Positions 1-64,000 of a stretch of DNA of 64,000 nt are shown in pieces. This DNA comes from Rugosibacter sp. Its GTDB lineage: Bacteria > Pseudomonadota > Gammaproteobacteria > Burkholderiales > Rhodocyclaceae. Position 1 is the stretch's first letter. Each line of letters opens with the position of its first letter. Under the pieces are notes generated by a model, which worked only from the letters and a program-made list of their open reading frames with translations, was not told the origin of the DNA and ran no database searches. The stretch is taken from NCBI GenBank assembly GCA_004322535.1, contig SCUZ01000064.1:48730-112729 (forward strand), in the 5' to 3' direction. The position numbers and the translations under genes were made by a program.

Positions 1-15
1 GTAAAGCCCAGCGAA

Positions 16-40
16 AAAAGTCGGCGCTGGCGAGACGGCG
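16..40 (+). repeat. Dispersed 25-bp motif, copy 1
   Basis: AAAAGTCGGCGCTGGCGAGACGGCG. Confidence 0.85.
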
Positions 41-383
41 AAAACCATGACGCCCTGGTTGCCAGATGAACGGCATTGGGGACGTCCCTAATTGCCCCAG
101 GCAATCGCAGCGATCATGCTTATGTTGATTGGATGAAGCACCATGCCTTTTGCATGACAAGCGCCGCTTTTCCGAAAAATCTTGTCCAGAGGCGGATTCA
201 AAAGTCCGTCGCTGGACGGTGCTGGTGATCCGCCGCGCAGCAAATACCCTCAAAGCGCTATTTTGGGTCATATATTCACGGCATTTGCTTTATATCAAGC
301 TACAGCCACCAAGCGCTTGTTATCTTCCTTGCAAGCCGTACAATCAAAAAACGAATCTACCAATAACCAGCGAAAGGAATGCC

Positions 384-770
384 ATGTCGCACTACCACGC
401 CGTTGTATGGATTGATCACGCCGAAGCACACGTGATACACATTAGTCCCGATGACATCGAATCATCGATTGTTCGCCCTGGCAAGCCCCATCAGCACTTG
501 CACAGTAAACGCGGGGTCGTTGGTGTGGGGCGTGTACCAGAAGACCAGCACTTCTATCACGAAGTGGTTGAGGCGTTAAAGGGTGCCGGGGAAATTCTGA
601 TCGTGGGCCCGGCGAACGCCAAGCTCAACTTGATCAAGCATATCCATCACCATGACCAGCCGATGAGCAGCAAGATTGTCGGGGTGGAAACCGTCGATCA
701 CCCTACAGATGGACAACTGGTGGCCTACGCTCGCAAATACTTTACGGCAGCCAACCGCTTGCAGTCATAG
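384..770 (+). CDS. Conserved 'translational machinery protein'-like small protein (eRF1/host-attachment-like fold family)
   Basis: ORF 129..770; internal ATG at 384 gives MSHYHAVVWIDHAEAHVIHI...KIVGVETVDHPTDGQLVAYARKYF, a family pattern I recognise from betaproteobacteria. Confidence 0.7.
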   Translation: MSHYHAVVWIDHAEAHVIHISPDDIESSIVRPGKPHQHLHSKRGVVGVGRVPEDQHFYHEVVEALKGAGEILIVGPANAKLNLIKHIHHHDQPMSSKIVGVETVDHPTDGQLVAYARKYFTAANRLQS

Positions 771-781
771 AACAGCTAATC

Positions 782-1558
782 TCAACGTTCGACAAACGCG
801 CGTTCGATGACATAGTCGCCGGCCACGCCGGTGTGCGGTGAAATCGAAAAACCACGTGCGTCGAGCAAGGTTGAGCAGTCGGCCAGCATGTGCGGGCTGC
901 CGCAGATCATGACGCGATCATGGGCCGGGTCCAGCGGTGGCAGACCGATGTCGCTCGACAGCTTGCCGGATTCGATCAGCGTGGTAATGCGGCCTTGATT
1001 GCGGAAGGGTTCACGGGTTACGGTGGGGTAGTAAATCAATTGCTCCTTCACCATGTCACCCAAGAATTCATGCTGCGGCAAATCTTCAGTAAACAGTTTG
1101 GCGTAGGCCAGCTCGCTGGTGTAGCGCACGCCGTGAATCAGCACGACTTTTTCAAACGCGGCGTAGGTTTCGGGGTCTTGCACAATGCTCAAAAACGGCG
1201 CAAGGCCGGTGCCGGTGGAAAACAGGTAAAGATTTTTCCCAGGCTTCAAATCACGAATCACCAACGTGCCTGTGGGTTTACTGCCCACCAGTACTGAGGT
1301 GCCCACTTCAATTTTTTGCAGGCGCGAAGTGAGCGGTCCGCTGGCGACCTTGATGCTGAAAAATTCAAGGTATTCTTCATGGTTCGGGCTCGCAATGCTG
1401 TAGGCCCGCAGCAACGGGCGGCCATCCACTTCCAGGCCAATCATGATGAAATGCCCGTTTTCGAAGCGCAGGCCGCGATCGCGCGTGGTGCGGAAGCTGA
1501 ATAGCGTGTCATTCCAATGATGGACGCTGATGACTTTTTCAGTTGCAACGGATGCCAT
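782..1558 (-). CDS. fpr: Ferredoxin--NADP reductase
   Basis: 258 aa; RAYSIASPNHEEYLEFFSIKV, GTGLAPFLSIVQDPETY and MICGSPHML motifs. Confidence 0.9.
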   Translation of the reverse strand: MASVATEKVISVHHWNDTLFSFRTTRDRGLRFENGHFIMIGLEVDGRPLLRAYSIASPNHEEYLEFFSIKVASGPLTSRLQKIEVGTSVLVGSKPTGTLVIRDLKPGKNLYLFSTGTGLAPFLSIVQDPETYAAFEKVVLIHGVRYTSELAYAKLFTEDLPQHEFLGDMVKEQLIYYPTVTREPFRNQGRITTLIESGKLSSDIGLPPLDPAHDRVMICGSPHMLADCSTLLDARGFSISPHTGVAGDYVIERAFVER

Positions 1559-1669
1559 ATTTACTTCCCTGCTTTCATTTCTGATTCTTCAATGGCCACC
1601 ATTTTACAAAACCGGCGGCAGTAAGCTTAGATTCTTCTGTTCTATATTTATTCCACAATGCAAAAAGCA

Positions 1670-2590
1670 TTACCGGCTGGCGCGCACACCCAGCACCGCG
1701 GCAACAGTAACCGCTGTGAGCCCCGCTAATGCGAGCAGCGAGAGGGGTTCGCCCAGCAAAGGCACAGCAGCGATGGACGCCAGCACAGGGACCAGGCCCA
1801 TGGTCAGCGCCACGATTTGCGGCCCGAGCTGGCGCACCGCCTGCGCGTAAAGCAGCAAGGCAACAAAAACCACCAGCACCCCTTGATACAAAACCTGCAG
1901 CGCGATTTCAGCATTTGCGGCACTGGATAGTGCGCTGGGTAGAAAAAACCACCAAAAAGGCAAATACAGCAGCGCGCCGCCCAACACCGTGGCAACGGTG
2001 GCTGTCAATGGCGGCATGGGGTTCTGGCGTAGTAGCAGGGTAAAAATAGCCCATGAAAACGAGGCGCAGATAAACAGCAGATCGCCTACCAGTTGCCAGC
2101 CGGTGATCTGCCCGCTGGCAGATAATGTATCGGTGGCGATCAAGATGATGCCGGCCAGCACGCCAATCAACGCCAGCATTTGCCCACGATTGGGTACTTT
2201 TTTCAACCACAGCCAGGCAACAATTGCCGTGGCAAAGGGCAGCCCACCTGGTGCCAGAACCGCTCCGTGCGCTGCCGGGGCAAGACGAAAACCGGAATAA
2301 ACGAAACAGGCATAGCCGATGCCGCCAAACAGGGCTAACAGCAGCCCGGTTTTTAACGGTGGCAGCGTGACGCGCGGCAAGAAGAACAAAGAGATAAAGC
2401 CGCCCATGCCAAGACGTAACGCAGTGACATCCCACGCGGTCAAAACACCCTTGCCCGCAACTCGCGACACCAGAATAAAGCCTGTCCAGATGCATAGCGT
2501 GGCAAGCAGCGCGGGCCAGCCGCCACGTAAAAACGAAGCGGGGCGGAATATACGGTTTGGCGGGAATTCAAACATGAATTTGGCTATCAA
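1670..2590 (-). CDS. DMT superfamily transporter (EamA domain)
   Basis: 306 aa with ~10 hydrophobic segments; EamA-like repeats (WTGFILVSR..., LGEPLSLLALAGL). Confidence 0.8.
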   Translation of the reverse strand: MIAKFMFEFPPNRIFRPASFLRGGWPALLATLCIWTGFILVSRVAGKGVLTAWDVTALRLGMGGFISLFFLPRVTLPPLKTGLLLALFGGIGYACFVYSGFRLAPAAHGAVLAPGGLPFATAIVAWLWLKKVPNRGQMLALIGVLAGIILIATDTLSASGQITGWQLVGDLLFICASFSWAIFTLLLRQNPMPPLTATVATVLGGALLYLPFWWFFLPSALSSAANAEIALQVLYQGVLVVFVALLLYAQAVRQLGPQIVALTMGLVPVLASIAAVPLLGEPLSLLALAGLTAVTVAAVLGVRASR

Positions 2591-2640
2591 TGGTCGGCTA
2601 AAATTGGCAATCTAAAGCTGCTTTACAACAAGGATTGGTG

Positions 2641-3879
2641 ATGAAAACAAACGCTCGCATCGGTACGCCGCTATCAACTAGCGCCACACGCGTCATGCTG
2701 CTAGGCTGCGGAGAACTCGGAAAAGAGGTGATTATCGCATTGCAACGACTGGGCTGCGAGGTAATTGGCGTGGATCGCTATGCCGATGCGCCCGGCATGC
2801 AGGTGGCGCATCGCAGCCATGTGATCAACATGGCTGATGGTGCGGCTTTGCGTGCAGTGATCGAAAAAGAAAGCCCGCATCTGGTGGTGCCTGAAATCGA
2901 GGCTATCGCCACGGCGACATTGGCTGAAATTGAAAAGACAAGTCATGCAGGCGCAGGGACCGAGATTATTCCTACCGCACGAGCAACCCAGTTGACCATG
3001 AACCGCGAAGGCATTCGTCGGCTGGCAGCGGAAGAACTCGGTCTGCCGACGTCGCCCTACCGCTTTGCCGATTCGCTGGCTGAATTACAAGCTGCAATTG
3101 AAGGTGGTACTGATGATGGCATTGGCTATCCCTGCATCATCAAGCCGGTGATGTCCTCATCCGGCAAGGGGCAATCGCTGATTAAATCGGCAGCGGATGT
3201 GGCTACAGCGTGGGACTACGCGCAAGCGGGTGGCCGCGTGGGTGCAGGGCGGGTGATTGTCGAGGGCTTCATTGATTTTGATTATGAAATCACCCAATTG
3301 ACCGTGCGTGCCGTCGGTGCATCGGGTGCAGTGGAAACTTTTTTCTGCGAACCTATCGGCCACGTGCAGGTGAATGGCGACTATGTTGAATCCTGGCAGC
3401 CGATGACGATGTCGGCTGTGGCGCTGCAAAAATCACGCGATGTGGCGCGTGCGATTACCGGCAATCTTGGCGGACGCGGCCTCTTTGGCGTCGAGCTGTT
3501 TATCAAGGGTGAGGACGTGTGGTTTTCCGAAGTCAGCCCGCGCCCGCATGACACGGGGCTGGTGACGCTGGCCACGCAACGCTTATCCGAGTTCGAGCTG
3601 CATGCGCGCGCCATTCTTGGCTTGCCGGTGGATACCCGCTTGCGCCGTGCGGGCGCTTCGGCGGTGATTTATGGTGGCATGGATGCCAAAGGCATTGCCT
3701 TTGAAGGTGTGGCAGAAGCCTTGCGTGTACCAGAGTCTGATCTGCGATTATTTGGCAAGCCAGAGAGTTTTGTCAAGCGCCGCATGGGCGTGGCCGTGGC
3801 GACAGCGGACACAACCGATGAGGCTCGCGCCAGGGCAAAACTTGCCGCCAGCCTGGTGAAGCCAGTTAAAGGCGATTAA
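2641..3879 (+). CDS. purT: Formate-dependent phosphoribosylglycinamide formyltransferase
   Basis: ATP-grasp protein, [20 protein letters not shown]...[22 protein letters not shown]...[22 protein letters not shown] at 2641. Confidence 0.95.
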
Positions 3880-3892
3880 CCCGTACAAAATC

Positions 3893-4972
3893 TTGAGCAA
3901 AAGTTTTTCTAGCCGCCTCATCCACTGGCACGCGCAGCACGGGCGGCATGATCTGCCCTGGCAAAACACGCGCGACCCGTACCGCGTTTGGCTCTCGGAA
4001 ATCATGTTGCAGCAGACGCAGGTTGTCACGGTGATTCCCTACTATCAGCGTTTCCTCGCCCGCTTCCCCACGCTTGAATCGCTGGCGACTGCATCGGTTG
4101 AAGACGTCATGCCGCTATGGAGCGGGCTGGGCTATTACGCCCGCGCGCGCAACTTGCACCGGGCGGCGCGTGCGGTGATGGCGCAGCATAATGGCGTGTT
4201 TCCACAAGCACCAGAAGCTATTGCACAGTTGCCTGGCATTGGCCGTTCCACCGCTAACGCCATCGCGGTAGTGTGCTTTGGCGTGCGTGTGCCGATTCTG
4301 GATGGCAACGTCAAACGCGTCCTTTGTCGTGTGCTTGGCATTGCAGGAATCCCCGGCACAGCGGCGCTGGAAAGTCGGCTCTGGCAACACGCCGAGGACC
4401 TGTTACCGAAGTATGATTTGTCCAGAAACATGGCCACCTACATTCAGGCGCAGATGGATTTGGGCGCCACGCTATGCACACGCAGTCGGCCACAATGCAT
4501 CGCCTGCCCGTTAGCAGACATTTGCATAGCACATGCCACTGGACGCACTGCGGAATTACCGCAAAAGAAATTGCGCCGTGTAACTCCCGAACGTCACGCC
4601 ACGCTGCTGGTTATCGTGCATGAAAATCGCGTGCTACTGGAAACCCGCCCGCCGGTAGGCATTTGGGGCGGCCTGCTCTCTCTGCCCGAATTGCCGGCAG
4701 AAGAAAATGCTGCTGCCTATGTTGAAAAAAAATTCGGTGCCCGTGTGCTTGTGGCCTCCCCACCGTCGTCCGGAGATGGATTCAAGACTTTTCTACACAT
4801 CTTCACCCATTTTCGCCTGCACATCACGCCACTGTTATGCCGTGTGAGCTTGCGCCCGAGTGCAATGGAAGTAGGTTTCTTTTGGCTCGATTTAACGGCG
4901 CTGGGTACCGCCGCATTGCCAACGCCAGTCAGGCGCATTCTCGAAGAACTTAGATTGTCTCAACCTGCATGA
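3893..4972 (+). CDS. mutY: A/G-specific adenine glycosylase
   Basis: WLSEIMLQQTQVVTVIPYYQRFLARFP, GLGYYARARNLHRAA, LPGIGRSTANAI, Cys cluster CTRSRPQCIACPLADIC; TTG start. Confidence 0.95.
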   Translation: MSKSFSSRLIHWHAQHGRHDLPWQNTRDPYRVWLSEIMLQQTQVVTVIPYYQRFLARFPTLESLATASVEDVMPLWSGLGYYARARNLHRAARAVMAQHNGVFPQAPEAIAQLPGIGRSTANAIAVVCFGVRVPILDGNVKRVLCRVLGIAGIPGTAALESRLWQHAEDLLPKYDLSRNMATYIQAQMDLGATLCTRSRPQCIACPLADICIAHATGRTAELPQKKLRRVTPERHATLLVIVHENRVLLETRPPVGIWGGLLSLPELPAEENAAAYVEKKFGARVLVASPPSSGDGFKTFLHIFTHFRLHITPLLCRVSLRPSAMEVGFFWLDLTALGTAALPTPVRRILEELRLSQPA

Positions 4973-5483
4973 TCAAGTGCGCCGCGATCAAGCCGTTAAT
5001 CGTGCCGAAAATCAGGGCCGCTGTAGCAAAGAGCGGTGCCAGATAAAACACACCGTCATGCGGCACCAGCCATAGCCGCGCCAGCACAAGCTGGCCGCCG
5101 ATATGCGCAAAGGCGGCAAGCAGGCTGATCGTCACCGCACCAAACCAGCGCCGCGGCAACTGCGCGGCCAAAAACAACGCCGCCAAACTGCTCACTGCGC
5201 CCGCTAACGCAAGAAAAAAACCCGGTGCAAAAAGTTGCCCAATCACCAAGCTGCCCGCCACCACGCGCAACAAACTCACCCAGGCCGCATCGCGCCAACC
5301 ATAGCGCAGCAACACCACCAGCACGATAATGTTGGCCAGCCCTGGTTTGATGCCAGGCAAGGGGCTGGGCAGCGCAGCTTCGGCCACCGTGAGCGCAATC
5401 GCCGCTGCTGTGTAGCGCGCAATACGGCGGTCATCCTCGGTTACCGGCAGTTCAATAACCGAGGGAGTCATAGCTTGCCTCAC
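4950..5483 (-). CDS. Gx transporter family protein (heptaprenyl diphosphate synthase component I-like)
   Basis: PSPLPGIKPGLANIIVLVVLLRYGWRDAAWVSLLRVVAGSLV; hydrophobic. Confidence 0.8.
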   Translation of the reverse strand: MRQAMTPSVIELPVTEDDRRIARYTAAAIALTVAEAALPSPLPGIKPGLANIIVLVVLLRYGWRDAAWVSLLRVVAGSLVIGQLFAPGFFLALAGAVSSLAALFLAAQLPRRWFGAVTISLLAAFAHIGGQLVLARLWLVPHDGVFYLAPLFATAALIFGTINGLIAAHLIMQVETI

Positions 5484-5886
5484 CGCGTCCGTTCAATTCC
5501 AGCGTGATGTGGTTCGGCGCGCAGATAGCCACGGCACCGGCGCGTGTCAGCCAGCCTTGCTGCACGCAGTACTGGCGCGGACCGGGGTCGGAAAAGACAC
5601 GCACGCGGCCAGGTTGCACTTCAATCACGGTAGTCCCCAGTGGGCCTACTACACGGGTCTTGCTCGCACTATTCAGGCTGATCTCAATGATTGTTTGGCC
5701 ATCGCGCTTAACAATGGCGCGATCCGCCACGCCGCCGCGCCACAGCAGGGTGTAGGACAAAACAACCAGCGCACAACTTAAAAACAAGACCAGCCAATCG
5801 CCCACTTTGAGGTACTTGTGCCACGAACCTGAATAGCCTGCCTTGCTGAAAATTTCGCGCAGATCGTCAGGTAATACCGCTTTCAT
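5452..5886 (-). CDS. NusG domain II-containing protein
   Basis: 144 aa with one N-terminal TM segment; VEVQPGRVRVFSDPGPRQYCVQQGWLTRAGAVAICAPNHITLELNG. Confidence 0.8.
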   Translation of the reverse strand: MKAVLPDDLREIFSKAGYSGSWHKYLKVGDWLVLFLSCALVVLSYTLLWRGGVADRAIVKRDGQTIIEISLNSASKTRVVGPLGTTVIEVQPGRVRVFSDPGPRQYCVQQGWLTRAGAVAICAPNHITLELNGRGEASYDSLGY

Positions 5887-6725
5887 TCTGCCAGCGAACG
5901 ATGTCGTACCAGCACATTGGCCTGACCCCGAAAATGGTTAGCCAGTTTTTCCGCCAGATAAACCGAACGATGCTGTCCGCCGGTGCAGCCGATGGCAACG
6001 GTCAAGTAAACCCGGTTATCACGTTTGTAGGCTGGCAGCCACGAAGTGATAAATCGACGGATATCTTCTTCCATGCGACGCACATCTTCTTCTGTCGAGA
6101 GAAAGGCAATCACCTCCGCATCGCGTCCGGTAAGAGGACGCAAGGCAGGATCGTAATGTGGGTTGGGCAAACAACGCACATCAAAGACAAGATCTGCATC
6201 CAGCGGCAAGCCATGCTTGAAGCCAAACGATTCAAACAACAACGTCAGCCCATGCTGCATCTCCGTCAAAATAAAATCCTTGATACAGGCACGCAAGGCA
6301 TTCGGCCGCAGATGACTGGTGTCGATATGATGCCCGCTGGCCGCAAGAAAAGTCAGCGCTTCGCGTTCATTCTTGATCGCTTCTTCCAGCGTGACATCGT
6401 TACCTGCCAGCGGATGCCGACGACGTGTTTCAGAAAACCGTTGAATCAGGATATCCGTGCGCGTATCCAGAAACACAAACTGCAACTGGATGCCTTCCGC
6501 TTCAAGGCGCTTGATTTGCGGCGGAATCGCTGCAATGGATGAGCCACCACGCATATCAATAGCGACAGCAACCCGTTCTTCACCCGTCATGCGCAGATGT
6601 TGAACTAAATCAAAAAGCAGCGGCGCGGGCAGATTGTCGACGCAATAGTAAGCCGCATCTTCCATCACTTTAAGGGCAATGGATTTGCCAGAGCCGGACA
6701 AACCGCTGATGAGGACAACTTTCAT
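5883..6725 (-). CDS. rapZ: RNase adapter protein RapZ
   Basis: MKVVLISGLSGSGKSIALKVMEDAAYYCVDNLP...SFGFKHGLPLDADLVFDVRCLPNPHY...GCTGGQHRSVYLAEKL. Confidence 0.95.
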   Translation of the reverse strand: MKVVLISGLSGSGKSIALKVMEDAAYYCVDNLPAPLLFDLVQHLRMTGEERVAVAIDMRGGSSIAAIPPQIKRLEAEGIQLQFVFLDTRTDILIQRFSETRRRHPLAGNDVTLEEAIKNEREALTFLAASGHHIDTSHLRPNALRACIKDFILTEMQHGLTLLFESFGFKHGLPLDADLVFDVRCLPNPHYDPALRPLTGRDAEVIAFLSTEEDVRRMEEDIRRFITSWLPAYKRDNRVYLTVAIGCTGGQHRSVYLAEKLANHFRGQANVLVRHRSLAE

Positions 6726-6776
6726 AGTTCAAAGCATAACGGATTGATCAGTAAAATAGCTGCAACCACCCGATGC

Positions 6777-6986
6777 TTACCCTGTTTTTTTCTGCACGAC
6801 CTGCACTACAGCGCTGTTTTCAACCGCGCTTGCCGAGCGGTTCGCAACCTTGCCCAATACTTGCTTCTTTTCAGCGTCCGACATTTGGCTCCAATCCGCA
6901 ATTTCGTCCAGCGTTCGATAACAACCCAGACACAGATTGCCTTGCATACGACACACGTTGATGCAGGGTGAGTTAATCGCCGTCAT
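6777..6986 (-). CDS. DUF1289 domain protein
   Basis: NSPCINVCRMQGNLCLGCYRTLDEIADWSQMSDAEKKQVL. Confidence 0.85.
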   Translation of the reverse strand: MTAINSPCINVCRMQGNLCLGCYRTLDEIADWSQMSDAEKKQVLGKVANRSASAVENSAVVQVVQKKTG

Positions 6987-7002
6987 GCCAGCACCGACTT
7001 TT
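6978..7002 (-). repeat. Dispersed 25-bp motif, copy 2
   Basis: Reverse complement AAAAGTCGGTGCTGGCATGACGGCG. Confidence 0.8.
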
Positions 7003-7913
7003 CAGGCCACGCTCCGCCGGGCAAGCATCGCACGTGCCACACGCGATGCAGGCGCACGGCCCAGCTCGTGAGAAATCCACGCGGCAATATCAACCAGTGC
7101 GTCAAGATCCACCCCGCACTCAATGCCGCAGCCTTGAAGCAACCAGACCACATCCTCAGTGGCTACATTACCCAGCGCACCGGGTGCGTAGGGGCAGCCA
7201 CCCAAGCCTGCAACAGAGCTATCAAACACCGACACGCCCGTTTCTAGCGAGGCATACACATTGGCGATGGCCATGCCCCAGGTGTCGTGAAAATGGCCTG
7301 CCAGTTTTTTTAATGGCACCCACCGCGCAACCGCTTCGAGCATCGCCTTGGTTTTTTCTGGCGTTCCTGTGCCGATGGTGTCACCCAAACTCACTTCATA
7401 ACACCCCATATCAAACAATGCACGCGCCACCTCGGCAACTGCCAGCGGCGTAATCTCGCCTTCATAGGGACAGCCCAAAACACAGGAAACATAACCACGC
7501 ACTTTGATATGTTCCGCTTTCGCAGCGTCTATCACCGTACGACACCGCTCAAGGGACTCGCTAATCGAGCAATGTGTATTTTTCTGCGAAAAAGTTTCCG
7601 ACGCGGCACTAAATACGCTGACTTCTTTTGCCCCTGCTGCCACAGCTGCATCAAAGCCCTTCTTGTTAGGGGTAAGCACTGGATAAGTCACCATCGGCAA
7701 GGGTTGAATGGCAGCAAAAACCGCCGTCGCATCCGCCATCTGCGGCACCCATCTGGGCGAAACAAACGCGGTCGCTTCAATCGTGCGCAGGCCGGCTGAT
7801 GCCAGACGATGAATCAACTCAACCTTGATCTCGGTTGGAATCAACGGTTTTTCGTTTTGCAAGCCATCGCGCGGGCCTACTTCAACGATTCGAACTTTAC
7901 TGGGGAGTGTCAT
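7002..7913 (-). CDS. liuE: Hydroxymethylglutaryl-CoA lyase
   Basis: KVRIVEVGPRDGLQNEKPLIPTEIKVELIHRLASAGL...GCPYAPGALGNVATEDVVWLLQGCGI. Confidence 0.93.
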   Translation of the reverse strand: MTLPSKVRIVEVGPRDGLQNEKPLIPTEIKVELIHRLASAGLRTIEATAFVSPRWVPQMADATAVFAAIQPLPMVTYPVLTPNKKGFDAAVAAGAKEVSVFSAASETFSQKNTHCSISESLERCRTVIDAAKAEHIKVRGYVSCVLGCPYEGEITPLAVAEVARALFDMGCYEVSLGDTIGTGTPEKTKAMLEAVARWVPLKKLAGHFHDTWGMAIANVYASLETGVSVFDSSVAGLGGCPYAPGALGNVATEDVVWLLQGCGIECGVDLDALVDIAAWISHELGRAPASRVARAMLARRSVA

Positions 7914-8057
7914 AAATAATCATTCAAGGGAATCAGACGGCGCTGAAAAATCAACAACCAAGGTGATCGAGTTTACTCGAACGATCGCTGCGCTCTTCAT
8001 CTATGGGAAAATACCCGGCTCAGCAAGAATAATTTTCCCTGTGCCCTTCCACATCTC

Positions 8058-9299
8058 ATGACGACAGACGCCACCCCCGTGCAAACCCATTCCCCCAACC
8101 CACCGAGGGGATTTGCACCATTAATTGCTGCGCTGACGGCTATCGGGCCTTTTTCAATCACCATGTATTTACCGGCATTTCCGGATATCGGTACCAGCCT
8201 GGGTGCCAGCCCGATTGAAGTGCAGCAAACGCTTCCTGCTTACTTGCTCCCATTTGCCTTCATGATGCTTTGGCATGGCAGCATCTCCGATACGTTAGGC
8301 CGTAAACGGGTCATTCTGGCGGGTATGTTTTTATACACGCTGGCGGCACTGATCTGCCTTTTCGCACCCAATATCCTGGTTTTGTCCATAGGACGCGTAT
8401 TACAAGGCGTGGCAGCGGGTGCGGGCATGTCCGTTGGCCGAGCCACCGTGATGGATTTACTCAAAGGCGCCGCAGCCCAAAAACTGATGGCGCACATCTC
8501 GATGTTTTTCTCCCTGGCACCCGCATTGGCACCGATGCTGGGCAGCGTATTGGTCAACCAGTTTGGCTGGCGTTCGGTGTTCATTTTTTTATCGACGCTG
8601 GGTGCTGTCTTGTTTATTACGGTCTGGCGTATTCTTCCAGAAACCCTGCCCATGGAAAAACGCCAGCCTTTTGCATTCAAACCCTTGGTACATGCCTATA
8701 AAGATGCGCTACTCCTGCCTGAGTTCAGCTATTTATGCCTGGCCTTGGCGCTCCTGATCAATGGACATATGATTTATGTTCTTTCCGCGCCCAACTTTTT
8801 ACACGCAATCGCCGATACGACCTTCTCCAGTTTTGCATGGCTTTTTATAGCAGTCAGTATCGGCATGTTGAGCGGCTCTTATGCGAGCTCGCGTACTGCC
8901 GGAAAACTCTCTCCCGACAAGACCATTCGCCTGGGTTTTCTCGTCATGCTCTTGGGCTGCATCATTAATCTGTTAATCGGTTTTTTCTCCCCATCAGGGC
9001 TGCCGCAGAATATTCTAGCCATCCCGGTGTATTCATTTGGAATGGCCATGATCTGGCCTAGCTTGCAGATCCTTGCGTTAGAAAAAATTCCTGCCCGACG
9101 CGGTTTGGCCTCAAGTCTGCAAAGCGCGTATCAAGTGGGAATGAATGCATTTACCGCAGCCGTCATCGCCCCTTTTGTCTGGCATAGCGCAAAAACCATG
9201 GCATTGGCAGCATCTAGCTACTTGTTCATGGCGGCGCTTGCCATAATGGTTGGCAGATACTACCAACACGCCCGCTCAGCCAGAAACGGGCAAAAATAA
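8058..9299 (+). CDS. Multidrug effflux MFS transporter (Bcr/CflA family)
   Basis: ITMYLPAFPDIGTSLGASPIEVQQTLPAYL...HGSISDTLGRKRVILAGM; 12 TM pattern. Confidence 0.85.
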   Translation: MTTDATPVQTHSPNPPRGFAPLIAALTAIGPFSITMYLPAFPDIGTSLGASPIEVQQTLPAYLLPFAFMMLWHGSISDTLGRKRVILAGMFLYTLAALICLFAPNILVLSIGRVLQGVAAGAGMSVGRATVMDLLKGAAAQKLMAHISMFFSLAPALAPMLGSVLVNQFGWRSVFIFLSTLGAVLFITVWRILPETLPMEKRQPFAFKPLVHAYKDALLLPEFSYLCLALALLINGHMIYVLSAPNFLHAIADTTFSSFAWLFIAVSIGMLSGSYASSRTAGKLSPDKTIRLGFLVMLLGCIINLLIGFFSPSGLPQNILAIPVYSFGMAMIWPSLQILALEKIPARRGLASSLQSAYQVGMNAFTAAVIAPFVWHSAKTMALAASSYLFMAALAIMVGRYYQHARSARNGQK

Positions 9300-9318
9300 T
9301 TTGTCACAGCAACACAAA

Positions 9319-11379
9319 CTAAATGCCACCAAAATTTTCTTCAAACGCCATCAACACCATACCTTCAGCAACAGGATCACCCACCGCAAAGTGAAAATCC
9401 TGCACGATACCGGCAGTGGGTGCGGTAACGGTATGCTCCATTTTCATCGCTTCGAGAATCAACAAGGGCGTGCCTTTGGCAACTTTCTCACCCGCTGTGA
9501 CGAGTAACGCAATTATTTTTCCTGGCATGGGGGCCATCACGCTACCTTCTGCTATCGCTTGTTGACCGGCGTGACTCAGCGGATCAAGCAAGGTCATCAC
9601 ATGCGATGTGCCGTGCATAAAGACATGGCGCTTTTCAGCCACAGGAATCACCGTGACAGTGCACCGTCGGCCACCAAAATCAGCGTGCAATACTCCTGTG
9701 TCATCTAACTGGCCAGTCGCCTCTATCCGCTGGCCACCGAGTTGTTGCCCACTCAATTGCTGAACCGCTATTTCGAATACAAAGCCTCGGCGGCTGGCTG
9801 TTGCAACCATGGTTTTTTCTACATCCCTACAACGCAAATTCAATGCCTGTTGGGCTTGTCCTGTCACACGCCAACCTGCTTGCGCATGCCAGGGGGAGTA
9901 TGGGTCCTTACTCTTTGCGGCACTCTTTGCAGCCTCTTTCTGGATGCGCAAGAGTTCAGCCAGCGCCGCACTCAACCACACTTCTAGCGGTAGCTCGGCG
10001 GGCGCTGGAAACAGAAAGGCTTGTTCACGTTCGATCAACCCGGTATCCAGACTGGCCTCAGCAAAAGCCGGACAAGCTACGAGGCGGGAAAGAAAATCAA
10101 CATTATTGGCCACACCGACAATTTCAACTTCGGCCAAGGCTTGCAGCATGCGTGCGCAGGCATGCGCTCGCGGCGCACTGTCGCTATCGTCCCAGACAAT
10201 CAGTTTGGCAATCATCGGATCATAGTGAGGCGTGATTTCATCCCCTGCCGCCACGCCAGCATCCATGCGCACAAAGGGCGTTTCAACAGGATAGGCAAAA
10301 TGAATCACGCGACCTGTCGAAGGCAGGAAACCTGTTCCCGGATCTTCGGCGTAAATGCGTGCTTCAAGCGCATGGCCACGCAGCGTGATCTGCTCTTGCG
10401 CCAAAGGCAGCGTCTCACCAGCGCCGACTTTTAATTGCCATTCGACCAGATCCAACCCGGTAATCATTTCCGTCACCGGATGCTCGACTTGCAGCCGCGT
10501 ATTCATTTCCATGAAGTAAAACGCACCGCCGGATGCGGCGCCCGGAACAATAAATTCCACCGTGCCCGCGCCCACATAGCCTACGGCGCGTGCAGCGCTC
10601 ACCGCCGCTTTGCCCATGGCCGCGCGACGCTCAGGCGTTAGCCCCGGGGCCGGGGCTTCTTCCAATACCTTCTGGTGGCGACGCTGCACCGAGCAATCCC
10701 GCTCGTACAAATACAGATAATTTCCATGACTATCGCCAAAAATCTGTACTTCAATATGCCGTGCGGGTTGCAAGTACTTTTCCAGCAGCACCTGTGCATC
10801 GCCAAAACTCGCGCTGGCCTCACGCTGACAAGACGCCAATGCATCCAGAAACCCAGCTTCTGCGGTCACCACACGCATACCTTTGCCGCCACCGCCTGCG
10901 ACAGCTTTTATGAGCACCGGATACCCAATTCTGTTTGCTTGCCGGCGCAAAAAATCCGATGCCTGCTCATCCCCGTGATACCCCGGCGTAAGCGGGACAC
11001 CGGCTTTTTCCATCAGTCGTTTAGCCGCTGACTTGGAACCCATGGCGCGAATAGCCGCCGCTGATGGGCCGATAAACACCAACCCATGTTGCACACAGGC
11101 TTCCGCAAATGCTGCATTTTCGGAAAGAAAGCCATAGCCAGGATGAATGGCTTGCGCGCCGCTTGCTTTAGCTACATCAATTATCTTATCGATGGCCAAA
11201 TACGATTCCGCAGGCGGGGCCGCGCCTATCCATAGCGCTTCATCTGCCATGCGCACATGGCGGGCATGCTCATCTACCGTTGAATACACAGCAACCGTCT
11301 TGATGCCCATACGACGCGCCGTTTTGATGATCCGGCATGCAATTTCGCCACGATTGGCAATAAGAAGCTTCGTGAACAT
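9319..11379 (-). CDS. liuD: Methylcrotonoyl-CoA carboxylase biotin-containing (alpha) subunit
   Basis: MFTKLLIANRGEIACRIIKTARRMGI...biotin motif ILEAMKMEHTVTAPTAG; in liu-gene context. Confidence 0.9.
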   Translation of the reverse strand: MFTKLLIANRGEIACRIIKTARRMGIKTVAVYSTVDEHARHVRMADEALWIGAAPPAESYLAIDKIIDVAKASGAQAIHPGYGFLSENAAFAEACVQHGLVFIGPSAAAIRAMGSKSAAKRLMEKAGVPLTPGYHGDEQASDFLRRQANRIGYPVLIKAVAGGGGKGMRVVTAEAGFLDALASCQREASASFGDAQVLLEKYLQPARHIEVQIFGDSHGNYLYLYERDCSVQRRHQKVLEEAPAPGLTPERRAAMGKAAVSAARAVGYVGAGTVEFIVPGAASGGAFYFMEMNTRLQVEHPVTEMITGLDLVEWQLKVGAGETLPLAQEQITLRGHALEARIYAEDPGTGFLPSTGRVIHFAYPVETPFVRMDAGVAAGDEITPHYDPMIAKLIVWDDSDSAPRAHACARMLQALAEVEIVGVANNVDFLSRLVACPAFAEASLDTGLIEREQAFLFPAPAELPLEVWLSAALAELLRIQKEAAKSAAKSKDPYSPWHAQAGWRVTGQAQQALNLRCRDVEKTMVATASRRGFVFEIAVQQLSGQQLGGQRIEATGQLDDTGVLHADFGGRRCTVTVIPVAEKRHVFMHGTSHVMTLLDPLSHAGQQAIAEGSVMAPMPGKIIALLVTAGEKVAKGTPLLILEAMKMEHTVTAPTAGIVQDFHFAVGDPVAEGMVLMAFEENFGGI
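10408..10432 (-). repeat. Dispersed 25-bp motif, copy 3 (in liuD)
   Basis: Reverse complement AAAAGTCGGCGCTGGTGAGACGCTG. Confidence 0.85.
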
Positions 11380-11383
11380 CTTG

Positions 11384-13846
11384 TCAATCCGCTGCATTCA
11401 TCAACGCCAGCCTCTGTTCAATGTCGACGACTGTGTCGGCAAACAACTCTGCCTTGACTGCGGGCGAAAAGAGGAAACCTTGGCCCAGATGACAGCCCAT
11501 ATCGCGCAGCATCTTGAAATGCGCTTCAGTCTCGACGCCTTCTGCAATCACATCCAGCGTCAAGCTTGTTGCCATTGTGATGATCGCATTCACCAACGCC
11601 TTGTCATTACTGTCCTCAGCCAAATCACGAATGAAGGATTTGTCAATCTTTACCGCATTCAGCGGGAATCGCTTGAGATAGGACAATGAAGAATAACCGG
11701 TACCAAAATCATCCAGGTAAATACGCAGCCCTGCCGCGCCGAGTTCAGCCATCCACTCGAGCGCAGCGCCAACATTCCCCATCAATACCCCTTCGGTGAT
11801 TTCAATGGCTATCGCATCATCAGGCAATCCATGCCGCTTCAGTGCATCGAGAACAACCGAGGGGGGCAGTAAATTCGGAATCTGCAAGGCAGAAACATTG
11901 ACAGAAACATACAGCGGATGTCCGACAGACCGCCACTGGCTAACCACCCGACAAGCATTTTCCAGCACAAGCAGACCCAGCTCGCCAATCACGCCAATCT
12001 CTTCAGCCAAAGGAATAAACACATCGGGGGATACCATGCCCCGCGTCGGATGCGCCCAGCGCATCAGCGCTTCTGCTCCAATCACTTTTCCTGCCGCCAA
12101 ATTGATAATCGGCTGAAATCCCAGATATAGCTCGCCTTCCCCGATCGCCTGTTTTAAATCATCTTCGATCCGGCGACGATGCTCCACTGCAACAAGCATG
12201 GAAGGTTCAAAGAAATGATAACTATGGCTGCCCGCAGTGCGCGCGCTCATCAGCGCCAATTCAGCACTCCGCAGCAATTGATGCACATTCGTGCCATCTT
12301 TGGGATAAAAAGCCACACCCGCACTCGCGCGCAATGAAATTACCCTGGTCCCTTCAAGCGTCATCATCGCGTGTGATTGCTGTAGCAGGCTGAAAAACTG
12401 GTTCAAGCGCTGGTCAACCGCGCTTTCAGGTGAAGCACCATCGAACAAGATAACAAACTCATCTCCACCGCTCCGGGCAGGAATATCGCCCGGCTGGATA
12501 AACTGCCGAATGCGTTCAGCCACAATACCCAGCACTTCATCGCCCGCAGGCAACCCCAAGGATTCGTTGATTTGTTTAAAGCCATCCAGATTAAGTATCA
12601 CCAACGCAAATGAAGTCTGCGCATGACCACGGGCGGCATGCTGGCCAATTGCCTCGAGCAAACCCTGGCGATTGGCAAACCCGGTAAGCGCATCCAGACT
12701 CGCCAGCTGACGTGCATGCATCTCTTCGCGCTTACGGGCAGTCACATCTGTCATCGTACCCTGCAAAGTGCCATCACCAGGCGCTGTCACTGCAATGCTC
12801 AACCAGCGCTCTTCCCCACGCCGATCAAGCAATAAAAAATCATCCGCCACAATTCGGCCGATGGTCTCCTGCTCTAGGGCGAGAACCAGCAATGACCGAA
12901 TAAGGTCTGACCTGCTCCAGGCGGCATCAAACAAAGACAGGTTTTCTTGATTCACTGGCTTTGAGCGCCACATGAGCGTAGCAAAGGCTTGATTGAATGA
13001 ATCCAGATGGCCATCCCTATCCGCCACGAAAATGCCGGACACCGCACAGTCAAACAAGTTTTGATATTTTCTTTGGGCAACTTGCTGTTGTCGCTGCATT
13101 GCGCGTGCTTCTTCAAGCAACATCATCAGCCGCCCCGTCAGGTCATTGATATCGCCGACCAGCCGACCAATTTCTGTTTTCTCATGTCCTTCAGGCACAA
13201 GAATGCTGCTGCCCAGACCAGGTTCAATTTGATGCAGCCGGTCTGAAATTTTCTTGATCGGACGTATCACAAAAAAAACCATCACCGCAGCAACGGACAG
13301 AACAACGATAATCATTTCTGCCAGGAGCAAATACAGCGTATCCCGGGTGCTCTGCTTTACCCGTGCTTCGATCGTCGGCCAATCCGCTTGCAGAATGATC
13401 TTGCCGATCGTTTCATTTTTATTGAATGGGGAGGCAAGCGGCTGAGACAATGGTTTGTCCATGAATTCCGGGGCGAATACTTTTGCGGAAGATCGCATTC
13501 CGTTTGCCAAAACAGTATCCCCGGCTACTACTATTGTCACCGACAAAATATCGCTGTTGCGCAACAAGCCCTGAATCACTTCGCCAGCAAGCTGCTTATC
13601 GTTGGTAAAAGCAGCGATACTGGCTGTGCTTTGTACCGTCTCCAGCGCTTCGCTCAGCGAACGGATCGCCTGACTCTGCTCCCGTTCACGTAGTGATTGG
13701 CTGATGAAATAACTGGAGACACCGCCCACCAAGAGCGCCATGAATAGAAAGGCCGCGATGCCCCTCGCAAGGATTCCATGCCACCAACGAGATGCTTTCT
13801 TTTTCTTTAACACTGTATTTTTTGGAAAATCACGCGGATCACGCAC
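11384..13846 (-). CDS. Membrane HAMP-PAS-GGDEF-EAL protein (c-di-GMP turnover)
   Basis: GGDEFVILFDGA variant (SGGDEF), EALMRWAHPTRGMVSP, DDFGTGYSSLSYLKRFPLNAVKIDKSFI; N-terminal TM/HAMP. Confidence 0.9.
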   Translation of the reverse strand: MRDPRDFPKNTVLKKKKASRWWHGILARGIAAFLFMALLVGGVSSYFISQSLREREQSQAIRSLSEALETVQSTASIAAFTNDKQLAGEVIQGLLRNSDILSVTIVVAGDTVLANGMRSSAKVFAPEFMDKPLSQPLASPFNKNETIGKIILQADWPTIEARVKQSTRDTLYLLLAEMIIVVLSVAAVMVFFVIRPIKKISDRLHQIEPGLGSSILVPEGHEKTEIGRLVGDINDLTGRLMMLLEEARAMQRQQQVAQRKYQNLFDCAVSGIFVADRDGHLDSFNQAFATLMWRSKPVNQENLSLFDAAWSRSDLIRSLLVLALEQETIGRIVADDFLLLDRRGEERWLSIAVTAPGDGTLQGTMTDVTARKREEMHARQLASLDALTGFANRQGLLEAIGQHAARGHAQTSFALVILNLDGFKQINESLGLPAGDEVLGIVAERIRQFIQPGDIPARSGGDEFVILFDGASPESAVDQRLNQFFSLLQQSHAMMTLEGTRVISLRASAGVAFYPKDGTNVHQLLRSAELALMSARTAGSHSYHFFEPSMLVAVEHRRRIEDDLKQAIGEGELYLGFQPIINLAAGKVIGAEALMRWAHPTRGMVSPDVFIPLAEEIGVIGELGLLVLENACRVVSQWRSVGHPLYVSVNVSALQIPNLLPPSVVLDALKRHGLPDDAIAIEITEGVLMGNVGAALEWMAELGAAGLRIYLDDFGTGYSSLSYLKRFPLNAVKIDKSFIRDLAEDSNDKALVNAIITMATSLTLDVIAEGVETEAHFKMLRDMGCHLGQGFLFSPAVKAELFADTVVDIEQRLALMNAAD

Positions 13847-13863
13847 AATGGATCAAAGTGTAA

Positions 13864-14299
13864 TCATCTATCGAATTCGTAGAGAATAACGAATCGCTTA
13901 TCCAGCTTTTCTCGTTCAACATATGCCAGCACCCCAGGGCGACTCATTAGACGTGCAGCGACTTCATCACTCGAGTTTACAGTGGCCGGAGGCCGTGTCT
14001 GTCCAGAAAAAACCAGCCGCGCCCAGTATGCATTGATTTCTGCAGGCGTCTTTTCTACCAGTTTCCAGTAAAACTCTTTTTTGGTTTCAGACGCCTCTCC
14101 CATATCCAAGGGTTCTGCTGGTAACCCGTTAGGCAATCGACGATAGCGCCCAAGATAGATATTGATCACTTCTTCCTTGCTCAACGTGGGAACACCTGTT
14201 TTGGGACCGGTCACCACGACAAGATCTGCCCTGGCATGGCAAGGTGCTATCACGGACAAAAAAGCAATGAACCAATAAGCGAGGGAATTCAGCTTCATG
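13864..14299 (-). CDS. Small phosphate-ABC-type periplasmic substrate-binding-like protein
   Basis: LVVVTGPKTGVPTLSKEEVINIYLGRYRRLPNGLPAEPLDMGE...; probable start MKLNSLAYWF within ORF 13864..14433. Confidence 0.65.
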
Positions 14300-14302
14300 G
14301 CA

Positions 14303-15595
14303 TCAGAACACGAAATCGGACGTGATTGAAATGACATTAGTCCTGCCATCCCACCCGGGTTGTTCATCCCGCACAGGGAATACTGACCGGCTGTCTCCTC
14401 GTATGGCATCCCATTGCAGCTTGAATGCCACATTTGGCTTTACATCCCAACGCACTCCCAGGGTATAAGTTCTCTGGTCAGATCGGGTTGTCTCCATCAC
14501 TGAAGAATAAATAGCATTCAAATTTGCAAAGGGAGGGATATCAGGCAAGCCGGCAGTTTGGTTCCTTCGCGAACTTTTCCATGCCGAAATACCTGCATAC
14601 GGCGTTATTGCCCCACTACGATACCCAGCGAGAGCATATCCGGCACAAGAGTTTTGCAGCAAGCCAGCCTCATGCCGAATGCAATTTGCCATCGCTTGTG
14701 TCTGGAAGCCATTGGCTTCATAGACCACGCCCAGCGAATAAAACCGGCTTGTCGTATCTTTGGTCTCCAAAGACTGCGCCGCAGAAAAAGCGCTGGGCAT
14801 ATTAAGAAATGCGCCCGCCGCTTTGAGAAAATCAGGCAAAGGACTCACATCCAGATCATTCGAGAATCTGATTTGCGCGACATTCGCCCGCAACTGCAAT
14901 GGCCCCTGCCAGTAGTCCAGAACCACTCCGCCAACATGCGACCCACTGGTATTCCAGACGCGTTGCATATCGGCAGCTTTTTCATGTGTCGCCCCGATAA
15001 ACACCTTAGCGCGAAGCACTCCCTCTCCGACAGGTTTACTAATACTCATATCGGCGCCATCAAAATGATGGAAAAACAACGGGCCAAAAAAATCACTGGA
15101 CGGGCGTGCCGCCAGATAGGAATAACCAACCAGTCGAGAATCAGCCAGCATCATGAAATCCGCGCCTATGCGGCCAGCACGCACAGCTATATCGGGGGTT
15201 ATATCCCAGCGCGCAAATGCCCACATGATTTCGGGTGAGCGGCTTTCGTTGTATCTGAATCGACTAACCGCCTGGCCAACAAGCTCCAGCTCTTTGGTCA
15301 TCTGCCAATTGAGTTGCCCACCCAGAATGCTGTCTATCCGTGCCGACCAGTTTCCGTCACTTAGTCCTTTGGGTTGAGATAAGTCCCTGACAAAATCCGC
15401 CTGATCAGAAGAAGATCGAGCAATGCCAAGCGTACCAAAACCCCGAAATAACAGTTTCTCTGCCGATATCCGAGCTTGTGTGTCCTCTGCCATTTCAGCT
15501 GCGGCCAAAACGGGTAAAGAGAAAATCAACGACACCAGAATCAATGTGTGCAAGAAGAAGAAAACCGGCAAGTGTTTTATTTTATCCACCATCAT
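14303..15595 (-). CDS. Putative outer-membrane porin-like protein
   Basis: Signal-like N-terminus, ends in F; YTLGVRWDVKPNVAFKLQWDAIRGD beta-barrel-like repeats. Confidence 0.6.
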   Translation of the reverse strand: MMVDKIKHLPVFFFLHTLILVSLIFSLPVLAAAEMAEDTQARISAEKLLFRGFGTLGIARSSSDQADFVRDLSQPKGLSDGNWSARIDSILGGQLNWQMTKELELVGQAVSRFRYNESRSPEIMWAFARWDITPDIAVRAGRIGADFMMLADSRLVGYSYLAARPSSDFFGPLFFHHFDGADMSISKPVGEGVLRAKVFIGATHEKAADMQRVWNTSGSHVGGVVLDYWQGPLQLRANVAQIRFSNDLDVSPLPDFLKAAGAFLNMPSAFSAAQSLETKDTTSRFYSLGVVYEANGFQTQAMANCIRHEAGLLQNSCAGYALAGYRSGAITPYAGISAWKSSRRNQTAGLPDIPPFANLNAIYSSVMETTRSDQRTYTLGVRWDVKPNVAFKLQWDAIRGDSRSVFPVRDEQPGWDGRTNVISITSDFVF

Positions 15596-15688
15596 CAGAA
15601 TACAGTTTTATCCTCGATGAAGTATCGTTGCGCGTTGCCAATTGTATCGATAGCGTCATGATGTTTTTCAAGTAACCGGCTTTTTAGC

Positions 15689-16489
15689 CTAATAAGGCGC
15701 ATCGCTGGCAGCCCAGTCAGGAGTACGTTTTTCCAGGAAAGCCCGAATGCCCTCACGGCCTTCAGCGCTGGCACGCAGTCGCATGATACGCTGCGCAGTG
15801 TCTTCAATGAGGTCTGGCGTAATGGGCTTAGCCGCAACTGCGGCGATCAATGATTTACATTCAGCCAATGCATCAGGCGCGTTCTTCAACAAATCCTCGA
15901 CAATTTCTCCGACAGCTCTATCCAACGCAGCCGCATCTGCTACCAGTTCATGCACCAGACCCATGCGATAAGCCACCGCTGCTGAAAAGCGCTCGGCTGT
16001 AAGCATGTAGCGGCGCGCATGACGCTCGCCGATCGCGCTAATGACATACGGACTAATGGTGGCCGGCACAATGCCAATGCGCACCTCCGGCAAAGAAAAT
16101 TGCGCATCAAAAACAGCAACCACAATATCGCAACACGCCACCAGCCCCACACCACCCGCATAGGCCGGGCCTTGCACGCGGGCAATCGTTGGTTTGGGAC
16201 ATTGCGCCAGACAGCGCAGCATCTCGGCCAGTGCGCGGGCATCGCGTAAATTCTCGGCATCCGAGTAATTGGCCGCACGTCGCATCCAGTTCAGATCCGC
16301 CCCCGCGCAAAAACTTTTCCCGCTGCTGGACAACACGATGACACGCACAGCCACATCCTGCGTCATCATTCCTATGGCCTGCGTCAGCTCGCTAATCAAA
16401 ACATCGTCAAACGCGTTGTGCCGCTCCGGGCAGTTCAGCGTAATGATGCCGACACCGGCATCTATTTCTGTCAGGATGGTTTGCTGCAT
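15689..16489 (-). CDS. liuC: Enoyl-CoA hydratase/isomerase, probable methylglutaconyl-CoA hydratase
   Basis: ITLNCPERHNAFDDVLISELTQAI...SFCAGADLNWMRRAANYSDAENLRDARALAEML; liu context. Confidence 0.88.
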   Translation of the reverse strand: MQQTILTEIDAGVGIITLNCPERHNAFDDVLISELTQAIGMMTQDVAVRVIVLSSSGKSFCAGADLNWMRRAANYSDAENLRDARALAEMLRCLAQCPKPTIARVQGPAYAGGVGLVACCDIVVAVFDAQFSLPEVRIGIVPATISPYVISAIGERHARRYMLTAERFSAAVAYRMGLVHELVADAAALDRAVGEIVEDLLKNAPDALAECKSLIAAVAAKPITPDLIEDTAQRIMRLRASAEGREGIRAFLEKRTPDWAASDAPY

Positions 16490-16558
16490 CGTTTTATATC
16501 CCGCTTCGTTTTTGGCTCATGGTTGGCTCGTTGCTAATTGACTGTTTATACCCACGGG

Positions 16559-18214
16559 CTACATCCGAAAAATACCAAACTGCGTGGGCTGGATTGGAGC
16601 GTTAAGCGCAGCAGACATACCCAACGCCAAAACCTGCCGGGATTGCGCTGGGTCAATCACGCCATCGTCCCACAAGCGCGCAGTGGCGTAATACGGATGC
16701 CCTTGGGCTTCATATTGCGCCCGGATGGGCTCTTTGAAAGCCACTTCTTCTGCCGCGCTCCAGGGTTTGCCTGCGGCTTCAAACCCATCGCGCTTGATCG
16801 TCGCCAAGACGGACGCCGCCTGCTCGCCACCCATCACGCTAATGCGCGCATTGGGCCACATCCACAGCATGCGGGGAGAAAAAGCGCGGCCACACATGCC
16901 GTAATTGCCCGCGCCAAATGAGCCGCCAATAATCATGGTGAATTTTGGCACCTGCGCATTAGCCACGGCCATGACCAGCTTTGCGCCATCTTTGGCAATG
17001 CCGCCGTTTTCATATTTTCGCCCAACCATAAATCCGGTGATGTTCTGCAAGAACACTATCGGAATACCCCGCTGAGCACACAGCTCGACGAAATGTGCAC
17101 CCTTCAATGCCGACTCCGAAAACAAAATGCCGTTATTGGCCACAATGCCAATCGGGTAACCGTGCAAGCGGGCAAAGCCCGTGACGAGCGTTGTGCCATA
17201 GCGTGCCTTGAATTCATCAAAGCGTGAGCCATCCACCAGCCGGGCAATGACTTCACGTACGTCATACGGTTTTTTGGTGTCCGCCGGAATCACTCCCAGC
17301 AATTCAGCCGGGTCGTACAGTGGTTCTTCCGGTGTTGCCAAATCAAGCGTCACCGGTTTTTGCCAATTCAGATTACCCACGATTCCGCGCGCAATCGACA
17401 ACGCATGGTGATCGCTTTCTGCCAGATGATCACACACGCCAGAGACGCGCGTATGTACATCTCCGCCACCCAGATCCTCGATACTCACGACCTCGCCCGT
17501 GGCGGCTTTCACCAGTGGCGGGCCGCCCAGAAAAATCGTGCCCTGGTTTTTAACAATGATGCTTTCATCACTCATCGCCGGCACATACGCGCCACCTGCC
17601 GTGCACGAACCCATGACCACGGCGATTTGCGGAATACCCGCTGCACTCATGGTGGCCTGATTGAAAAAAATGCGGCCGAAGTGATCACGATCCGGAAACA
17701 CATCATCTTGAGCGGGCAAAAAAGCACCGCCTGAATCGACCAGATAAATACAGGGCAGCCGATTCTGCTGGGCAATTTCTTGCGCCCGCAAATGTTTCTT
17801 TACCGTCAGCGGATAGTAGGTTCCGCCTTTGACGGTAGCATCATTCGCCACGATCATGCACTCTACGCCACGCACGCGGCCAATGCCGGTGATTACACCG
17901 GCAGACGGCACGTTGTTCAAACCTGCATTCCCTTGATTTTCACCGTACATGCCATACGCCGCGAGGGTGGAAAATTCAAGAAACGCTGATCCCGGATCAA
18001 GCAGTGCGTCAATACGCTCTCGCGGCAATAGCTTGCCACGTGCAAGATGCTTGACGCGGGCTTGTTCAGAACCGCCCCGCATCACCAGCGCCGACTTTTC
18101 GTGCAAGTCATCGGTCAAAGCGCGCATGGCGGCGACATTCGCTTTGAATTCATCACTGCGAGTATGCACAGCTGATTGAATAACAGGCACTAAAAACCCC
18201 CTGTGGCAAGCCAC
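16559..18214 (-). CDS. liuB: Methylcrotonoyl-CoA carboxylase carboxyltransferase (beta) subunit
   Basis: [28 protein letters not shown]...[41 protein letters not shown]; start uncertain (GTG near 18193 possible). Confidence 0.92.
18075..18099 (-). repeat. Dispersed 25-bp motif, copy 4 (in liuB)
   Basis: Reverse complement AAAAGTCGGCGCTGGTGATGCGGGG. Confidence 0.9.
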
Positions 18215-18816
18215 TTCTCAAGTTGTGGCAACCGATCGACGCCCCAGAATGGCTCCTCATCCACCATGAAAAAAGGCGCCCCAAACATGCCCTTAAGAAT
18301 CGCCGCATCGGTTTCACTTTTCAGCCGCGCCTTGACTTCAGGCTGTGCCGCGGCAAGCGACAAAGCATCGGCATCAAGACCCAGAGAGGCTGCCACGTCA
18401 CACACCACCGCCAAAGCAGAAATATCCCGGTCATGCACAAACAGTGCGCGAAATATTGCCCGGGCAAAGTCGTGCGCCATGGCCATATCATGGTCGCACA
18501 GCCAGTAATACGCTCGGGCAGCCAATTGTGTGGGCAGCGGAAATTTAGCTGGCATGGTGAAGGGCAGGTCAAAAAACCGCGCAGACCGCGCAAAATCACG
18601 CACGCTATAGTCGCCTTTGAGTGGCATATTCACTAACGGCACGGCGTTGGTTATCTGAAATATTGCGCCAAGCAAAACCGGATGCCAATGCACGATGCGC
18701 TGATGGCTGGCTGCCAGTGCATCTATTTTTTCTGCCGCCAAATAAGAATAGGGCGATGAAAAATCAAACCAGAATTCAATGGCGGATTTGTTTGCCGTAT
18801 CAGCGTCTGAAAGCAT
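18190..18816 (-). CDS. 2-hydroxychromene-2-carboxylate isomerase family (DsbA/GST-kappa-like)
   Basis: [23 protein letters not shown]...[28 protein letters not shown]. Confidence 0.88.
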
Positions 18817-18825
18817 CTTTTTAGC

Positions 18826-20025
18826 TCACCGCGTTTCATTAAACAGCTCGCGGCCTATGAGGGCGCGACGAATTTCCGATGTGCCTGCGCCAATTTCATA
18901 GAGCTTGGCGTCCCGCCACAAACGACCCGCCGGATAGTCGTTGATATAGCCATTCCCGCCAAGAGTCTGAATTGCTTCACCGGCCATCCAGGTAGCTTTT
19001 TCTGCGGCATACAAGATGGCTCCGGCGGCTTCCTTGCGCAGCGCCCTTGTCTGCGGCGGCGAACCGCTTGCCGGATGGTCCGGATGGCCTGCTTTGTCGC
19101 ACATGCGACCTACCGCATACACGTACGCGCGCGTCGCTTGCCAGGTAGTGTACATATCGGCCAACTTGCCCTGCATCAACTGGAATTCGCCGATGGGCTG
19201 GTTGAACTGTTTGCGCTCATGCAGGTAAGGCAGCACCACATCCATGCATGCCGCCATGATACCCAAGGGGCCGCCCGAGAGCACCGCGCGCTCATAATCC
19301 AGCCCGCTCATCAACACCTTGACGCCCTCGCCCACTTGCCCCAGCACATTCTCGGCAGGCACTTCACAATTGTCAAAAAACAGCGGGAAGGTGTTTGAAC
19401 CACGCATGCCCAGCTTGTCCAGATGCGGCCCGGCACTAAATCCGACAAAGCCCTTTTCGATAATGAAAGCGGTCATGCCCTTAGCGCCAGCCGATGGATC
19501 TGTTTTGGCATAAACAATCAGCACATCGGCGTCGCCCCCATTGGTGATCCACATTTTCGAGCCGTTGAGTACATAGCGGTCGCCTTTTTCGTCTGCCCGC
19601 AAGGTCATGGAAACCACGTCAGAACCGGCATTCGGCTCCGACATTGCCAAAGCACCCACATGTTCGCCAGAAATCAGGCGCGGCAGAAAGGTTTTTTTCT
19701 GCGCTTCAGTACCATTACGCCGCAGCTGATTCACGCATAGATTCGAGTGCGCACCATAGGATAGCCCGACCGATGCCGAGGCGCGGGAAATTTCTTCCAG
19801 CGCCACGATATGCGCCAGATATCCCATCGCCGTGCCACCATAAGCCTCTTCCACGCTGATGCCCAGCAAACCCATATCGCCCAGCTTGCGCCAGACATCC
19901 ACAGGAAAAAGATTGTCTCTATCTATCTGCGCGGCTCGTGGCGCAATCTCTTTTTTGGCAAACTGACACACTGCATCACGCAGTGCGTCAATATCTTCGC
20001 CGAGATTAAAATTCAATCCTATCAT
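18826..20025 (-). CDS. liuA: Isovaleryl-CoA dehydrogenase
   Basis: Acyl-CoA dehydrogenase with [46 protein letters not shown]; adjacent liuBC. Confidence 0.9.
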
Positions 20026-20223
20026 TGTCGATGTTCCCCGTATTTGTCTTCTTGTTGGTCTTTGTTTGCCAATCCCTGCCGTTTGCTAACTCGTGCAATA
20101 AAATCCGCTAACATGGCGCACATGCCTATCTACCAGTAAAACAAGGGTCACCCGACAGCCTCATCTACGTTTTTTGATTTCAATCACTATATCAGGGCAA
20201 CAAGCCGAAGAAAGAATTTTTTC

Positions 20224-21237
20224 ATGAATGCACCACTGATTTATTCCCATGACACTTCGCCCGCCACCGGGTCCACGACGCCAATTATGCCGGGCATTGA
20301 ATGGATTTGCATGCCGTTGCCTTTTGCCTTGAACCATATCAATTTATGGTTGCTCGCTGAAGAGGCAGGATATGCAACCATCGACACCGGCATTGCAACG
20401 CCTGAGGTGCGTGAAGCGTGGGACACCATTTTGGCAGACCGTACACTTACCCGCGCCATCGTTACCCATCTACATCCCGATCATGTGGGCATGGCCAGCT
20501 GGCTAGAGCAAGAAAAAGGGGCGCCTCTCTGGATGTCACAGGGAGATTACCTCACTGCGACATTAATTACCGCCGGTATCAGCCCCTTTTCAACGACGGA
20601 TCTGATCAATTTTTTTATTCGCCATGGATTAAGTCAAGCCCTGACCTCAGCTTTCGAAGAACGCGGCAATCAATACAAAAATGGCGTGCCTTCGTTACCA
20701 AACAACTACCGCCAACTGTTTCCCGGTGATGTTCTGCGCATTGGCCCACATGACTGGCGTACCATCGTGGGCTATGGTCACGCGGCCGAACACATGAGCC
20801 TGTACTGCGATGAGCTGCACGTGCTGATTTCCGGCGACATGTTGCTGCCGCGCATTTCAACCAACATCTCGGTACATCCGGCGAACCCTTACGGCAACCC
20901 GTTGAAGCTGTTTCTTGATTCCATTGATCGCTTTCTTGAGTTGCCCCCTGACACCCTGGTGCTGCCTTCGCATGGCAGGCCCTTTCGCGGACTGCACGGC
21001 CGTGTCGCGCAGCTGCATGCACATCATGCGGAACGTTGCGAGATTGTGCTAAAAACCTGTCAAGGCAAAGCGCTTAGCGCCGCCGAAATAATTTCCGCCC
21101 TGTTCGATCGCGAATTCAGCGACCCGCATCAAACCATGTTTGCCATGGGTGAGGCCATCGCTCATTTGAACTATCTTGTGCATGCAGGAAAAATGCAGCG
21201 TCTGGAAAACCCCGAGTTGATTCGCTTTATCAGCTAG
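20224..21237 (+). CDS. MBL-fold metallo-hydrolase
   Basis: IVTHLHPDHVGMASWLEQEKG (HxHxDH) and SGDMLLPRISTNISVHP. Confidence 0.88.
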   Translation: MNAPLIYSHDTSPATGSTTPIMPGIEWICMPLPFALNHINLWLLAEEAGYATIDTGIATPEVREAWDTILADRTLTRAIVTHLHPDHVGMASWLEQEKGAPLWMSQGDYLTATLITAGISPFSTTDLINFFIRHGLSQALTSAFEERGNQYKNGVPSLPNNYRQLFPGDVLRIGPHDWRTIVGYGHAAEHMSLYCDELHVLISGDMLLPRISTNISVHPANPYGNPLKLFLDSIDRFLELPPDTLVLPSHGRPFRGLHGRVAQLHAHHAERCEIVLKTCQGKALSAAEIISALFDREFSDPHQTMFAMGEAIAHLNYLVHAGKMQRLENPELIRFIS

Positions 21238-21245
21238 GAGAAACC

Positions 21246-23102
21246 ATGCCGAACCAAGTATCCAGTCAAGCGCCACAAAACAACCTGCCCAACCCGCAGA
21301 GCCTTGCCAACACTTATGTGGAAGTCGCTTTACGAGCGACCAAGCTGATTACAGAACATATGCAACGCCAGATACAAAAAGGCATCATCCCTCCAGCAGA
21401 CGACTTAGGGGTTTTGCAAGCCTTTACTGACATGTTCTCCAAAGTGCTCGCCAACCCGCACAAACTGGCGCAAGCGCAAATGAAGCTGGCTTGGGATTAT
21501 TTCTCCCTGTGGCAGCACGCAATGCTGCGCGCCATGGGTACTGACACAGCACCTTTGTCGCCTTCACCAAAAGGTGATAACCGCTTCAAGGATGCCCAGT
21601 GGGAAGACAGCTTTTTATTTGACTTCATCAAGCAAAGCTATCTTGTCACCGCTCGCCACATTTACGATACGGTCAGCGATGTTGATGGAATGAACACCGA
21701 TGAACAGCAGAAGGTGAATTTTTTCACGCATCAGTTTGTTGATGCCCTCTCGCCCTCCAACTTCGCCATGACCAACCCTGCAGTTGTCCGCGAAACCATG
21801 GACACCCATGGCCAGAACCTGCTGAACGGGTTTAACAATCTGCTGCGCGATCTCGAAGCAGGCGATGGCCAATTGCGCATAAAAATGGCCGACCCGGACG
21901 CCTTTACGCTGGGCAAAAATGTCGGTGCCACGCCGGGTAAAGTCGTTCTTCAGAATGGGCTGATTCAGCTCTTGCAGTTCACGCCAACAACCAACGATCA
22001 ATTCAAGCGTCCGCTACTGATCATCCCTCCCTGGATCAACAAGTATTACATCCTCGATCTGCGCCCTGCCAATTCATTTATTAAATGGGCCACCGATCAG
22101 GGGCATTCGGTATTTGTGATTTCCTGGGTCAATCCGGATGAGCGTCTTTCCCAGAAAAGTTTTGCCGATTACCTTGCCGAGGGCTCGCTCGCTGCGATTG
22201 ATGCCGTATGCAAACAAACGGGCGAAAAAGAAATCAACTTGATTGGGTATTGCCTGGGCGGCACACTACTGGCTTCCACCATGGGCTACATGGCCGCCAA
22301 AAATGACCAGCGCATTGCTTCTGCCACCTTTTTTGTCACCATGCTGGATTTTTCACAGCCGGGCGACCTAGGCGTGTTCATTGACGACAATCAAGTCACC
22401 ACGCTGGAGAAAAAAATGCAAGAGCGCGGCTATCTGGATGGCAGCGAAATGGCCAGCGCTTTTAACATGCTGCGCTCTAACGATTTAATCTGGTCATTTG
22501 TCGTGAATAACTACCTGATGGGCAAAGCCCCCTTCCCCTTTGATCTTCTCTACTGGAATTCGGATTCCACGCGCATGCCCGCAAAGATGCATAGTGAATA
22601 TCTACGCCACATGTATCTGCAAAATCTGCTCAGGGAACCAGGGGGTATCACGCTGCTTGATACGCCAATTGACCTGGCAAAAGTCACCACGCCCAGTTAT
22701 TTTATTTCCACCATTGAAGACCATATCGCGCCCTGGAAAAGCACCTATCTGGGCACAGCCTTATTCAGTGGCCCGGTGCGTTTCGTGCTCGGTGGCTCCG
22801 GACATATTGCCGGCATCGTCAATCCACCGAGTGCCGGAAAATATGGCTACTGGACGCATGAAGAAAAACCCGGAGAAAAACGCGGCAGCAAGAAAAAAGC
22901 CTTGCCAGCAAATGCAGATGATTGGCTAAGCATGGCCAAAAACCATGAAGGCTCATGGTGGACCGACTGGCAAACCTGGATTACGCAATTGAACAGCGAA
23001 CGCGTACCTGCCCGCGACCCGGCCAAAGGCAAGCTCAAGGTGCTGGACGATGCGCCCGGCACTTATGCCAAGTTGCGTCTCGACGTCCAAAAGAAGGAAT
23101 AA
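21246..23102 (+). CDS. phaC: Class I polyhydroxyalkanoate synthase
   Basis: PPWINKYYILDLRPANSFIKWATDQGHSVFVISWVNPDERL...NLIGYCLGGTLL lipase-like box. Confidence 0.95.
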   Translation: MPNQVSSQAPQNNLPNPQSLANTYVEVALRATKLITEHMQRQIQKGIIPPADDLGVLQAFTDMFSKVLANPHKLAQAQMKLAWDYFSLWQHAMLRAMGTDTAPLSPSPKGDNRFKDAQWEDSFLFDFIKQSYLVTARHIYDTVSDVDGMNTDEQQKVNFFTHQFVDALSPSNFAMTNPAVVRETMDTHGQNLLNGFNNLLRDLEAGDGQLRIKMADPDAFTLGKNVGATPGKVVLQNGLIQLLQFTPTTNDQFKRPLLIIPPWINKYYILDLRPANSFIKWATDQGHSVFVISWVNPDERLSQKSFADYLAEGSLAAIDAVCKQTGEKEINLIGYCLGGTLLASTMGYMAAKNDQRIASATFFVTMLDFSQPGDLGVFIDDNQVTTLEKKMQERGYLDGSEMASAFNMLRSNDLIWSFVVNNYLMGKAPFPFDLLYWNSDSTRMPAKMHSEYLRHMYLQNLLREPGGITLLDTPIDLAKVTTPSYFISTIEDHIAPWKSTYLGTALFSGPVRFVLGGSGHIAGIVNPPSAGKYGYWTHEEKPGEKRGSKKKALPANADDWLSMAKNHEGSWWTDWQTWITQLNSERVPARDPAKGKLKVLDDAPGTYAKLRLDVQKKE

Positions 23103-23111
23103 TCCATTCGC

Positions 23112-23633
23112 GTGATTTTAGATTTATCCGGGCAAGCCGCTGTCCCATGCGCAAATCAACCCGTATCCAGCACCACTCGCAACCCCTTGCGAGTGGTGCT
23201 GGATACAAATGTATTGGTCTCGTTGTACGTTTTTGCCGATAGCCGCTTTGCCCTGCTGCGCGACTGTATTGAAAACGGGCAATGGTGCGCTATCAGCAGC
23301 GACACTTGCCTGGCTGAATTCGAGCGGGTGCTGGCTTATCCGCAGTTTGGCCTGGCGTGCGCCGTGCAACGGGCGGCATACAGTCACTATGTCCAGTGCG
23401 TCACACTCGTGTCAGCGCTGCCTGAAGTAAACAGAGCAACCAGCACATCGACTTTGCCGCATTGCCAAGATCCTGATGATCAAAAATTTCTCGAAGCAGC
23501 ACGGGATGGCTCAGCCGATTGGCTGGTGACCAGCGACAAAGCGCTGCTGGTGCTGGCGCGGCGCGATCGTCTGCGCAACCTGTTTCAAATACTCACCCCC
23601 GAAGCGGCACTTGCAGCCCTTCAAGCATCCTGA
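23112..23633 (+). CDS. PIN-domain protein (putative toxin-component family); start uncertain (GTG 23112, or a start near 23187)
   Basis: LRVVLDTNVLVSLYVFADSRFALLRDCIENGQWCAIS...LPHCQDPDDQKFLEAARDGSADWLVTSDKALL. Confidence 0.8.
   Translation: MILDLSGQAAVPCANQPVSSTTRNPLRVVLDTNVLVSLYVFADSRFALLRDCIENGQWCAISSDTCLAEFERVLAYPQFGLACAVQRAAYSHYVQCVTLVSALPEVNRATSTSTLPHCQDPDDQKFLEAARDGSADWLVTSDKALLVLARRDRLRNLFQILTPEAALAALQAS
23163..23206. repeat. Perfect 20-bp inverted repeat with 4-nt CCCC loop
   Basis: GTATCCAGCACCACTCGCAA-CCCC-TTGCGAGTGGTGCTGGATAC. Confidence 0.97.
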
Positions 23634-23644
23634 AGGAGCACGCT

Positions 23645-23669
23645 GAAAGTCGGCGCTGATGAAGCAACG
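23645..23669 (+). repeat. Dispersed 25-bp motif, copy 5
   Basis: GAAAGTCGGCGCTGATGAAGCAACG. Confidence 0.7.
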
Positions 23670-23792
23670 CGCTACAAGGCGGTCGGGCAAGAAACGCTCA
23701 GCTTTGCAGACCTGGGCTTTGCATTTCCCTTGGTCAGATTCCGCTTCGCGGGCAGGTCTCCTCGCCGTAGCGGATCGCGAGACGGCGACTCG

Positions 23793-24269
23793 CTATAAAA
23801 ATCGGCTCAGAAAATGCTGGCTGGCGCGATCAAGCCTGGTACGATCGCGAATCAAAAATTGCAAACCGTGGCTATCAGCAATCAATAGTCCATTAGATTG
23901 GTCATCGAATTTTAGCCGCCGAATATCGTCTTCACTTTTTAGCGTCAGCGTGGTCGAGCCGCGATCTGTTTCTACCTGCCAGCGGCTGGGCGTGGCATAG
24001 GTTGACACCTTGCGGATGGCAAGAATTTCCGGCATGAAATCCCGCTCGGCCAAGGCTTCTTCGATCAGCAGACGCACAGGCGGCGCGCACTCGGCCAGCC
24101 TTGTCAGCCACCACAACTCGCGCCCGTGACGGTCAACCAGGGCGAGGCCCTCATCGGGCGCGGAAAGCGCAAAAGCCCGTACCGGCACCACGTCCGCATA
24201 AACCACCCCTGTGGGCGTGGTCAGCACTAACTGGCCAAACATATTCCGGGTCAACTGATAGTCACTCAT
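23793..24269 (-). CDS. DUF1854 family protein (cyanophycin-metabolism-associated)
   Basis: YQLTRNMFGQLVLTTPTGVVYADVVPVRAFALSAPDEGLALVDRHGRELWW; adjacent to ABC transporter and cphA-like genes. Confidence 0.82.
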   Translation of the reverse strand: MSDYQLTRNMFGQLVLTTPTGVVYADVVPVRAFALSAPDEGLALVDRHGRELWWLTRLAECAPPVRLLIEEALAERDFMPEILAIRKVSTYATPSRWQVETDRGSTTLTLKSEDDIRRLKFDDQSNGLLIADSHGLQFLIRDRTRLDRASQHFLSRFL

Positions 24270-26530
24270 AGCTCATCTGTCGCCATTTCGTCATCGCGCC
24301 CTTCGAGCGCGTCAAGCTGTTTGGTTTGCGCGGTATACAGCCGCCAGTAGGCAGCCTGCCGCGCCAGCAGATCATCATGCGGGCCAACTTCGACAATCTT
24401 GCCGTGATCCATCACCACTAGCCGATCGGCCGTACGCAAAGTGGACAACCGATGCGCAATGGCGATCGTGGTGCGGCCACGAATCAGATTATCCAGTGCA
24501 CTCTGAATTTCCAGCTCGGTTTCGGTGTCCACGGCAGAAGTTGCCTCATCCAAAATCAGAATTTTCGGATCAATCAGCAGCGCACGAGCAATGGAAATAC
24601 GCTGTCGCTCGCCGCCAGAGAGCGCCTGACCACGCTCGCCGACCAGCGAATCGTATCCATGCGGCAGCCGCAAAATAAATTCATGCGCATGCGCGGCACG
24701 CGCGGCGGCAACGATTTCCGCCCGTGAGGCATCGGGTTTTCCGTAGGCAATGTTGTCAGCAATGGTGCCAAAAAAGAGAAACGGCTCTTGCAATACCAGA
24801 CCGATATGACGCCGATATTCCGCCACCGGCAACGAGCGGATATCCACGCCGTCAATCAGAATCTCGCCTTCACTCACATCATAGAAACGGCAAATCAGAT
24901 TCACCAGCGTGCTCTTGCCCGAGCCGCTGTGCCCCACCAGGCCGATCATTTCGCCCGCGCGAATGTCGAGCGATACACCGCCCAACACGCTGCGGTTACC
25001 GTAGCGAAAACCGACATCACGTACCGTGATATGGCCTGCGATGGCCGATAAATGCTGCGGATGGGTTGGCTCAGGTACACTCGATACATGATCGAGGATA
25101 TCGAAAATGCGCTTGGCGCCCGCCGCCGCTTTTTGCGTTACCGAAACAATGCGACTCATCGAATCCAGGCGCCCGTAAAAACGACTGATGTAGGCGATAA
25201 ACGCCGTGAGCACACCGACGGTAATCTGGTTTTTGGAGACCTGCCAGATACCAAAACCCCACACCACCAACAGGCCCAGTTCGGTAAGCAATCCAACCGT
25301 GGGTGAGAATAGCGACCAGGTTTTATTCAGCCGATCATTCACCACCAGATTATGTGCATTGGCCTCGCGGAAGCGCTCACTCTCACGCTTTTCCTGCGCG
25401 AAGGCTTTCACCACGCGCACTCCGGGAATGGTGTCGGCCAGCACGGAGGTGACTTCCGACCAGACGCGGTCAATCTGCTCAAAGCCGTAGCGCAGCCGAT
25501 TGCGCACCAGATGAATCATCCAGGCAATAAAAGGCAGCGGCAATAAGGTGACCACCGCCAGCCATGGGTTGATCGAAAACAAGACCAGCGCGGTCATGCC
25601 TATCATCAGCACATCGGTGGCGAAATCGAGCAGATGCAGCGAGAGGAAAACGCATATCCGGTCAGACTCACTCCCAATGCGCGACATCAAATCGCCTGTG
25701 CGTTTGGCGCCGAAATATTCCAGCGAGAGCTTGAGCAAATGCTCATACGTCGTCGTGCGCAAATCAGCGCCAATGCGTTCGGACACCAGCGCCAGAATAT
25801 AGGTTTTAGCCCAGCTCATCGCCCAGGCAAAGATCGCCGCCAAGCCCAACCCGCCGAGATAGAGCGAAATTTTTTGCGGGTCAATTGGCACCCCGTTCTG
25901 GTAAGGAATCAGCACTTCATCCATCAGCGGCATAGTCAGATACGGTGGAATCAACGTGGCCGCCGTGCCGCCCATCATCAATAAAAACCCGGCCAGCAGC
26001 TGCCATCGGTAAGGCTGGGCAAAACGCCATAACCGCAGCAGTGTTAGCGTTGAAGGCGGAGCCTGCAAATTACGGGCACAAGTCGGGCAGCCTTCCTGGC
26101 CAGGGTTGAGCAGAGTCTGGCACCTGGGGCACAGCACATCGGGGCTAGTTACCCGTGGTGTTCCGCTGGTCAGGCTGGTGATCTGCGCGGTAAAGGCATC
26201 GGCCAGCTGTTTGACGACCGTCGCGCGCGCCAGCGTGTAGCGCCAATGCGCGATGCGCCCGGTAGCGCTGCCGAGTGTCAGCGTGCCAATGCCCGCATGG
26301 TCAAAGCGCTGCAAGCGCAGGGCCGCCTGTAATGGCCAAGCCTGCCACTGTGTGCCATTGTCACTGGCCAGTAACCGCTGGCTGGTCAACACCAGCAACC
26401 CGGTGCCAAACTGGAGGGAAGTCGTCAGATCCAGCTCAAGCCAGGCCAACAGGGTTTCTTCGGACTGCAATGCCGCCAGCACGGAAGCACGCCAAGCCGA
26501 CGGGAGTTGATCAGAAAGCGTTGCAGACAT
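24266..26530 (-). CDS. ABC transporter, fused permease/ATPase with zinc-ribbon segment (cyanophycin-metabolism-associated type)
   Basis: CPRCQTLLNPGQEGCPTCARNL ribbon; Walker A GHSGSGKST; LSGGERQRISIARALL. Confidence 0.9.
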   Translation of the reverse strand: MSATLSDQLPSAWRASVLAALQSEETLLAWLELDLTTSLQFGTGLLVLTSQRLLASDNGTQWQAWPLQAALRLQRFDHAGIGTLTLGSATGRIAHWRYTLARATVVKQLADAFTAQITSLTSGTPRVTSPDVLCPRCQTLLNPGQEGCPTCARNLQAPPSTLTLLRLWRFAQPYRWQLLAGFLLMMGGTAATLIPPYLTMPLMDEVLIPYQNGVPIDPQKISLYLGGLGLAAIFAWAMSWAKTYILALVSERIGADLRTTTYEHLLKLSLEYFGAKRTGDLMSRIGSESDRICVFLSLHLLDFATDVLMIGMTALVLFSINPWLAVVTLLPLPFIAWMIHLVRNRLRYGFEQIDRVWSEVTSVLADTIPGVRVVKAFAQEKRESERFREANAHNLVVNDRLNKTWSLFSPTVGLLTELGLLVVWGFGIWQVSKNQITVGVLTAFIAYISRFYGRLDSMSRIVSVTQKAAAGAKRIFDILDHVSSVPEPTHPQHLSAIAGHITVRDVGFRYGNRSVLGGVSLDIRAGEMIGLVGHSGSGKSTLVNLICRFYDVSEGEILIDGVDIRSLPVAEYRRHIGLVLQEPFLFFGTIADNIAYGKPDASRAEIVAAARAAHAHEFILRLPHGYDSLVGERGQALSGGERQRISIARALLIDPKILILDEATSAVDTETELEIQSALDNLIRGRTTIAIAHRLSTLRTADRLVVMDHGKIVEVGPHDDLLARQAAYWRLYTAQTKQLDALEGRDDEMATDEL

Positions 26531-26652
26531 TATTTTGCTTTAAAAATCGCCATAGGGCGTGGGGCGGAATCATACCGTGCCTGCGGCAGATTGCGACTTG
26601 TCAGCAAAACAGCTCGCCATGCGTTAATTGATTTTAGTCAGTGCACCGAGTA

Positions 26653-26696
26653 AAAAGTCGGCGCTGGTAATAGGGCGAGGAACGTATTACCAGCGC
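26653..26696. repeat. Hairpin built of two inverted copies of the dispersed motif
   Basis: Stem GCGCTGGTAATA (26661-26672) / TATTACCAGCGC (26685-26696), 12-nt loop GGGCGAGGAACG. Confidence 0.95.
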
Positions 26697-26776
26697 TTAA
26701 AAAAACCAAAGCAGAACAAGTTCATAAAAAAACCAGCAGCACTCATCCCGCCGGACGGCGAAAGGCACCTGACTCT

Positions 26777-29041
26777 GTGATCGAATTTCTTAATTTCATT
26801 GCCCTGCGCGGCCCTAATTTGTGGACTTACCGTCCTGTCATGGAGGCGTGGGTTGATATTGGTGTGCTTGAAGACTCACCCTCCAACACCCTCCCCGGCT
26901 TTAACGAGCGTTTGACCACCCTGCTGCCCACCCTGATTGAACACCGCTGTAGCTATGGCGAACAGGGCGGCTTTCTCAAGCGACTGGAAGACGGTACGTG
27001 GCCCGCGCATATCCTCGAACATGTCACCCTTGAATTGCAAAATCTGGCCGGCATGCCCGGGGGGTTTGGCAAGGCGCGCAGCACCTCGCGGCGCGGTGTG
27101 TATAAAGTGGCGGTGCGCAGCTGGCATGAAGACATCACTCGCCAGGCCCTGCTGTATGGACGTGATCTGGTCATGGCAGCGATCAACGCCACCGCGTTCG
27201 ATGTGCCCGCCGCCGTGACGCATCTCGCGCAGATGGCCGACCGCTTGCTGCTCGGCCCCAGCACGCAGGCCATTGTTGAAGCCGCCACTGCCAAGCAGCG
27301 ACGCATTCCGGCGATTCGCCTGAGTGAGGGAAATCTCGTGCAACTGGGCTATGGCATTCACAGCCGCCGCATCTGGACCGCCGAAACCGATGCCACCTCC
27401 GCCATTGCCGAAAGCATTTCCGGCGACAAGGCGCTCACTAACACGCTGCTACGTGCCTGCGGCGTGCCAGTGCCCGAAGGTAGCATTGTCAAAAGCGCCA
27501 CCGAGGCCTGGGAAGAAGCGCAATCCATCAACGCACCCGTGGTGATCAAACCGGTGGATGGCAATCATGGCCGTGGCGTTTCGGTTAACCTCTCGCGCCG
27601 CGAAGACATCGAGGCGGCTTTTACCCTCGCGCGAGAAACAGCCCGTGGTAGCGATGTGCTGCTGGAGCGGTTTATTCCCGGTATCGAACATCGCCTGCTG
27701 GTGGTAGGCGGCAAGCTGGTTGCCGCCGCGCGTGGCGAAGAAGCCTGGGTGGTGGGCGATGGCCAATCGACGGTGCAGCAGTTGATTGATCTGCAAATCA
27801 ATAGCGACCCGCGTCGCGGCACGGGTGAGGCCTCCCCGCTGAATCTCATCCAGGGCGACCCCGCAGTTGCGCTCGAACTCACGCGCCAGGGCGCCGCCAT
27901 TGATGCGGTGCCAGCCGCGGGCAAGCGCCTGCTCATCCAGCGCAATGGCAATGTGGCCTTTGATTGCACCGATGACGTGCACTCCGATACCATTGCGCTG
28001 GCAGCACTGGCAGCGCGCATCGTCGGGCTGGATATTGCAGGCATCGATCTAGTCGCGACCGACATCGCGCAACCACTCGCCACCCAGGGCGGTGCGATTG
28101 TCGAAGTCAATGCCGGGCCAGGGCTGCTGATGCACCTCAAGCCTGCCACTGGGCAACCACGCCCAGTCGGGCCGGCGATTGTGGATTACCTTTTTCCAGC
28201 AGAAGCAGATGACCACACCTCGGGCCGCATTCCGCTAGTGGGCATTACCGGCAGCGCCGGTAATGGAAACATTGCGGGAGATACCACGCTCACCGCGCAG
28301 ATACTCGATCACATCTTGCGCCTGACCGGCCAGGCCACCGGGCTAGCCTGTGCACAGGGCGTGTTTCTTGGCACCCTGCCTGTCGCCACACAGAGCTTGT
28401 CGCCTGCGGCTGCAGCGCAGACCTTGTTGATCAATCGCCAGACAGAAATCGTGGTGATTGAAAATTCCATCGAAACGATGCTGAACGAAGGGCTCGCCTA
28501 TGACCGCTGCCAAGTGGGAATCGTGACAGCACTCGATGCGGCTGATGTTTTACCGGCTTATCACATTGATACACCCGAGCGCCTGTTCAATGTGGTGCGC
28601 ACTCAAGTGGATGTCGTGTTGCCAGGCGGTGTGGCGGTGCTCAACGCAGACTGCCCGCTGGTGCGCGACATGGCAGAGTTGTGTGATGGCGAAGTGATCT
28701 TGTTCGCTGCTGGCACAGCAGACGATGTGGCAGTCGCAGAAGCCATCGCCGCACATCGCGCAAAAGATGGGAGAGCCGTTTTAATGCACGCAGGGATGAT
28801 CCTTCTGGTCACGGGCGGTCAAACACAACCATTGCTGGCGCTAGCAGATTTATCTTCACTGGCGGTGAAGGAAAAAGTCGGCGCTGGTAATACGCCACAC
28901 AGCCTTGAGTCCGTTTCTGGAAAATCCCCCTGGAGGACACCGACCAATAAAAACCTGACACCACTTCTCGCCGCCATAGGCGCAGCTTGGGCGCTGAATG
29001 TGCCACTGGCTACACTGCGCACCGGCATTGAAACTTTTTAA
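26777..29041 (+). CDS. Cyanophycin synthetase-like protein, degenerate Mur-ligase half (CphA'-type)
   Basis: ALRGPNLWTYRPVMEAWVDIG..., ATP-grasp VVIKPVDGNHGRGVSVNL; P-loop position reads GITGSAGNGNIAGDT. Confidence 0.88.
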   Translation: MIEFLNFIALRGPNLWTYRPVMEAWVDIGVLEDSPSNTLPGFNERLTTLLPTLIEHRCSYGEQGGFLKRLEDGTWPAHILEHVTLELQNLAGMPGGFGKARSTSRRGVYKVAVRSWHEDITRQALLYGRDLVMAAINATAFDVPAAVTHLAQMADRLLLGPSTQAIVEAATAKQRRIPAIRLSEGNLVQLGYGIHSRRIWTAETDATSAIAESISGDKALTNTLLRACGVPVPEGSIVKSATEAWEEAQSINAPVVIKPVDGNHGRGVSVNLSRREDIEAAFTLARETARGSDVLLERFIPGIEHRLLVVGGKLVAAARGEEAWVVGDGQSTVQQLIDLQINSDPRRGTGEASPLNLIQGDPAVALELTRQGAAIDAVPAAGKRLLIQRNGNVAFDCTDDVHSDTIALAALAARIVGLDIAGIDLVATDIAQPLATQGGAIVEVNAGPGLLMHLKPATGQPRPVGPAIVDYLFPAEADDHTSGRIPLVGITGSAGNGNIAGDTTLTAQILDHILRLTGQATGLACAQGVFLGTLPVATQSLSPAAAAQTLLINRQTEIVVIENSIETMLNEGLAYDRCQVGIVTALDAADVLPAYHIDTPERLFNVVRTQVDVVLPGGVAVLNADCPLVRDMAELCDGEVILFAAGTADDVAVAEAIAAHRAKDGRAVLMHAGMILLVTGGQTQPLLALADLSSLAVKEKVGAGNTPHSLESVSGKSPWRTPTNKNLTPLLAAIGAAWALNVPLATLRTGIETF
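28873..28897 (+). repeat. Dispersed 25-bp motif, copy 7 (in cphA-like CDS)
   Basis: AAAAGTCGGCGCTGGTAATACGCCA. Confidence 0.9.
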
Positions 29042-29064
29042 CTCACTTTTTACGTTATCTCTTC

Positions 29065-31647
29065 ATGAAGATTATTCATTTGCGTGCCTTGCGTGGTCCT
29101 AATTTGTGGGGTCGCCATACAGCTATCGAGGCAACGATCTCCTGTCCGCAAAACGAACATACGCTGGCTGATTTTCCCGGTATTGCTGCGCGGGTACAAG
29201 CTCGCTTCCCGGCGATTGGCGCGCTACAGGCCGCACACAATGTAGCGGCCATTCCGCTGCCCGAGCTGATCGCCATCGCCGTGCTCTCGCTGCAAAACAG
29301 CGCCGGTTGTCCGGTCACGTTTTATCGTTGCGCCGCGACGGTGGAAAAAGGCGTGTATCAAGTCGTTGTCGAATACAGCGAAGAAGCCGTTGGTCGCCTG
29401 GCTTTTGATCTGGCGATGACTTTATACCAGGCCGCACGCGACGATCAGCCGTTTGATACGCAAGAGGCCATTGCGCGTTTACGCGCACTCGATGAAGACG
29501 AGCGACTCGGCCCCAGTACCGGCGCGATTGTGGATGCCGCCGTGGCACGCGACATTCCATTTCGCCGCCTGACTTCCGGCAGCCTGGTGCAATTCGGCTG
29601 GGGCGCGCGTCAGCGCCGGATCCAGGCGGCCGAGCTTGATCGCACCTCGGCCATTGCCGAGAGCATCGCGCAGGACAAGCAATTAACCAAACAACTGCTG
29701 CTCGCTGCAGGCGTTCCCGTGCCCGAGGGCTGCGCAGTGACCGATGCTGAATCCGCGTGGACCGTAGCGCAGGAAATCATGCAGCACAGGGGTGGTTCGG
29801 TGGTAGTCAAACCACAGGATGGTAATCAGGGCAAGGGTGTAACAGTTGATATCCGTTCGCGCGAGGCTGTTTTGGCGGCTTATGCGATAGCGGCTGACAT
29901 CAGTGGCGATGTACTGGTAGAACAGTTTCTTCCCGGCCATGATTTTCGCCTGCTGGTGGTGGGCAAGCGACTGGTGGCCGCCGCCCGCCGCGATCCGCCG
30001 CAAGTGATCGGCGATGGCCGCCAGAACATTCGAGCGCTGGTCGACACGGTGAATCGCGATCCGCGTCGCGGCGAAGGGCATGCTACTTCGCTGACCAAAA
30101 TCCGTCTCGACGAGATTGCTCTGGCGACGCTGCAGCATCAGGGCCTGACGCCGGAATCCGTGCCCGCCGCAGGCCAGCGCGTGGTATTGCGTAACAACGC
30201 CAACTTATCTACCGGCGGTACAGCTACTGATGTCACCGATGATGTCCACTCGCAACTCGCCGCCCGTGCCATTGCCGCCGCCACCATGGTAGGGCTGGAT
30301 ATCTGCGGCGTGGATGTGGTGTGCAACACCGTCACTCGTCCACTCGAAGCACAGGGCGGCGGCATTGTCGAAGTAAATGCCGCACCCGGCCTGCGCATGC
30401 ATCTGGCACCCTCGTATGGCAAAAGCCGTGCGGTAGGCGAGGCGATCATCGAGCAACTGTTTCCGGCCGGCGACAACGGCCGCATCCCGCTGGTGGCGGT
30501 GGCCGGCACCAACGGCAAAACCACCACCGTGCGCCTGATCGCGCATTTGCAAAGCGTGGCTGGCCTGCGCGTCGGCATGACCACGACGGACGGCGTGTAT
30601 ATCGCCGGCCGCCGCATTGACAGCGGCGACTGCAGCGGGCCGAAAAGCGCGCGCAATGTGTTGCTGCATCCCGACGTGGATGCCGCCGTCCTGGAAACCG
30701 CGCGTGGCGGCATTTTGCGTGAAGGCCTGGCCTTCGATCACTGCGATGTGGCGGTGGTCACCAACATCGGCCTGGGCGATCATCTCGGCCTCAATTACAT
30801 CACCACGGTGGAGGATCTGGCCGTGGTCAAGCGCGTCATCGTGGATAACGTCGCGCCTACCGGCATGACCGTCCTGAATGCGGCCGATCCGATCGTGGCG
30901 CGCAAGGCAACGTATTGTCCCAGCGCAGTGACTTTTTTCGCCGCTGACGGCCAGCACCCGGTGCTGGCCTCGCATCGGGCACGCCAACAGCGCGTGGTAT
31001 TTCGCGACGGTGTCGATCTGGTTGCCGCCGAGGGCAACGTTGTTGTGCGTTTTCCGCTGGCAGATATTCCGCTCACGCATGCCGGGGCGCTCGGCTTTCA
31101 GGTTGAAAACGTCATGGCGGCCATTGCCGCCGTGTGGGCCTTGGGGCTGGACTGGGCCGCCGTGCGGCGCGGTTTGGCAAGCTTTGTCAGCGATGCCGCC
31201 ACCGTGCCCGGCCGCTTTAATGTTTTCAGTTATCGCGGCGCGACACTGATTGCCGACTACGGCCACAATCCAGACGCCATCGTGGCGCTGGTGCAGGCCG
31301 TTGAAGCGATGCCCGGCAAGCGGCACACGGCCGTCATCAGCGCCGCCGGGGATCGTCGTGACGAAGATATTCGTCACCAAAGCCAACTGCTCGGCGCAGT
31401 ATTCGATCGCCTGGTGTTGTATGAAGATGCCTGCCAGCGCGGCCGTGCGCCGGGCGAAACGCTGGCCTTATTGCGCGAAGGGCTTGCCGGTGCCGCACGC
31501 ACGCAGATTGTGGAAGAAGTTCACGGCGAGTTTCTCGCCATCGATCTGGCCCTTGCCAGCCTCGCCCCCGGCGACCTTTGTCTCATTCTGATTGATCAGA
31601 TTGAAGAGGCATTGGCGCACATCGCGCAACGAGTGGCAGCGGGCTAA
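29065..31647 (+). CDS. cphA: Cyanophycin synthetase
   Basis: LRALRGPNLWGRHTAIEATI...VVVKPQDGNQGKGVTV...VAVAGTNGKTTTVRLIAHL...DYGHNPDAIVALVQAV. Confidence 0.95.
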   Translation: MKIIHLRALRGPNLWGRHTAIEATISCPQNEHTLADFPGIAARVQARFPAIGALQAAHNVAAIPLPELIAIAVLSLQNSAGCPVTFYRCAATVEKGVYQVVVEYSEEAVGRLAFDLAMTLYQAARDDQPFDTQEAIARLRALDEDERLGPSTGAIVDAAVARDIPFRRLTSGSLVQFGWGARQRRIQAAELDRTSAIAESIAQDKQLTKQLLLAAGVPVPEGCAVTDAESAWTVAQEIMQHRGGSVVVKPQDGNQGKGVTVDIRSREAVLAAYAIAADISGDVLVEQFLPGHDFRLLVVGKRLVAAARRDPPQVIGDGRQNIRALVDTVNRDPRRGEGHATSLTKIRLDEIALATLQHQGLTPESVPAAGQRVVLRNNANLSTGGTATDVTDDVHSQLAARAIAAATMVGLDICGVDVVCNTVTRPLEAQGGGIVEVNAAPGLRMHLAPSYGKSRAVGEAIIEQLFPAGDNGRIPLVAVAGTNGKTTTVRLIAHLQSVAGLRVGMTTTDGVYIAGRRIDSGDCSGPKSARNVLLHPDVDAAVLETARGGILREGLAFDHCDVAVVTNIGLGDHLGLNYITTVEDLAVVKRVIVDNVAPTGMTVLNAADPIVARKATYCPSAVTFFAADGQHPVLASHRARQQRVVFRDGVDLVAAEGNVVVRFPLADIPLTHAGALGFQVENVMAAIAAVWALGLDWAAVRRGLASFVSDAATVPGRFNVFSYRGATLIADYGHNPDAIVALVQAVEAMPGKRHTAVISAAGDRRDEDIRHQSQLLGAVFDRLVLYEDACQRGRAPGETLALLREGLAGAARTQIVEEVHGEFLAIDLALASLAPGDLCLILIDQIEEALAHIAQRVAAG

Positions 31648-31713
31648 AGACAACGAGTCAAAAATTCCCGAGGGGATGCACAGCACTGGCGCTGATGGTA
31701 CGGCGCGACACTG

Positions 31714-33381
31714 TCAGTGATTACTCCGGTACATTTCGTTACTCTCGGCCGGTGCAGCTTCATCCTGCCGGCAATTCTTAACGAAATCCTGCAACGTGGC
31801 GAATACATTGCCTTCGCCTACTTTTTGCAGAATGCCCGCGCGCGTCAATTTTTCCAGCACATTGGGGCGCACTTCACAAAAAATCAGCCGGGTACCGTGA
31901 CGATGAAAACTATCCACCATTTCACTCAACGCTTGCAAACCCGTTGCGTCGATGAAAGGCACATGCGCCAGACGCAATATCACTTGCGCCATAGGTGATT
32001 GAATAGTTTTTAGCGTGTGCTCGAGTTTTTCAGCCGCACCAAAAAAGAAAGGGCCATCGATCCGGTACACCAGCGTCCGCGGTGGCAAAGCGGGCAACTT
32101 CTCACCCTCTTCGTTGTCAGTATCTTCGACCACCTGAACAGTTTGCGCCATACGTCGCATGAACAGCAGTGAGGCGAGCACGACGCCGACATTGACAGCA
32201 ATCACGAGATCGGCAAACACCGTCAGGGAAAACGTGACTAACAGAATGGCAACATCGGCGCGGGGAGCAGTTCGCGCAAGATGGAAAAAATGGGGCACAT
32301 CACTCATGTTGTAAGCGACAACAAACAGAATAGCTGCCAGCACACACAGGGGAATATATGCAGCCAGCGGTGCCAGCAGCACAATAGTGAGCAGCAGAAA
32401 AATGGCATGTGTGATACCGGCCAGCGGGCTGCTGGCACCGTTGCGAATATTGGTGGCCGTGCGCGCTATCGCGCCTGTGGCAGCAAAGCCGCCGAACAAG
32501 GGCGAAAAAATATTGGCAATGCCTTGTCCGATAAGTTCCTGGTTTGAGTCATGCCGCGTACCGGCCATGCCGTCGGCAACCACTGCGGAGAGGAGTGATT
32601 CAATCGCCCCCAGCAAGGCAATTGTGAACGCCGGACCAACCAGGCTGACGATGTCGGTAAACGACATGGGTATCGGCTGAAAAGTTGGCAGGCCTTGCGG
32701 AATACCGCCAAAAGCGCTGCCGATTGTTGCTACACCATCGAACTTGAATACACCCTGTAACAAGGTGGCCACCACCAGCGCCACCAGCGGCGCAGGAATC
32801 TTCCGGAACAGGCGCGGACCCAGCACCAACAGAGTCAAACTTAATAGTGCAAGGCTTGTCGTCGCAAGGTGAGCGGAAGGCAGTGCCAAGATCAGTTGCT
32901 CCAGCTTTTCGTGAAAATGCTCACCGCCTGCCGTGACAGTCAACCCCAAAAAATCGCGCCACTGCCCAACCCAGATGATGATGCCGATCCCCGCAGTGAA
33001 GCCCATGATGACCGGATCAGGAATATATTTGATGACAGAACCCAAGCGTGCAAAACCCATGGCACAAAGAATGACGCCTGCCATCAATGAGGCCACCTGC
33101 AGGCCAGTGATGCCATATTTCACGGTGATTCCGGAAAGAATAACGATAAAGGCACCCGTAGGACCCGAAATTTGCAGGCGCGTGCCGCCAAAAACGGAGG
33201 TTAAAAATCCGGCAACAATCGCCGTATAAATTCCTTGTTCAGGCTTTGCACCCGATGCAATGGCAAAAGCCATGGCCAATGGCAGCGCAACTACGCCGAC
33301 GATCACACCGGCAATCAGGTTGTTGACGAGATGTTTGGCAGAAAACAACCCGGCACGCTGGGCTTCAATTAAGGCAATCAT
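31714..33381 (-). CDS. SulP family inorganic anion transporter with STAS domain
   Basis: AGVIVGVVALPLAMAFAIASGAKPEQGIYTAIVAGFLTSVFGGTRLQISGPTGAFIVIL; C-terminal STAS. Confidence 0.92.
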   Translation of the reverse strand: MIALIEAQRAGLFSAKHLVNNLIAGVIVGVVALPLAMAFAIASGAKPEQGIYTAIVAGFLTSVFGGTRLQISGPTGAFIVILSGITVKYGITGLQVASLMAGVILCAMGFARLGSVIKYIPDPVIMGFTAGIGIIIWVGQWRDFLGLTVTAGGEHFHEKLEQLILALPSAHLATTSLALLSLTLLVLGPRLFRKIPAPLVALVVATLLQGVFKFDGVATIGSAFGGIPQGLPTFQPIPMSFTDIVSLVGPAFTIALLGAIESLLSAVVADGMAGTRHDSNQELIGQGIANIFSPLFGGFAATGAIARTATNIRNGASSPLAGITHAIFLLLTIVLLAPLAAYIPLCVLAAILFVVAYNMSDVPHFFHLARTAPRADVAILLVTFSLTVFADLVIAVNVGVVLASLLFMRRMAQTVQVVEDTDNEEGEKLPALPPRTLVYRIDGPFFFGAAEKLEHTLKTIQSPMAQVILRLAHVPFIDATGLQALSEMVDSFHRHGTRLIFCEVRPNVLEKLTRAGILQKVGEGNVFATLQDFVKNCRQDEAAPAESNEMYRSNH

Positions 33382-33428
33382 GGTGAACGAAAATCAATGC
33401 GTTAAGAAATGATACTACTTCTATCACC

Positions 33429-34220
33429 TCATTCATGCGCACGCAATTCTGCCAAATAGCGCAAGCCAAGAATAGCGCGGCTGCCGTACCACGAGACCAT
33501 TTCACCATCGATGCGTTGCACGGGCTTGCCGCTCAGTGCGGCGACTTCTGCTTCATGCCTGGCCGTGAAGGCAAAGGGCTCGGAGGGCAGCAGCACGCGG
33601 CCGGCTTGTGTTAGCCAGGGTGCATCCCATGCAAATTGCGGGAACCGTGTTGGCGCATCAAGGGGTAGCGTATCCCAGCCAGCGGCGGCGAGCATCGAAG
33701 CAATATAAGTGTCGCGGCGCACGGTCATCCACGGCTCGCGCCAGATAGGATACAGCACGGCTTCGCGCAGATAATTTTCAGTAACTCTGACCAGCGCTTC
33801 ATGTGCCAAGTGAAATTCGCCCTTCAATTTCTCGGCGTTGGCAATACGGCGAAATATTCCACCCAGCAGCGCATACAGGCTCAGATTGTCTTCCACGGTG
33901 CGTGGATGAACAACCACCACATGGGGCACGAAGGCCATCATCGCTTCCACCTGCTCACGGCGATTTTCGTCAATATCGGCAATCAGATGCGTGGGTTTGA
34001 GGGCGCGCACTTTATCCAGATTGACCTCCTTTGTACCCCCGATTTTCTGCACGCTGCGCAGTCTTTCCTTGGGATGCACGCAAAACCCGGTGCGGCCTGC
34101 TAGCGCATCGGCAAGGCCCAGATCGCAAATCAATTCGGTCAGGCTGGGCACCAGGCTGACGATGCGTGGCGTGCCGTTAAATGGTGTGTGTTCGCGGCCC
34201 AGCGCATCGACTAAAACCAT
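33429..34220 (-). CDS. Cobalamin-type ABC transporter substrate-binding / helical backbone metal receptor protein
   Basis: PRIVSLVPSLTELICDLGLADALAGRTGFCVHP...VGGTKEVNLDKVRALKPTHLIA-like. Confidence 0.82.
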   Translation of the reverse strand: MVLVDALGREHTPFNGTPRIVSLVPSLTELICDLGLADALAGRTGFCVHPKERLRSVQKIGGTKEVNLDKVRALKPTHLIADIDENRREQVEAMMAFVPHVVVVHPRTVEDNLSLYALLGGIFRRIANAEKLKGEFHLAHEALVRVTENYLREAVLYPIWREPWMTVRRDTYIASMLAAAGWDTLPLDAPTRFPQFAWDAPWLTQAGRVLLPSEPFAFTARHEAEVAALSGKPVQRIDGEMVSWYGSRAILGLRYLAELRAHE

Positions 34221-34223
34221 GGG

Positions 34224-35000
34224 TTACCAATCCAGGCCACGCGGTTTTCTGCCCGCACGAGCGAAAATCGCATCGAACAGCGGGTTAGGCAACAGCCGCA
34301 AAAACTTGGCCACCCAACCCATCTGCCAGGGAATCACGACATAGCTCGTGCCGCGTGTAATGGCGCGTGCGAAACGGTGAGCAGCGATATCAGCAGGGAG
34401 CAAAAATGGCATGGGGTAGGGATTTTTTGCTGTCATCGGCGTGGCGATATACCCGGGCAAAAGCGTGACAACCTGAATGCCACTGCCGTGCAACTCAACC
34501 CGCAAGGCTTCAATATACGCGATGACAGCGGCTTTGGAAGCGGAGTAGGCACCCGCACCGGGCAGGCCGCGAATGCCTGCTACCGAGGCAATGCCAACCA
34601 GGGTGCCACTGCCGCGCGTTTGCATGGCTTGGATAAACGGGGCGAAGGTATGCACCACGCCGAGCACGTTGGTTTCAAATACACGGCGAAAAGCGGGCAG
34701 ATCGTCCACTTCGCCGGTGAGGGTGCCCACGGAGATACCCGCATTGGCGATCACGATGTCCGGGCAACCGAAACGCGCGATGAAATCTGTCGCCGCCGCT
34801 TGCAATGCGGGCGCATCGGCCACATCCAGCGGGTAAGTTGCATGCATGCCGGGTAGCTCAGCGACCAGATCAGAAAGTCGGCGCGGGTGACGCGCCGCCA
34901 GCCCTAGTGTGGCGCCGCCAGCCGCATAGTGATGTGCCAAGGCCGCACCAATGCCACTGGATGCGCCGGTGAGAAAAATGCGCATGGGCTGACTAAACAA
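34224..35000 (-). CDS. SDR family oxidoreductase
   Basis: IFLTGASSGIGAALAHHYA...YSASKAAVIAYIEALRVEL. Confidence 0.9.
   Translation of the reverse strand: MFSQPMRIFLTGASSGIGAALAHHYAAGGATLGLAARHPRRLSDLVAELPGMHATYPLDVADAPALQAAATDFIARFGCPDIVIANAGISVGTLTGEVDDLPAFRRVFETNVLGVVHTFAPFIQAMQTRGSGTLVGIASVAGIRGLPGAGAYSASKAAVIAYIEALRVELHGSGIQVVTLLPGYIATPMTAKNPYPMPFLLPADIAAHRFARAITRGTSYVVIPWQMGWVAKFLRLLPNPLFDAIFARAGRKPRGLDW
34873..34897 (+). repeat. Dispersed 25-bp motif, copy 8 (antisense in SDR gene)
   Basis: GAAAGTCGGCGCGGGTGACGCGCCG. Confidence 0.7.
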
Positions 35001-35055
35001 ATGAGATCGGAAATGGAATCGAAATCTTGTATACGGACAGATTGCGCAAACTACA

Positions 35056-35673
35056 TCACTGCGCAGCGGGTTGCTTGACGACGGTGGTTTGGATACCGCC
35101 CTGAACCAACGTTGTGCGCGCGCGATTCATTTCTTCCAGGCTGCGGAAAGGGCCAACACGCACGCGCTGCATCACGCCTTTATTCGCAATCGTGATTTCT
35201 TGCACGCTGGCGTCATACCCCTGCAAAGCAAGCTTGGCTTTCAGGTTGTCCACGTCTTCCGTATTTTTAAAGGCGCCCACTTGCAAGAAAAAAACATCCA
35301 CGGGTTTTGCTTCGCCGGAGGCTTCCGACGGGGCTTCGCCGACTGCATTGCCCGGTGGCGCATTTGTCAGCGAGGGCGCTGGATTAGTTGTGGACTTGCC
35401 TTCGAGAATGTCGTAGAACTCAAGCTTCTGTTTTTCGCGTGGCTTATCACCTGGCTTGCCGGGCAAAGGAAGCGTTGATGGTAGCGCCCCGCTCTCTGCT
35501 GTAGGCGCAGAAGTTTCCTGATTCCGAAATGGCAGGGGCATGCGATTAAACAGCCAGACTAGAACAAACGCCACCACCAAGCCGATAACCAAGCCGATAA
35601 AGATGCCCGTCAGGGTGCTCCCGCCACTTTTCTTAGCGGGGGTATTGCGGATATCGTTGGTATTGTTTTTCAT
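35056..35673 (-). CDS. SPOR domain protein
   Basis: Single TM then FFLQVGAFKNTEDVDNLKAKLALQGYDASVQEI...RVRVGPFRSLEEMNRAR. Confidence 0.9.
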   Translation of the reverse strand: MKNNTNDIRNTPAKKSGGSTLTGIFIGLVIGLVVAFVLVWLFNRMPLPFRNQETSAPTAESGALPSTLPLPGKPGDKPREKQKLEFYDILEGKSTTNPAPSLTNAPPGNAVGEAPSEASGEAKPVDVFFLQVGAFKNTEDVDNLKAKLALQGYDASVQEITIANKGVMQRVRVGPFRSLEEMNRARTTLVQGGIQTTVVKQPAAQ

Positions 35674-35676
35674 AGG

Positions 35677-37416
35677 TTACATACTTTCAGGTTGCGAAAC
35701 ACCCAGGAGCGACAAGCCATTTTGCAGCACCTGCCGCGTAGCCAGCGCGAGGGCCAGCCGTGCATTGCGCGTGAGCTCATCATCAACAAGCACGCGTTCG
35801 GCGTTATACCAGCCGTGAAAATCAGCCGCCAGATCTTTGAGATAAAACGCCAAGGAGTGCGGCGCGTAATCACGGGCTGCACTTTGAATCAATTCAGGAA
35901 ACTCAGCCAAGCGCTGGCATAAAGCAATTTCACGTTCATGAATCAGCGGACTTAAATCCGCAGTTGCCAACTGTGCCACATTGCCTGTCCATTGGGCTAA
36001 AACCGAGCAAATACGGGCATGCGCATATTGCACGTAATACACCGGGTTGTCGTTGCTCTGGCTTTTGGCCAGATCCAGATCAAAGTCCAGTGCCTGATCG
36101 CACTTGCGTAACATGTAAAAAAAGCGGCAGGCGTCATTACCCACCTCGCTGCGCAACTGGCGCAGCGTGACATATTCGCCGGAGCGGGTGGACATGGAAG
36201 CCTTTTCACCATTGCGAAACAAACTCACGAACTGCACCAGAGCGACATCCAGTCGACTGGCATCCGCACCCGTTGCTGTCAGCGCGCCTTTAACCCGCGC
36301 GATGTAGCCGTGATGGTCTGCACCCCAGACATCAATCAGCTTGTCAAAACCCCGTGCAAACTTGTTCAGGTGGTAGGCGATATCGGAAGCAAAATAAGTG
36401 TAAATGCCATTGTCACGGCGTACGACGCGATCTTTCTCGTCGCCAAACGCTATCGAGCGAAACCACAACGCGCCGTCCTGCTCATAGGTGTGATTGTTCG
36501 CGGCAAGCATGTCGACAACTTGCGCCACCTCACCGGAATCATAAAGGCTGCACTCAGAAAACCAGACGTCAAAATGCACGCCAAATTCTTCCAGATCCGC
36601 ACGGCAATCGGTGAGTTGTTCATTGAGCACATACTGGTGAATCGCGTGCCACCCCTCGCCTAGCAACTGCTTGCCAGCCACAATGAAGGCATCCAGCCGC
36701 TCGTCCAGATCATCCGTTTCTGGCACATTCGCCATGACGGCTGCGGCCGGACGAACATGCCGGTCGGCCTGCGCCGCCTTGATCTGTTCGGCCATCTCGA
36801 ACACATAATCCCCCCGATATGCATTTGGCGGGAACGGAATGGCCTCGCCATAAATCGCCAGATAGCGCAACCAGGTGGAGACGGCCAGAATATCCATCTG
36901 CCGCCCTGCGTCATTCACATAATATTCACGACTCACGTCATAGCCGGCAAATGCCAGCAACGACGAAAGGCTGGCACCATAAGCCGCGCCGCGACCATGC
37001 CCGACGTGCAAGGGACCGGTGGGATTAGCCGACACGAATTCAACTTGCAGCCGACGACCATTCGCGGGCGTACTGCCAAAATTCGCCCCTTGTGCAAAAA
37101 TCGTCGGCACAACCGCCGTGCGTGCGCCTGGCGTGAGCGTGAAATTAATAAATCCTGCCCCGGCAATATCGGCTTTTTCCACAAAAGGGGATGAGGGTAA
37201 AGCCTGCACTAACCGTTCAGCCACCTGGCGCGGATTCATCTTTAGGCTACGCGCCAACTGCAGCGCCAGACTGCTGGCAAAGTCGCCATGACTCGCTTGC
37301 TTGGGACGCTCAAGAAGAATATCGACATCCCATTGCTCAGGTGCTACAGAGCGTAGCGCGGTGTGTAACAAATCGGTGAGATGCTGACGCAGGGTCGGTA
37401 AAGTTGCGGACGACAT
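35677..37416 (-). CDS. argS: Arginyl-tRNA synthetase
   Basis: VEFVSANPTGPLHVGHGRGAAYG; start ATG 37416 (MSSATLPTLRQHL), downstream of the upstream-extended ORF start. Confidence 0.95.
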   Translation of the reverse strand: MSSATLPTLRQHLTDLLHTALRSVAPEQWDVDILLERPKQASHGDFASSLALQLARSLKMNPRQVAERLVQALPSSPFVEKADIAGAGFINFTLTPGARTAVVPTIFAQGANFGSTPANGRRLQVEFVSANPTGPLHVGHGRGAAYGASLSSLLAFAGYDVSREYYVNDAGRQMDILAVSTWLRYLAIYGEAIPFPPNAYRGDYVFEMAEQIKAAQADRHVRPAAAVMANVPETDDLDERLDAFIVAGKQLLGEGWHAIHQYVLNEQLTDCRADLEEFGVHFDVWFSECSLYDSGEVAQVVDMLAANNHTYEQDGALWFRSIAFGDEKDRVVRRDNGIYTYFASDIAYHLNKFARGFDKLIDVWGADHHGYIARVKGALTATGADASRLDVALVQFVSLFRNGEKASMSTRSGEYVTLRQLRSEVGNDACRFFYMLRKCDQALDFDLDLAKSQSNDNPVYYVQYAHARICSVLAQWTGNVAQLATADLSPLIHEREIALCQRLAEFPELIQSAARDYAPHSLAFYLKDLAADFHGWYNAERVLVDDELTRNARLALALATRQVLQNGLSLLGVSQPESM

Positions 37417-37487
37417 AGAAAATACAAGACAGGCATTGAACAAGCGCTGAATTATACTTCCCGTTTCCTGAACGCCTGCTCTTAGCC

Positions 37488-39050
37488 GTGCACATCCTTC
37501 GACTCTTCCGCCTCTTTCGTATTGCCCGCGTGGTCTACCTGTACGGCCTGGACCGCATGATCCTCGACAACGAAAAGGTCTTTGGTGTCTGGGGACGCAT
37601 TGCCTGGTCACTACAGAAGCTACTCTTCTGGCGTGACCTTTCTGCACCTCGTGGCCAAAGGCTGCGTGAGGCACTGGAAGAACTCGGCCCAATCTTCGTC
37701 AAGTTCGGCCAGATGCTCTCCACTCGCCGCGATCTTATTCCTGTTGATCTGGCCGATGAGCTTGCCAAGCTGCAAGATCAGGTGCCGCCCTTTGCTTCCG
37801 CGCTGGCAATCAGTGAGCTCGAAGCCGCCTATGGCAAACCCGTGGATCAGGTATTCCTGACATTCAGTCCAGAACCCGTAGCTTCTGCTTCGGTGGCTCA
37901 AGTCCATTTCGCAACGCTCCCCGATGGCCGTGAAGTGGCCGTGAAAATACTCCGTCCGGGTATTCGGCGAATTATTGATCACGATATGGCACTGCTCGAA
38001 ATAGCGGCGATCTGGCTGGAAAAACTCTGGGCGGATGCGCGTCGGCTCAAACCGCAAGAAGTCGTGGCCGAGTTCGACAAGTATTTGCATGATGAGCTGG
38101 ACCTGATGCGAGAGGCGGCAAATTGCTCGCAGTTGCGGCGCAATTTTGCCGACTCTCCATTGCTCATCGTGCCTGAAGTCTATTGGGATTGGTGCACGCG
38201 AAGCGTGATGGTCATGGAGCGCATGCATGGCTTGCCGATTTCGCAAACTGATGCATTACGGAAAGCAGGCGTGGACATTCCACAACTGGCACGTGCTGGC
38301 GTTGAAATTTTCTTTACGCAGGTATTTCGCGATGGGTTTTTTCATGCCGACATGCATCCGGGCAACATTTTTGTTGCCATCGATGGAACAACCAAAGGTC
38401 GCTATATTGCGCTGGACTTCGGCATTGTGGGCACGCTGACCGATACCGACAAAAACTACCTGGCACAAAACTTCCTGGCATTCTTTCGGCGCGATTACAA
38501 ACGCGTCGCTGAAGTCCATGTGGAATCAGGCTGGGCACCCAAAACAACCCGGATTGATGAATTCGAATCAGCCATTCGTGCCGTTTGCGAACCTATCTTT
38601 GATCGACCCTTGAAAGATATTTCTTTTGGTCGTGTGTTGTTGCGTCTGTTTCAGACCTCACGTCGCTTCAATGTCGAAATACAGCCTCAGCTAGTGCTGC
38701 TGCAAAAAACACTACTCAATATTGAAGGCCTTGGCCGTCAGCTTGACCCTGATCTCGATCTGTGGAAAACCGCCAAACCTTTTCTCGAACGCTGGATGAG
38801 CGAGCAGATTGGCTGGCGTGGCCTGCGCAATCAACTGAAACGGGAAGCGCCCGCCTGGGTTTCCCTGTTACCCGCACTGCCCCGGCTGGCGCACCAGGCA
38901 CTTAGCATGGATCGCCATGCCAAGGTGCGCACTGAGCTGGCCGAGTTACGCGCCCAAGCCATCCAAACTCGCCGGTTACTGTTCATCAGCACGTTACTCA
39001 CATTACTTTTAGGTACCATGATGGTTGTACTGCTTATGCGTCTGGGATGA
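37488..39050 (+). CDS. ubiB: Ubiquinone biosynthesis regulatory kinase-like protein
   Basis: [37 protein letters not shown]...[16 protein letters not shown] start. Confidence 0.95.
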
Positions 39051-39123
39051 TCTGTGCATGAATCACACATGCACCCTGTATTACCCCCGTATGAACTCAC
39101 TATCTTAAGGAGACAAGAAGTCG

Positions 39124-40671
39124 ATGGGCATATTGTTCTGGTTTGTCATTGCTTATTGGATTATCTCGGTCGGCATCGGCCTGTATGCGGGAACCCGAGT
39201 ACACAATGCGCGCGACTTTGCCATTGCGGGGCGCCATCTGCCGTTTTATGTGGTGACCGCCACCGTGTTTGCCACGTGGTTTGGCGCAGAAACCGTGCTT
39301 GGTATTCCAGCAACTTTTCTCAAGGACGGAATGCACGGGATTGTGGCGGATCCGTTTGGTGCCTCGATGTGCCTGATTCTAGTCGGCCTGTTTTTTGCCG
39401 CACCTCTTTATCGCATGAACCTCTTAACCGTGGGCGATTTTTACCGCAAGCGCTTTGGCCGCACGGTCGAAACAACCACCACCTTGGCCATTGTCCTCTC
39501 CTACCTGGGCTGGGTGGGTGCGCAAATCACGGCACTGGGCCTGGTTTTCAATGTGCTCTCGGAGGGGGAAATCAGCCGTGTTGCCGGCATGTGGATAGGC
39601 TCATCCACCATCCTCGTCTATACCCTGTTCGGTGGCATGTGGGCCGTGGCGATAACCGATTTCCTGCAAATGATCATTATCGTCATCGGCATGCTGTGGA
39701 TCGGCGGCGAGGTCAGCAGCATGGTGGGTGGCGTGGGCGTGGTGGTCGATCATGCCGCCAAAGCCGGCATGTTCAACTTTTGGCCCACGCTGGATTTAAA
39801 AGAAATTCTCGCCTTCACTGCCGCCTGGGTCACCATGATGTTCGGGTCGATTCCACAGCAGGATGTCTTTCAGCGCGTGCAGTCTTCACGCACCGAAAAA
39901 ATCGCTGTCTGGGGTGCCGTCTTAGGCGGCAGTCTGTACTTTGCATTCGCCTTTGTGCCGATGTTTCTTGCCTATTCCGCAACACTCATCAGCCCGGCAA
40001 TGGTTGCTGAACTGGTAAACACCGATCCGCAAATGATCCTGCCCCGGTTGGTGCTGGAAAAAGCCCCGCTGATTGCACAAATCATGTTTTTTGGGGCATT
40101 ACTGTCGGCGATTAAAAGCTGCGCTTCGGCAACCTTGCTCGCGCCCTCCGTCACGTTCACTGAAAACATTCTCAAACCGCTGGTTGGCGGCTTGTCTGAT
40201 CGCAAGTTGCTCTTTGCCATGCGCGCTGTCACCCTGGCATTTACGCTACTGGTGACGCTGTATGCAGTGAACTCCAAAGCCAGCATTTTCAAAATGGTCG
40301 AGAATGCATATCAGATAACGCTGGTGACCGCGTTTGTTCCCATGGTGGCCGGGATTTACTGGCGGCGCGCCACTAACCAGGGGGCCGCAATGGCTATTTT
40401 TCTGGGCTTGGCCATCTGGCTGGCGCTACTCATGTTCGGGCCGGAAGATCCTTTGGTCCCCGCCCAATTTGCAGGCTTGATTGCCAGCATCCTGGGCATG
40501 ATTATCGGCTCATTGCTGCCGCAGCGTATGCACCATAATGTCACTATCCATGATGCATTACGCCATGGGCATCATGCTGCCGCACAAACACACCATGTGG
40601 CGGATGTACACCCAGTCCATGGCGTACATGGCACGCATCATCCACACTCGCAGACAAACGTGCGTGAATAA
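39124..40671 (+). CDS. Sodium:solute symporter family protein with His-rich C-terminus
   Basis: VIAYWIISVGIGLYAGTRVHNARDFAIAGRHLP...; RBS ggagac upstream; tail HNVTIHDALRHGHHAAAQTHHVADVHPVHGVHGTHHPH. Confidence 0.9.
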   Translation: MGILFWFVIAYWIISVGIGLYAGTRVHNARDFAIAGRHLPFYVVTATVFATWFGAETVLGIPATFLKDGMHGIVADPFGASMCLILVGLFFAAPLYRMNLLTVGDFYRKRFGRTVETTTTLAIVLSYLGWVGAQITALGLVFNVLSEGEISRVAGMWIGSSTILVYTLFGGMWAVAITDFLQMIIIVIGMLWIGGEVSSMVGGVGVVVDHAAKAGMFNFWPTLDLKEILAFTAAWVTMMFGSIPQQDVFQRVQSSRTEKIAVWGAVLGGSLYFAFAFVPMFLAYSATLISPAMVAELVNTDPQMILPRLVLEKAPLIAQIMFFGALLSAIKSCASATLLAPSVTFTENILKPLVGGLSDRKLLFAMRAVTLAFTLLVTLYAVNSKASIFKMVENAYQITLVTAFVPMVAGIYWRRATNQGAAMAIFLGLAIWLALLMFGPEDPLVPAQFAGLIASILGMIIGSLLPQRMHHNVTIHDALRHGHHAAAQTHHVADVHPVHGVHGTHHPHSQTNVRE

Positions 40672-41719
40672 AAACCACACGCCGCTCTTGCTTTATTTCA
40701 GCCTGGGGTACGCGGTGCTGATTGTCTATGCCAGCCTGTACCCGCTCACCGGCTGGCAGAGCAATGGTGTATCCCCTTTTGATTTTTTCTTTGCCGGTTG
40801 GCCACGTTACACCACCATGTTTGACCTGCTGATCAATGTGGCGGCCTATATTCCCTTGGGATTTTTTCTTGCCACGGCGCTGCGCCCTCGCGTTGCGCCA
40901 AAACACGCCTTGTGGCTAGCCGTGCTCGCAGCGGCGGCATTGAGTTTTGTGCTGGAATTTACGCAAAACTATTTACCCAGCCGCGTGGCTTCCAATCTCG
41001 ATCTCGCGGGGAACGCGTGCGGCGCGTTGCTGGGTGCCTTGCCAGGTGCACTCTGGCGCCGACAGTTGATCGACAACTTGCGGCATACCCATTGGCCCGA
41101 TCACGGGCAAAGTGTCGAGCTGGGACTCGTCTTCTTGGGACTATGGCTGCTGACTCAGCTCGACCCAACCACCTTGCTGTTTGGCGCTGGCGATTTGCGC
41201 AGTCTCCTGCCACTACCCAACACACAGCCCTTTAGCGCCGCCGGCTTTGTACGCATTGAAAGTCTGATTGCCGCCAGCGGTCTGCTCGCTGCGCTATTGA
41301 TGGCAAGCCTTATCGCGCCGCATCACCAACGCCGACTTTTTCCCCTGCTGCTACTTGCGGTGGGCCTGGCGGCAAAATCGCTCGCCTTTGCACTCATGAC
41401 GCATCCGCAAACAGCACTGGCCTGGGCCACCCCTGGCGGGCTTATGGGGTCACTGGCTGGTGGTTTATTGTGGCTTGCGGCACTGGTACTGCCGCCAAGC
41501 TGGCAGCGCCTGCTGGCGACGGTCGCCTTGCTCACCGCCAGCGTGATGGTCAATCTCGCGCCCGTTAACCCATACCTTGAAAATTTACAGAACACCTGGA
41601 ATCCGGGCCAGTTTCTCAACTTTCACGGCTTGACGCACTTCGTTACCTTGCTGTGGCCTTATCTGGCGTTACCCTGGTTTGCATTCCACCGGACTTATAT
41701 CCGCAATGATTTGCCATGA
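40664..41719 (+). CDS. VanZ-like family membrane protein
   Basis: YAVLIVYASLYPLTGWQ...DLLINVAAYIPLGFFLATALRP...FTQNYLPSRVASNLDLAGNACGALLG; GTG at 40664 more plausible than ORF start 40538. Confidence 0.8.
   Translation: MNKNHTPLLLYFSLGYAVLIVYASLYPLTGWQSNGVSPFDFFFAGWPRYTTMFDLLINVAAYIPLGFFLATALRPRVAPKHALWLAVLAAAALSFVLEFTQNYLPSRVASNLDLAGNACGALLGALPGALWRRQLIDNLRHTHWPDHGQSVELGLVFLGLWLLTQLDPTTLLFGAGDLRSLLPLPNTQPFSAAGFVRIESLIAASGLLAALLMASLIAPHHQRRLFPLLLLAVGLAAKSLAFALMTHPQTALAWATPGGLMGSLAGGLLWLAALVLPPSWQRLLATVALLTASVMVNLAPVNPYLENLQNTWNPGQFLNFHGLTHFVTLLWPYLALPWFAFHRTYIRNDLP
41316..41340 (-). repeat. Dispersed 25-bp motif, copy 9 (antisense in VanZ-like gene)
   Basis: Reverse complement AAAAGTCGGCGTTGGTGATGCGGCG. 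Confidence 0.9.
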
Positions 41720-42069
41720 CCAAAGCCTCTGACATCAATGATCTCACCAACCTGCGTGATGCGCTCCGTGTCTTTTGTACGGCACGTCAGTGGCAGCCTT
41801 TTCACACGCCAAAAAATTTGAGCATGGCATTGATCAAGGAAGCGGCTGAAATTGTTGAACACTTTCAATGGGCAACCGCTGAAGAAAGCCACGCGCTTGA
41901 CCCTGAAAAAAAATCCGCGGTAGCCGACGAAATCGCCGATGTCTTGATGTATCTCGTGCAGTTAGCCGATGTACTGGATATCGACCCGCTCGCCGCAGCA
42001 CAAGAAAAAATTGTCAAGAACGCCAAGAAATATCCAGTACTCAAGCCGTCGCCCGAGAATCGCTCATAG
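41716..42069 (+). CDS. MazG-like nucleotide pyrophosphohydrolase
   Basis: WQPFHTPKNLSMALIKEAAEIVEHFQW...ADEIADVLMYLVQLADVLDID. Confidence 0.88.
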   Translation: MTKASDINDLTNLRDALRVFCTARQWQPFHTPKNLSMALIKEAAEIVEHFQWATAEESHALDPEKKSAVADEIADVLMYLVQLADVLDIDPLAAAQEKIVKNAKKYPVLKPSPENRS

Positions 42070-42111
42070 TCAAACGGCCTGATGGAAACCGGGCAAAGGT
42101 AGAATAGTCCG

Positions 42112-42465
42112 ATGGATTCTGTTCAAAACCCCGCTCAAGTATTGCTTGTCTTGACAACCCTGCCGGACCAGGCCAGCGCGCAAGCCTTGGCGACTGAATT
42201 ATTGGCGGAGCATCTGGCTGCCTGCGTTACCATTCTGTCCGCTGCGCAATCGGTTTATCGCTGGGAAAATTGCATTGAACAAACCAGCGAAACACCGCTC
42301 ATCATCAAAACCACTGCGGCGCGCTATGCCCAGCTTGAAATAGCTCTTCGTGCCCGTCACCCCTATACCCTGCCAGAAATCATCGCTCTTCCCATCGAGC
42401 GCGGTCTGCCGGACTATTTAGCCTGGATCGCTCGCGAAACGCTTACCCAGGACACCCCATGCTGA
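42112..42465 (+). CDS. cutA: Divalent cation tolerance protein
   Basis: LLTEHLAACVTILSAAQSVYRWENCIEQTSETPLIIKT-type CutA signature. Confidence 0.93.
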   Translation: MDSVQNPAQVLLVLTTLPDQASAQALATELLAEHLAACVTILSAAQSVYRWENCIEQTSETPLIIKTTAARYAQLEIALRARHPYTLPEIIALPIERGLPDYLAWIARETLTQDTPC

Positions 42466-44339
42466 GCCTGCTCAAACCCATCCTGCGACTTTTTTTCTTC
42501 ACGGTTATTAGTGTCAAGGGACTGAGCTTCGCCGCTGAACCCTTGTCGCCAGCACAAGCATTCATGTTCTCGGCACGTGCGCTGGATGCGCACACGCTGG
42601 AAGCCCGCTGGCAGATTGCGGAGGGTTACTACCTTTACCGCAATAAATTTGCTTTTCATCTCTCGGCAAATTCATCTGATGAAAAACCTGCCCACGAACT
42701 CGGTAAAGTGCAATTGCCGCCAGGCAAAATGAAACAGGATGATCTGTTTGGCGCGGTCGAAACTTATCGCCAGGAAGTCACTGTTCGCCTGCCGCTGAAC
42801 ACGCTTGAAAACACCATGACGGCTACTGATGCACCGCACACCATAATCTTGCAGGCAGTTGCCCAAGGATGCTGGGATGGGGGTATCTGCTATCCGCCAC
42901 AAACCTATACCGCACCGATCACCCTGCCACAAGTGGTTGCTGGCGCGTCGATCGCATCGCCAACGCTCACTGCAACAGCCAACGCGGCAGCGACTTCCGG
43001 CGATGAAAGCTCGCGTATCACGCATCTACTCAAAGGCGGCCATTGGTCGTTGATCGTGCTCAGCTTTTTTGGTTTTGGCTTGCTCCTATCGCTCACTCCC
43101 TGCGTGTTTCCGATGATCCCGATTTTGTCCGGCATCATTGTGAATCACGGCCATGCGGTAAGCCACGGGCGCGCCTTCATGTTGTCTTTGGCCTATGTGC
43201 TGGGCATGGCCGTCACCTATGCTGCGGCCGGCGTGGCGGCAGGATTTTCCGGCGCCCTACTCACCAGCGCGTTACAAAATGGCTGGGTACTGGGGGGCTT
43301 TGCGCTGATCTTTGTCGCGCTGGCGTTTTCAATGTTCGGCTTTTACGAATTGCAGCTGCCCTCCGCCTTGCAAAGCCGGCTGGCCAATACTGCCAACCGG
43401 CAGGGTGGCTCCGTCTGGGCCATTGCGCTGATGGGGGCGTTATCCGCGTTAATTGTCGGCCCTTGTGTGGCCGCCCCGTTGGCAGGCGCGCTGCTGTACA
43501 TCGCCCAGACAGGAGACGCGCTGCTCGGCGGTGCAGCGCTGTTTTCGCTGGCGCTGGGCATGGGCGCACCACTGTTGCTGGTAGGCACCTTCTCGCGCTC
43601 ATTGTTGCCAAAATCAGGGCCGTGGATGGAAGCGGTGAAACAGTTTTTTGGCGTGCTCATGCTGGCCACCGCATTGTGGTTGGCATCCCCTGTCTTGCCC
43701 ATCTGGATATCCATGCTGGGCTGGGCGTTATTGTTGATTATTTCCGCCGTGTTTCTATCGGCCCTTGACCCTTTGCCTGCACATGCGCACGGCATGCAAC
43801 GTCTGGGTAAAGGGATAGGCGTTGTCATATTGTTGGGCGGCATCGCGATGCTGCTGGGCGTACTCGGTGGCAGCAAAGACCCGTTGCAGCCCCTGGATTT
43901 TTTGCGCCGCAGCGCCGCACAGAAGTCGCCTGCCGATAGCACTAAATCTTCCCTATCCGCCGCATCACCAGCGCCGACTTTTATTAAAATCCACACACTT
44001 GCCGAGCTCGACGCGCAACTGCAAACCATCGCACAAACCACAAAAAAACCCGTGATGCTCGACTTCTGGGCCGAATGGTGCATCAGTTGCAAGGAAATGG
44101 AACGCTTTACCTTTGCGCAGGCTGACGTGGCAAAACGCATGCAGGATTTTGTTCTGCTGCAAGCCGATGTCACCGAAAATAACGCCGCTGATCGTATGCT
44201 GCTTGCCCGCTTCGGCTTGTTCGGCCCACCGGGGATTATTTTCTTTGACGCCCAAGGCCACGAAAAATTCGGCCAGCGTGTTGTCGGCTTCCAAAATGCC
44301 GAACAGTTTTTGCAACAACTTGAACGCGCTGCTCACTAA
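42459..44339 (+). CDS. dsbD: Protein-disulfide reductase DsbD
   Basis: LTPCVFPMIPILSGIIV, C-terminal thioredoxin FWAEWCISCKEME. Confidence 0.95.
   Translation: MLSLLKPILRLFFFTVISVKGLSFAAEPLSPAQAFMFSARALDAHTLEARWQIAEGYYLYRNKFAFHLSANSSDEKPAHELGKVQLPPGKMKQDDLFGAVETYRQEVTVRLPLNTLENTMTATDAPHTIILQAVAQGCWDGGICYPPQTYTAPITLPQVVAGASIASPTLTATANAAATSGDESSRITHLLKGGHWSLIVLSFFGFGLLLSLTPCVFPMIPILSGIIVNHGHAVSHGRAFMLSLAYVLGMAVTYAAAGVAAGFSGALLTSALQNGWVLGGFALIFVALAFSMFGFYELQLPSALQSRLANTANRQGGSVWAIALMGALSALIVGPCVAAPLAGALLYIAQTGDALLGGAALFSLALGMGAPLLLVGTFSRSLLPKSGPWMEAVKQFFGVLMLATALWLASPVLPIWISMLGWALLLIISAVFLSALDPLPAHAHGMQRLGKGIGVVILLGGIAMLLGVLGGSKDPLQPLDFLRRSAAQKSPADSTKSSLSAASPAPTFIKIHTLAELDAQLQTIAQTTKKPVMLDFWAEWCISCKEMERFTFAQADVAKRMQDFVLLQADVTENNAADRMLLARFGLFGPPGIIFFDAQGHEKFGQRVVGFQNAEQFLQQLERAAH
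43958..43982 (-). repeat. Dispersed 25-bp motif, copy 10 (antisense in dsbD; equals consensus)
   Basis: Reverse complement AAAAGTCGGCGCTGGTGATGCGGCG. Confidence 0.92.
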
Positions 44340-44373
44340 TAATTTATTTCACCTCATCACGAACCCGCTATCT

Positions 44374-44985
44374 ATGTTTACCGGCATTATTTCCGCCATT
44401 GGCAGCATTACCCAGGTCACTCCGCTTGAAACGGGGCTGCGCTTAGCGATACAGGCGCCCACGCTGGATCTGTCGGACGTCGCACTGGGGGATTCCATTG
44501 CGCATAATGGTGTCTGCCTCACAGTCATCAGTAAAGAAGGCGCCACCTATCAAGTCGATGTCTCGCGTGAAACCCTGGATTGCACGGTAGGCCTGGATGG
44601 CGCGGGTGGGGCCAGTGAATTGAACCTTGAAAAGGCGTTGCGCCTGTCCGATCGGCTGGGTGGGCATCTGGTCGCAGGCCATGTGGATGGCGTCGGTGAA
44701 GTCATCCGCCTCGCGCCCGTGGGCGAATCGCACGAGCTGGTCATTCGCGCCCCGCAAGAACTCGCGAAAACCATCGCCTCCAAAGGCTCGATCACCGTGA
44801 ATGGCGTATCGCTCACCACAAACCGCATCACCAACGCCGACTTTTCGATCAACCTGATCCCGCACACCATGGCCATGACCACTCTGCATCACCTGCGTGT
44901 GGGCAGCCGCGTGAATCTTGAAGTTGACCTCATCGCACGCTATGTAGAGCGGATACTTATCGCCAGCGGCGTGACAGCGGTGTAA
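44374..44985 (+). CDS. ribE: Riboflavin synthase alpha subunit
   Basis: MFTGIISAIGSITQV...GGHLVAGHVDGVGEV...SITVNGVSLTTN. Confidence 0.95.
   Translation: MFTGIISAIGSITQVTPLETGLRLAIQAPTLDLSDVALGDSIAHNGVCLTVISKEGATYQVDVSRETLDCTVGLDGAGGASELNLEKALRLSDRLGGHLVAGHVDGVGEVIRLAPVGESHELVIRAPQELAKTIASKGSITVNGVSLTTNRITNADFSINLIPHTMAMTTLHHLRVGSRVNLEVDLIARYVERILIASGVTAV
44821..44845 (-). repeat. Dispersed 25-bp motif, copy 11 (antisense in ribE)
   Basis: Reverse complement AAAAGTCGGCGTTGGTGATGCGGTT. Confidence 0.88.
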
Positions 44986-45037
44986 CTGGGGGGCGTAGAA
45001 TACGCATCTTTCCCGTTACATTTTTTGACTTTTCGCC

Positions 45038-46129
45038 ATGAACATTAGCCCTACCCAGGACATCATTGCCGAGATTCGCGCTGGTCGCATGGTGATTCTT
45101 GTCGACGAAGAAGACCGTGAAAACGAAGGTGATCTCGTGTGCGCGGCGCAACACGTCACGCCTGAAATGATCAACTTCATGGTCAAGCATGCCCGCGGCC
45201 TGGTCTGCTTGACACTCACCGAAGCGCGCTGCCAGCAACTGGGCCTGTCGCCCATGACGCGCCACAATAAAAGCATGTTCAGCACGGCTTTTACCACCTC
45301 GATCGAAGCGGCAACGGGTGTCACCACCGGCATATCAGCCCACGACCGCGCCCGTACAGTGCAAGTGGCTGTCGCCAAAAACGCCCGCACTGAAGATATT
45401 GTTCAACCGGGCCATATTTTCCCGATCGCCGCCCAGCCTGGCGGCGTACTGGTTCGTGCCGGCCACACCGAAGCGGGTTGCGATCTGGCACACATGGCGG
45501 GTTGTGAGCCCGCAGCCGTTATCTGCGAAATTCTCAAGGATGATGGCAGCATGGCACGGTTGCCTGATCTCCTTGAATTCGCCGCCCAGCATCAACTAAA
45601 AATTGGCACCATACGCGATTTGATTCATTACCGTTCAGAAACTGAAACACTAGTCGAATGCGTAGCTGACAGAGAAATCACCTGCGCTCAGGGCACATTC
45701 AGGCTGCGTGCTTTTATCGACACAACCAGTGGCGACAGCCATCTGGCGCTCTCTCATGGCGAAATTACTGCCGATCAAGAAACCCTTGTGCGGGTGCATG
45801 AAGCCGTGTCTGTGCTGGATTTTCTTGGGGTGCAAAATGCACGACACAGCTTCAGCATTGATTTTGCCTTGCGCCAGATTGCCGCCTCAGACCGCGGCGT
45901 TGTCGTCATGCTGCATCATGCGGAGTCTACCCAGGACATGCTCATGGCACTGCAGGTTGATTCGGCCTCACACAGGACAGGTGGCAAATGGGATCCACGC
46001 TTATATGGCATCGGCGCGCAAATTCTGCGCGAATTAGGCGTGGGCAAAATGCGCTTGATGTCTAACCCACGCAAAATGCCCAGCATGGCAGGCTTTGGCC
46101 TGGAAATCTGCGGGCATTTTGCTCCTTGA
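45038..46129 (+). CDS. ribBA: 3,4-dihydroxy-2-butanone-4-phosphate synthase/GTP cyclohydrolase II-like
   Basis: GRMVILVDEEDRENEGDLVCAAQHVTPEMINFM...RAGHTEAGCDLAHMAG. Confidence 0.93.
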   Translation: MNISPTQDIIAEIRAGRMVILVDEEDRENEGDLVCAAQHVTPEMINFMVKHARGLVCLTLTEARCQQLGLSPMTRHNKSMFSTAFTTSIEAATGVTTGISAHDRARTVQVAVAKNARTEDIVQPGHIFPIAAQPGGVLVRAGHTEAGCDLAHMAGCEPAAVICEILKDDGSMARLPDLLEFAAQHQLKIGTIRDLIHYRSETETLVECVADREITCAQGTFRLRAFIDTTSGDSHLALSHGEITADQETLVRVHEAVSVLDFLGVQNARHSFSIDFALRQIAASDRGVVVMLHHAESTQDMLMALQVDSASHRTGGKWDPRLYGIGAQILRELGVGKMRLMSNPRKMPSMAGFGLEICGHFAP

Positions 46130-46167
46130 TCAAAACAAACTCGTAAGAATCAAGCGAGACACCCACG

Positions 46168-46629
46168 ATGAGTATTCACGAAATAGAACCCCATCTCAAC
46201 GGTCACGGCTTGCGCATCGGCATCGTGCAAAGCCGCTTCAATGAACCCATCGGCGAAGGCTTGCGCTCCGGGTGCCTGGCTGGCTTGGCACAAATGCAGG
46301 TAGCAGAGTCAGATATCACCTATGTCACCGTCCCCGGTGCACTGGAGATTCCCTTGGCGCTGCAGGCACTTGCGCAAAGCGGCAACTTCGATGCACTCGT
46401 TGCGCTCGGCGCCGTGATTCGCGGGGAAACTTATCATTTTGAGATTGTTTCCAACGAATCCGCCCGGGGCATTACCGATGTGCAACTAAACACCGGCGTG
46501 CCAATTGCCAATGCCGTGCTGACCACAGAAAATGATGATCAGGCACTGGCACGCATGGTCCAAAAAGGGACAGAAGCGGCGGTGGCGGCTATTGAAATGG
46601 CGCAACTGTTACGTAGGATAAAAAAATAA
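46168..46629 (+). CDS. ribH: 6,7-dimethyl-8-ribityllumazine synthase
   Basis: [25 protein letters not shown]...[15 protein letters not shown]...[20 protein letters not shown]. Confidence 0.95.
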
Positions 46630-47063
46630 TGAGTAGCAGCAATTCAGCACGACATCGGGCACGCGAATTTGCGGTCCAGGGTTTATACCAAAGACAGGTG
46701 GGCGGCCAGGATGAAGCCGCCATTCAAGTACAAGCCGAAAGCGTGACCGGCTTTCACAAAGCGGATAACGCGCTCTACCTTCAGCTGTTGCATGAAACAC
46801 TGGCTCAAGCAGAAATATTGCAAGCCGATATCACGCCACATATTGCCCGTCCGTGGAATGAAATCTCGCCCATTGAGCGCAGCGTGTTGCTCCTGGGCGC
46901 CTGCGAGTTTCGCTTTCATTTGGAAACCCCTTATCGCGTCATCATTAATGAGTGTGTCGAGCTCACCAAAACCTTTGGCGGCACCGATGGGCACAAGTTT
47001 GTGAATGGCGTACTGGACAAAATGGCTGCGGTGTTGCGCACGGTTGAGGTTCAACAGCGCTAA
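46629..47063 (+). CDS. nusB: Transcription antitermination protein NusB
   Basis: RHRAREFAVQGLYQRQVGG...RSVLLLGACEFRFHLETPYRVIINECVELTKTFGGTDGHKFVNGVLDK. Confidence 0.95.
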   Translation: MSSSNSARHRAREFAVQGLYQRQVGGQDEAAIQVQAESVTGFHKADNALYLQLLHETLAQAEILQADITPHIARPWNEISPIERSVLLLGACEFRFHLETPYRVIINECVELTKTFGGTDGHKFVNGVLDKMAAVLRTVEVQQR

Positions 47064-47075
47064 CCTGCCGCAGAG

Positions 47076-47101
47076 GAATTTCTCATGCGAATTTCTCATG
47101 C
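47076..47101 (+). repeat. 13-bp perfect tandem duplication at thiL start
   Basis: GAATTTCTCATGC GAATTTCTCATGC. Confidence 0.97.
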
Positions 47102-48042
47102 CTTCTGAGTTCGAGCTGATCCGCCAGTTTTTTGTTCGTCCAACGTCCCATACGCTGCTGGGCGTGGGTGATGATGCGGCATTGATTGCCCCGACACCTG
47201 GCTGTGAGCTCGTCATCTCAACCGACCTGCTCGTAGAAGGCACGCATTTTCTCGGCAACACCGCGCCCTTTGACCTCGGCTGGAAAACCCTGGCCGTCAA
47301 TGTCTCCGACATGGCCGCCATGGGTGCTACACCTCGCTGGGCAACACTGGCCGCCGCATTGCCAGCGCCGACTCTTGATTGGCTCGATGCTTTTTCACGC
47401 GGCTTTTTTGCCTGCGCCGAGGCATTCAAAATCGACCTCATCGGCGGCGACACCACCCGTGGACCACGGGCCTTTTGCGTCACGATCATGGGTGAGGTCC
47501 CTGCTGGACAGGCACTGCTGCGCAGTGGTGCGCAAGTGGGCGACTCGATCTGGGTCTCTGGCACCCCCGGACGCGCAGCCCTCGGATTAGCCCATTTACA
47601 AGGCCGCATAACGCTTGCCGAACCGCAGCTGGATCAATGCCTGGCAGCCCTGCATCGCCCGCAACCACGGGTGGTGCTTGGCTTGGCATTGCGTGGCTTG
47701 GCCACTGCGGCGATTGATGTTTCCGATGGTTTACTCGCTGATCTCGGGCACATCCTGACAGCCTCGCACTGCGTAGCAAAGCTCCATATACCGCATCTGC
47801 CGCCCGCCGGATTAGCGCGCGATTGTTATCTTTCGGGAGGCGATGATTACGAACTGATTTTCACGCTTCCCGCAGCGCATCGCCCCTTCATGGCCACCTT
47901 GGCGGTTGAGATCGATTTACCGCTCACCTGCATTGGCGCTATTACCTCCCCTGTGCCAAACACATCAGACAGGTTTGTTATTCACGATGACCAGGGATTA
48001 CCCATTACCCCAACGCGCCACGGTTTTGACCATTTCCTTTAA
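47098..48042 (+). CDS. thiL: Thiamine-monophosphate kinase
   Basis: MPSEFELIRQFFVRPTSHTLLGVGDDAALI...AVNVSDMAAMGATPRWATLAAALP. Confidence 0.93.
   Translation: MPSEFELIRQFFVRPTSHTLLGVGDDAALIAPTPGCELVISTDLLVEGTHFLGNTAPFDLGWKTLAVNVSDMAAMGATPRWATLAAALPAPTLDWLDAFSRGFFACAEAFKIDLIGGDTTRGPRAFCVTIMGEVPAGQALLRSGAQVGDSIWVSGTPGRAALGLAHLQGRITLAEPQLDQCLAALHRPQPRVVLGLALRGLATAAIDVSDGLLADLGHILTASHCVAKLHIPHLPPAGLARDCYLSGGDDYELIFTLPAAHRPFMATLAVEIDLPLTCIGAITSPVPNTSDRFVIHDDQGLPITPTRHGFDHFL
47352..47376 (-). repeat. Dispersed 25-bp motif, copy 12 (antisense in thiL)
   Basis: Reverse complement AAGAGTCGGCGCTGGCAATGCGGCG. Confidence 0.82.
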
Positions 48043-48056
48043 TTTTTCTAACGCCC

Positions 48057-48560
48057 ATGTTCCTGCCCGCCCCACCGTTTAAATTTCTTTTTCAGCACCC
48101 TGCGCATCTCCTCGCCTGTGGTTTCGGCAGCGGGCTTTCCGGTTTTGCCCCCGGCACGGCAGGAACCGCTTTTGCCTGGGTCACCTATGCCATGTTGCGC
48201 GGACAAATGCCCAGTGACCTGGTATTCGCGCTGTTTCTTGTGCTCGCCTTCGGAATCGGTATTTCTGCCTGCCACATTACAGGACGCGATCTCGGTGTAG
48301 TTGATCATGGGGCCATCGTGTGGGATGAAATCGTGCCATTCTGGGCCGTGCTGTTATTCGCACCCACCAGTTTTTGGTGGCAATTAACGGCTTTTCTGGG
48401 CTTCCGTTTTTATGATGTTGTCAAACCCCAGCCCGCACGCTATTTCGATACCCACGTTAAAAACGGCTTCGGGGTAATGATGGACGATGCCATTGCAGCG
48501 AGCTACACCATACTCACCTTGGCTGTGGCCAAGACTCTGCTGACTTCCTCGGGGTATTAG
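48057..48560 (+). CDS. pgpA: Phosphatidylglycerophosphatase A
   Basis: FGSGLSGFAPGTAGTAFAWVTY...DLGVVDHGAIVWDEIVPFW. Confidence 0.93.
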   Translation: MFLPAPPFKFLFQHPAHLLACGFGSGLSGFAPGTAGTAFAWVTYAMLRGQMPSDLVFALFLVLAFGIGISACHITGRDLGVVDHGAIVWDEIVPFWAVLLFAPTSFWWQLTAFLGFRFYDVVKPQPARYFDTHVKNGFGVMMDDAIAASYTILTLAVAKTLLTSSGY

Positions 48561-48562
48561 CC

Positions 48563-49060
48563 ATGGATCCGGAGCTTGCCGCCTTGTCCCTGGCGATCGG
48601 TCAAGCCGCCATGACCCGCATTGCTACTATTGCCACGGCAGAATCCTGTACCGGCGGCTGGGCAGCGCAAGTCATTACGCATACCGCAGGCAGTTCCGCA
48701 TGGTTCGACCGCGGGTTTATCACTTATTCCAACGCCGCCAAAAGTGACATGCTAGGCGTACAAGACCAGACGCTTGCCACCCACGGGGCGGTCAGTGAAG
48801 CCACAGCGCGAGAAATGGCGCTGGGTGCCTTAATGCATTCTTCCGCGTCCCACGCGCTAGCAATTACCGGCATTGCCGGCCCGGCAGGCGGGTCTGCCGC
48901 CAAGCCGATCGGCACCATCTGTTTTGCCTGGTGTTGTGCAGGGCAACCACCCTCTGCTGAAACCCTGTGTTTTTCAGGTGACCGTGAAGCCATTCGCCGC
49001 CAGGCGGTGATTCATGCGCTTAACGGATTACTTGCTCGCTTGGTTGAAAGCCCACAGTAA
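48563..49060 (+). CDS. CinA-type nicotinamide-nucleotide amidohydrolase
   Basis: IATAESCTGGWAAQVITHTAGSSAWFDRGFITYSNAAKSDMLGV. Confidence 0.93.
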   Translation: MDPELAALSLAIGQAAMTRIATIATAESCTGGWAAQVITHTAGSSAWFDRGFITYSNAAKSDMLGVQDQTLATHGAVSEATAREMALGALMHSSASHALAITGIAGPAGGSAAKPIGTICFAWCCAGQPPSAETLCFSGDREAIRRQAVIHALNGLLARLVESPQ

Positions 49061-49123
49061 GCCAAGTCGGCAAAAACTATGCCATCCATGCCATAATCAA
49101 AACTATCTACTAGGACAGAACTC

Positions 49124-50152
49124 ATGGACGAAAATAAAAGCAAAGCACTTCAAGCCGCACTAGCCCAGATTGAAAAACAGTTTGGCAAAGGCTCAATCAT
49201 GAAAATGGGCGAAGGCAATGTCAGCGATGACATTCAAACCGTCTCGACAGGCTCTCTGGGACTGGATATTGCCTTGGGCATCGGCGGTTTGCCGCGGGGT
49301 CGCGTCGTTGAAATTTATGGCCCGGAGTCTTCCGGCAAAACTACCTTATGCTTGCACGTGGTGGCTGAAATTCAGAAAGCGGGTGGGGTTGCTGCCTATA
49401 TCGATGCAGAAAATGCACTCGACCCCGGCTATGCCGCCAAGCTTGGCGTGAATGTTCCCGACATGCTGATCTCGCAACCCGATACGGGCGAACAGGGTCT
49501 GGAAATCGCTGACATGCTGGTTCGTTCCGGTGGCGTCGATCTTGTGGTCATTGATTCGGTCGCCGCACTCACGCCCCGCGCTGAAATCGAAGGCGAAATG
49601 GGTGACCAACTGCCGGGCCTGCAAGCACGGCTGATGTCGCAAGCCTTGCGCAAGCTGACATCGAACATCAAGCGCACCAATACGCTGGTTATTTTCATCA
49701 ACCAGATCCGCATGAAGATCGGCGTCATGTTTGGCAGCCCCGAAACAACCACTGGTGGCAATGCGCTCAAGTTTTATGCCTCGGTACGAATGGATATCCG
49801 ACGCACTGGCGCCATCAAAAAAGGTGACGAGGTGATTGGTAACGAAACCCGCGTCAAAGTGGTCAAGAACAAGGTGGCACCCCCATTTCGCGAAGCACAT
49901 TTCGACATTCTCTACGGGGAAGGCATTTCACGCGAAGGCGAAATCGTCGAACTGGGTGTTGTGCACAAGATCGTCGAAAAATCCGGTGCCTGGTATGCGT
50001 ATAACGGCGAAAAAATTGGTCAAGGCAAAGACAACGCACGCGATTTTCTGCGTGAACGCCCCCAGCTTGCCACTGAGATTGAAAACAAAGTGCGCGCGGC
50101 CGTTGGTGTTGTCGGACTCAGCACCTCCCCGAGCACCCCAGCGGCCGAGTAA
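49124..50152 (+). CDS. recA: Recombinase RecA
   Basis: [15 protein letters not shown]...[21 protein letters not shown]. Confidence 0.98.
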
Positions 50153-50157
50153 TTCGT

Positions 50158-50646
50158 TTGAATGCACTACGCAGCCGGGCGATCAGACTTCTCGCTCGGC
50201 GCGAACATACCCGTGCTGAACTCGCCAATAAGTTGGCGGCGCACGGAACACAGGAAGAAATTAACGCCGTGATTGCTGAACTCCAAGCTTGCTATCTTCA
50301 ATCGGATGCCCGCTTCGCGGAAAGCTATGTGCGTTCCCAAGCTCCCCGTTTGGGCATCTTGCGCCTGCGACATAACATGTTAACCAAAGGTCTTGACCGC
50401 GAATTAGTCGAATCGCTTCTCGTAGCTGCCGATATGCCAGACGATCTGGTGCGCGCCCGCAGCCTTTGGAGCAGAAGGTTTGGGGCAGTCCCCGCCAATC
50501 CCAAAGAATGGGCACGTCAAGCCCGTTTTCTGCAAGCCCGGGGGTTTGCCAGCGATACAGTTCGGCGCCTGCTCAAAGACCCTTTGGGTGGAGTTGAAGC
50601 CCCGTTGGTGGAAGAGAAATTTTCTTCGGGAGAAGAAGGCGCATGA
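50158..50646 (+). CDS. recX: Recombination regulator RecX
   Basis: [18 protein letters not shown]...; directly after recA. Confidence 0.9.
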
Positions 50647-51410
50647 CAGCTGGAACCACAACTCTGTCAGCGCATAACCTGCGCAAAAAATATAAATCAC
50701 GCACCGTCGTAACAGACGTTTCGTTTGAAGTCGCTGCCGGAGAAGTTGTTGGCCTACTCGGCCCTAACGGCGCAGGAAAAACTACCTGTTTTTACATGGT
50801 CGTCGGTTTGGTCGCCGCTGATGGGGGCGAAATTCGCATTGATAGTAATGAAAGCGAAGGCAAAAAAGGCGTGGAACATAACCGGCTAACCCATATGCCG
50901 ATTCATCAACGTGCGCGCCTCGGCCTCTCTTATTTGCCGCAAGAAAATTCGGTCTTTAGAAAACTGACCGTAGATGAAAATATCCGTGCGGTGCTCGAGC
51001 TGCAAGATCTTGAAAAAGAAGAAATCGATGACCGACTACAAGTTTTACTAGAAGAATTACACATTACTCATATTCGTAAAAGCTTGGCAATTTCTCTTTC
51101 GGGTGGCGAACGACGACGGGTTGAAATAGCGCGTGCGTTAGCTACCCGCCCACGCTTTATCCTTTTAGATGAACCCTTTGCTGGCGTTGATCCCATCGCG
51201 GTAGTTGATATTCAATTCATTATTCGCTTTCTGAAAGAACGTGGTATTGGTGTTTTGATTACTGATCACAATGTGCGTGAAACCTTGGGTATTTGTGATC
51301 GCGCCACCATTATTAACGATGGGCTCGTGCTAGCTGCTGGACATCCCGCCGAGATTGTTGATAATGAAAACGTGCGCCGCATTTATCTCGGCGAGCACTT
51401 CAGAATGTGA
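50643..51410 (+). CDS. lptB: LPS export ABC transporter ATP-binding protein
   Basis: [21 protein letters not shown]...[20 protein letters not shown]...[13 protein letters not shown]. Confidence 0.93.
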
Positions 51411-52864
51411 TGAAACAATCACTCCAACTTAAAGTTTCGCAGCACCTGACGTTGACGCCTCAGTTACAACAGGCCATTCGTCTACTGCAACTCTCGACAC
51501 TTGAGCTCAACGCGGAAATTGACCAAGCCCTGCAAGAAAACCCCTTGCTGGAACGTATTGAATCCGATCAACAAACCTACACTTCATCACTGGATCTCCC
51601 CACGCCCGCGTCCACCGCGTCCGAAACACCCGGAACAAGTGAGTCTTTTGAAGAGCCTGCCGAATTCGGCAGCCGTGACGAAGAAGGCTGGGGCATTGAG
51701 TTTTCCAGTAACACTGGCCCGCGCGACCCTAACGATGATGACCTCGATAGTGGTGAAACTCAAACTGCCAGCATGAGCCTGCAAGAACACCTTAATACAC
51801 AACTCATGATGTCGCCCCTGTCTGATCGCGAACGTGTGCTCACGGCTTTGCTGATTGAATCCCTGAATGATGATGGCTATCTCATGCAGTCACTTGATGA
51901 TTTGCTGGAGCTATTTCCAAAAGAAGAAACGAATCACGAAACACTGCGCGCAGAACTGGCCAGCGCGCTGTGTCACGTACAAAATTTTGACCCGCCTGGT
52001 GTCGGCGCCCGCAGCGCTAAAGAATGCCTCACCTTGCAACTAAACAACCTGCGGCCATCCCCCGAAGGCCAGCTGGCGCTAAGCATTGTTGCAAACCACC
52101 TGGACCACTTGGCGGCGCATGATTTTCTCCGCATCAAAAAATCTCTGCGTTGTTCCGACGACGAATTACGTCTAGCGCAAGAACTCATTTGCTCGCTCAA
52201 TCCACATCCCGGATCGCAATTTTCTGCACTGGATATACGCTACGTGATTCCTGATGTCACCGTAAAAAAAGTGCGGAAAGAATGGGTGGTGACGCTTAAC
52301 AACGAGGCCATGCCAAGGCTGCGCATCAACAAGCTTTATGCCGATATTTTGCGGGGGACCAGCAACGGCACAGGCAGTTCGGCCGGGCTAGCGGCTCAGT
52401 TGCAAGAAGCCAAATGGCTGATTAAAAATGTGCAACAACGGTTTGATACCATTTTGCGAGTATCGCAAGCCATCGTTGATCGTCAGCGCGCCTTCTTTGA
52501 GCATGGCGCCGTTGCCATGCGCCCATTAGTCCTGCGCGAAATAGCAGAAGCCGTCAATCTGCATGAATCAACGATTTCCCGCGTGACCACCCAGAAATAT
52601 CTGGCAAGTCCGCGCGGCGTTTATGAGCTTAAATACTTTTTTGGCAGCCATGTCGCCACAGATTCTGGCGGCGCGGCGTCAAGCACTGCAATACGTGCAC
52701 TGATCAAGCAACTGGTCAGTTCCGAGGACGGCAAAAAACCCCTCTCGGATGCGCGTATTGCGGATATTCTGGGCGAGCAAGGGATCGTCGTAGCACGCCG
52801 CACCGTAGCAAAGTATCGAGAATTGTTACACATCCCGCCCGTCAATCTCAGAAAAAGTCTCTGA
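51407..52864 (+). CDS. rpoN: RNA polymerase sigma-54 factor
   Basis: [27 protein letters not shown]...[15 protein letters not shown] RpoN box. Confidence 0.97.
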
Positions 52865-52888
52865 GCAACCCACTGACAAGGAAATTAT

Positions 52889-53221
52889 ATGAACCTCAAT
52901 CTCACCGGTCATCATGTTGAAATTACCCCCGCCCTGCGTGACTATGTCAATTTGAAGCTGGATCGGGTGGTCCGCCATTTTGATCATGTCACCAGCACGC
53001 ATGTCATCCTTTCCGTGGACAAGCTGCAACAGAAAGCTGAAGTGACGCTGCACGTCAAAGGCAGGGATATTCATGCTGATGCAACGGATATCGATCTTTA
53101 TGCAGCCATTGACCAGCTAGCCGACAAACTGAATCGTCAGATCGTCAAACACAAAGAAAAAATCTCTACACACCACCGCGACAAGCAGGTGGATATAAGT
53201 AACCCCACAAATAACCCTTAA
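52889..53221 (+). CDS. hpf: Ribosome hibernation promoting factor / sigma-54 modulation protein
   Basis: MNLNLTGHHVEITPALRDYVNLKLDRVVRHFDHV. Confidence 0.95.
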   Translation: MNLNLTGHHVEITPALRDYVNLKLDRVVRHFDHVTSTHVILSVDKLQQKAEVTLHVKGRDIHADATDIDLYAAIDQLADKLNRQIVKHKEKISTHHRDKQVDISNPTNNP

Positions 53222-53307
53222 TCCACTGCCCCCGCCGCACGATATACTCCGCGCCGCTGCTGGTAAGCATCTGAAAAGTACCCGATAATTTTCCCGCGCA
53301 TCCCTTC

Positions 53308-53766
53308 ATGAATCACATAGCCAACCTGCTGTCTCTTGATAATGTTGTCGCCGCGCTTGATGCAAGCAGCAAGAAGCGCGTCTTTGAAGATGCCGGCATT
53401 CTTTTCGAGAATCATCAGGGCATTGCGCGCAGCGTAGTATATGAAGCCCTTTTTGCGCGGGAAAAACTCGGCTCCACAGGCCTTGGGCAAGGCGTCGCCA
53501 TACCGCATGGACGCATCAAGGGGCTCAAAAAACCACTGGGTGCATTTTTTCGCCTGGAAGCGCCTGTGCAATTCGAGGCGCCTGACGGCAAACCCGTCAG
53601 CCATATCTTTGTACTGCTCGTGCCGGAAGCCGCCAACGAGCAGCACCTGCAATTGCTATCAGAACTCGCGCAAATGTTTTCCAACCGCACCTTTCGTGAA
53701 CAACTCGCCAGTGCACCCGATACTGCAACTTTGCATAGCCTGTTTGCCAAATGGAACGCCAACTAA
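53308..53766 (+). CDS. ptsN: PTS IIA-like nitrogen regulatory protein
   Basis: FEDAGILFENHQGIARSVVYEALFAREKLGSTGLGQGVAIPHGRIKGL. Confidence 0.94.
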   Translation: MNHIANLLSLDNVVAALDASSKKRVFEDAGILFENHQGIARSVVYEALFAREKLGSTGLGQGVAIPHGRIKGLKKPLGAFFRLEAPVQFEAPDGKPVSHIFVLLVPEAANEQHLQLLSELAQMFSNRTFREQLASAPDTATLHSLFAKWNAN

Positions 53767-54689
53767 TCGTCTCGCAGCTATTTGAACGTAACCGGGAACG
53801 GTTGCAGCTTACCTGGGTAAGTGGCGCCTTAACGCGAGTCATCTCGGCCAAAGAAGAATTTGTAGCCCCTGCCGATTTGGTTGGTCACTTGAATCTCATG
53901 CACCCGGAACGCATACAGGTCATCGGCGCACCAGAGCTTGCGTGGGCGGCGCGGCAAGCGCCGGAAAAAGTAAAGCGTCATATGCAAACGATCTACAACG
54001 CACGGCCACCCGTGTTGATCGTCACCGATGGGCTAGTTGTGTCCGAAGAGATTCAGCGCGACTGTGAACTATCAGATACGCCACTACTAAAAACACCACT
54101 GCCTGCCGCTTATGTCATCGACACACTGCGCCATTTTGTTTCCCGCCAGTTGGCTGAAACAATCGCCTTGCACGGCGTGCTGATGGATGTCTTGGGGATG
54201 GGGGTTTTGATCACTGGCGACTCTGGCGCGGGCAAGAGCGAACTCGCACTAGAACTCATTTCGCGGGGTCACGGTCTGGTCGCCGATGATGTCGTCGATG
54301 TGTCCCGCATCGGCCTGGATGTACTCGAAGGCCGATGCCCTGATCTGCTGCGCGATTTCCTTGAAGTGCGCGGGCTGGGACTCATTAATATCCGTACAGT
54401 TTTTGGCGAAACCGCCTGCCGTCGCAAAATACGCTTGAAACTCATTGTGCATTTGCAAAAACCTGCACGTGGCGTTCCTGAAGCGGCACGCCTGCCGTTG
54501 GATGCCCAGAATGAAACCATTTTGGGCGTGCCAATACCTCGCGTTACACTACCTATTGCCGCTGGCCGCAATCTGGCAGTGCTGCTTGAGGCCGCCGTGC
54601 GCGTCACTATCCTGGGCTTGCGCGGTATCAACAGCATGCAAGAGTTCCTTGACCGCCAGGAAAATGCACTGCAAGCCGACAACGGGTAA
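53751..54689 (+). CDS. hprK: HPr(Ser) kinase/phosphorylase
   Basis: ITGDSGAGKSELALELISRGHGLVADDVVDVSRI...LEVRGLGLINIRTVFGETA. Confidence 0.95.
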   Translation: MERQLIVSQLFERNRERLQLTWVSGALTRVISAKEEFVAPADLVGHLNLMHPERIQVIGAPELAWAARQAPEKVKRHMQTIYNARPPVLIVTDGLVVSEEIQRDCELSDTPLLKTPLPAAYVIDTLRHFVSRQLAETIALHGVLMDVLGMGVLITGDSGAGKSELALELISRGHGLVADDVVDVSRIGLDVLEGRCPDLLRDFLEVRGLGLINIRTVFGETACRRKIRLKLIVHLQKPARGVPEAARLPLDAQNETILGVPIPRVTLPIAAGRNLAVLLEAAVRVTILGLRGINSMQEFLDRQENALQADNG

Positions 54690-54800
54690 GTCAACTAAAT
54701 CCTGCGATTATCGTTATACAGTGCGATGGCCCCGTTGTCGCAAGTCATTTTTTCTACCATTGCCGACACTGCCATTACCTATCTCACCAAGGAGAGCACA

Positions 54801-55109
54801 ATGAACCATCGACTACTCATTATTCTGGCATCCCTATTCGCTGCCAATGTCGCACTGGCACAAAGTCCTGCTGCGGCCCCTGCAACAGCCTCCGCCGGCA
54901 ACTGCGAATCCAGTGCTGTCAGCAAAACAGGCAAGCCACTACACGGCGCAGCGAAAGCGGCTTACATGAAGAAATGTGCCGGAGAAGCCGCACCAGCAGC
55001 AAAAGGAAAAGCGACGCAACAAAACAAAATGGTCAGCTGCAACAAAGAAGCCAAAGGCAAAACAGGCGACGAACGCAAAGCCTTCATGAAAGACTGCCTG
55101 TCGAAGTAA
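54801..55109 (+). CDS. PsiF repeat family protein
   Basis: Signal peptide; two PsiF-like repeats (MKKCAGEAAPAAKG..., NKEAKGKTGDERKAFMKDCLSK); RBS ggagag. Confidence 0.82.
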   Translation: MNHRLLIILASLFAANVALAQSPAAAPATASAGNCESSAVSKTGKPLHGAAKAAYMKKCAGEAAPAAKGKATQQNKMVSCNKEAKGKTGDERKAFMKDCLSK

Positions 55110-55132
55110 GCATCGCATTGTTTTTACCTCAC

Positions 55133-55159
55133 GCCGACCATCGTGGGTCGGCTTTTTTT
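55133..55159 (+). terminator. Rho-independent terminator after the psiF-like gene
   Basis: GCCGACC-atcgtg-GGTCGGC followed by TTTTTTT. Confidence 0.92.
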
Positions 55160-55372
55160 GATGGACAGGGCACATTACGCAACGAATAACGTGCTTTTTT
55201 CCTGCATATATTATGGTTCCCTACCTGGCCTTTGCATCCATACTTGACCAGTTTATCCTGGCTGGCGTGGACTCGTGCAGGATTAATCCTTTGTCATTAC
55301 CTGCGCAGAAGACAGGTGCCGTGTAGCTGGCGGACACAACAATAATACTTGCTCAAGGAGATTGATATTCGC

Positions 55373-58300
55373 ATGGCCGCACAATCCATCAATCCAGATG
55401 ACAGCGGTTTCTTCTGGCAAATTTACAACGAGGCCAGGGATCCCATTCTGTTGACCAAGGATGGCCGCTTTCTTGATTGCAATCAGGCCGCCCTGGCGCA
55501 GCTGGGCTTACGCGACAAAGCCGAACTCTGTCACCTGACGCTGATTTCGGTCTCGCCGCCTTTGCAACCTGATGGCCGTGCCTCGGCTGAAAAGCTGACT
55601 GAAGTGTCGAAGCTTATCGCACAAGCCGGATATCACCGCTTCGAGTGGGCGTGCAAACGGGCGGACGGCTCCCTGTTCGATATCGAAGTCACGGCCACAG
55701 TCATCACCATCAATGACGAGCCGGTGTTCCACGCACATTGGCGCGACATTGGCGAGCAAAAGCGCCTGGCCAGGGAACTGCACGAAAGCCAGGAGGCGGC
55801 ACGCAAAATTTTTGACGAGGCCGCCGACCCTGTCATCCTGTTCAAGCAAAGTGTTGCGGTTGATTGCAACAAGGCCGCATTGCAACAGCTCGGGTATCAA
55901 CGCAACCAGGATTTGCTGGGCCTTACCCCCCAAGACATCTCGCCACCGGTTCAGGAGAACGGGCAGCAAACAAAAGACCGCCAAACGGAAGTGACCGCCG
56001 CCGCGCTACGCGACGGTAAAAATAGTTTCGAGTGGCTGTTAAAGCGTACCGATGGTTCGCTAATCGAGACTGAAACTACGCTCACCACCATTACTGTGCA
56101 TGATGAGGAAATACGGCATATGCGCTGGCGCGACATTGGCGAGCAAAAGCGCCTGGCCAGGGAACTGCGTGAAAGTCAGGAGGCGGCACGCAAAATTTTT
56201 GACGAGGCCGCCGACCCCGTAATTCTGTACAAAAAAGGCGTTGCAGTCGATTGCAACAAGGCAGCGCTGCAACAACTCGGGTATCAGCGCAAACAGGATT
56301 TGCTGGGCCTTACCCCCGAAGACATATCGCCACAGGTTCAGGAGAGCGGGCAGCAAACAAAAGACCGCGAAGCAGAAGTGATCGCCGCCGCGCTGCGCGA
56401 TGGTACAAAGGGTTTCGAGTGGCAATTGAAGCGCACTGACGGCTCGCTGATCGAGACTGAAATCACGCTCACCGCCATTACCGTGCATGGTGAGGAGGTG
56501 CTGCACATACGCTGGCGCGACATCGGCGAACAAAAACGCCTGGCCAAGGAACTGCGCGAAAGCGAAGAGTCCTTCCGGCGGATTTTTGATGAAGCCGCTG
56601 CACCGCTCATGCTCATAAAAAATGATGGCCGTATTTTCGACAGCAATCAGGCCGCAGTACGGTTGTTTGGTTACCCCAGCAAGCAGCTTCTTGCCGGCAA
56701 ATCGCCGACAGAGATGGCTTTGCCCTGGCAGCCGGACGGGCGCGTTTCTACCCAGATGGCGCACGAGATGATCACCATCACGCTACACAAGGGGTACCAC
56801 CATTTCGGGTGGCAGATGCGATGCATGGATGGCTCCCTCGTGGATACGGAAATCACCCTGACAAGGATAACCGTGCATGGCGAAACGTTGATCCATGCGC
56901 AAATACGCGACCTGACCGAGCAAAACCGCCTGCGCACCGCGCTATATGCCGAAAAGGAGCGCGCGGAGATTACCCTTGCCTCGATCGGTGATGCCGTCAT
57001 CACGACCGACGCCGAAGGGTGCATCACCTTCATCAACCATGTGGCCAGCCAGCTCACTGGCTGGCTGGCGAGCGAGGCTATCGGGCAACCTATGGCCGAC
57101 GTCTTTCATATCGTCAATGAAACCACCCGTGCGCGGGTGGTTAGCCCGGTCGATGAGGTGTTGAAGAATGGCAAAACGGTCAACCTTGCCAATCACACGG
57201 TGCTGATTGCGCGTGATGGCAAGGAATACAACATTGAGGATTCGGCCGCGCCTATCTTCCTGCGTGACGACACGCTTCTGGGCTGCGTCCTGGTTTTCCA
57301 TGATGTTTCCGAAAAACACCAGTTGCTGAAAAGTGTGCGCTGGCAGGCGGGGCACGATGTGCTCACTGGCCTGCCGAATCGTGTCTTACTTGCCGACCGG
57401 TTTCAGCGGGCATTGGCGAACGCCCGCCGCCAGAAAAATCTGCTGGGCGTGTGCTTGATGGATCTGGATCAGTTCAAACCGGTGAATGATCTGTATGGTC
57501 ACGATATGGGCGACCGCCTGCTGATTGAAGTCACCGCCCGCATGAATCAGGCCGTGCGCAGCGAGGATACTGTCGCCCGGCTCGGCGGCGACGAGTTTGT
57601 CATGTTGCTGGGCGGTCTTGCCGACCGCCAGCAACTGGAACTTGTCCTGCGGCGCATCCTTGAAACCGTCTCTGCGCCGTATGTTATAGAAGAACACACG
57701 ATCAGCATTTCGGCCAGTATTGGCGTAGCCATTTATCCGCTTGATGAAGCCGATGCCGATACCCTGCTGCGCCACGCCGATCAGGCGATGTATCTGGCCA
57801 AGCAGGCAGGGCGCAACCGCTTCCACTGGTTCGACGTTGCGAACGACCGGCAGGCACAAACTTCGCAGCAGACGCTGGCCCGCATCCGCGAGGCTCTGCA
57901 GGACGATGAGCTGTGTCTGCATTACCAACCCAAGGTCAATATGCGCAATGGCAACATCGTTGGCATGGAAGCCTTGCTACGCTGGCAACACCCACAACAA
58001 GGTCTCGTACCACCGATGGATTTTCTGCCCCTGGCCGAACAGCATGATCTGATTATCGAGATTGGCGAATGGGTCATCGAGCAGGCGTTGCAGCAAAACG
58101 CCACCATGTGGTCAGCGGCAGGAAAGGACTGGCCAATCAGCGTAAATATCGCTGCTCGCCATTTTCAGTTGTCGGATTTTCTTGATCGATTGAAAGCCAT
58201 TCTCGCACGCCATCCTGAATCGCCACCGCAGCAACTGGAACTCGAAATTCTCGAATCTGTCGCATTGGGTGACATACAACACGTACAGCAACTGATTTAC

Positions 58301-59083
58301 TCGTGTCAGGCACTGGGTGTCAAGTTTTCGCTGGATGACTTCGGCACGGGTTATTCTTCACTCAGCTACCTCAAACGGCTGCCAGCCGACACGCTCAAAA
58401 TTGACCAGTCCTTTGTACGCGACATGCTTGATGATACCGACGACTTAGCCATGATTGAAGCGGTGATCAACCTGGCATCGGCATTTAACCGTGCGCTGAT
58501 TGCCGAAGGCGTAGAAACCGCAGAACACGGTGTCATGCTAATGCGTTTGGGTTGTGATATCGGCCAAGGCTATGGCATTGCTCGCCCCATGCCGGCTTCG
58601 CAAGTGCTGGACTGGGCAGCACAATTCACTCCTGACCCGAAATGGCGCCAGTGGGCCAATGCGCAAAAATGGGATATCAGCGACTTTCCGCTACTGGTAG
58701 CCGAGCATGATCACCTGGCTTGGATCAAGCAGGTGCTTGACACAGTGGCGAACCAAGCACCGTTGTCACTCACTCATGAGCAACTAACCAACCATCATCT
58801 GTGCCGTTTTGGCCTCTGGTATTACAGTCACGGCCAAGCGCGTTATGGACATTTACCCGAATTCACCTCGCTTGAACCGGTTCACGCCGAGATTCACCGC
58901 ACCGGCACACAAATCATTCACCTGCACAGCACCGACCAGCAGACGGCAGCCCGGGCGCTCTGCCAGACCTTGCTGACATTGAAAAATAACATCGTAGACC
59001 TTCTGTATGCATTGCACCGCGTAGCGTTAACCGGAAATGAAGCCGAACTCCGCATTTCGCATGACCCGGTAGATAGTTTGTAA
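55373..59083 (+). CDS. Multi-PAS GGDEF-EAL protein with C-terminal CZB-like region
   Basis: Four or more PAS units (RDIGEQKRLARELRESQEAARKIFDEAADPVIL repeats), RLGGDEFVMLLGG, EALLRWQHPQQG; C-terminal HxxC-type HLCRFGLWYY. Confidence 0.9.
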   Translation: MAAQSINPDDSGFFWQIYNEARDPILLTKDGRFLDCNQAALAQLGLRDKAELCHLTLISVSPPLQPDGRASAEKLTEVSKLIAQAGYHRFEWACKRADGSLFDIEVTATVITINDEPVFHAHWRDIGEQKRLARELHESQEAARKIFDEAADPVILFKQSVAVDCNKAALQQLGYQRNQDLLGLTPQDISPPVQENGQQTKDRQTEVTAAALRDGKNSFEWLLKRTDGSLIETETTLTTITVHDEEIRHMRWRDIGEQKRLARELRESQEAARKIFDEAADPVILYKKGVAVDCNKAALQQLGYQRKQDLLGLTPEDISPQVQESGQQTKDREAEVIAAALRDGTKGFEWQLKRTDGSLIETEITLTAITVHGEEVLHIRWRDIGEQKRLAKELRESEESFRRIFDEAAAPLMLIKNDGRIFDSNQAAVRLFGYPSKQLLAGKSPTEMALPWQPDGRVSTQMAHEMITITLHKGYHHFGWQMRCMDGSLVDTEITLTRITVHGETLIHAQIRDLTEQNRLRTALYAEKERAEITLASIGDAVITTDAEGCITFINHVASQLTGWLASEAIGQPMADVFHIVNETTRARVVSPVDEVLKNGKTVNLANHTVLIARDGKEYNIEDSAAPIFLRDDTLLGCVLVFHDVSEKHQLLKSVRWQAGHDVLTGLPNRVLLADRFQRALANARRQKNLLGVCLMDLDQFKPVNDLYGHDMGDRLLIEVTARMNQAVRSEDTVARLGGDEFVMLLGGLADRQQLELVLRRILETVSAPYVIEEHTISISASIGVAIYPLDEADADTLLRHADQAMYLAKQAGRNRFHWFDVANDRQAQTSQQTLARIREALQDDELCLHYQPKVNMRNGNIVGMEALLRWQHPQQGLVPPMDFLPLAEQHDLIIEIGEWVIEQALQQNATMWSAAGKDWPISVNIAARHFQLSDFLDRLKAILARHPESPPQQLELEILESVALGDIQHVQQLIYSCQALGVKFSLDDFGTGYSSLSYLKRLPADTLKIDQSFVRDMLDDTDDLAMIEAVINLASAFNRALIAEGVETAEHGVMLMRLGCDIGQGYGIARPMPASQVLDWAAQFTPDPKWRQWANAQKWDISDFPLLVAEHDHLAWIKQVLDTVANQAPLSLTHEQLTNHHLCRFGLWYYSHGQARYGHLPEFTSLEPVHAEIHRTGTQIIHLHSTDQQTAARALCQTLLTLKNNIVDLLYALHRVALTGNEAELRISHDPVDSL
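55741..56600 (+). repeat. Tandem PAS coding repeats, 387-bp period
   Basis: GCGCGACATYGGCGARCAAAARCGCCTGGCCARGGAACTG at 55741, 56128 and 56515. Confidence 0.93.
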
Positions 59084-59106
59084 GTCGCATTGAGTCAGAG
59101 CACTCC

Positions 59107-59139
59107 GACAAGCAACGTGCGGAGATTTACATGCTTGTC
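59107..59139. repeat. 8-bp inverted repeat with 17-nt spacer
   Basis: GACAAGCA (59107-59114) / TGCTTGTC (59132-59139). Confidence 0.6.
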
Positions 59140-59214
59140 TCGCGCTTATCCATGCGTAAAAAGACCATTTTTTCGTGTAACGTGTGGCCTCTTTTTTTAT
59201 TTTGGAGTGACCGC

Positions 59215-59523
59215 ATGAGTCATTTTCAACGGCATGTGTTTTTTTGCACCAATCAGCGTGCGGCGGGTGAATCCTGCTGCAACAGCTTAAGCGCGAGCGA
59301 ATTACGCAGCTATGCCAAAGACCGCATCAAGACCTTGGGAAACTCGCTACCTGGTGCTACCCGTATCAATAGCGCAGGCTGTCTTGACCGCTGCGAACTG
59401 GGGCCGGTTCTGGTGATCTATCCGGAAGCTGTCTGGTACACCTATGTGGATAAAGAAGATATCGATGAAATTATTGATCAGCATTTAGTGCGCGGCCGCG
59501 TGGTTGAACGCCTGAAGGTGTAA
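59215..59523 (+). CDS. (2Fe-2S) ferredoxin domain protein
   Basis: RHVFFCTNQRAAGESCCNS...RINSAGCLDRCELGPVLVIYPEAVWYTYVDKEDIDEII; ATG 59215. Confidence 0.9.
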   Translation: MSHFQRHVFFCTNQRAAGESCCNSLSASELRSYAKDRIKTLGNSLPGATRINSAGCLDRCELGPVLVIYPEAVWYTYVDKEDIDEIIDQHLVRGRVVERLKV

Positions 59524-59525
59524 AC

Positions 59526-60176
59526 ATGGCGCAACCGCTTTTGCAAACCCTGCTGATCGATGGCCCGGATGGAAAAATTGAACTGTTTGTTGATCTACCC
59601 GCAGGTGACACCAAGCCAAGCGGCATTGCGCTGATTGGCCATCCGCATCCGCTGTTTGGCGGCACCGCTGACAATAAAGTTGTCACCACCTTGGCACGTA
59701 GTTTTCGTGGCCAGGGTTGCGTTGTGCTACGGCCGAGCTTTCGCGGTGCGGGTGGCTCAGAAGGCATGCATGATCATGGCGATAAAGAAACCGACGATCT
59801 GCTCGCCGTGCTCACCCGGGCACAACAGCAGTGGGGTGAGCTTCCCGTCACGCTGGCCGGGTTTTCTTTCGGTGCGTATGTGGTGGCGCGCGTTGCCAAA
59901 AAGCTGGCCGATGCCCGACATGAGGCGCACTGGCTGGTTTTGGTCGGCACTGCGGCAGGTTATATCAAAGGCGCGCGCAGCTATGCCACCGAAGCCGTCG
60001 CCCCAGGCACCCTGGTAATCCACGGTGCGACAGACACAACCGTGCCGCTGGCGAATGTACTCGCCTGGGCCGAACCTCTGGAACTGCCCGTGGTGGTGGT
60101 GCCCGGTGCGGATCACTTTTTTCATCGCAAGCTGCATATCCTGCAAGACATTGTGCGTCGCGCATGGCCTGCATGA
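59526..60176 (+). CDS. Alpha/beta hydrolase
   Basis: [25 protein letters not shown]...[15 protein letters not shown]. Confidence 0.88.
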
Positions 60177-61102
60177 GCGCGCTCAACCACGGTGTGCCGT
60201 TAAGCGTACACCAGTTGCACAAATCGTATGCAGGAAAAGAGGTCGTCAATGGCTTAAGCTTTACCCTGCAGCGTGGCGAATGCTATGGCCTGCTTGGTCC
60301 CAACGGCGCAGGCAAAACCACCACCTTGCGCTGTTGCCTGGGGCTTACTGCGCCGGATGCCGGCGAGATTTGGCTAGTGGGCTTTTCCGTGCCCGAACAC
60401 GCGCGCGAAGCACGCATGAAAATTGGCGTCGTGCCGCAATTTGACAACCTGGACCCGGACTTTACCGCCGCTGAAAATCTGCTGGTTTATGGCCGTTACT
60501 TTGGTCTGACGGATGCCACACTGCGCCCGAAAATTCCCGTGTTGCTTGAGTTTGCCGGACTAGGTGGCAAAGAAAACGCCAATATCCGTGAGCTGTCCGG
60601 TGGCATGAAGCGACGACTGACGCTAGCCCGTGCACTGATCAACGACCCCGACGTGCTGGTGCTGGATGAGCCCACCACGGGCCTTGACCCCCAAGCGCGA
60701 CACCTGATCTGGCAGCGCCTGAAACAACTCCTCACCCAGGGCAAAACCATTTTGCTCACCACGCACTTCATGGACGAAGCCGAGCGCCTGTGCGACCGGC
60801 TGGCCATTATCGATAATGGCCGTTTGATCAGCGAAGGCGCGCCGCGCGGGCTGATTCGCCAGCACATTGAAGCCCAGGTGGTCGAGGTGTATGGTGAAGA
60901 TGCTCCCGGCTGGGCGGCAACCGAAGCACAGGCTTTTTCACATCGGGTGGAAATCAGTGGCGAGACGGTCTTTTGTTATGTTGCTGAGGCCGCGCCCTTG
61001 CTCGCCCATCTGGCAGCACGCCCCGCGCTGCGCACATTGCACCGGCCCGCCAGCCTGGAAGATGTTTTTCTCAAGCTCACCGGGCGTGATTTGCGCGATT
61101 GA
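60164..61102 (+). CDS. ABC transporter ATP-binding protein (NodI-like)
   Basis: [57 protein letters not shown]. Confidence 0.9.
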
Positions 61103-61112
61103 TAAAGCGTCA

Positions 61113-61137
61113 CGCCGCGTTACCCGTGCCGACTTTT
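61113..61137 (-). repeat. Dispersed 25-bp motif, copy 13
   Basis: Reverse complement AAAAGTCGGCACGGGTAACGCGGCG. Confidence 0.75.
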
Positions 61138-61151
61138 GCACAAATCGCCGT

Positions 61152-61565
61152 TCAAAACAATCCAGCACCCGCGATCACCACGCCATAACGCGCCGCTTTG
61201 CCCACTGCCATCCACAATGCACTAGGCATCCAGGGCAGCCGTAGCCAGCCCGCCGCCGCGCACAGCGCATCGCCGATCACCGGCGCCCAGGCCAGAATCA
61301 GTACCGGCACACCCCAGCGTCGTACCAGCGCCAATCGATTGAGGTCTTTGGGCTCCGGCAGCGCGCGCGCCATCCAGTAAGTCGTCACGCCGCCCAGCGT
61401 ATTGCCGATGGTCGCCAGCACAAAAGCTTCAGCGGTTTGCGCGGAATGAAATTTGACAAAAGCGAGCAGCGCGAGTTCCGAGCCACCAGGCAACAGCGTA
61501 GCAGAAAGAAAGGAAACAAAAAAAAGACCGGCCAAGCCAGCCTCTGACGTGAAAGAAAAATCCAT
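61152..61565 (-). CDS. YqaA family (DedA-like) membrane protein
   Basis: LFFVSFLSATLLPGGSELALLAFVKF...IGNTLGGVTTYWMARALP. Confidence 0.88.
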   Translation of the reverse strand: MDFSFTSEAGLAGLFFVSFLSATLLPGGSELALLAFVKFHSAQTAEAFVLATIGNTLGGVTTYWMARALPEPKDLNRLALVRRWGVPVLILAWAPVIGDALCAAAGWLRLPWMPSALWMAVGKAARYGVVIAGAGLF

Positions 61566-61618
61566 GCCGCATGTTACCCTTTGTACTTTCTTACCGCCTC
61601 GCGGATGTTCCCCGCATG

Positions 61619-63145
61619 ACTGTGCCCACCATGGATTACTTGAAAAAAATTCTCAATGCCCGCGTCTATGATGTCGCGGTAGAAACTCCGCTCGAGCTGG
61701 CGGCCAATCTTTCTGCACGTTGCGGCAATCGCATTTTGTTGAAGCGCGAAGATATGCAGCCGGTATTCAGTTTCAAGCTGCGCGGCGCGTACAACAAAAT
61801 CGTGCATCTCACCCCAGCACAACGCAAACGCGGCGTGATCTGTGCTTCCGCTGGCAATCACGCGCAGGGCGTCGCATTGTCGGCGCAAAAGCTCGGCATA
61901 CGCGCAGTCATCGTGATGCCCACCACCACGCCGCAGATCAAGATCGACGCGGTAAAAAAGCGCGGCGGCGAAGTCGTATTGGCAGGCGACTCGTATGACG
62001 CCGCTTATGCGCATGCGCTAACGCTGGAAAAAAAACACAAGCTTACATTCGTGCACCCCTTTGACGATCCTGATGTTATCGCCGGGCAAGGTACGATCGG
62101 TATGGAGATTTTGCGCCAGCATGCCGATCCGATTGAAGCCGTGTTTTGCTGCGTCGGCGGTGGCGGGCTGATTGCCGGCGTGGCCGCCTATATCAAACGC
62201 CTGCGGCCGGAAATAAAAATCATCGGCGTTGAAGCGATCGATGCCGATGCCATGACGCGCTCACTGGCGGCTGGCAAGCGGGTGAAACTGGACACCGTCG
62301 GCCTGTTTGCCGATGGCGCTGCCGTGAAATATGTCGGCGAAGAAACCTTTCGCCTGTGCCGCGAATATGTCGATGAAATGGTATTGGTTGATACCGATGC
62401 CATTTGCGCGGCGATCAAGGATGTGTTTGAAGACACACGCTCGATTTTAGAGCCGGCCGGTGCCTTGGCAGTCGCAGGCGCCAAGGCCTGGGCAACCAAA
62501 CATCGCGTGCGGGGCAAAACACTGGTGGCAGTGGCCTCCGGCGCGAACATGAATTTTGATCGCCTGCGCTTTGTTGCCGAACGCGCTGAAGTCGGCGAAC
62601 AGCGCGAAGCCCTGCTCGCCGTAACACTGCCCGAGCAGCCTGGCAGCTACAAAAAATTCGTCACCCTGCTCGGTGCGCGCAATATCACCGAGTTCAACTA
62701 CCGCTACTACAGCGCGGGCCAGGCGCATGTATTCGTCGGCATGCAGGTCGCAAATCGCAAGGAAGCCAGCAATCTGGTCACGCAGCTCAAAAAACACGGC
62801 TACCCCACGCTGGACCTGACGGACGATGAAATGGCCAAGCTGCACATCCGGCATCTGGTTGGCGGCCATGCACCGCAGAGTGACGGCAAGCTGCACGAAT
62901 TGCTCTACCGTTTCGAATTTCCCGAACGCCCCGGCGCGCTGATGAATTTTTTGAACAAGATGAGCGCGGACTGGAATATCAGCCTGTTCCATTACCGCAA
63001 CCATGGCGCCGACACCGGCCGCGTGCTGGTCGGCATGCAAGTACCCCCGCAGGACATGAAAGCCTTTGGCGTGTTTCTGAAAAACCTTGGCTATCAGTAC
63101 TGCGACGAGACAAAAAATCCTGCGTATCGACTGTTTCTGGGATGA
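61619..63145 (+). CDS. ilvA: Threonine ammonia-lyase, biosynthetic
   Basis: KREDMQPVFSFKLRGAYNKI, two ACT-like C-terminal repeats; start among 61571/61619/61634 uncertain. Confidence 0.93.
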   Translation, partial: TVPTMDYLKKILNARVYDVAVETPLELAANLSARCGNRILLKREDMQPVFSFKLRGAYNKIVHLTPAQRKRGVICASAGNHAQGVALSAQKLGIRAVIVMPTTTPQIKIDAVKKRGGEVVLAGDSYDAAYAHALTLEKKHKLTFVHPFDDPDVIAGQGTIGMEILRQHADPIEAVFCCVGGGGLIAGVAAYIKRLRPEIKIIGVEAIDADAMTRSLAAGKRVKLDTVGLFADGAAVKYVGEETFRLCREYVDEMVLVDTDAICAAIKDVFEDTRSILEPAGALAVAGAKAWATKHRVRGKTLVAVASGANMNFDRLRFVAERAEVGEQREALLAVTLPEQPGSYKKFVTLLGARNITEFNYRYYSAGQAHVFVGMQVANRKEASNLVTQLKKHGYPTLDLTDDEMAKLHIRHLVGGHAPQSDGKLHELLYRFEFPERPGALMNFLNKMSADWNISLFHYRNHGADTGRVLVGMQVPPQDMKAFGVFLKNLGYQYCDETKNPAYRLFLG

Positions 63146-63163
63146 GCATTGAACGGACGTTGC

Positions 63164-64000
63164 ATGAATTTTGATTTCGACGCACCGGTTGAGCGCACGG
63201 GCACGGATTCGGAGAAATGGGCAAAGTACGCCGGCCGCGACATCCTGCCACTGTGGGTAGCCGACATGGATTTCGCCGCGCCGCCCGCAGTGATTGCCGC
63301 CTTGCATGCACGCGTGGCGCACGGCGTATTCGGTTACAACCAACCCACTGCGCAGCAAACCGAAACCGTGATGAATTATCTGGCGCGCCAATTCGCCTGG
63401 GCCATTGCGCCCGAATGGATCGTCTGGCTGCCAGGTCTGGTTTCTGCGCTCAATGTGGTTTGCCGTGCCATCGGCGAAAAAGATGATGCCGTGTTTACTG
63501 CAACACCGATTTATCCGCCCTTTCTCTCCGCGCCAAAACACGCAGAACGGCGCCTGATCAGTGTGCCACTAGTGCAAGGCAAGCACCGCTGGGAATGGGA
63601 TTTCGACGCGGTGGATGCCACACTAGAAGGCTCGTCAACAAAACTTTTTCTGCTCTGCCATCCGCACAACCCGACCGGCCGCGCATGGCAGATTGATGAG
63701 CTGACACAGCTTGCGCGGCTGGCTGAAAAACATGATCTTGTCATCTGCTCGGACGAAATCCACAACGGACTGGTCCTTTCGCCGCCGTCTCACCAGCACC
63801 GAGTTTTTGCAACACTCGGCGACGACATCGCGGCGCGCACCATTACGTTGATGGCGCCATCGAAAACCTTCAACATCCCGGGATTGGGCTGTGCCTTTGC
63901 CGTGATTTCCGATGCCACCTTGCGGCGCAAATTCACCACCGCCATGCGCGGCATCGTGCCGCATGCCAACGCCTTGGGCATGGCCGCCACTGAAGCCGCG
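63164..64000 (+). CDS. MalY/PatB family C-S lyase/aminotransferase, truncated by window end
   Basis: MNFDFDAPVERTGTDSEKWAKY...LPLWVADMDFAAPPAVIAAL...HNPTGRAW...APSKTFNIPGL. Confidence 0.9.
   Translation, partial: MNFDFDAPVERTGTDSEKWAKYAGRDILPLWVADMDFAAPPAVIAALHARVAHGVFGYNQPTAQQTETVMNYLARQFAWAIAPEWIVWLPGLVSALNVVCRAIGEKDDAVFTATPIYPPFLSAPKHAERRLISVPLVQGKHRWEWDFDAVDATLEGSSTKLFLLCHPHNPTGRAWQIDELTQLARLAEKHDLVICSDEIHNGLVLSPPSHQHRVFATLGDDIAARTITLMAPSKTFNIPGLGCAFAVISDATLRRKFTTAMRGIVPHANALGMAATEAA
63783..63807 (-). repeat. Dispersed 25-bp motif, copy 14 (antisense in patB-like gene)
   Basis: Reverse complement AAAACTCGGTGCTGGTGAGACGGCG. Confidence 0.75.

Follow-up and report, generated by a model that had tools for sequence, protein, structure and literature searches.

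Sequence-specific DNA uptake tags have been described for the Neisseriaceae and the Pasteurellaceae, where they are called DUS and USS, respectively. Inverted pairs of DUS or USS that form terminators are frequent in intergenic DNA without being a defining trait, and the sequence-specific receptor of such systems is ComP or the candidate PpdA/ComN. The Rickettsia palindromic elements are palindromic, form hairpins, and lengthen their host proteins by in-frame insertion. The DUS of Neisseria are placed in permissive regions, with many of them facing gaps, and the USS is a genome-wide word conserved amid variable flanks (PMC2397512). REP elements are palindromes tagged with GTAG or CGTC (PMC3733652).

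The motif described here was found in Rugosibacter sp. (Rhodocyclaceae), of which one stretch of 64,000 nt (the window) was analyzed together with related genomes. All occurrences of AGTCGGCG in this genome and in the complete congener G113 were aligned with their flanks. Both genomes yielded an identical 25-nt non-palindromic consensus, AAAAGTCGGCGCTGGTGANACGGCG, with sharp edges at both ends and about 33 bits in the weight matrix. Sites of at least 20 bits numbered 174 in 826 kb of the Rugosibacter sp. genome vs. none in one order-3 Markov shuffle, and G113 held 186 motif sites in 1.28 Mb, so that the motif density was about one per 4–7 kb. The exact core AAAGTCGGCGCTGG occurred 178 times in the whole genome of Rugosibacter sp. 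(96 plus, 82 minus), while the same letters reversed did not occur. The orientations were also mixed in G113 (102 vs. 84), and each 200-kb bin of the stretch read held both, which ruled out a replication-polar motif of the segregation or Chi-like type. An Rfam search of four stretches returned no RNA family for the motif and only one tRNA. No paper was found in literature searches with the letters of the motif and of module A (Table 1), and the titles displayed for the shorter string AAAGTCGGCG were on unrelated subjects only.

Compared with the 12-nt DUS of Neisseriaceae (AT-GCCGTCTGAA and its dialects), the Rhodocyclaceae motif is 25 nt long, has two conserved arms and another sequence, is sparser, and can contain in-frame hairpin modules. 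It resembles the USS of Pasteurellaceae as a genome-wide word that is conserved while its flanks vary, and differs from it in sequence and taxon. The copies in the window and the modules are listed in Table 1.

Table 1. Motif copies and host genes in the window, and modules found inside the motif.
Feature	Position	Strand	Bits	Remarks
Motif copy	16..40	+	41.5	
Motif in mutY-like DNA glycosylase gene	4370..4394	+	29.8	
Motif at stop end of minus-strand gene	6978..7002	-	32.0	
Motif in liuD (KVGAGETLPL)	10408..10432	-	38.4	gene name Pfam-supported
Motif in liuB	18075..18099	-	34.2	gene name Pfam-supported
Weak intergenic copy	23645..23669	+	21.8	G153 lacks 25 nt overlapping it
Intergenic copy 5' of cyanophycin synthetase gene	26653..26677	+	34.8	
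Motif in C-terminal part of cyanophycin synthetase-like gene	28873..28897	+	37.4	
Degenerate copy in periplasmic-binding-protein gene	33827..33851	+	18.6	motif-like only in Rugosibacter sp., G153 and G154
Motif copy	34873..34897	+	28.6	no gaps across five congeners
Motif in VanZ-like membrane protein (HHQRRLF)	41316..41340	-	37.9	
Motif in dsbD periplasmic linker (SPAPTF)	43958..43982	-	40.9	present here in several further genera as well, with linkers of variable length
ribE, riboflavin synthase	44374..44985	+		203 aa
Motif in ribE (NRITNADF)	44821..44845	-	30.6	reads AACCGCATCACCAACGCCGACTTTT
thiL, thiamine-phosphate kinase (AIRS family)	47098..48042	+		Pfam
Motif in thiL (AAALPAPTL)	47352..47376	-	33.0	
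Intergenic copy	61113..61137	-	28.3	
Motif in aminotransferase gene	63783..63807	-	36.1	G154 with 9-nt insertion at edge
Module A				TCCCGAAGGGACGCAAAGCGCTG; +21
Module B				CTTGAGTCCGTCTCTGGA; +18
Module C				TATGCGNANCGGTATCC...; +24
Module D				+27
Module E				+42
+60 form				AAAAGTCGGCGCTGATGAAGCAACTGCGCTACAAGGCGGTCGAGCAAAAAACGCTCTCTTCGCCGTAGCAGATGG...; long nested hairpin; three copies in G113 ('b' piece, contig C1)

The window also contains other repeats. At 55640–56932, within an open frame of 1244 codons, a unit of about 387 nt occurs four times in tandem (approximately 70–89% identical); the units are perhaps repeated sensor domains. Direct repeats of 60–90 nt at 26777–31647 are common to two adjacent genes, the first of which is cyanophycin synthetase-like (Pfam).

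The motif was placed in permissive regions, as is reported for the Neisseria DUS. By the gene calls of a simple hexamer script, which make the fractions approximate, 128 of the 174 copies were located in CDS and 42 in intergenic DNA. Since 90% of the DNA was called as genic, the motif is about threefold denser in intergenic regions. The coding copies were read in five frames, with a bias among frames, and the frame containing TGA/TAA was used once. The peptides encoded included KVGAGDT, APTF, RRxTSADF, HHQRRLF, and EKSAL, and the permissive protein loops that hold the motif made use of nearly every frame free of stops. There was no clear trend in the position of the copies within genes. Enrichment in shared over random regions was not obvious either, since 76 of the 174 sites could be aligned with G113 and the controls were similar. 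At coding sites shared with G113, identity was 0.896 in the motif vs. 0.787 in the flanks, compared with 0.850 vs. 0.843 for control windows. Moreover, third-codon identity within the motif reached 0.869 at the 35 gap-free shared coding sites, compared with 0.704 for the flanks, and position 19, the sole unspecified position of the motif, was the least conserved (0.66). The conservation of third positions above the flanks, together with the minimum at the free position, indicates selection on the DNA word.

The initial annotation had proposed that the motif in ribE fits the typical length of riboflavin synthases and that the copies in thiL, liuD, and liuB add no residues, and both proposals held. 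The outgroup was Ca. Desulfobacillus denitrificans (G010, locus L001), which is nearly motif-free, with 3 copies in 400 kb; G010 and L001 were equated because their RibE matches agree in coordinates and score. Against it, the proteins aligned without gaps at the motif: NRITNADF faced NRVTGTDF in RibE, AAALPAPTL faced AAALPQADE in ThiL, LKVGAGETLPL faced LRVAAGEPLPL in LiuD, and the LiuB motif faced AKTAEVSLGG. The length of the RibE loop was identical in 77 of 98 retrieved orthologous sequences, among which a few genomes are entered twice. The closest ribE orthologs with the same loop length were half-matches to the motif. The median motif score of ribE orthologs was −16.7 bits, rising to 17.7 bits in Ca. 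Desulfobacillus and 31 in the genus of Rugosibacter sp. at unchanged length, because the D-F-S codons can already give AAAAGTC. The outgroup DNA at 26 gap-free sites likewise had a mean of −19 bits vs. −51 for control windows. In these four genes, the motif took over existing codons, and the protein lengths remained unchanged. A REP- or RPE-like palindrome was ruled out for the short motif, which has a directional consensus and added no residues to the four proteins.

That codons were adapted in place rather than inserted had also been suggested for the motif as a whole; this stood for the four genes and failed as a rule, since 16 of the 40 coding sites had an indel and congeners carry in-frame modules. 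The insertion of 8–9 residues flush with the motif that would speak for an inserted element was found at none of the 40 sites. Indels at the motif were more frequent than in random windows (16/40 vs. 98/1345, p = 2e-8) and not significantly more frequent than in equally variable, low-identity windows (50/157, p = 0.35), and insertions of at least 6 residues occurred at 4 of 40 motif sites vs. 6 of 1345 random (p = 1e-4) and 4 of 157 low-identity windows (p = 0.06), where the overlap of G000 and G113 sites makes the counts partly non-independent and the p-values too small. The motif sits in variable loops, and the insertion excess is at most small. In Nitrosomonadales and Gallionella relatives, the same loops of ThiL (L050) and RibE (L063, L080) carry other in-frame insertions of about 29–50 aa, and these loops are therefore general landing places.

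Within the genus, about one in ten motifs contained extra sequence between AAAAGT and GGCG, which was usually hairpin-forming. The lengths seen were +15, 18, 21, 24, 27, 36, 42, and 60; nearly all were divisible by three, in intergenic regions as well. Orthologous motifs within the genus often differed by inserted in-frame modules of 18–27 nt. The stem of module A showed two-sided changes (TCCC/GGGA, TTCC/GGAA, and TCTC/GAGA). The weak copy at 23645–23669 was similar to the left part of the +60 form. Three states of the thiL motif were found in the genus: short in Rugosibacter sp., G153, G154, and G152; split by the 18 nt of module B in G113; and split by the 21 nt of module A in G149. The ribE motif was short in Rugosibacter sp. 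and G113, and split in G153 and G154 by 24 nt resembling module C (16/24 letters, counted by hand). G153 and G154 are sisters (96.5% identity) and the two closest relatives of Rugosibacter sp., as congeners with 95% identity. As relatives on either side of the +18 form have the short thiL state, insertion into a short motif is favored there over loss from a long one. Read from these alleles, the histories of thiL and ribE favor the entry of modules into a pre-existing short motif. The module-bearing alleles of congeners are like Rickettsia palindromic elements in that they fold into hairpins and make the protein longer in frame. The common short motif differs in being non-palindromic and in having added no length to the four proteins examined. 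REP elements are similar as short dispersed repeats with hairpin-forming versions, while the main form of the motif has no palindrome, is mostly intragenic, and has a consensus without the GTAG or CGTC terminal tag of REP.

Among the Rhodocyclaceae, the genera g1, g2, g9, g20, g39, and g47 had 56–439 exact cores per genome, and most other sampled genera were near zero. The motif was present in at least six genera of the family with small dialect-like differences, which were read for the other genera from 3.6-kb loci. The right end of g20 was ACGGCA instead of ACGGCG at few loci, and this change of the right arm resembles a dialect. A 23-nt version of the motif was absent from almost all Burkholderiales sampled outside the family. 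In G193 and G240, from two other families of the order, the long motif occurred three or four times, a number that is very low yet far above expectation; these copies may represent transfer or a relic dialect. Furthermore, the exact motif was observed on 65 contigs of a viral collection (L242–L306), some with 3–7 sites in 3–15 kb. These contigs had 89 motifs per Mb beyond the seed matches, with proviral flanks being possible. ComEC was found in every motif-bearing genome searched (in G000 as an open frame of 832 aa); being nearly universal, in 148 of 151 of the family, it is not a discriminating marker of competence.

These observations are probably best explained if a clade of Rhodocyclaceae has a DNA signal resembling uptake sequences, which arose in place at permissive sites and was sometimes split in frame by modules. 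The 25-nt word would be recognized as DNA in either orientation. Motif-bearing DNA would be preferentially taken up and recombined, as for the Neisseria DUS and the Pasteurellaceae USS, and copies would thereby be favored, so that near-matches may be drawn toward the consensus. In a second process, short and mostly hairpin-forming modules in multiples of three would enter the finished motif between AAAAGT and GGCG and lengthen the host protein in frame. The probable route of entry is recombination with copies elsewhere that already bear a module, for which the arms would serve as homology. Several observations stand against the uptake reading. No close inverted pairs were present in intergenic DNA and no two copies lay within 120 bp, the density was below the published DUS counts, and indels at the motif exceeded those in random windows. 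The literature searched yielded no experiments on transformation or DNA uptake in these bacteria.

The outer ends conserved around the modules could mean that the whole is a mobile element family. The motif and its module forms would then be one element with the ends AAAAGT ... GCTGGTGANACGGCG and variable hairpin centers, in frame like the Rickettsia palindromic elements, and the short form would have lost its center. The modules were nearly confined to the space between the motif ends. In G113, each of the four copies of module C followed AAAAGTT, and CTGG with motif letters came after five of the six copies of module E. The near-constant lengths in multiples of three, the hairpin folds, and the indels and longer insertions above random windows are in line with such an element. 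However, the motif was gained in ribE, thiL, liuD, and liuB without added residues, flush insertions of 8–9 residues were lacking at all 40 sites, and the short thiL alleles around the +18 form of G113 point to insertion instead of loss. Moreover, the short motif lacks a palindrome and could be linked to no transposase. We consider this explanation unlikely.

Alternatively, the motif could be the binding site of a chromosome-organizing, repair, or regulatory protein, with selection acting on binding and not on uptake. Strong conservation at the DNA level, both orientations, and genus-wide occurrence would be expected of such a site as well. But the information content of about 33 bits, the hundreds of copies inside genes, the permissive loops, and the apparent genus dialects fit uptake sequences better. 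The strand polarity expected of segregation or Chi-like sites was lacking, and just a quarter of the copies were intergenic. We consider a binding site quite improbable. Protein-level convergence or chance likeness of unrelated loops, to which the orthologous residues that already supply part of the motif (DFS in RibE, VxAGE in LiuD) might point, is hardly conceivable, since one DNA word appears in five frames, on both strands, and between genes, whereas shuffled sequence lacks it; the frame distribution refutes this reading.

Returning to the uptake-sequence-like signal, we propose more tentatively that Rhodocyclaceae, as a further family of bacteria, may use an uptake system with an unusually long two-armed 25-nt signal, which would be both a tag of self-DNA and a docking place for in-frame hairpin modules in multiples of three. 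If the uptake reading is true, environmental Rhodocyclaceae would possess an independent, long, and graded uptake tag. Because the same genes occur in the family without the motif in outgroups, as half-matches, and with full copies, one could ask how such tags originate. The modules within the tag would then be an added route by which short peptides spread among unrelated proteins.
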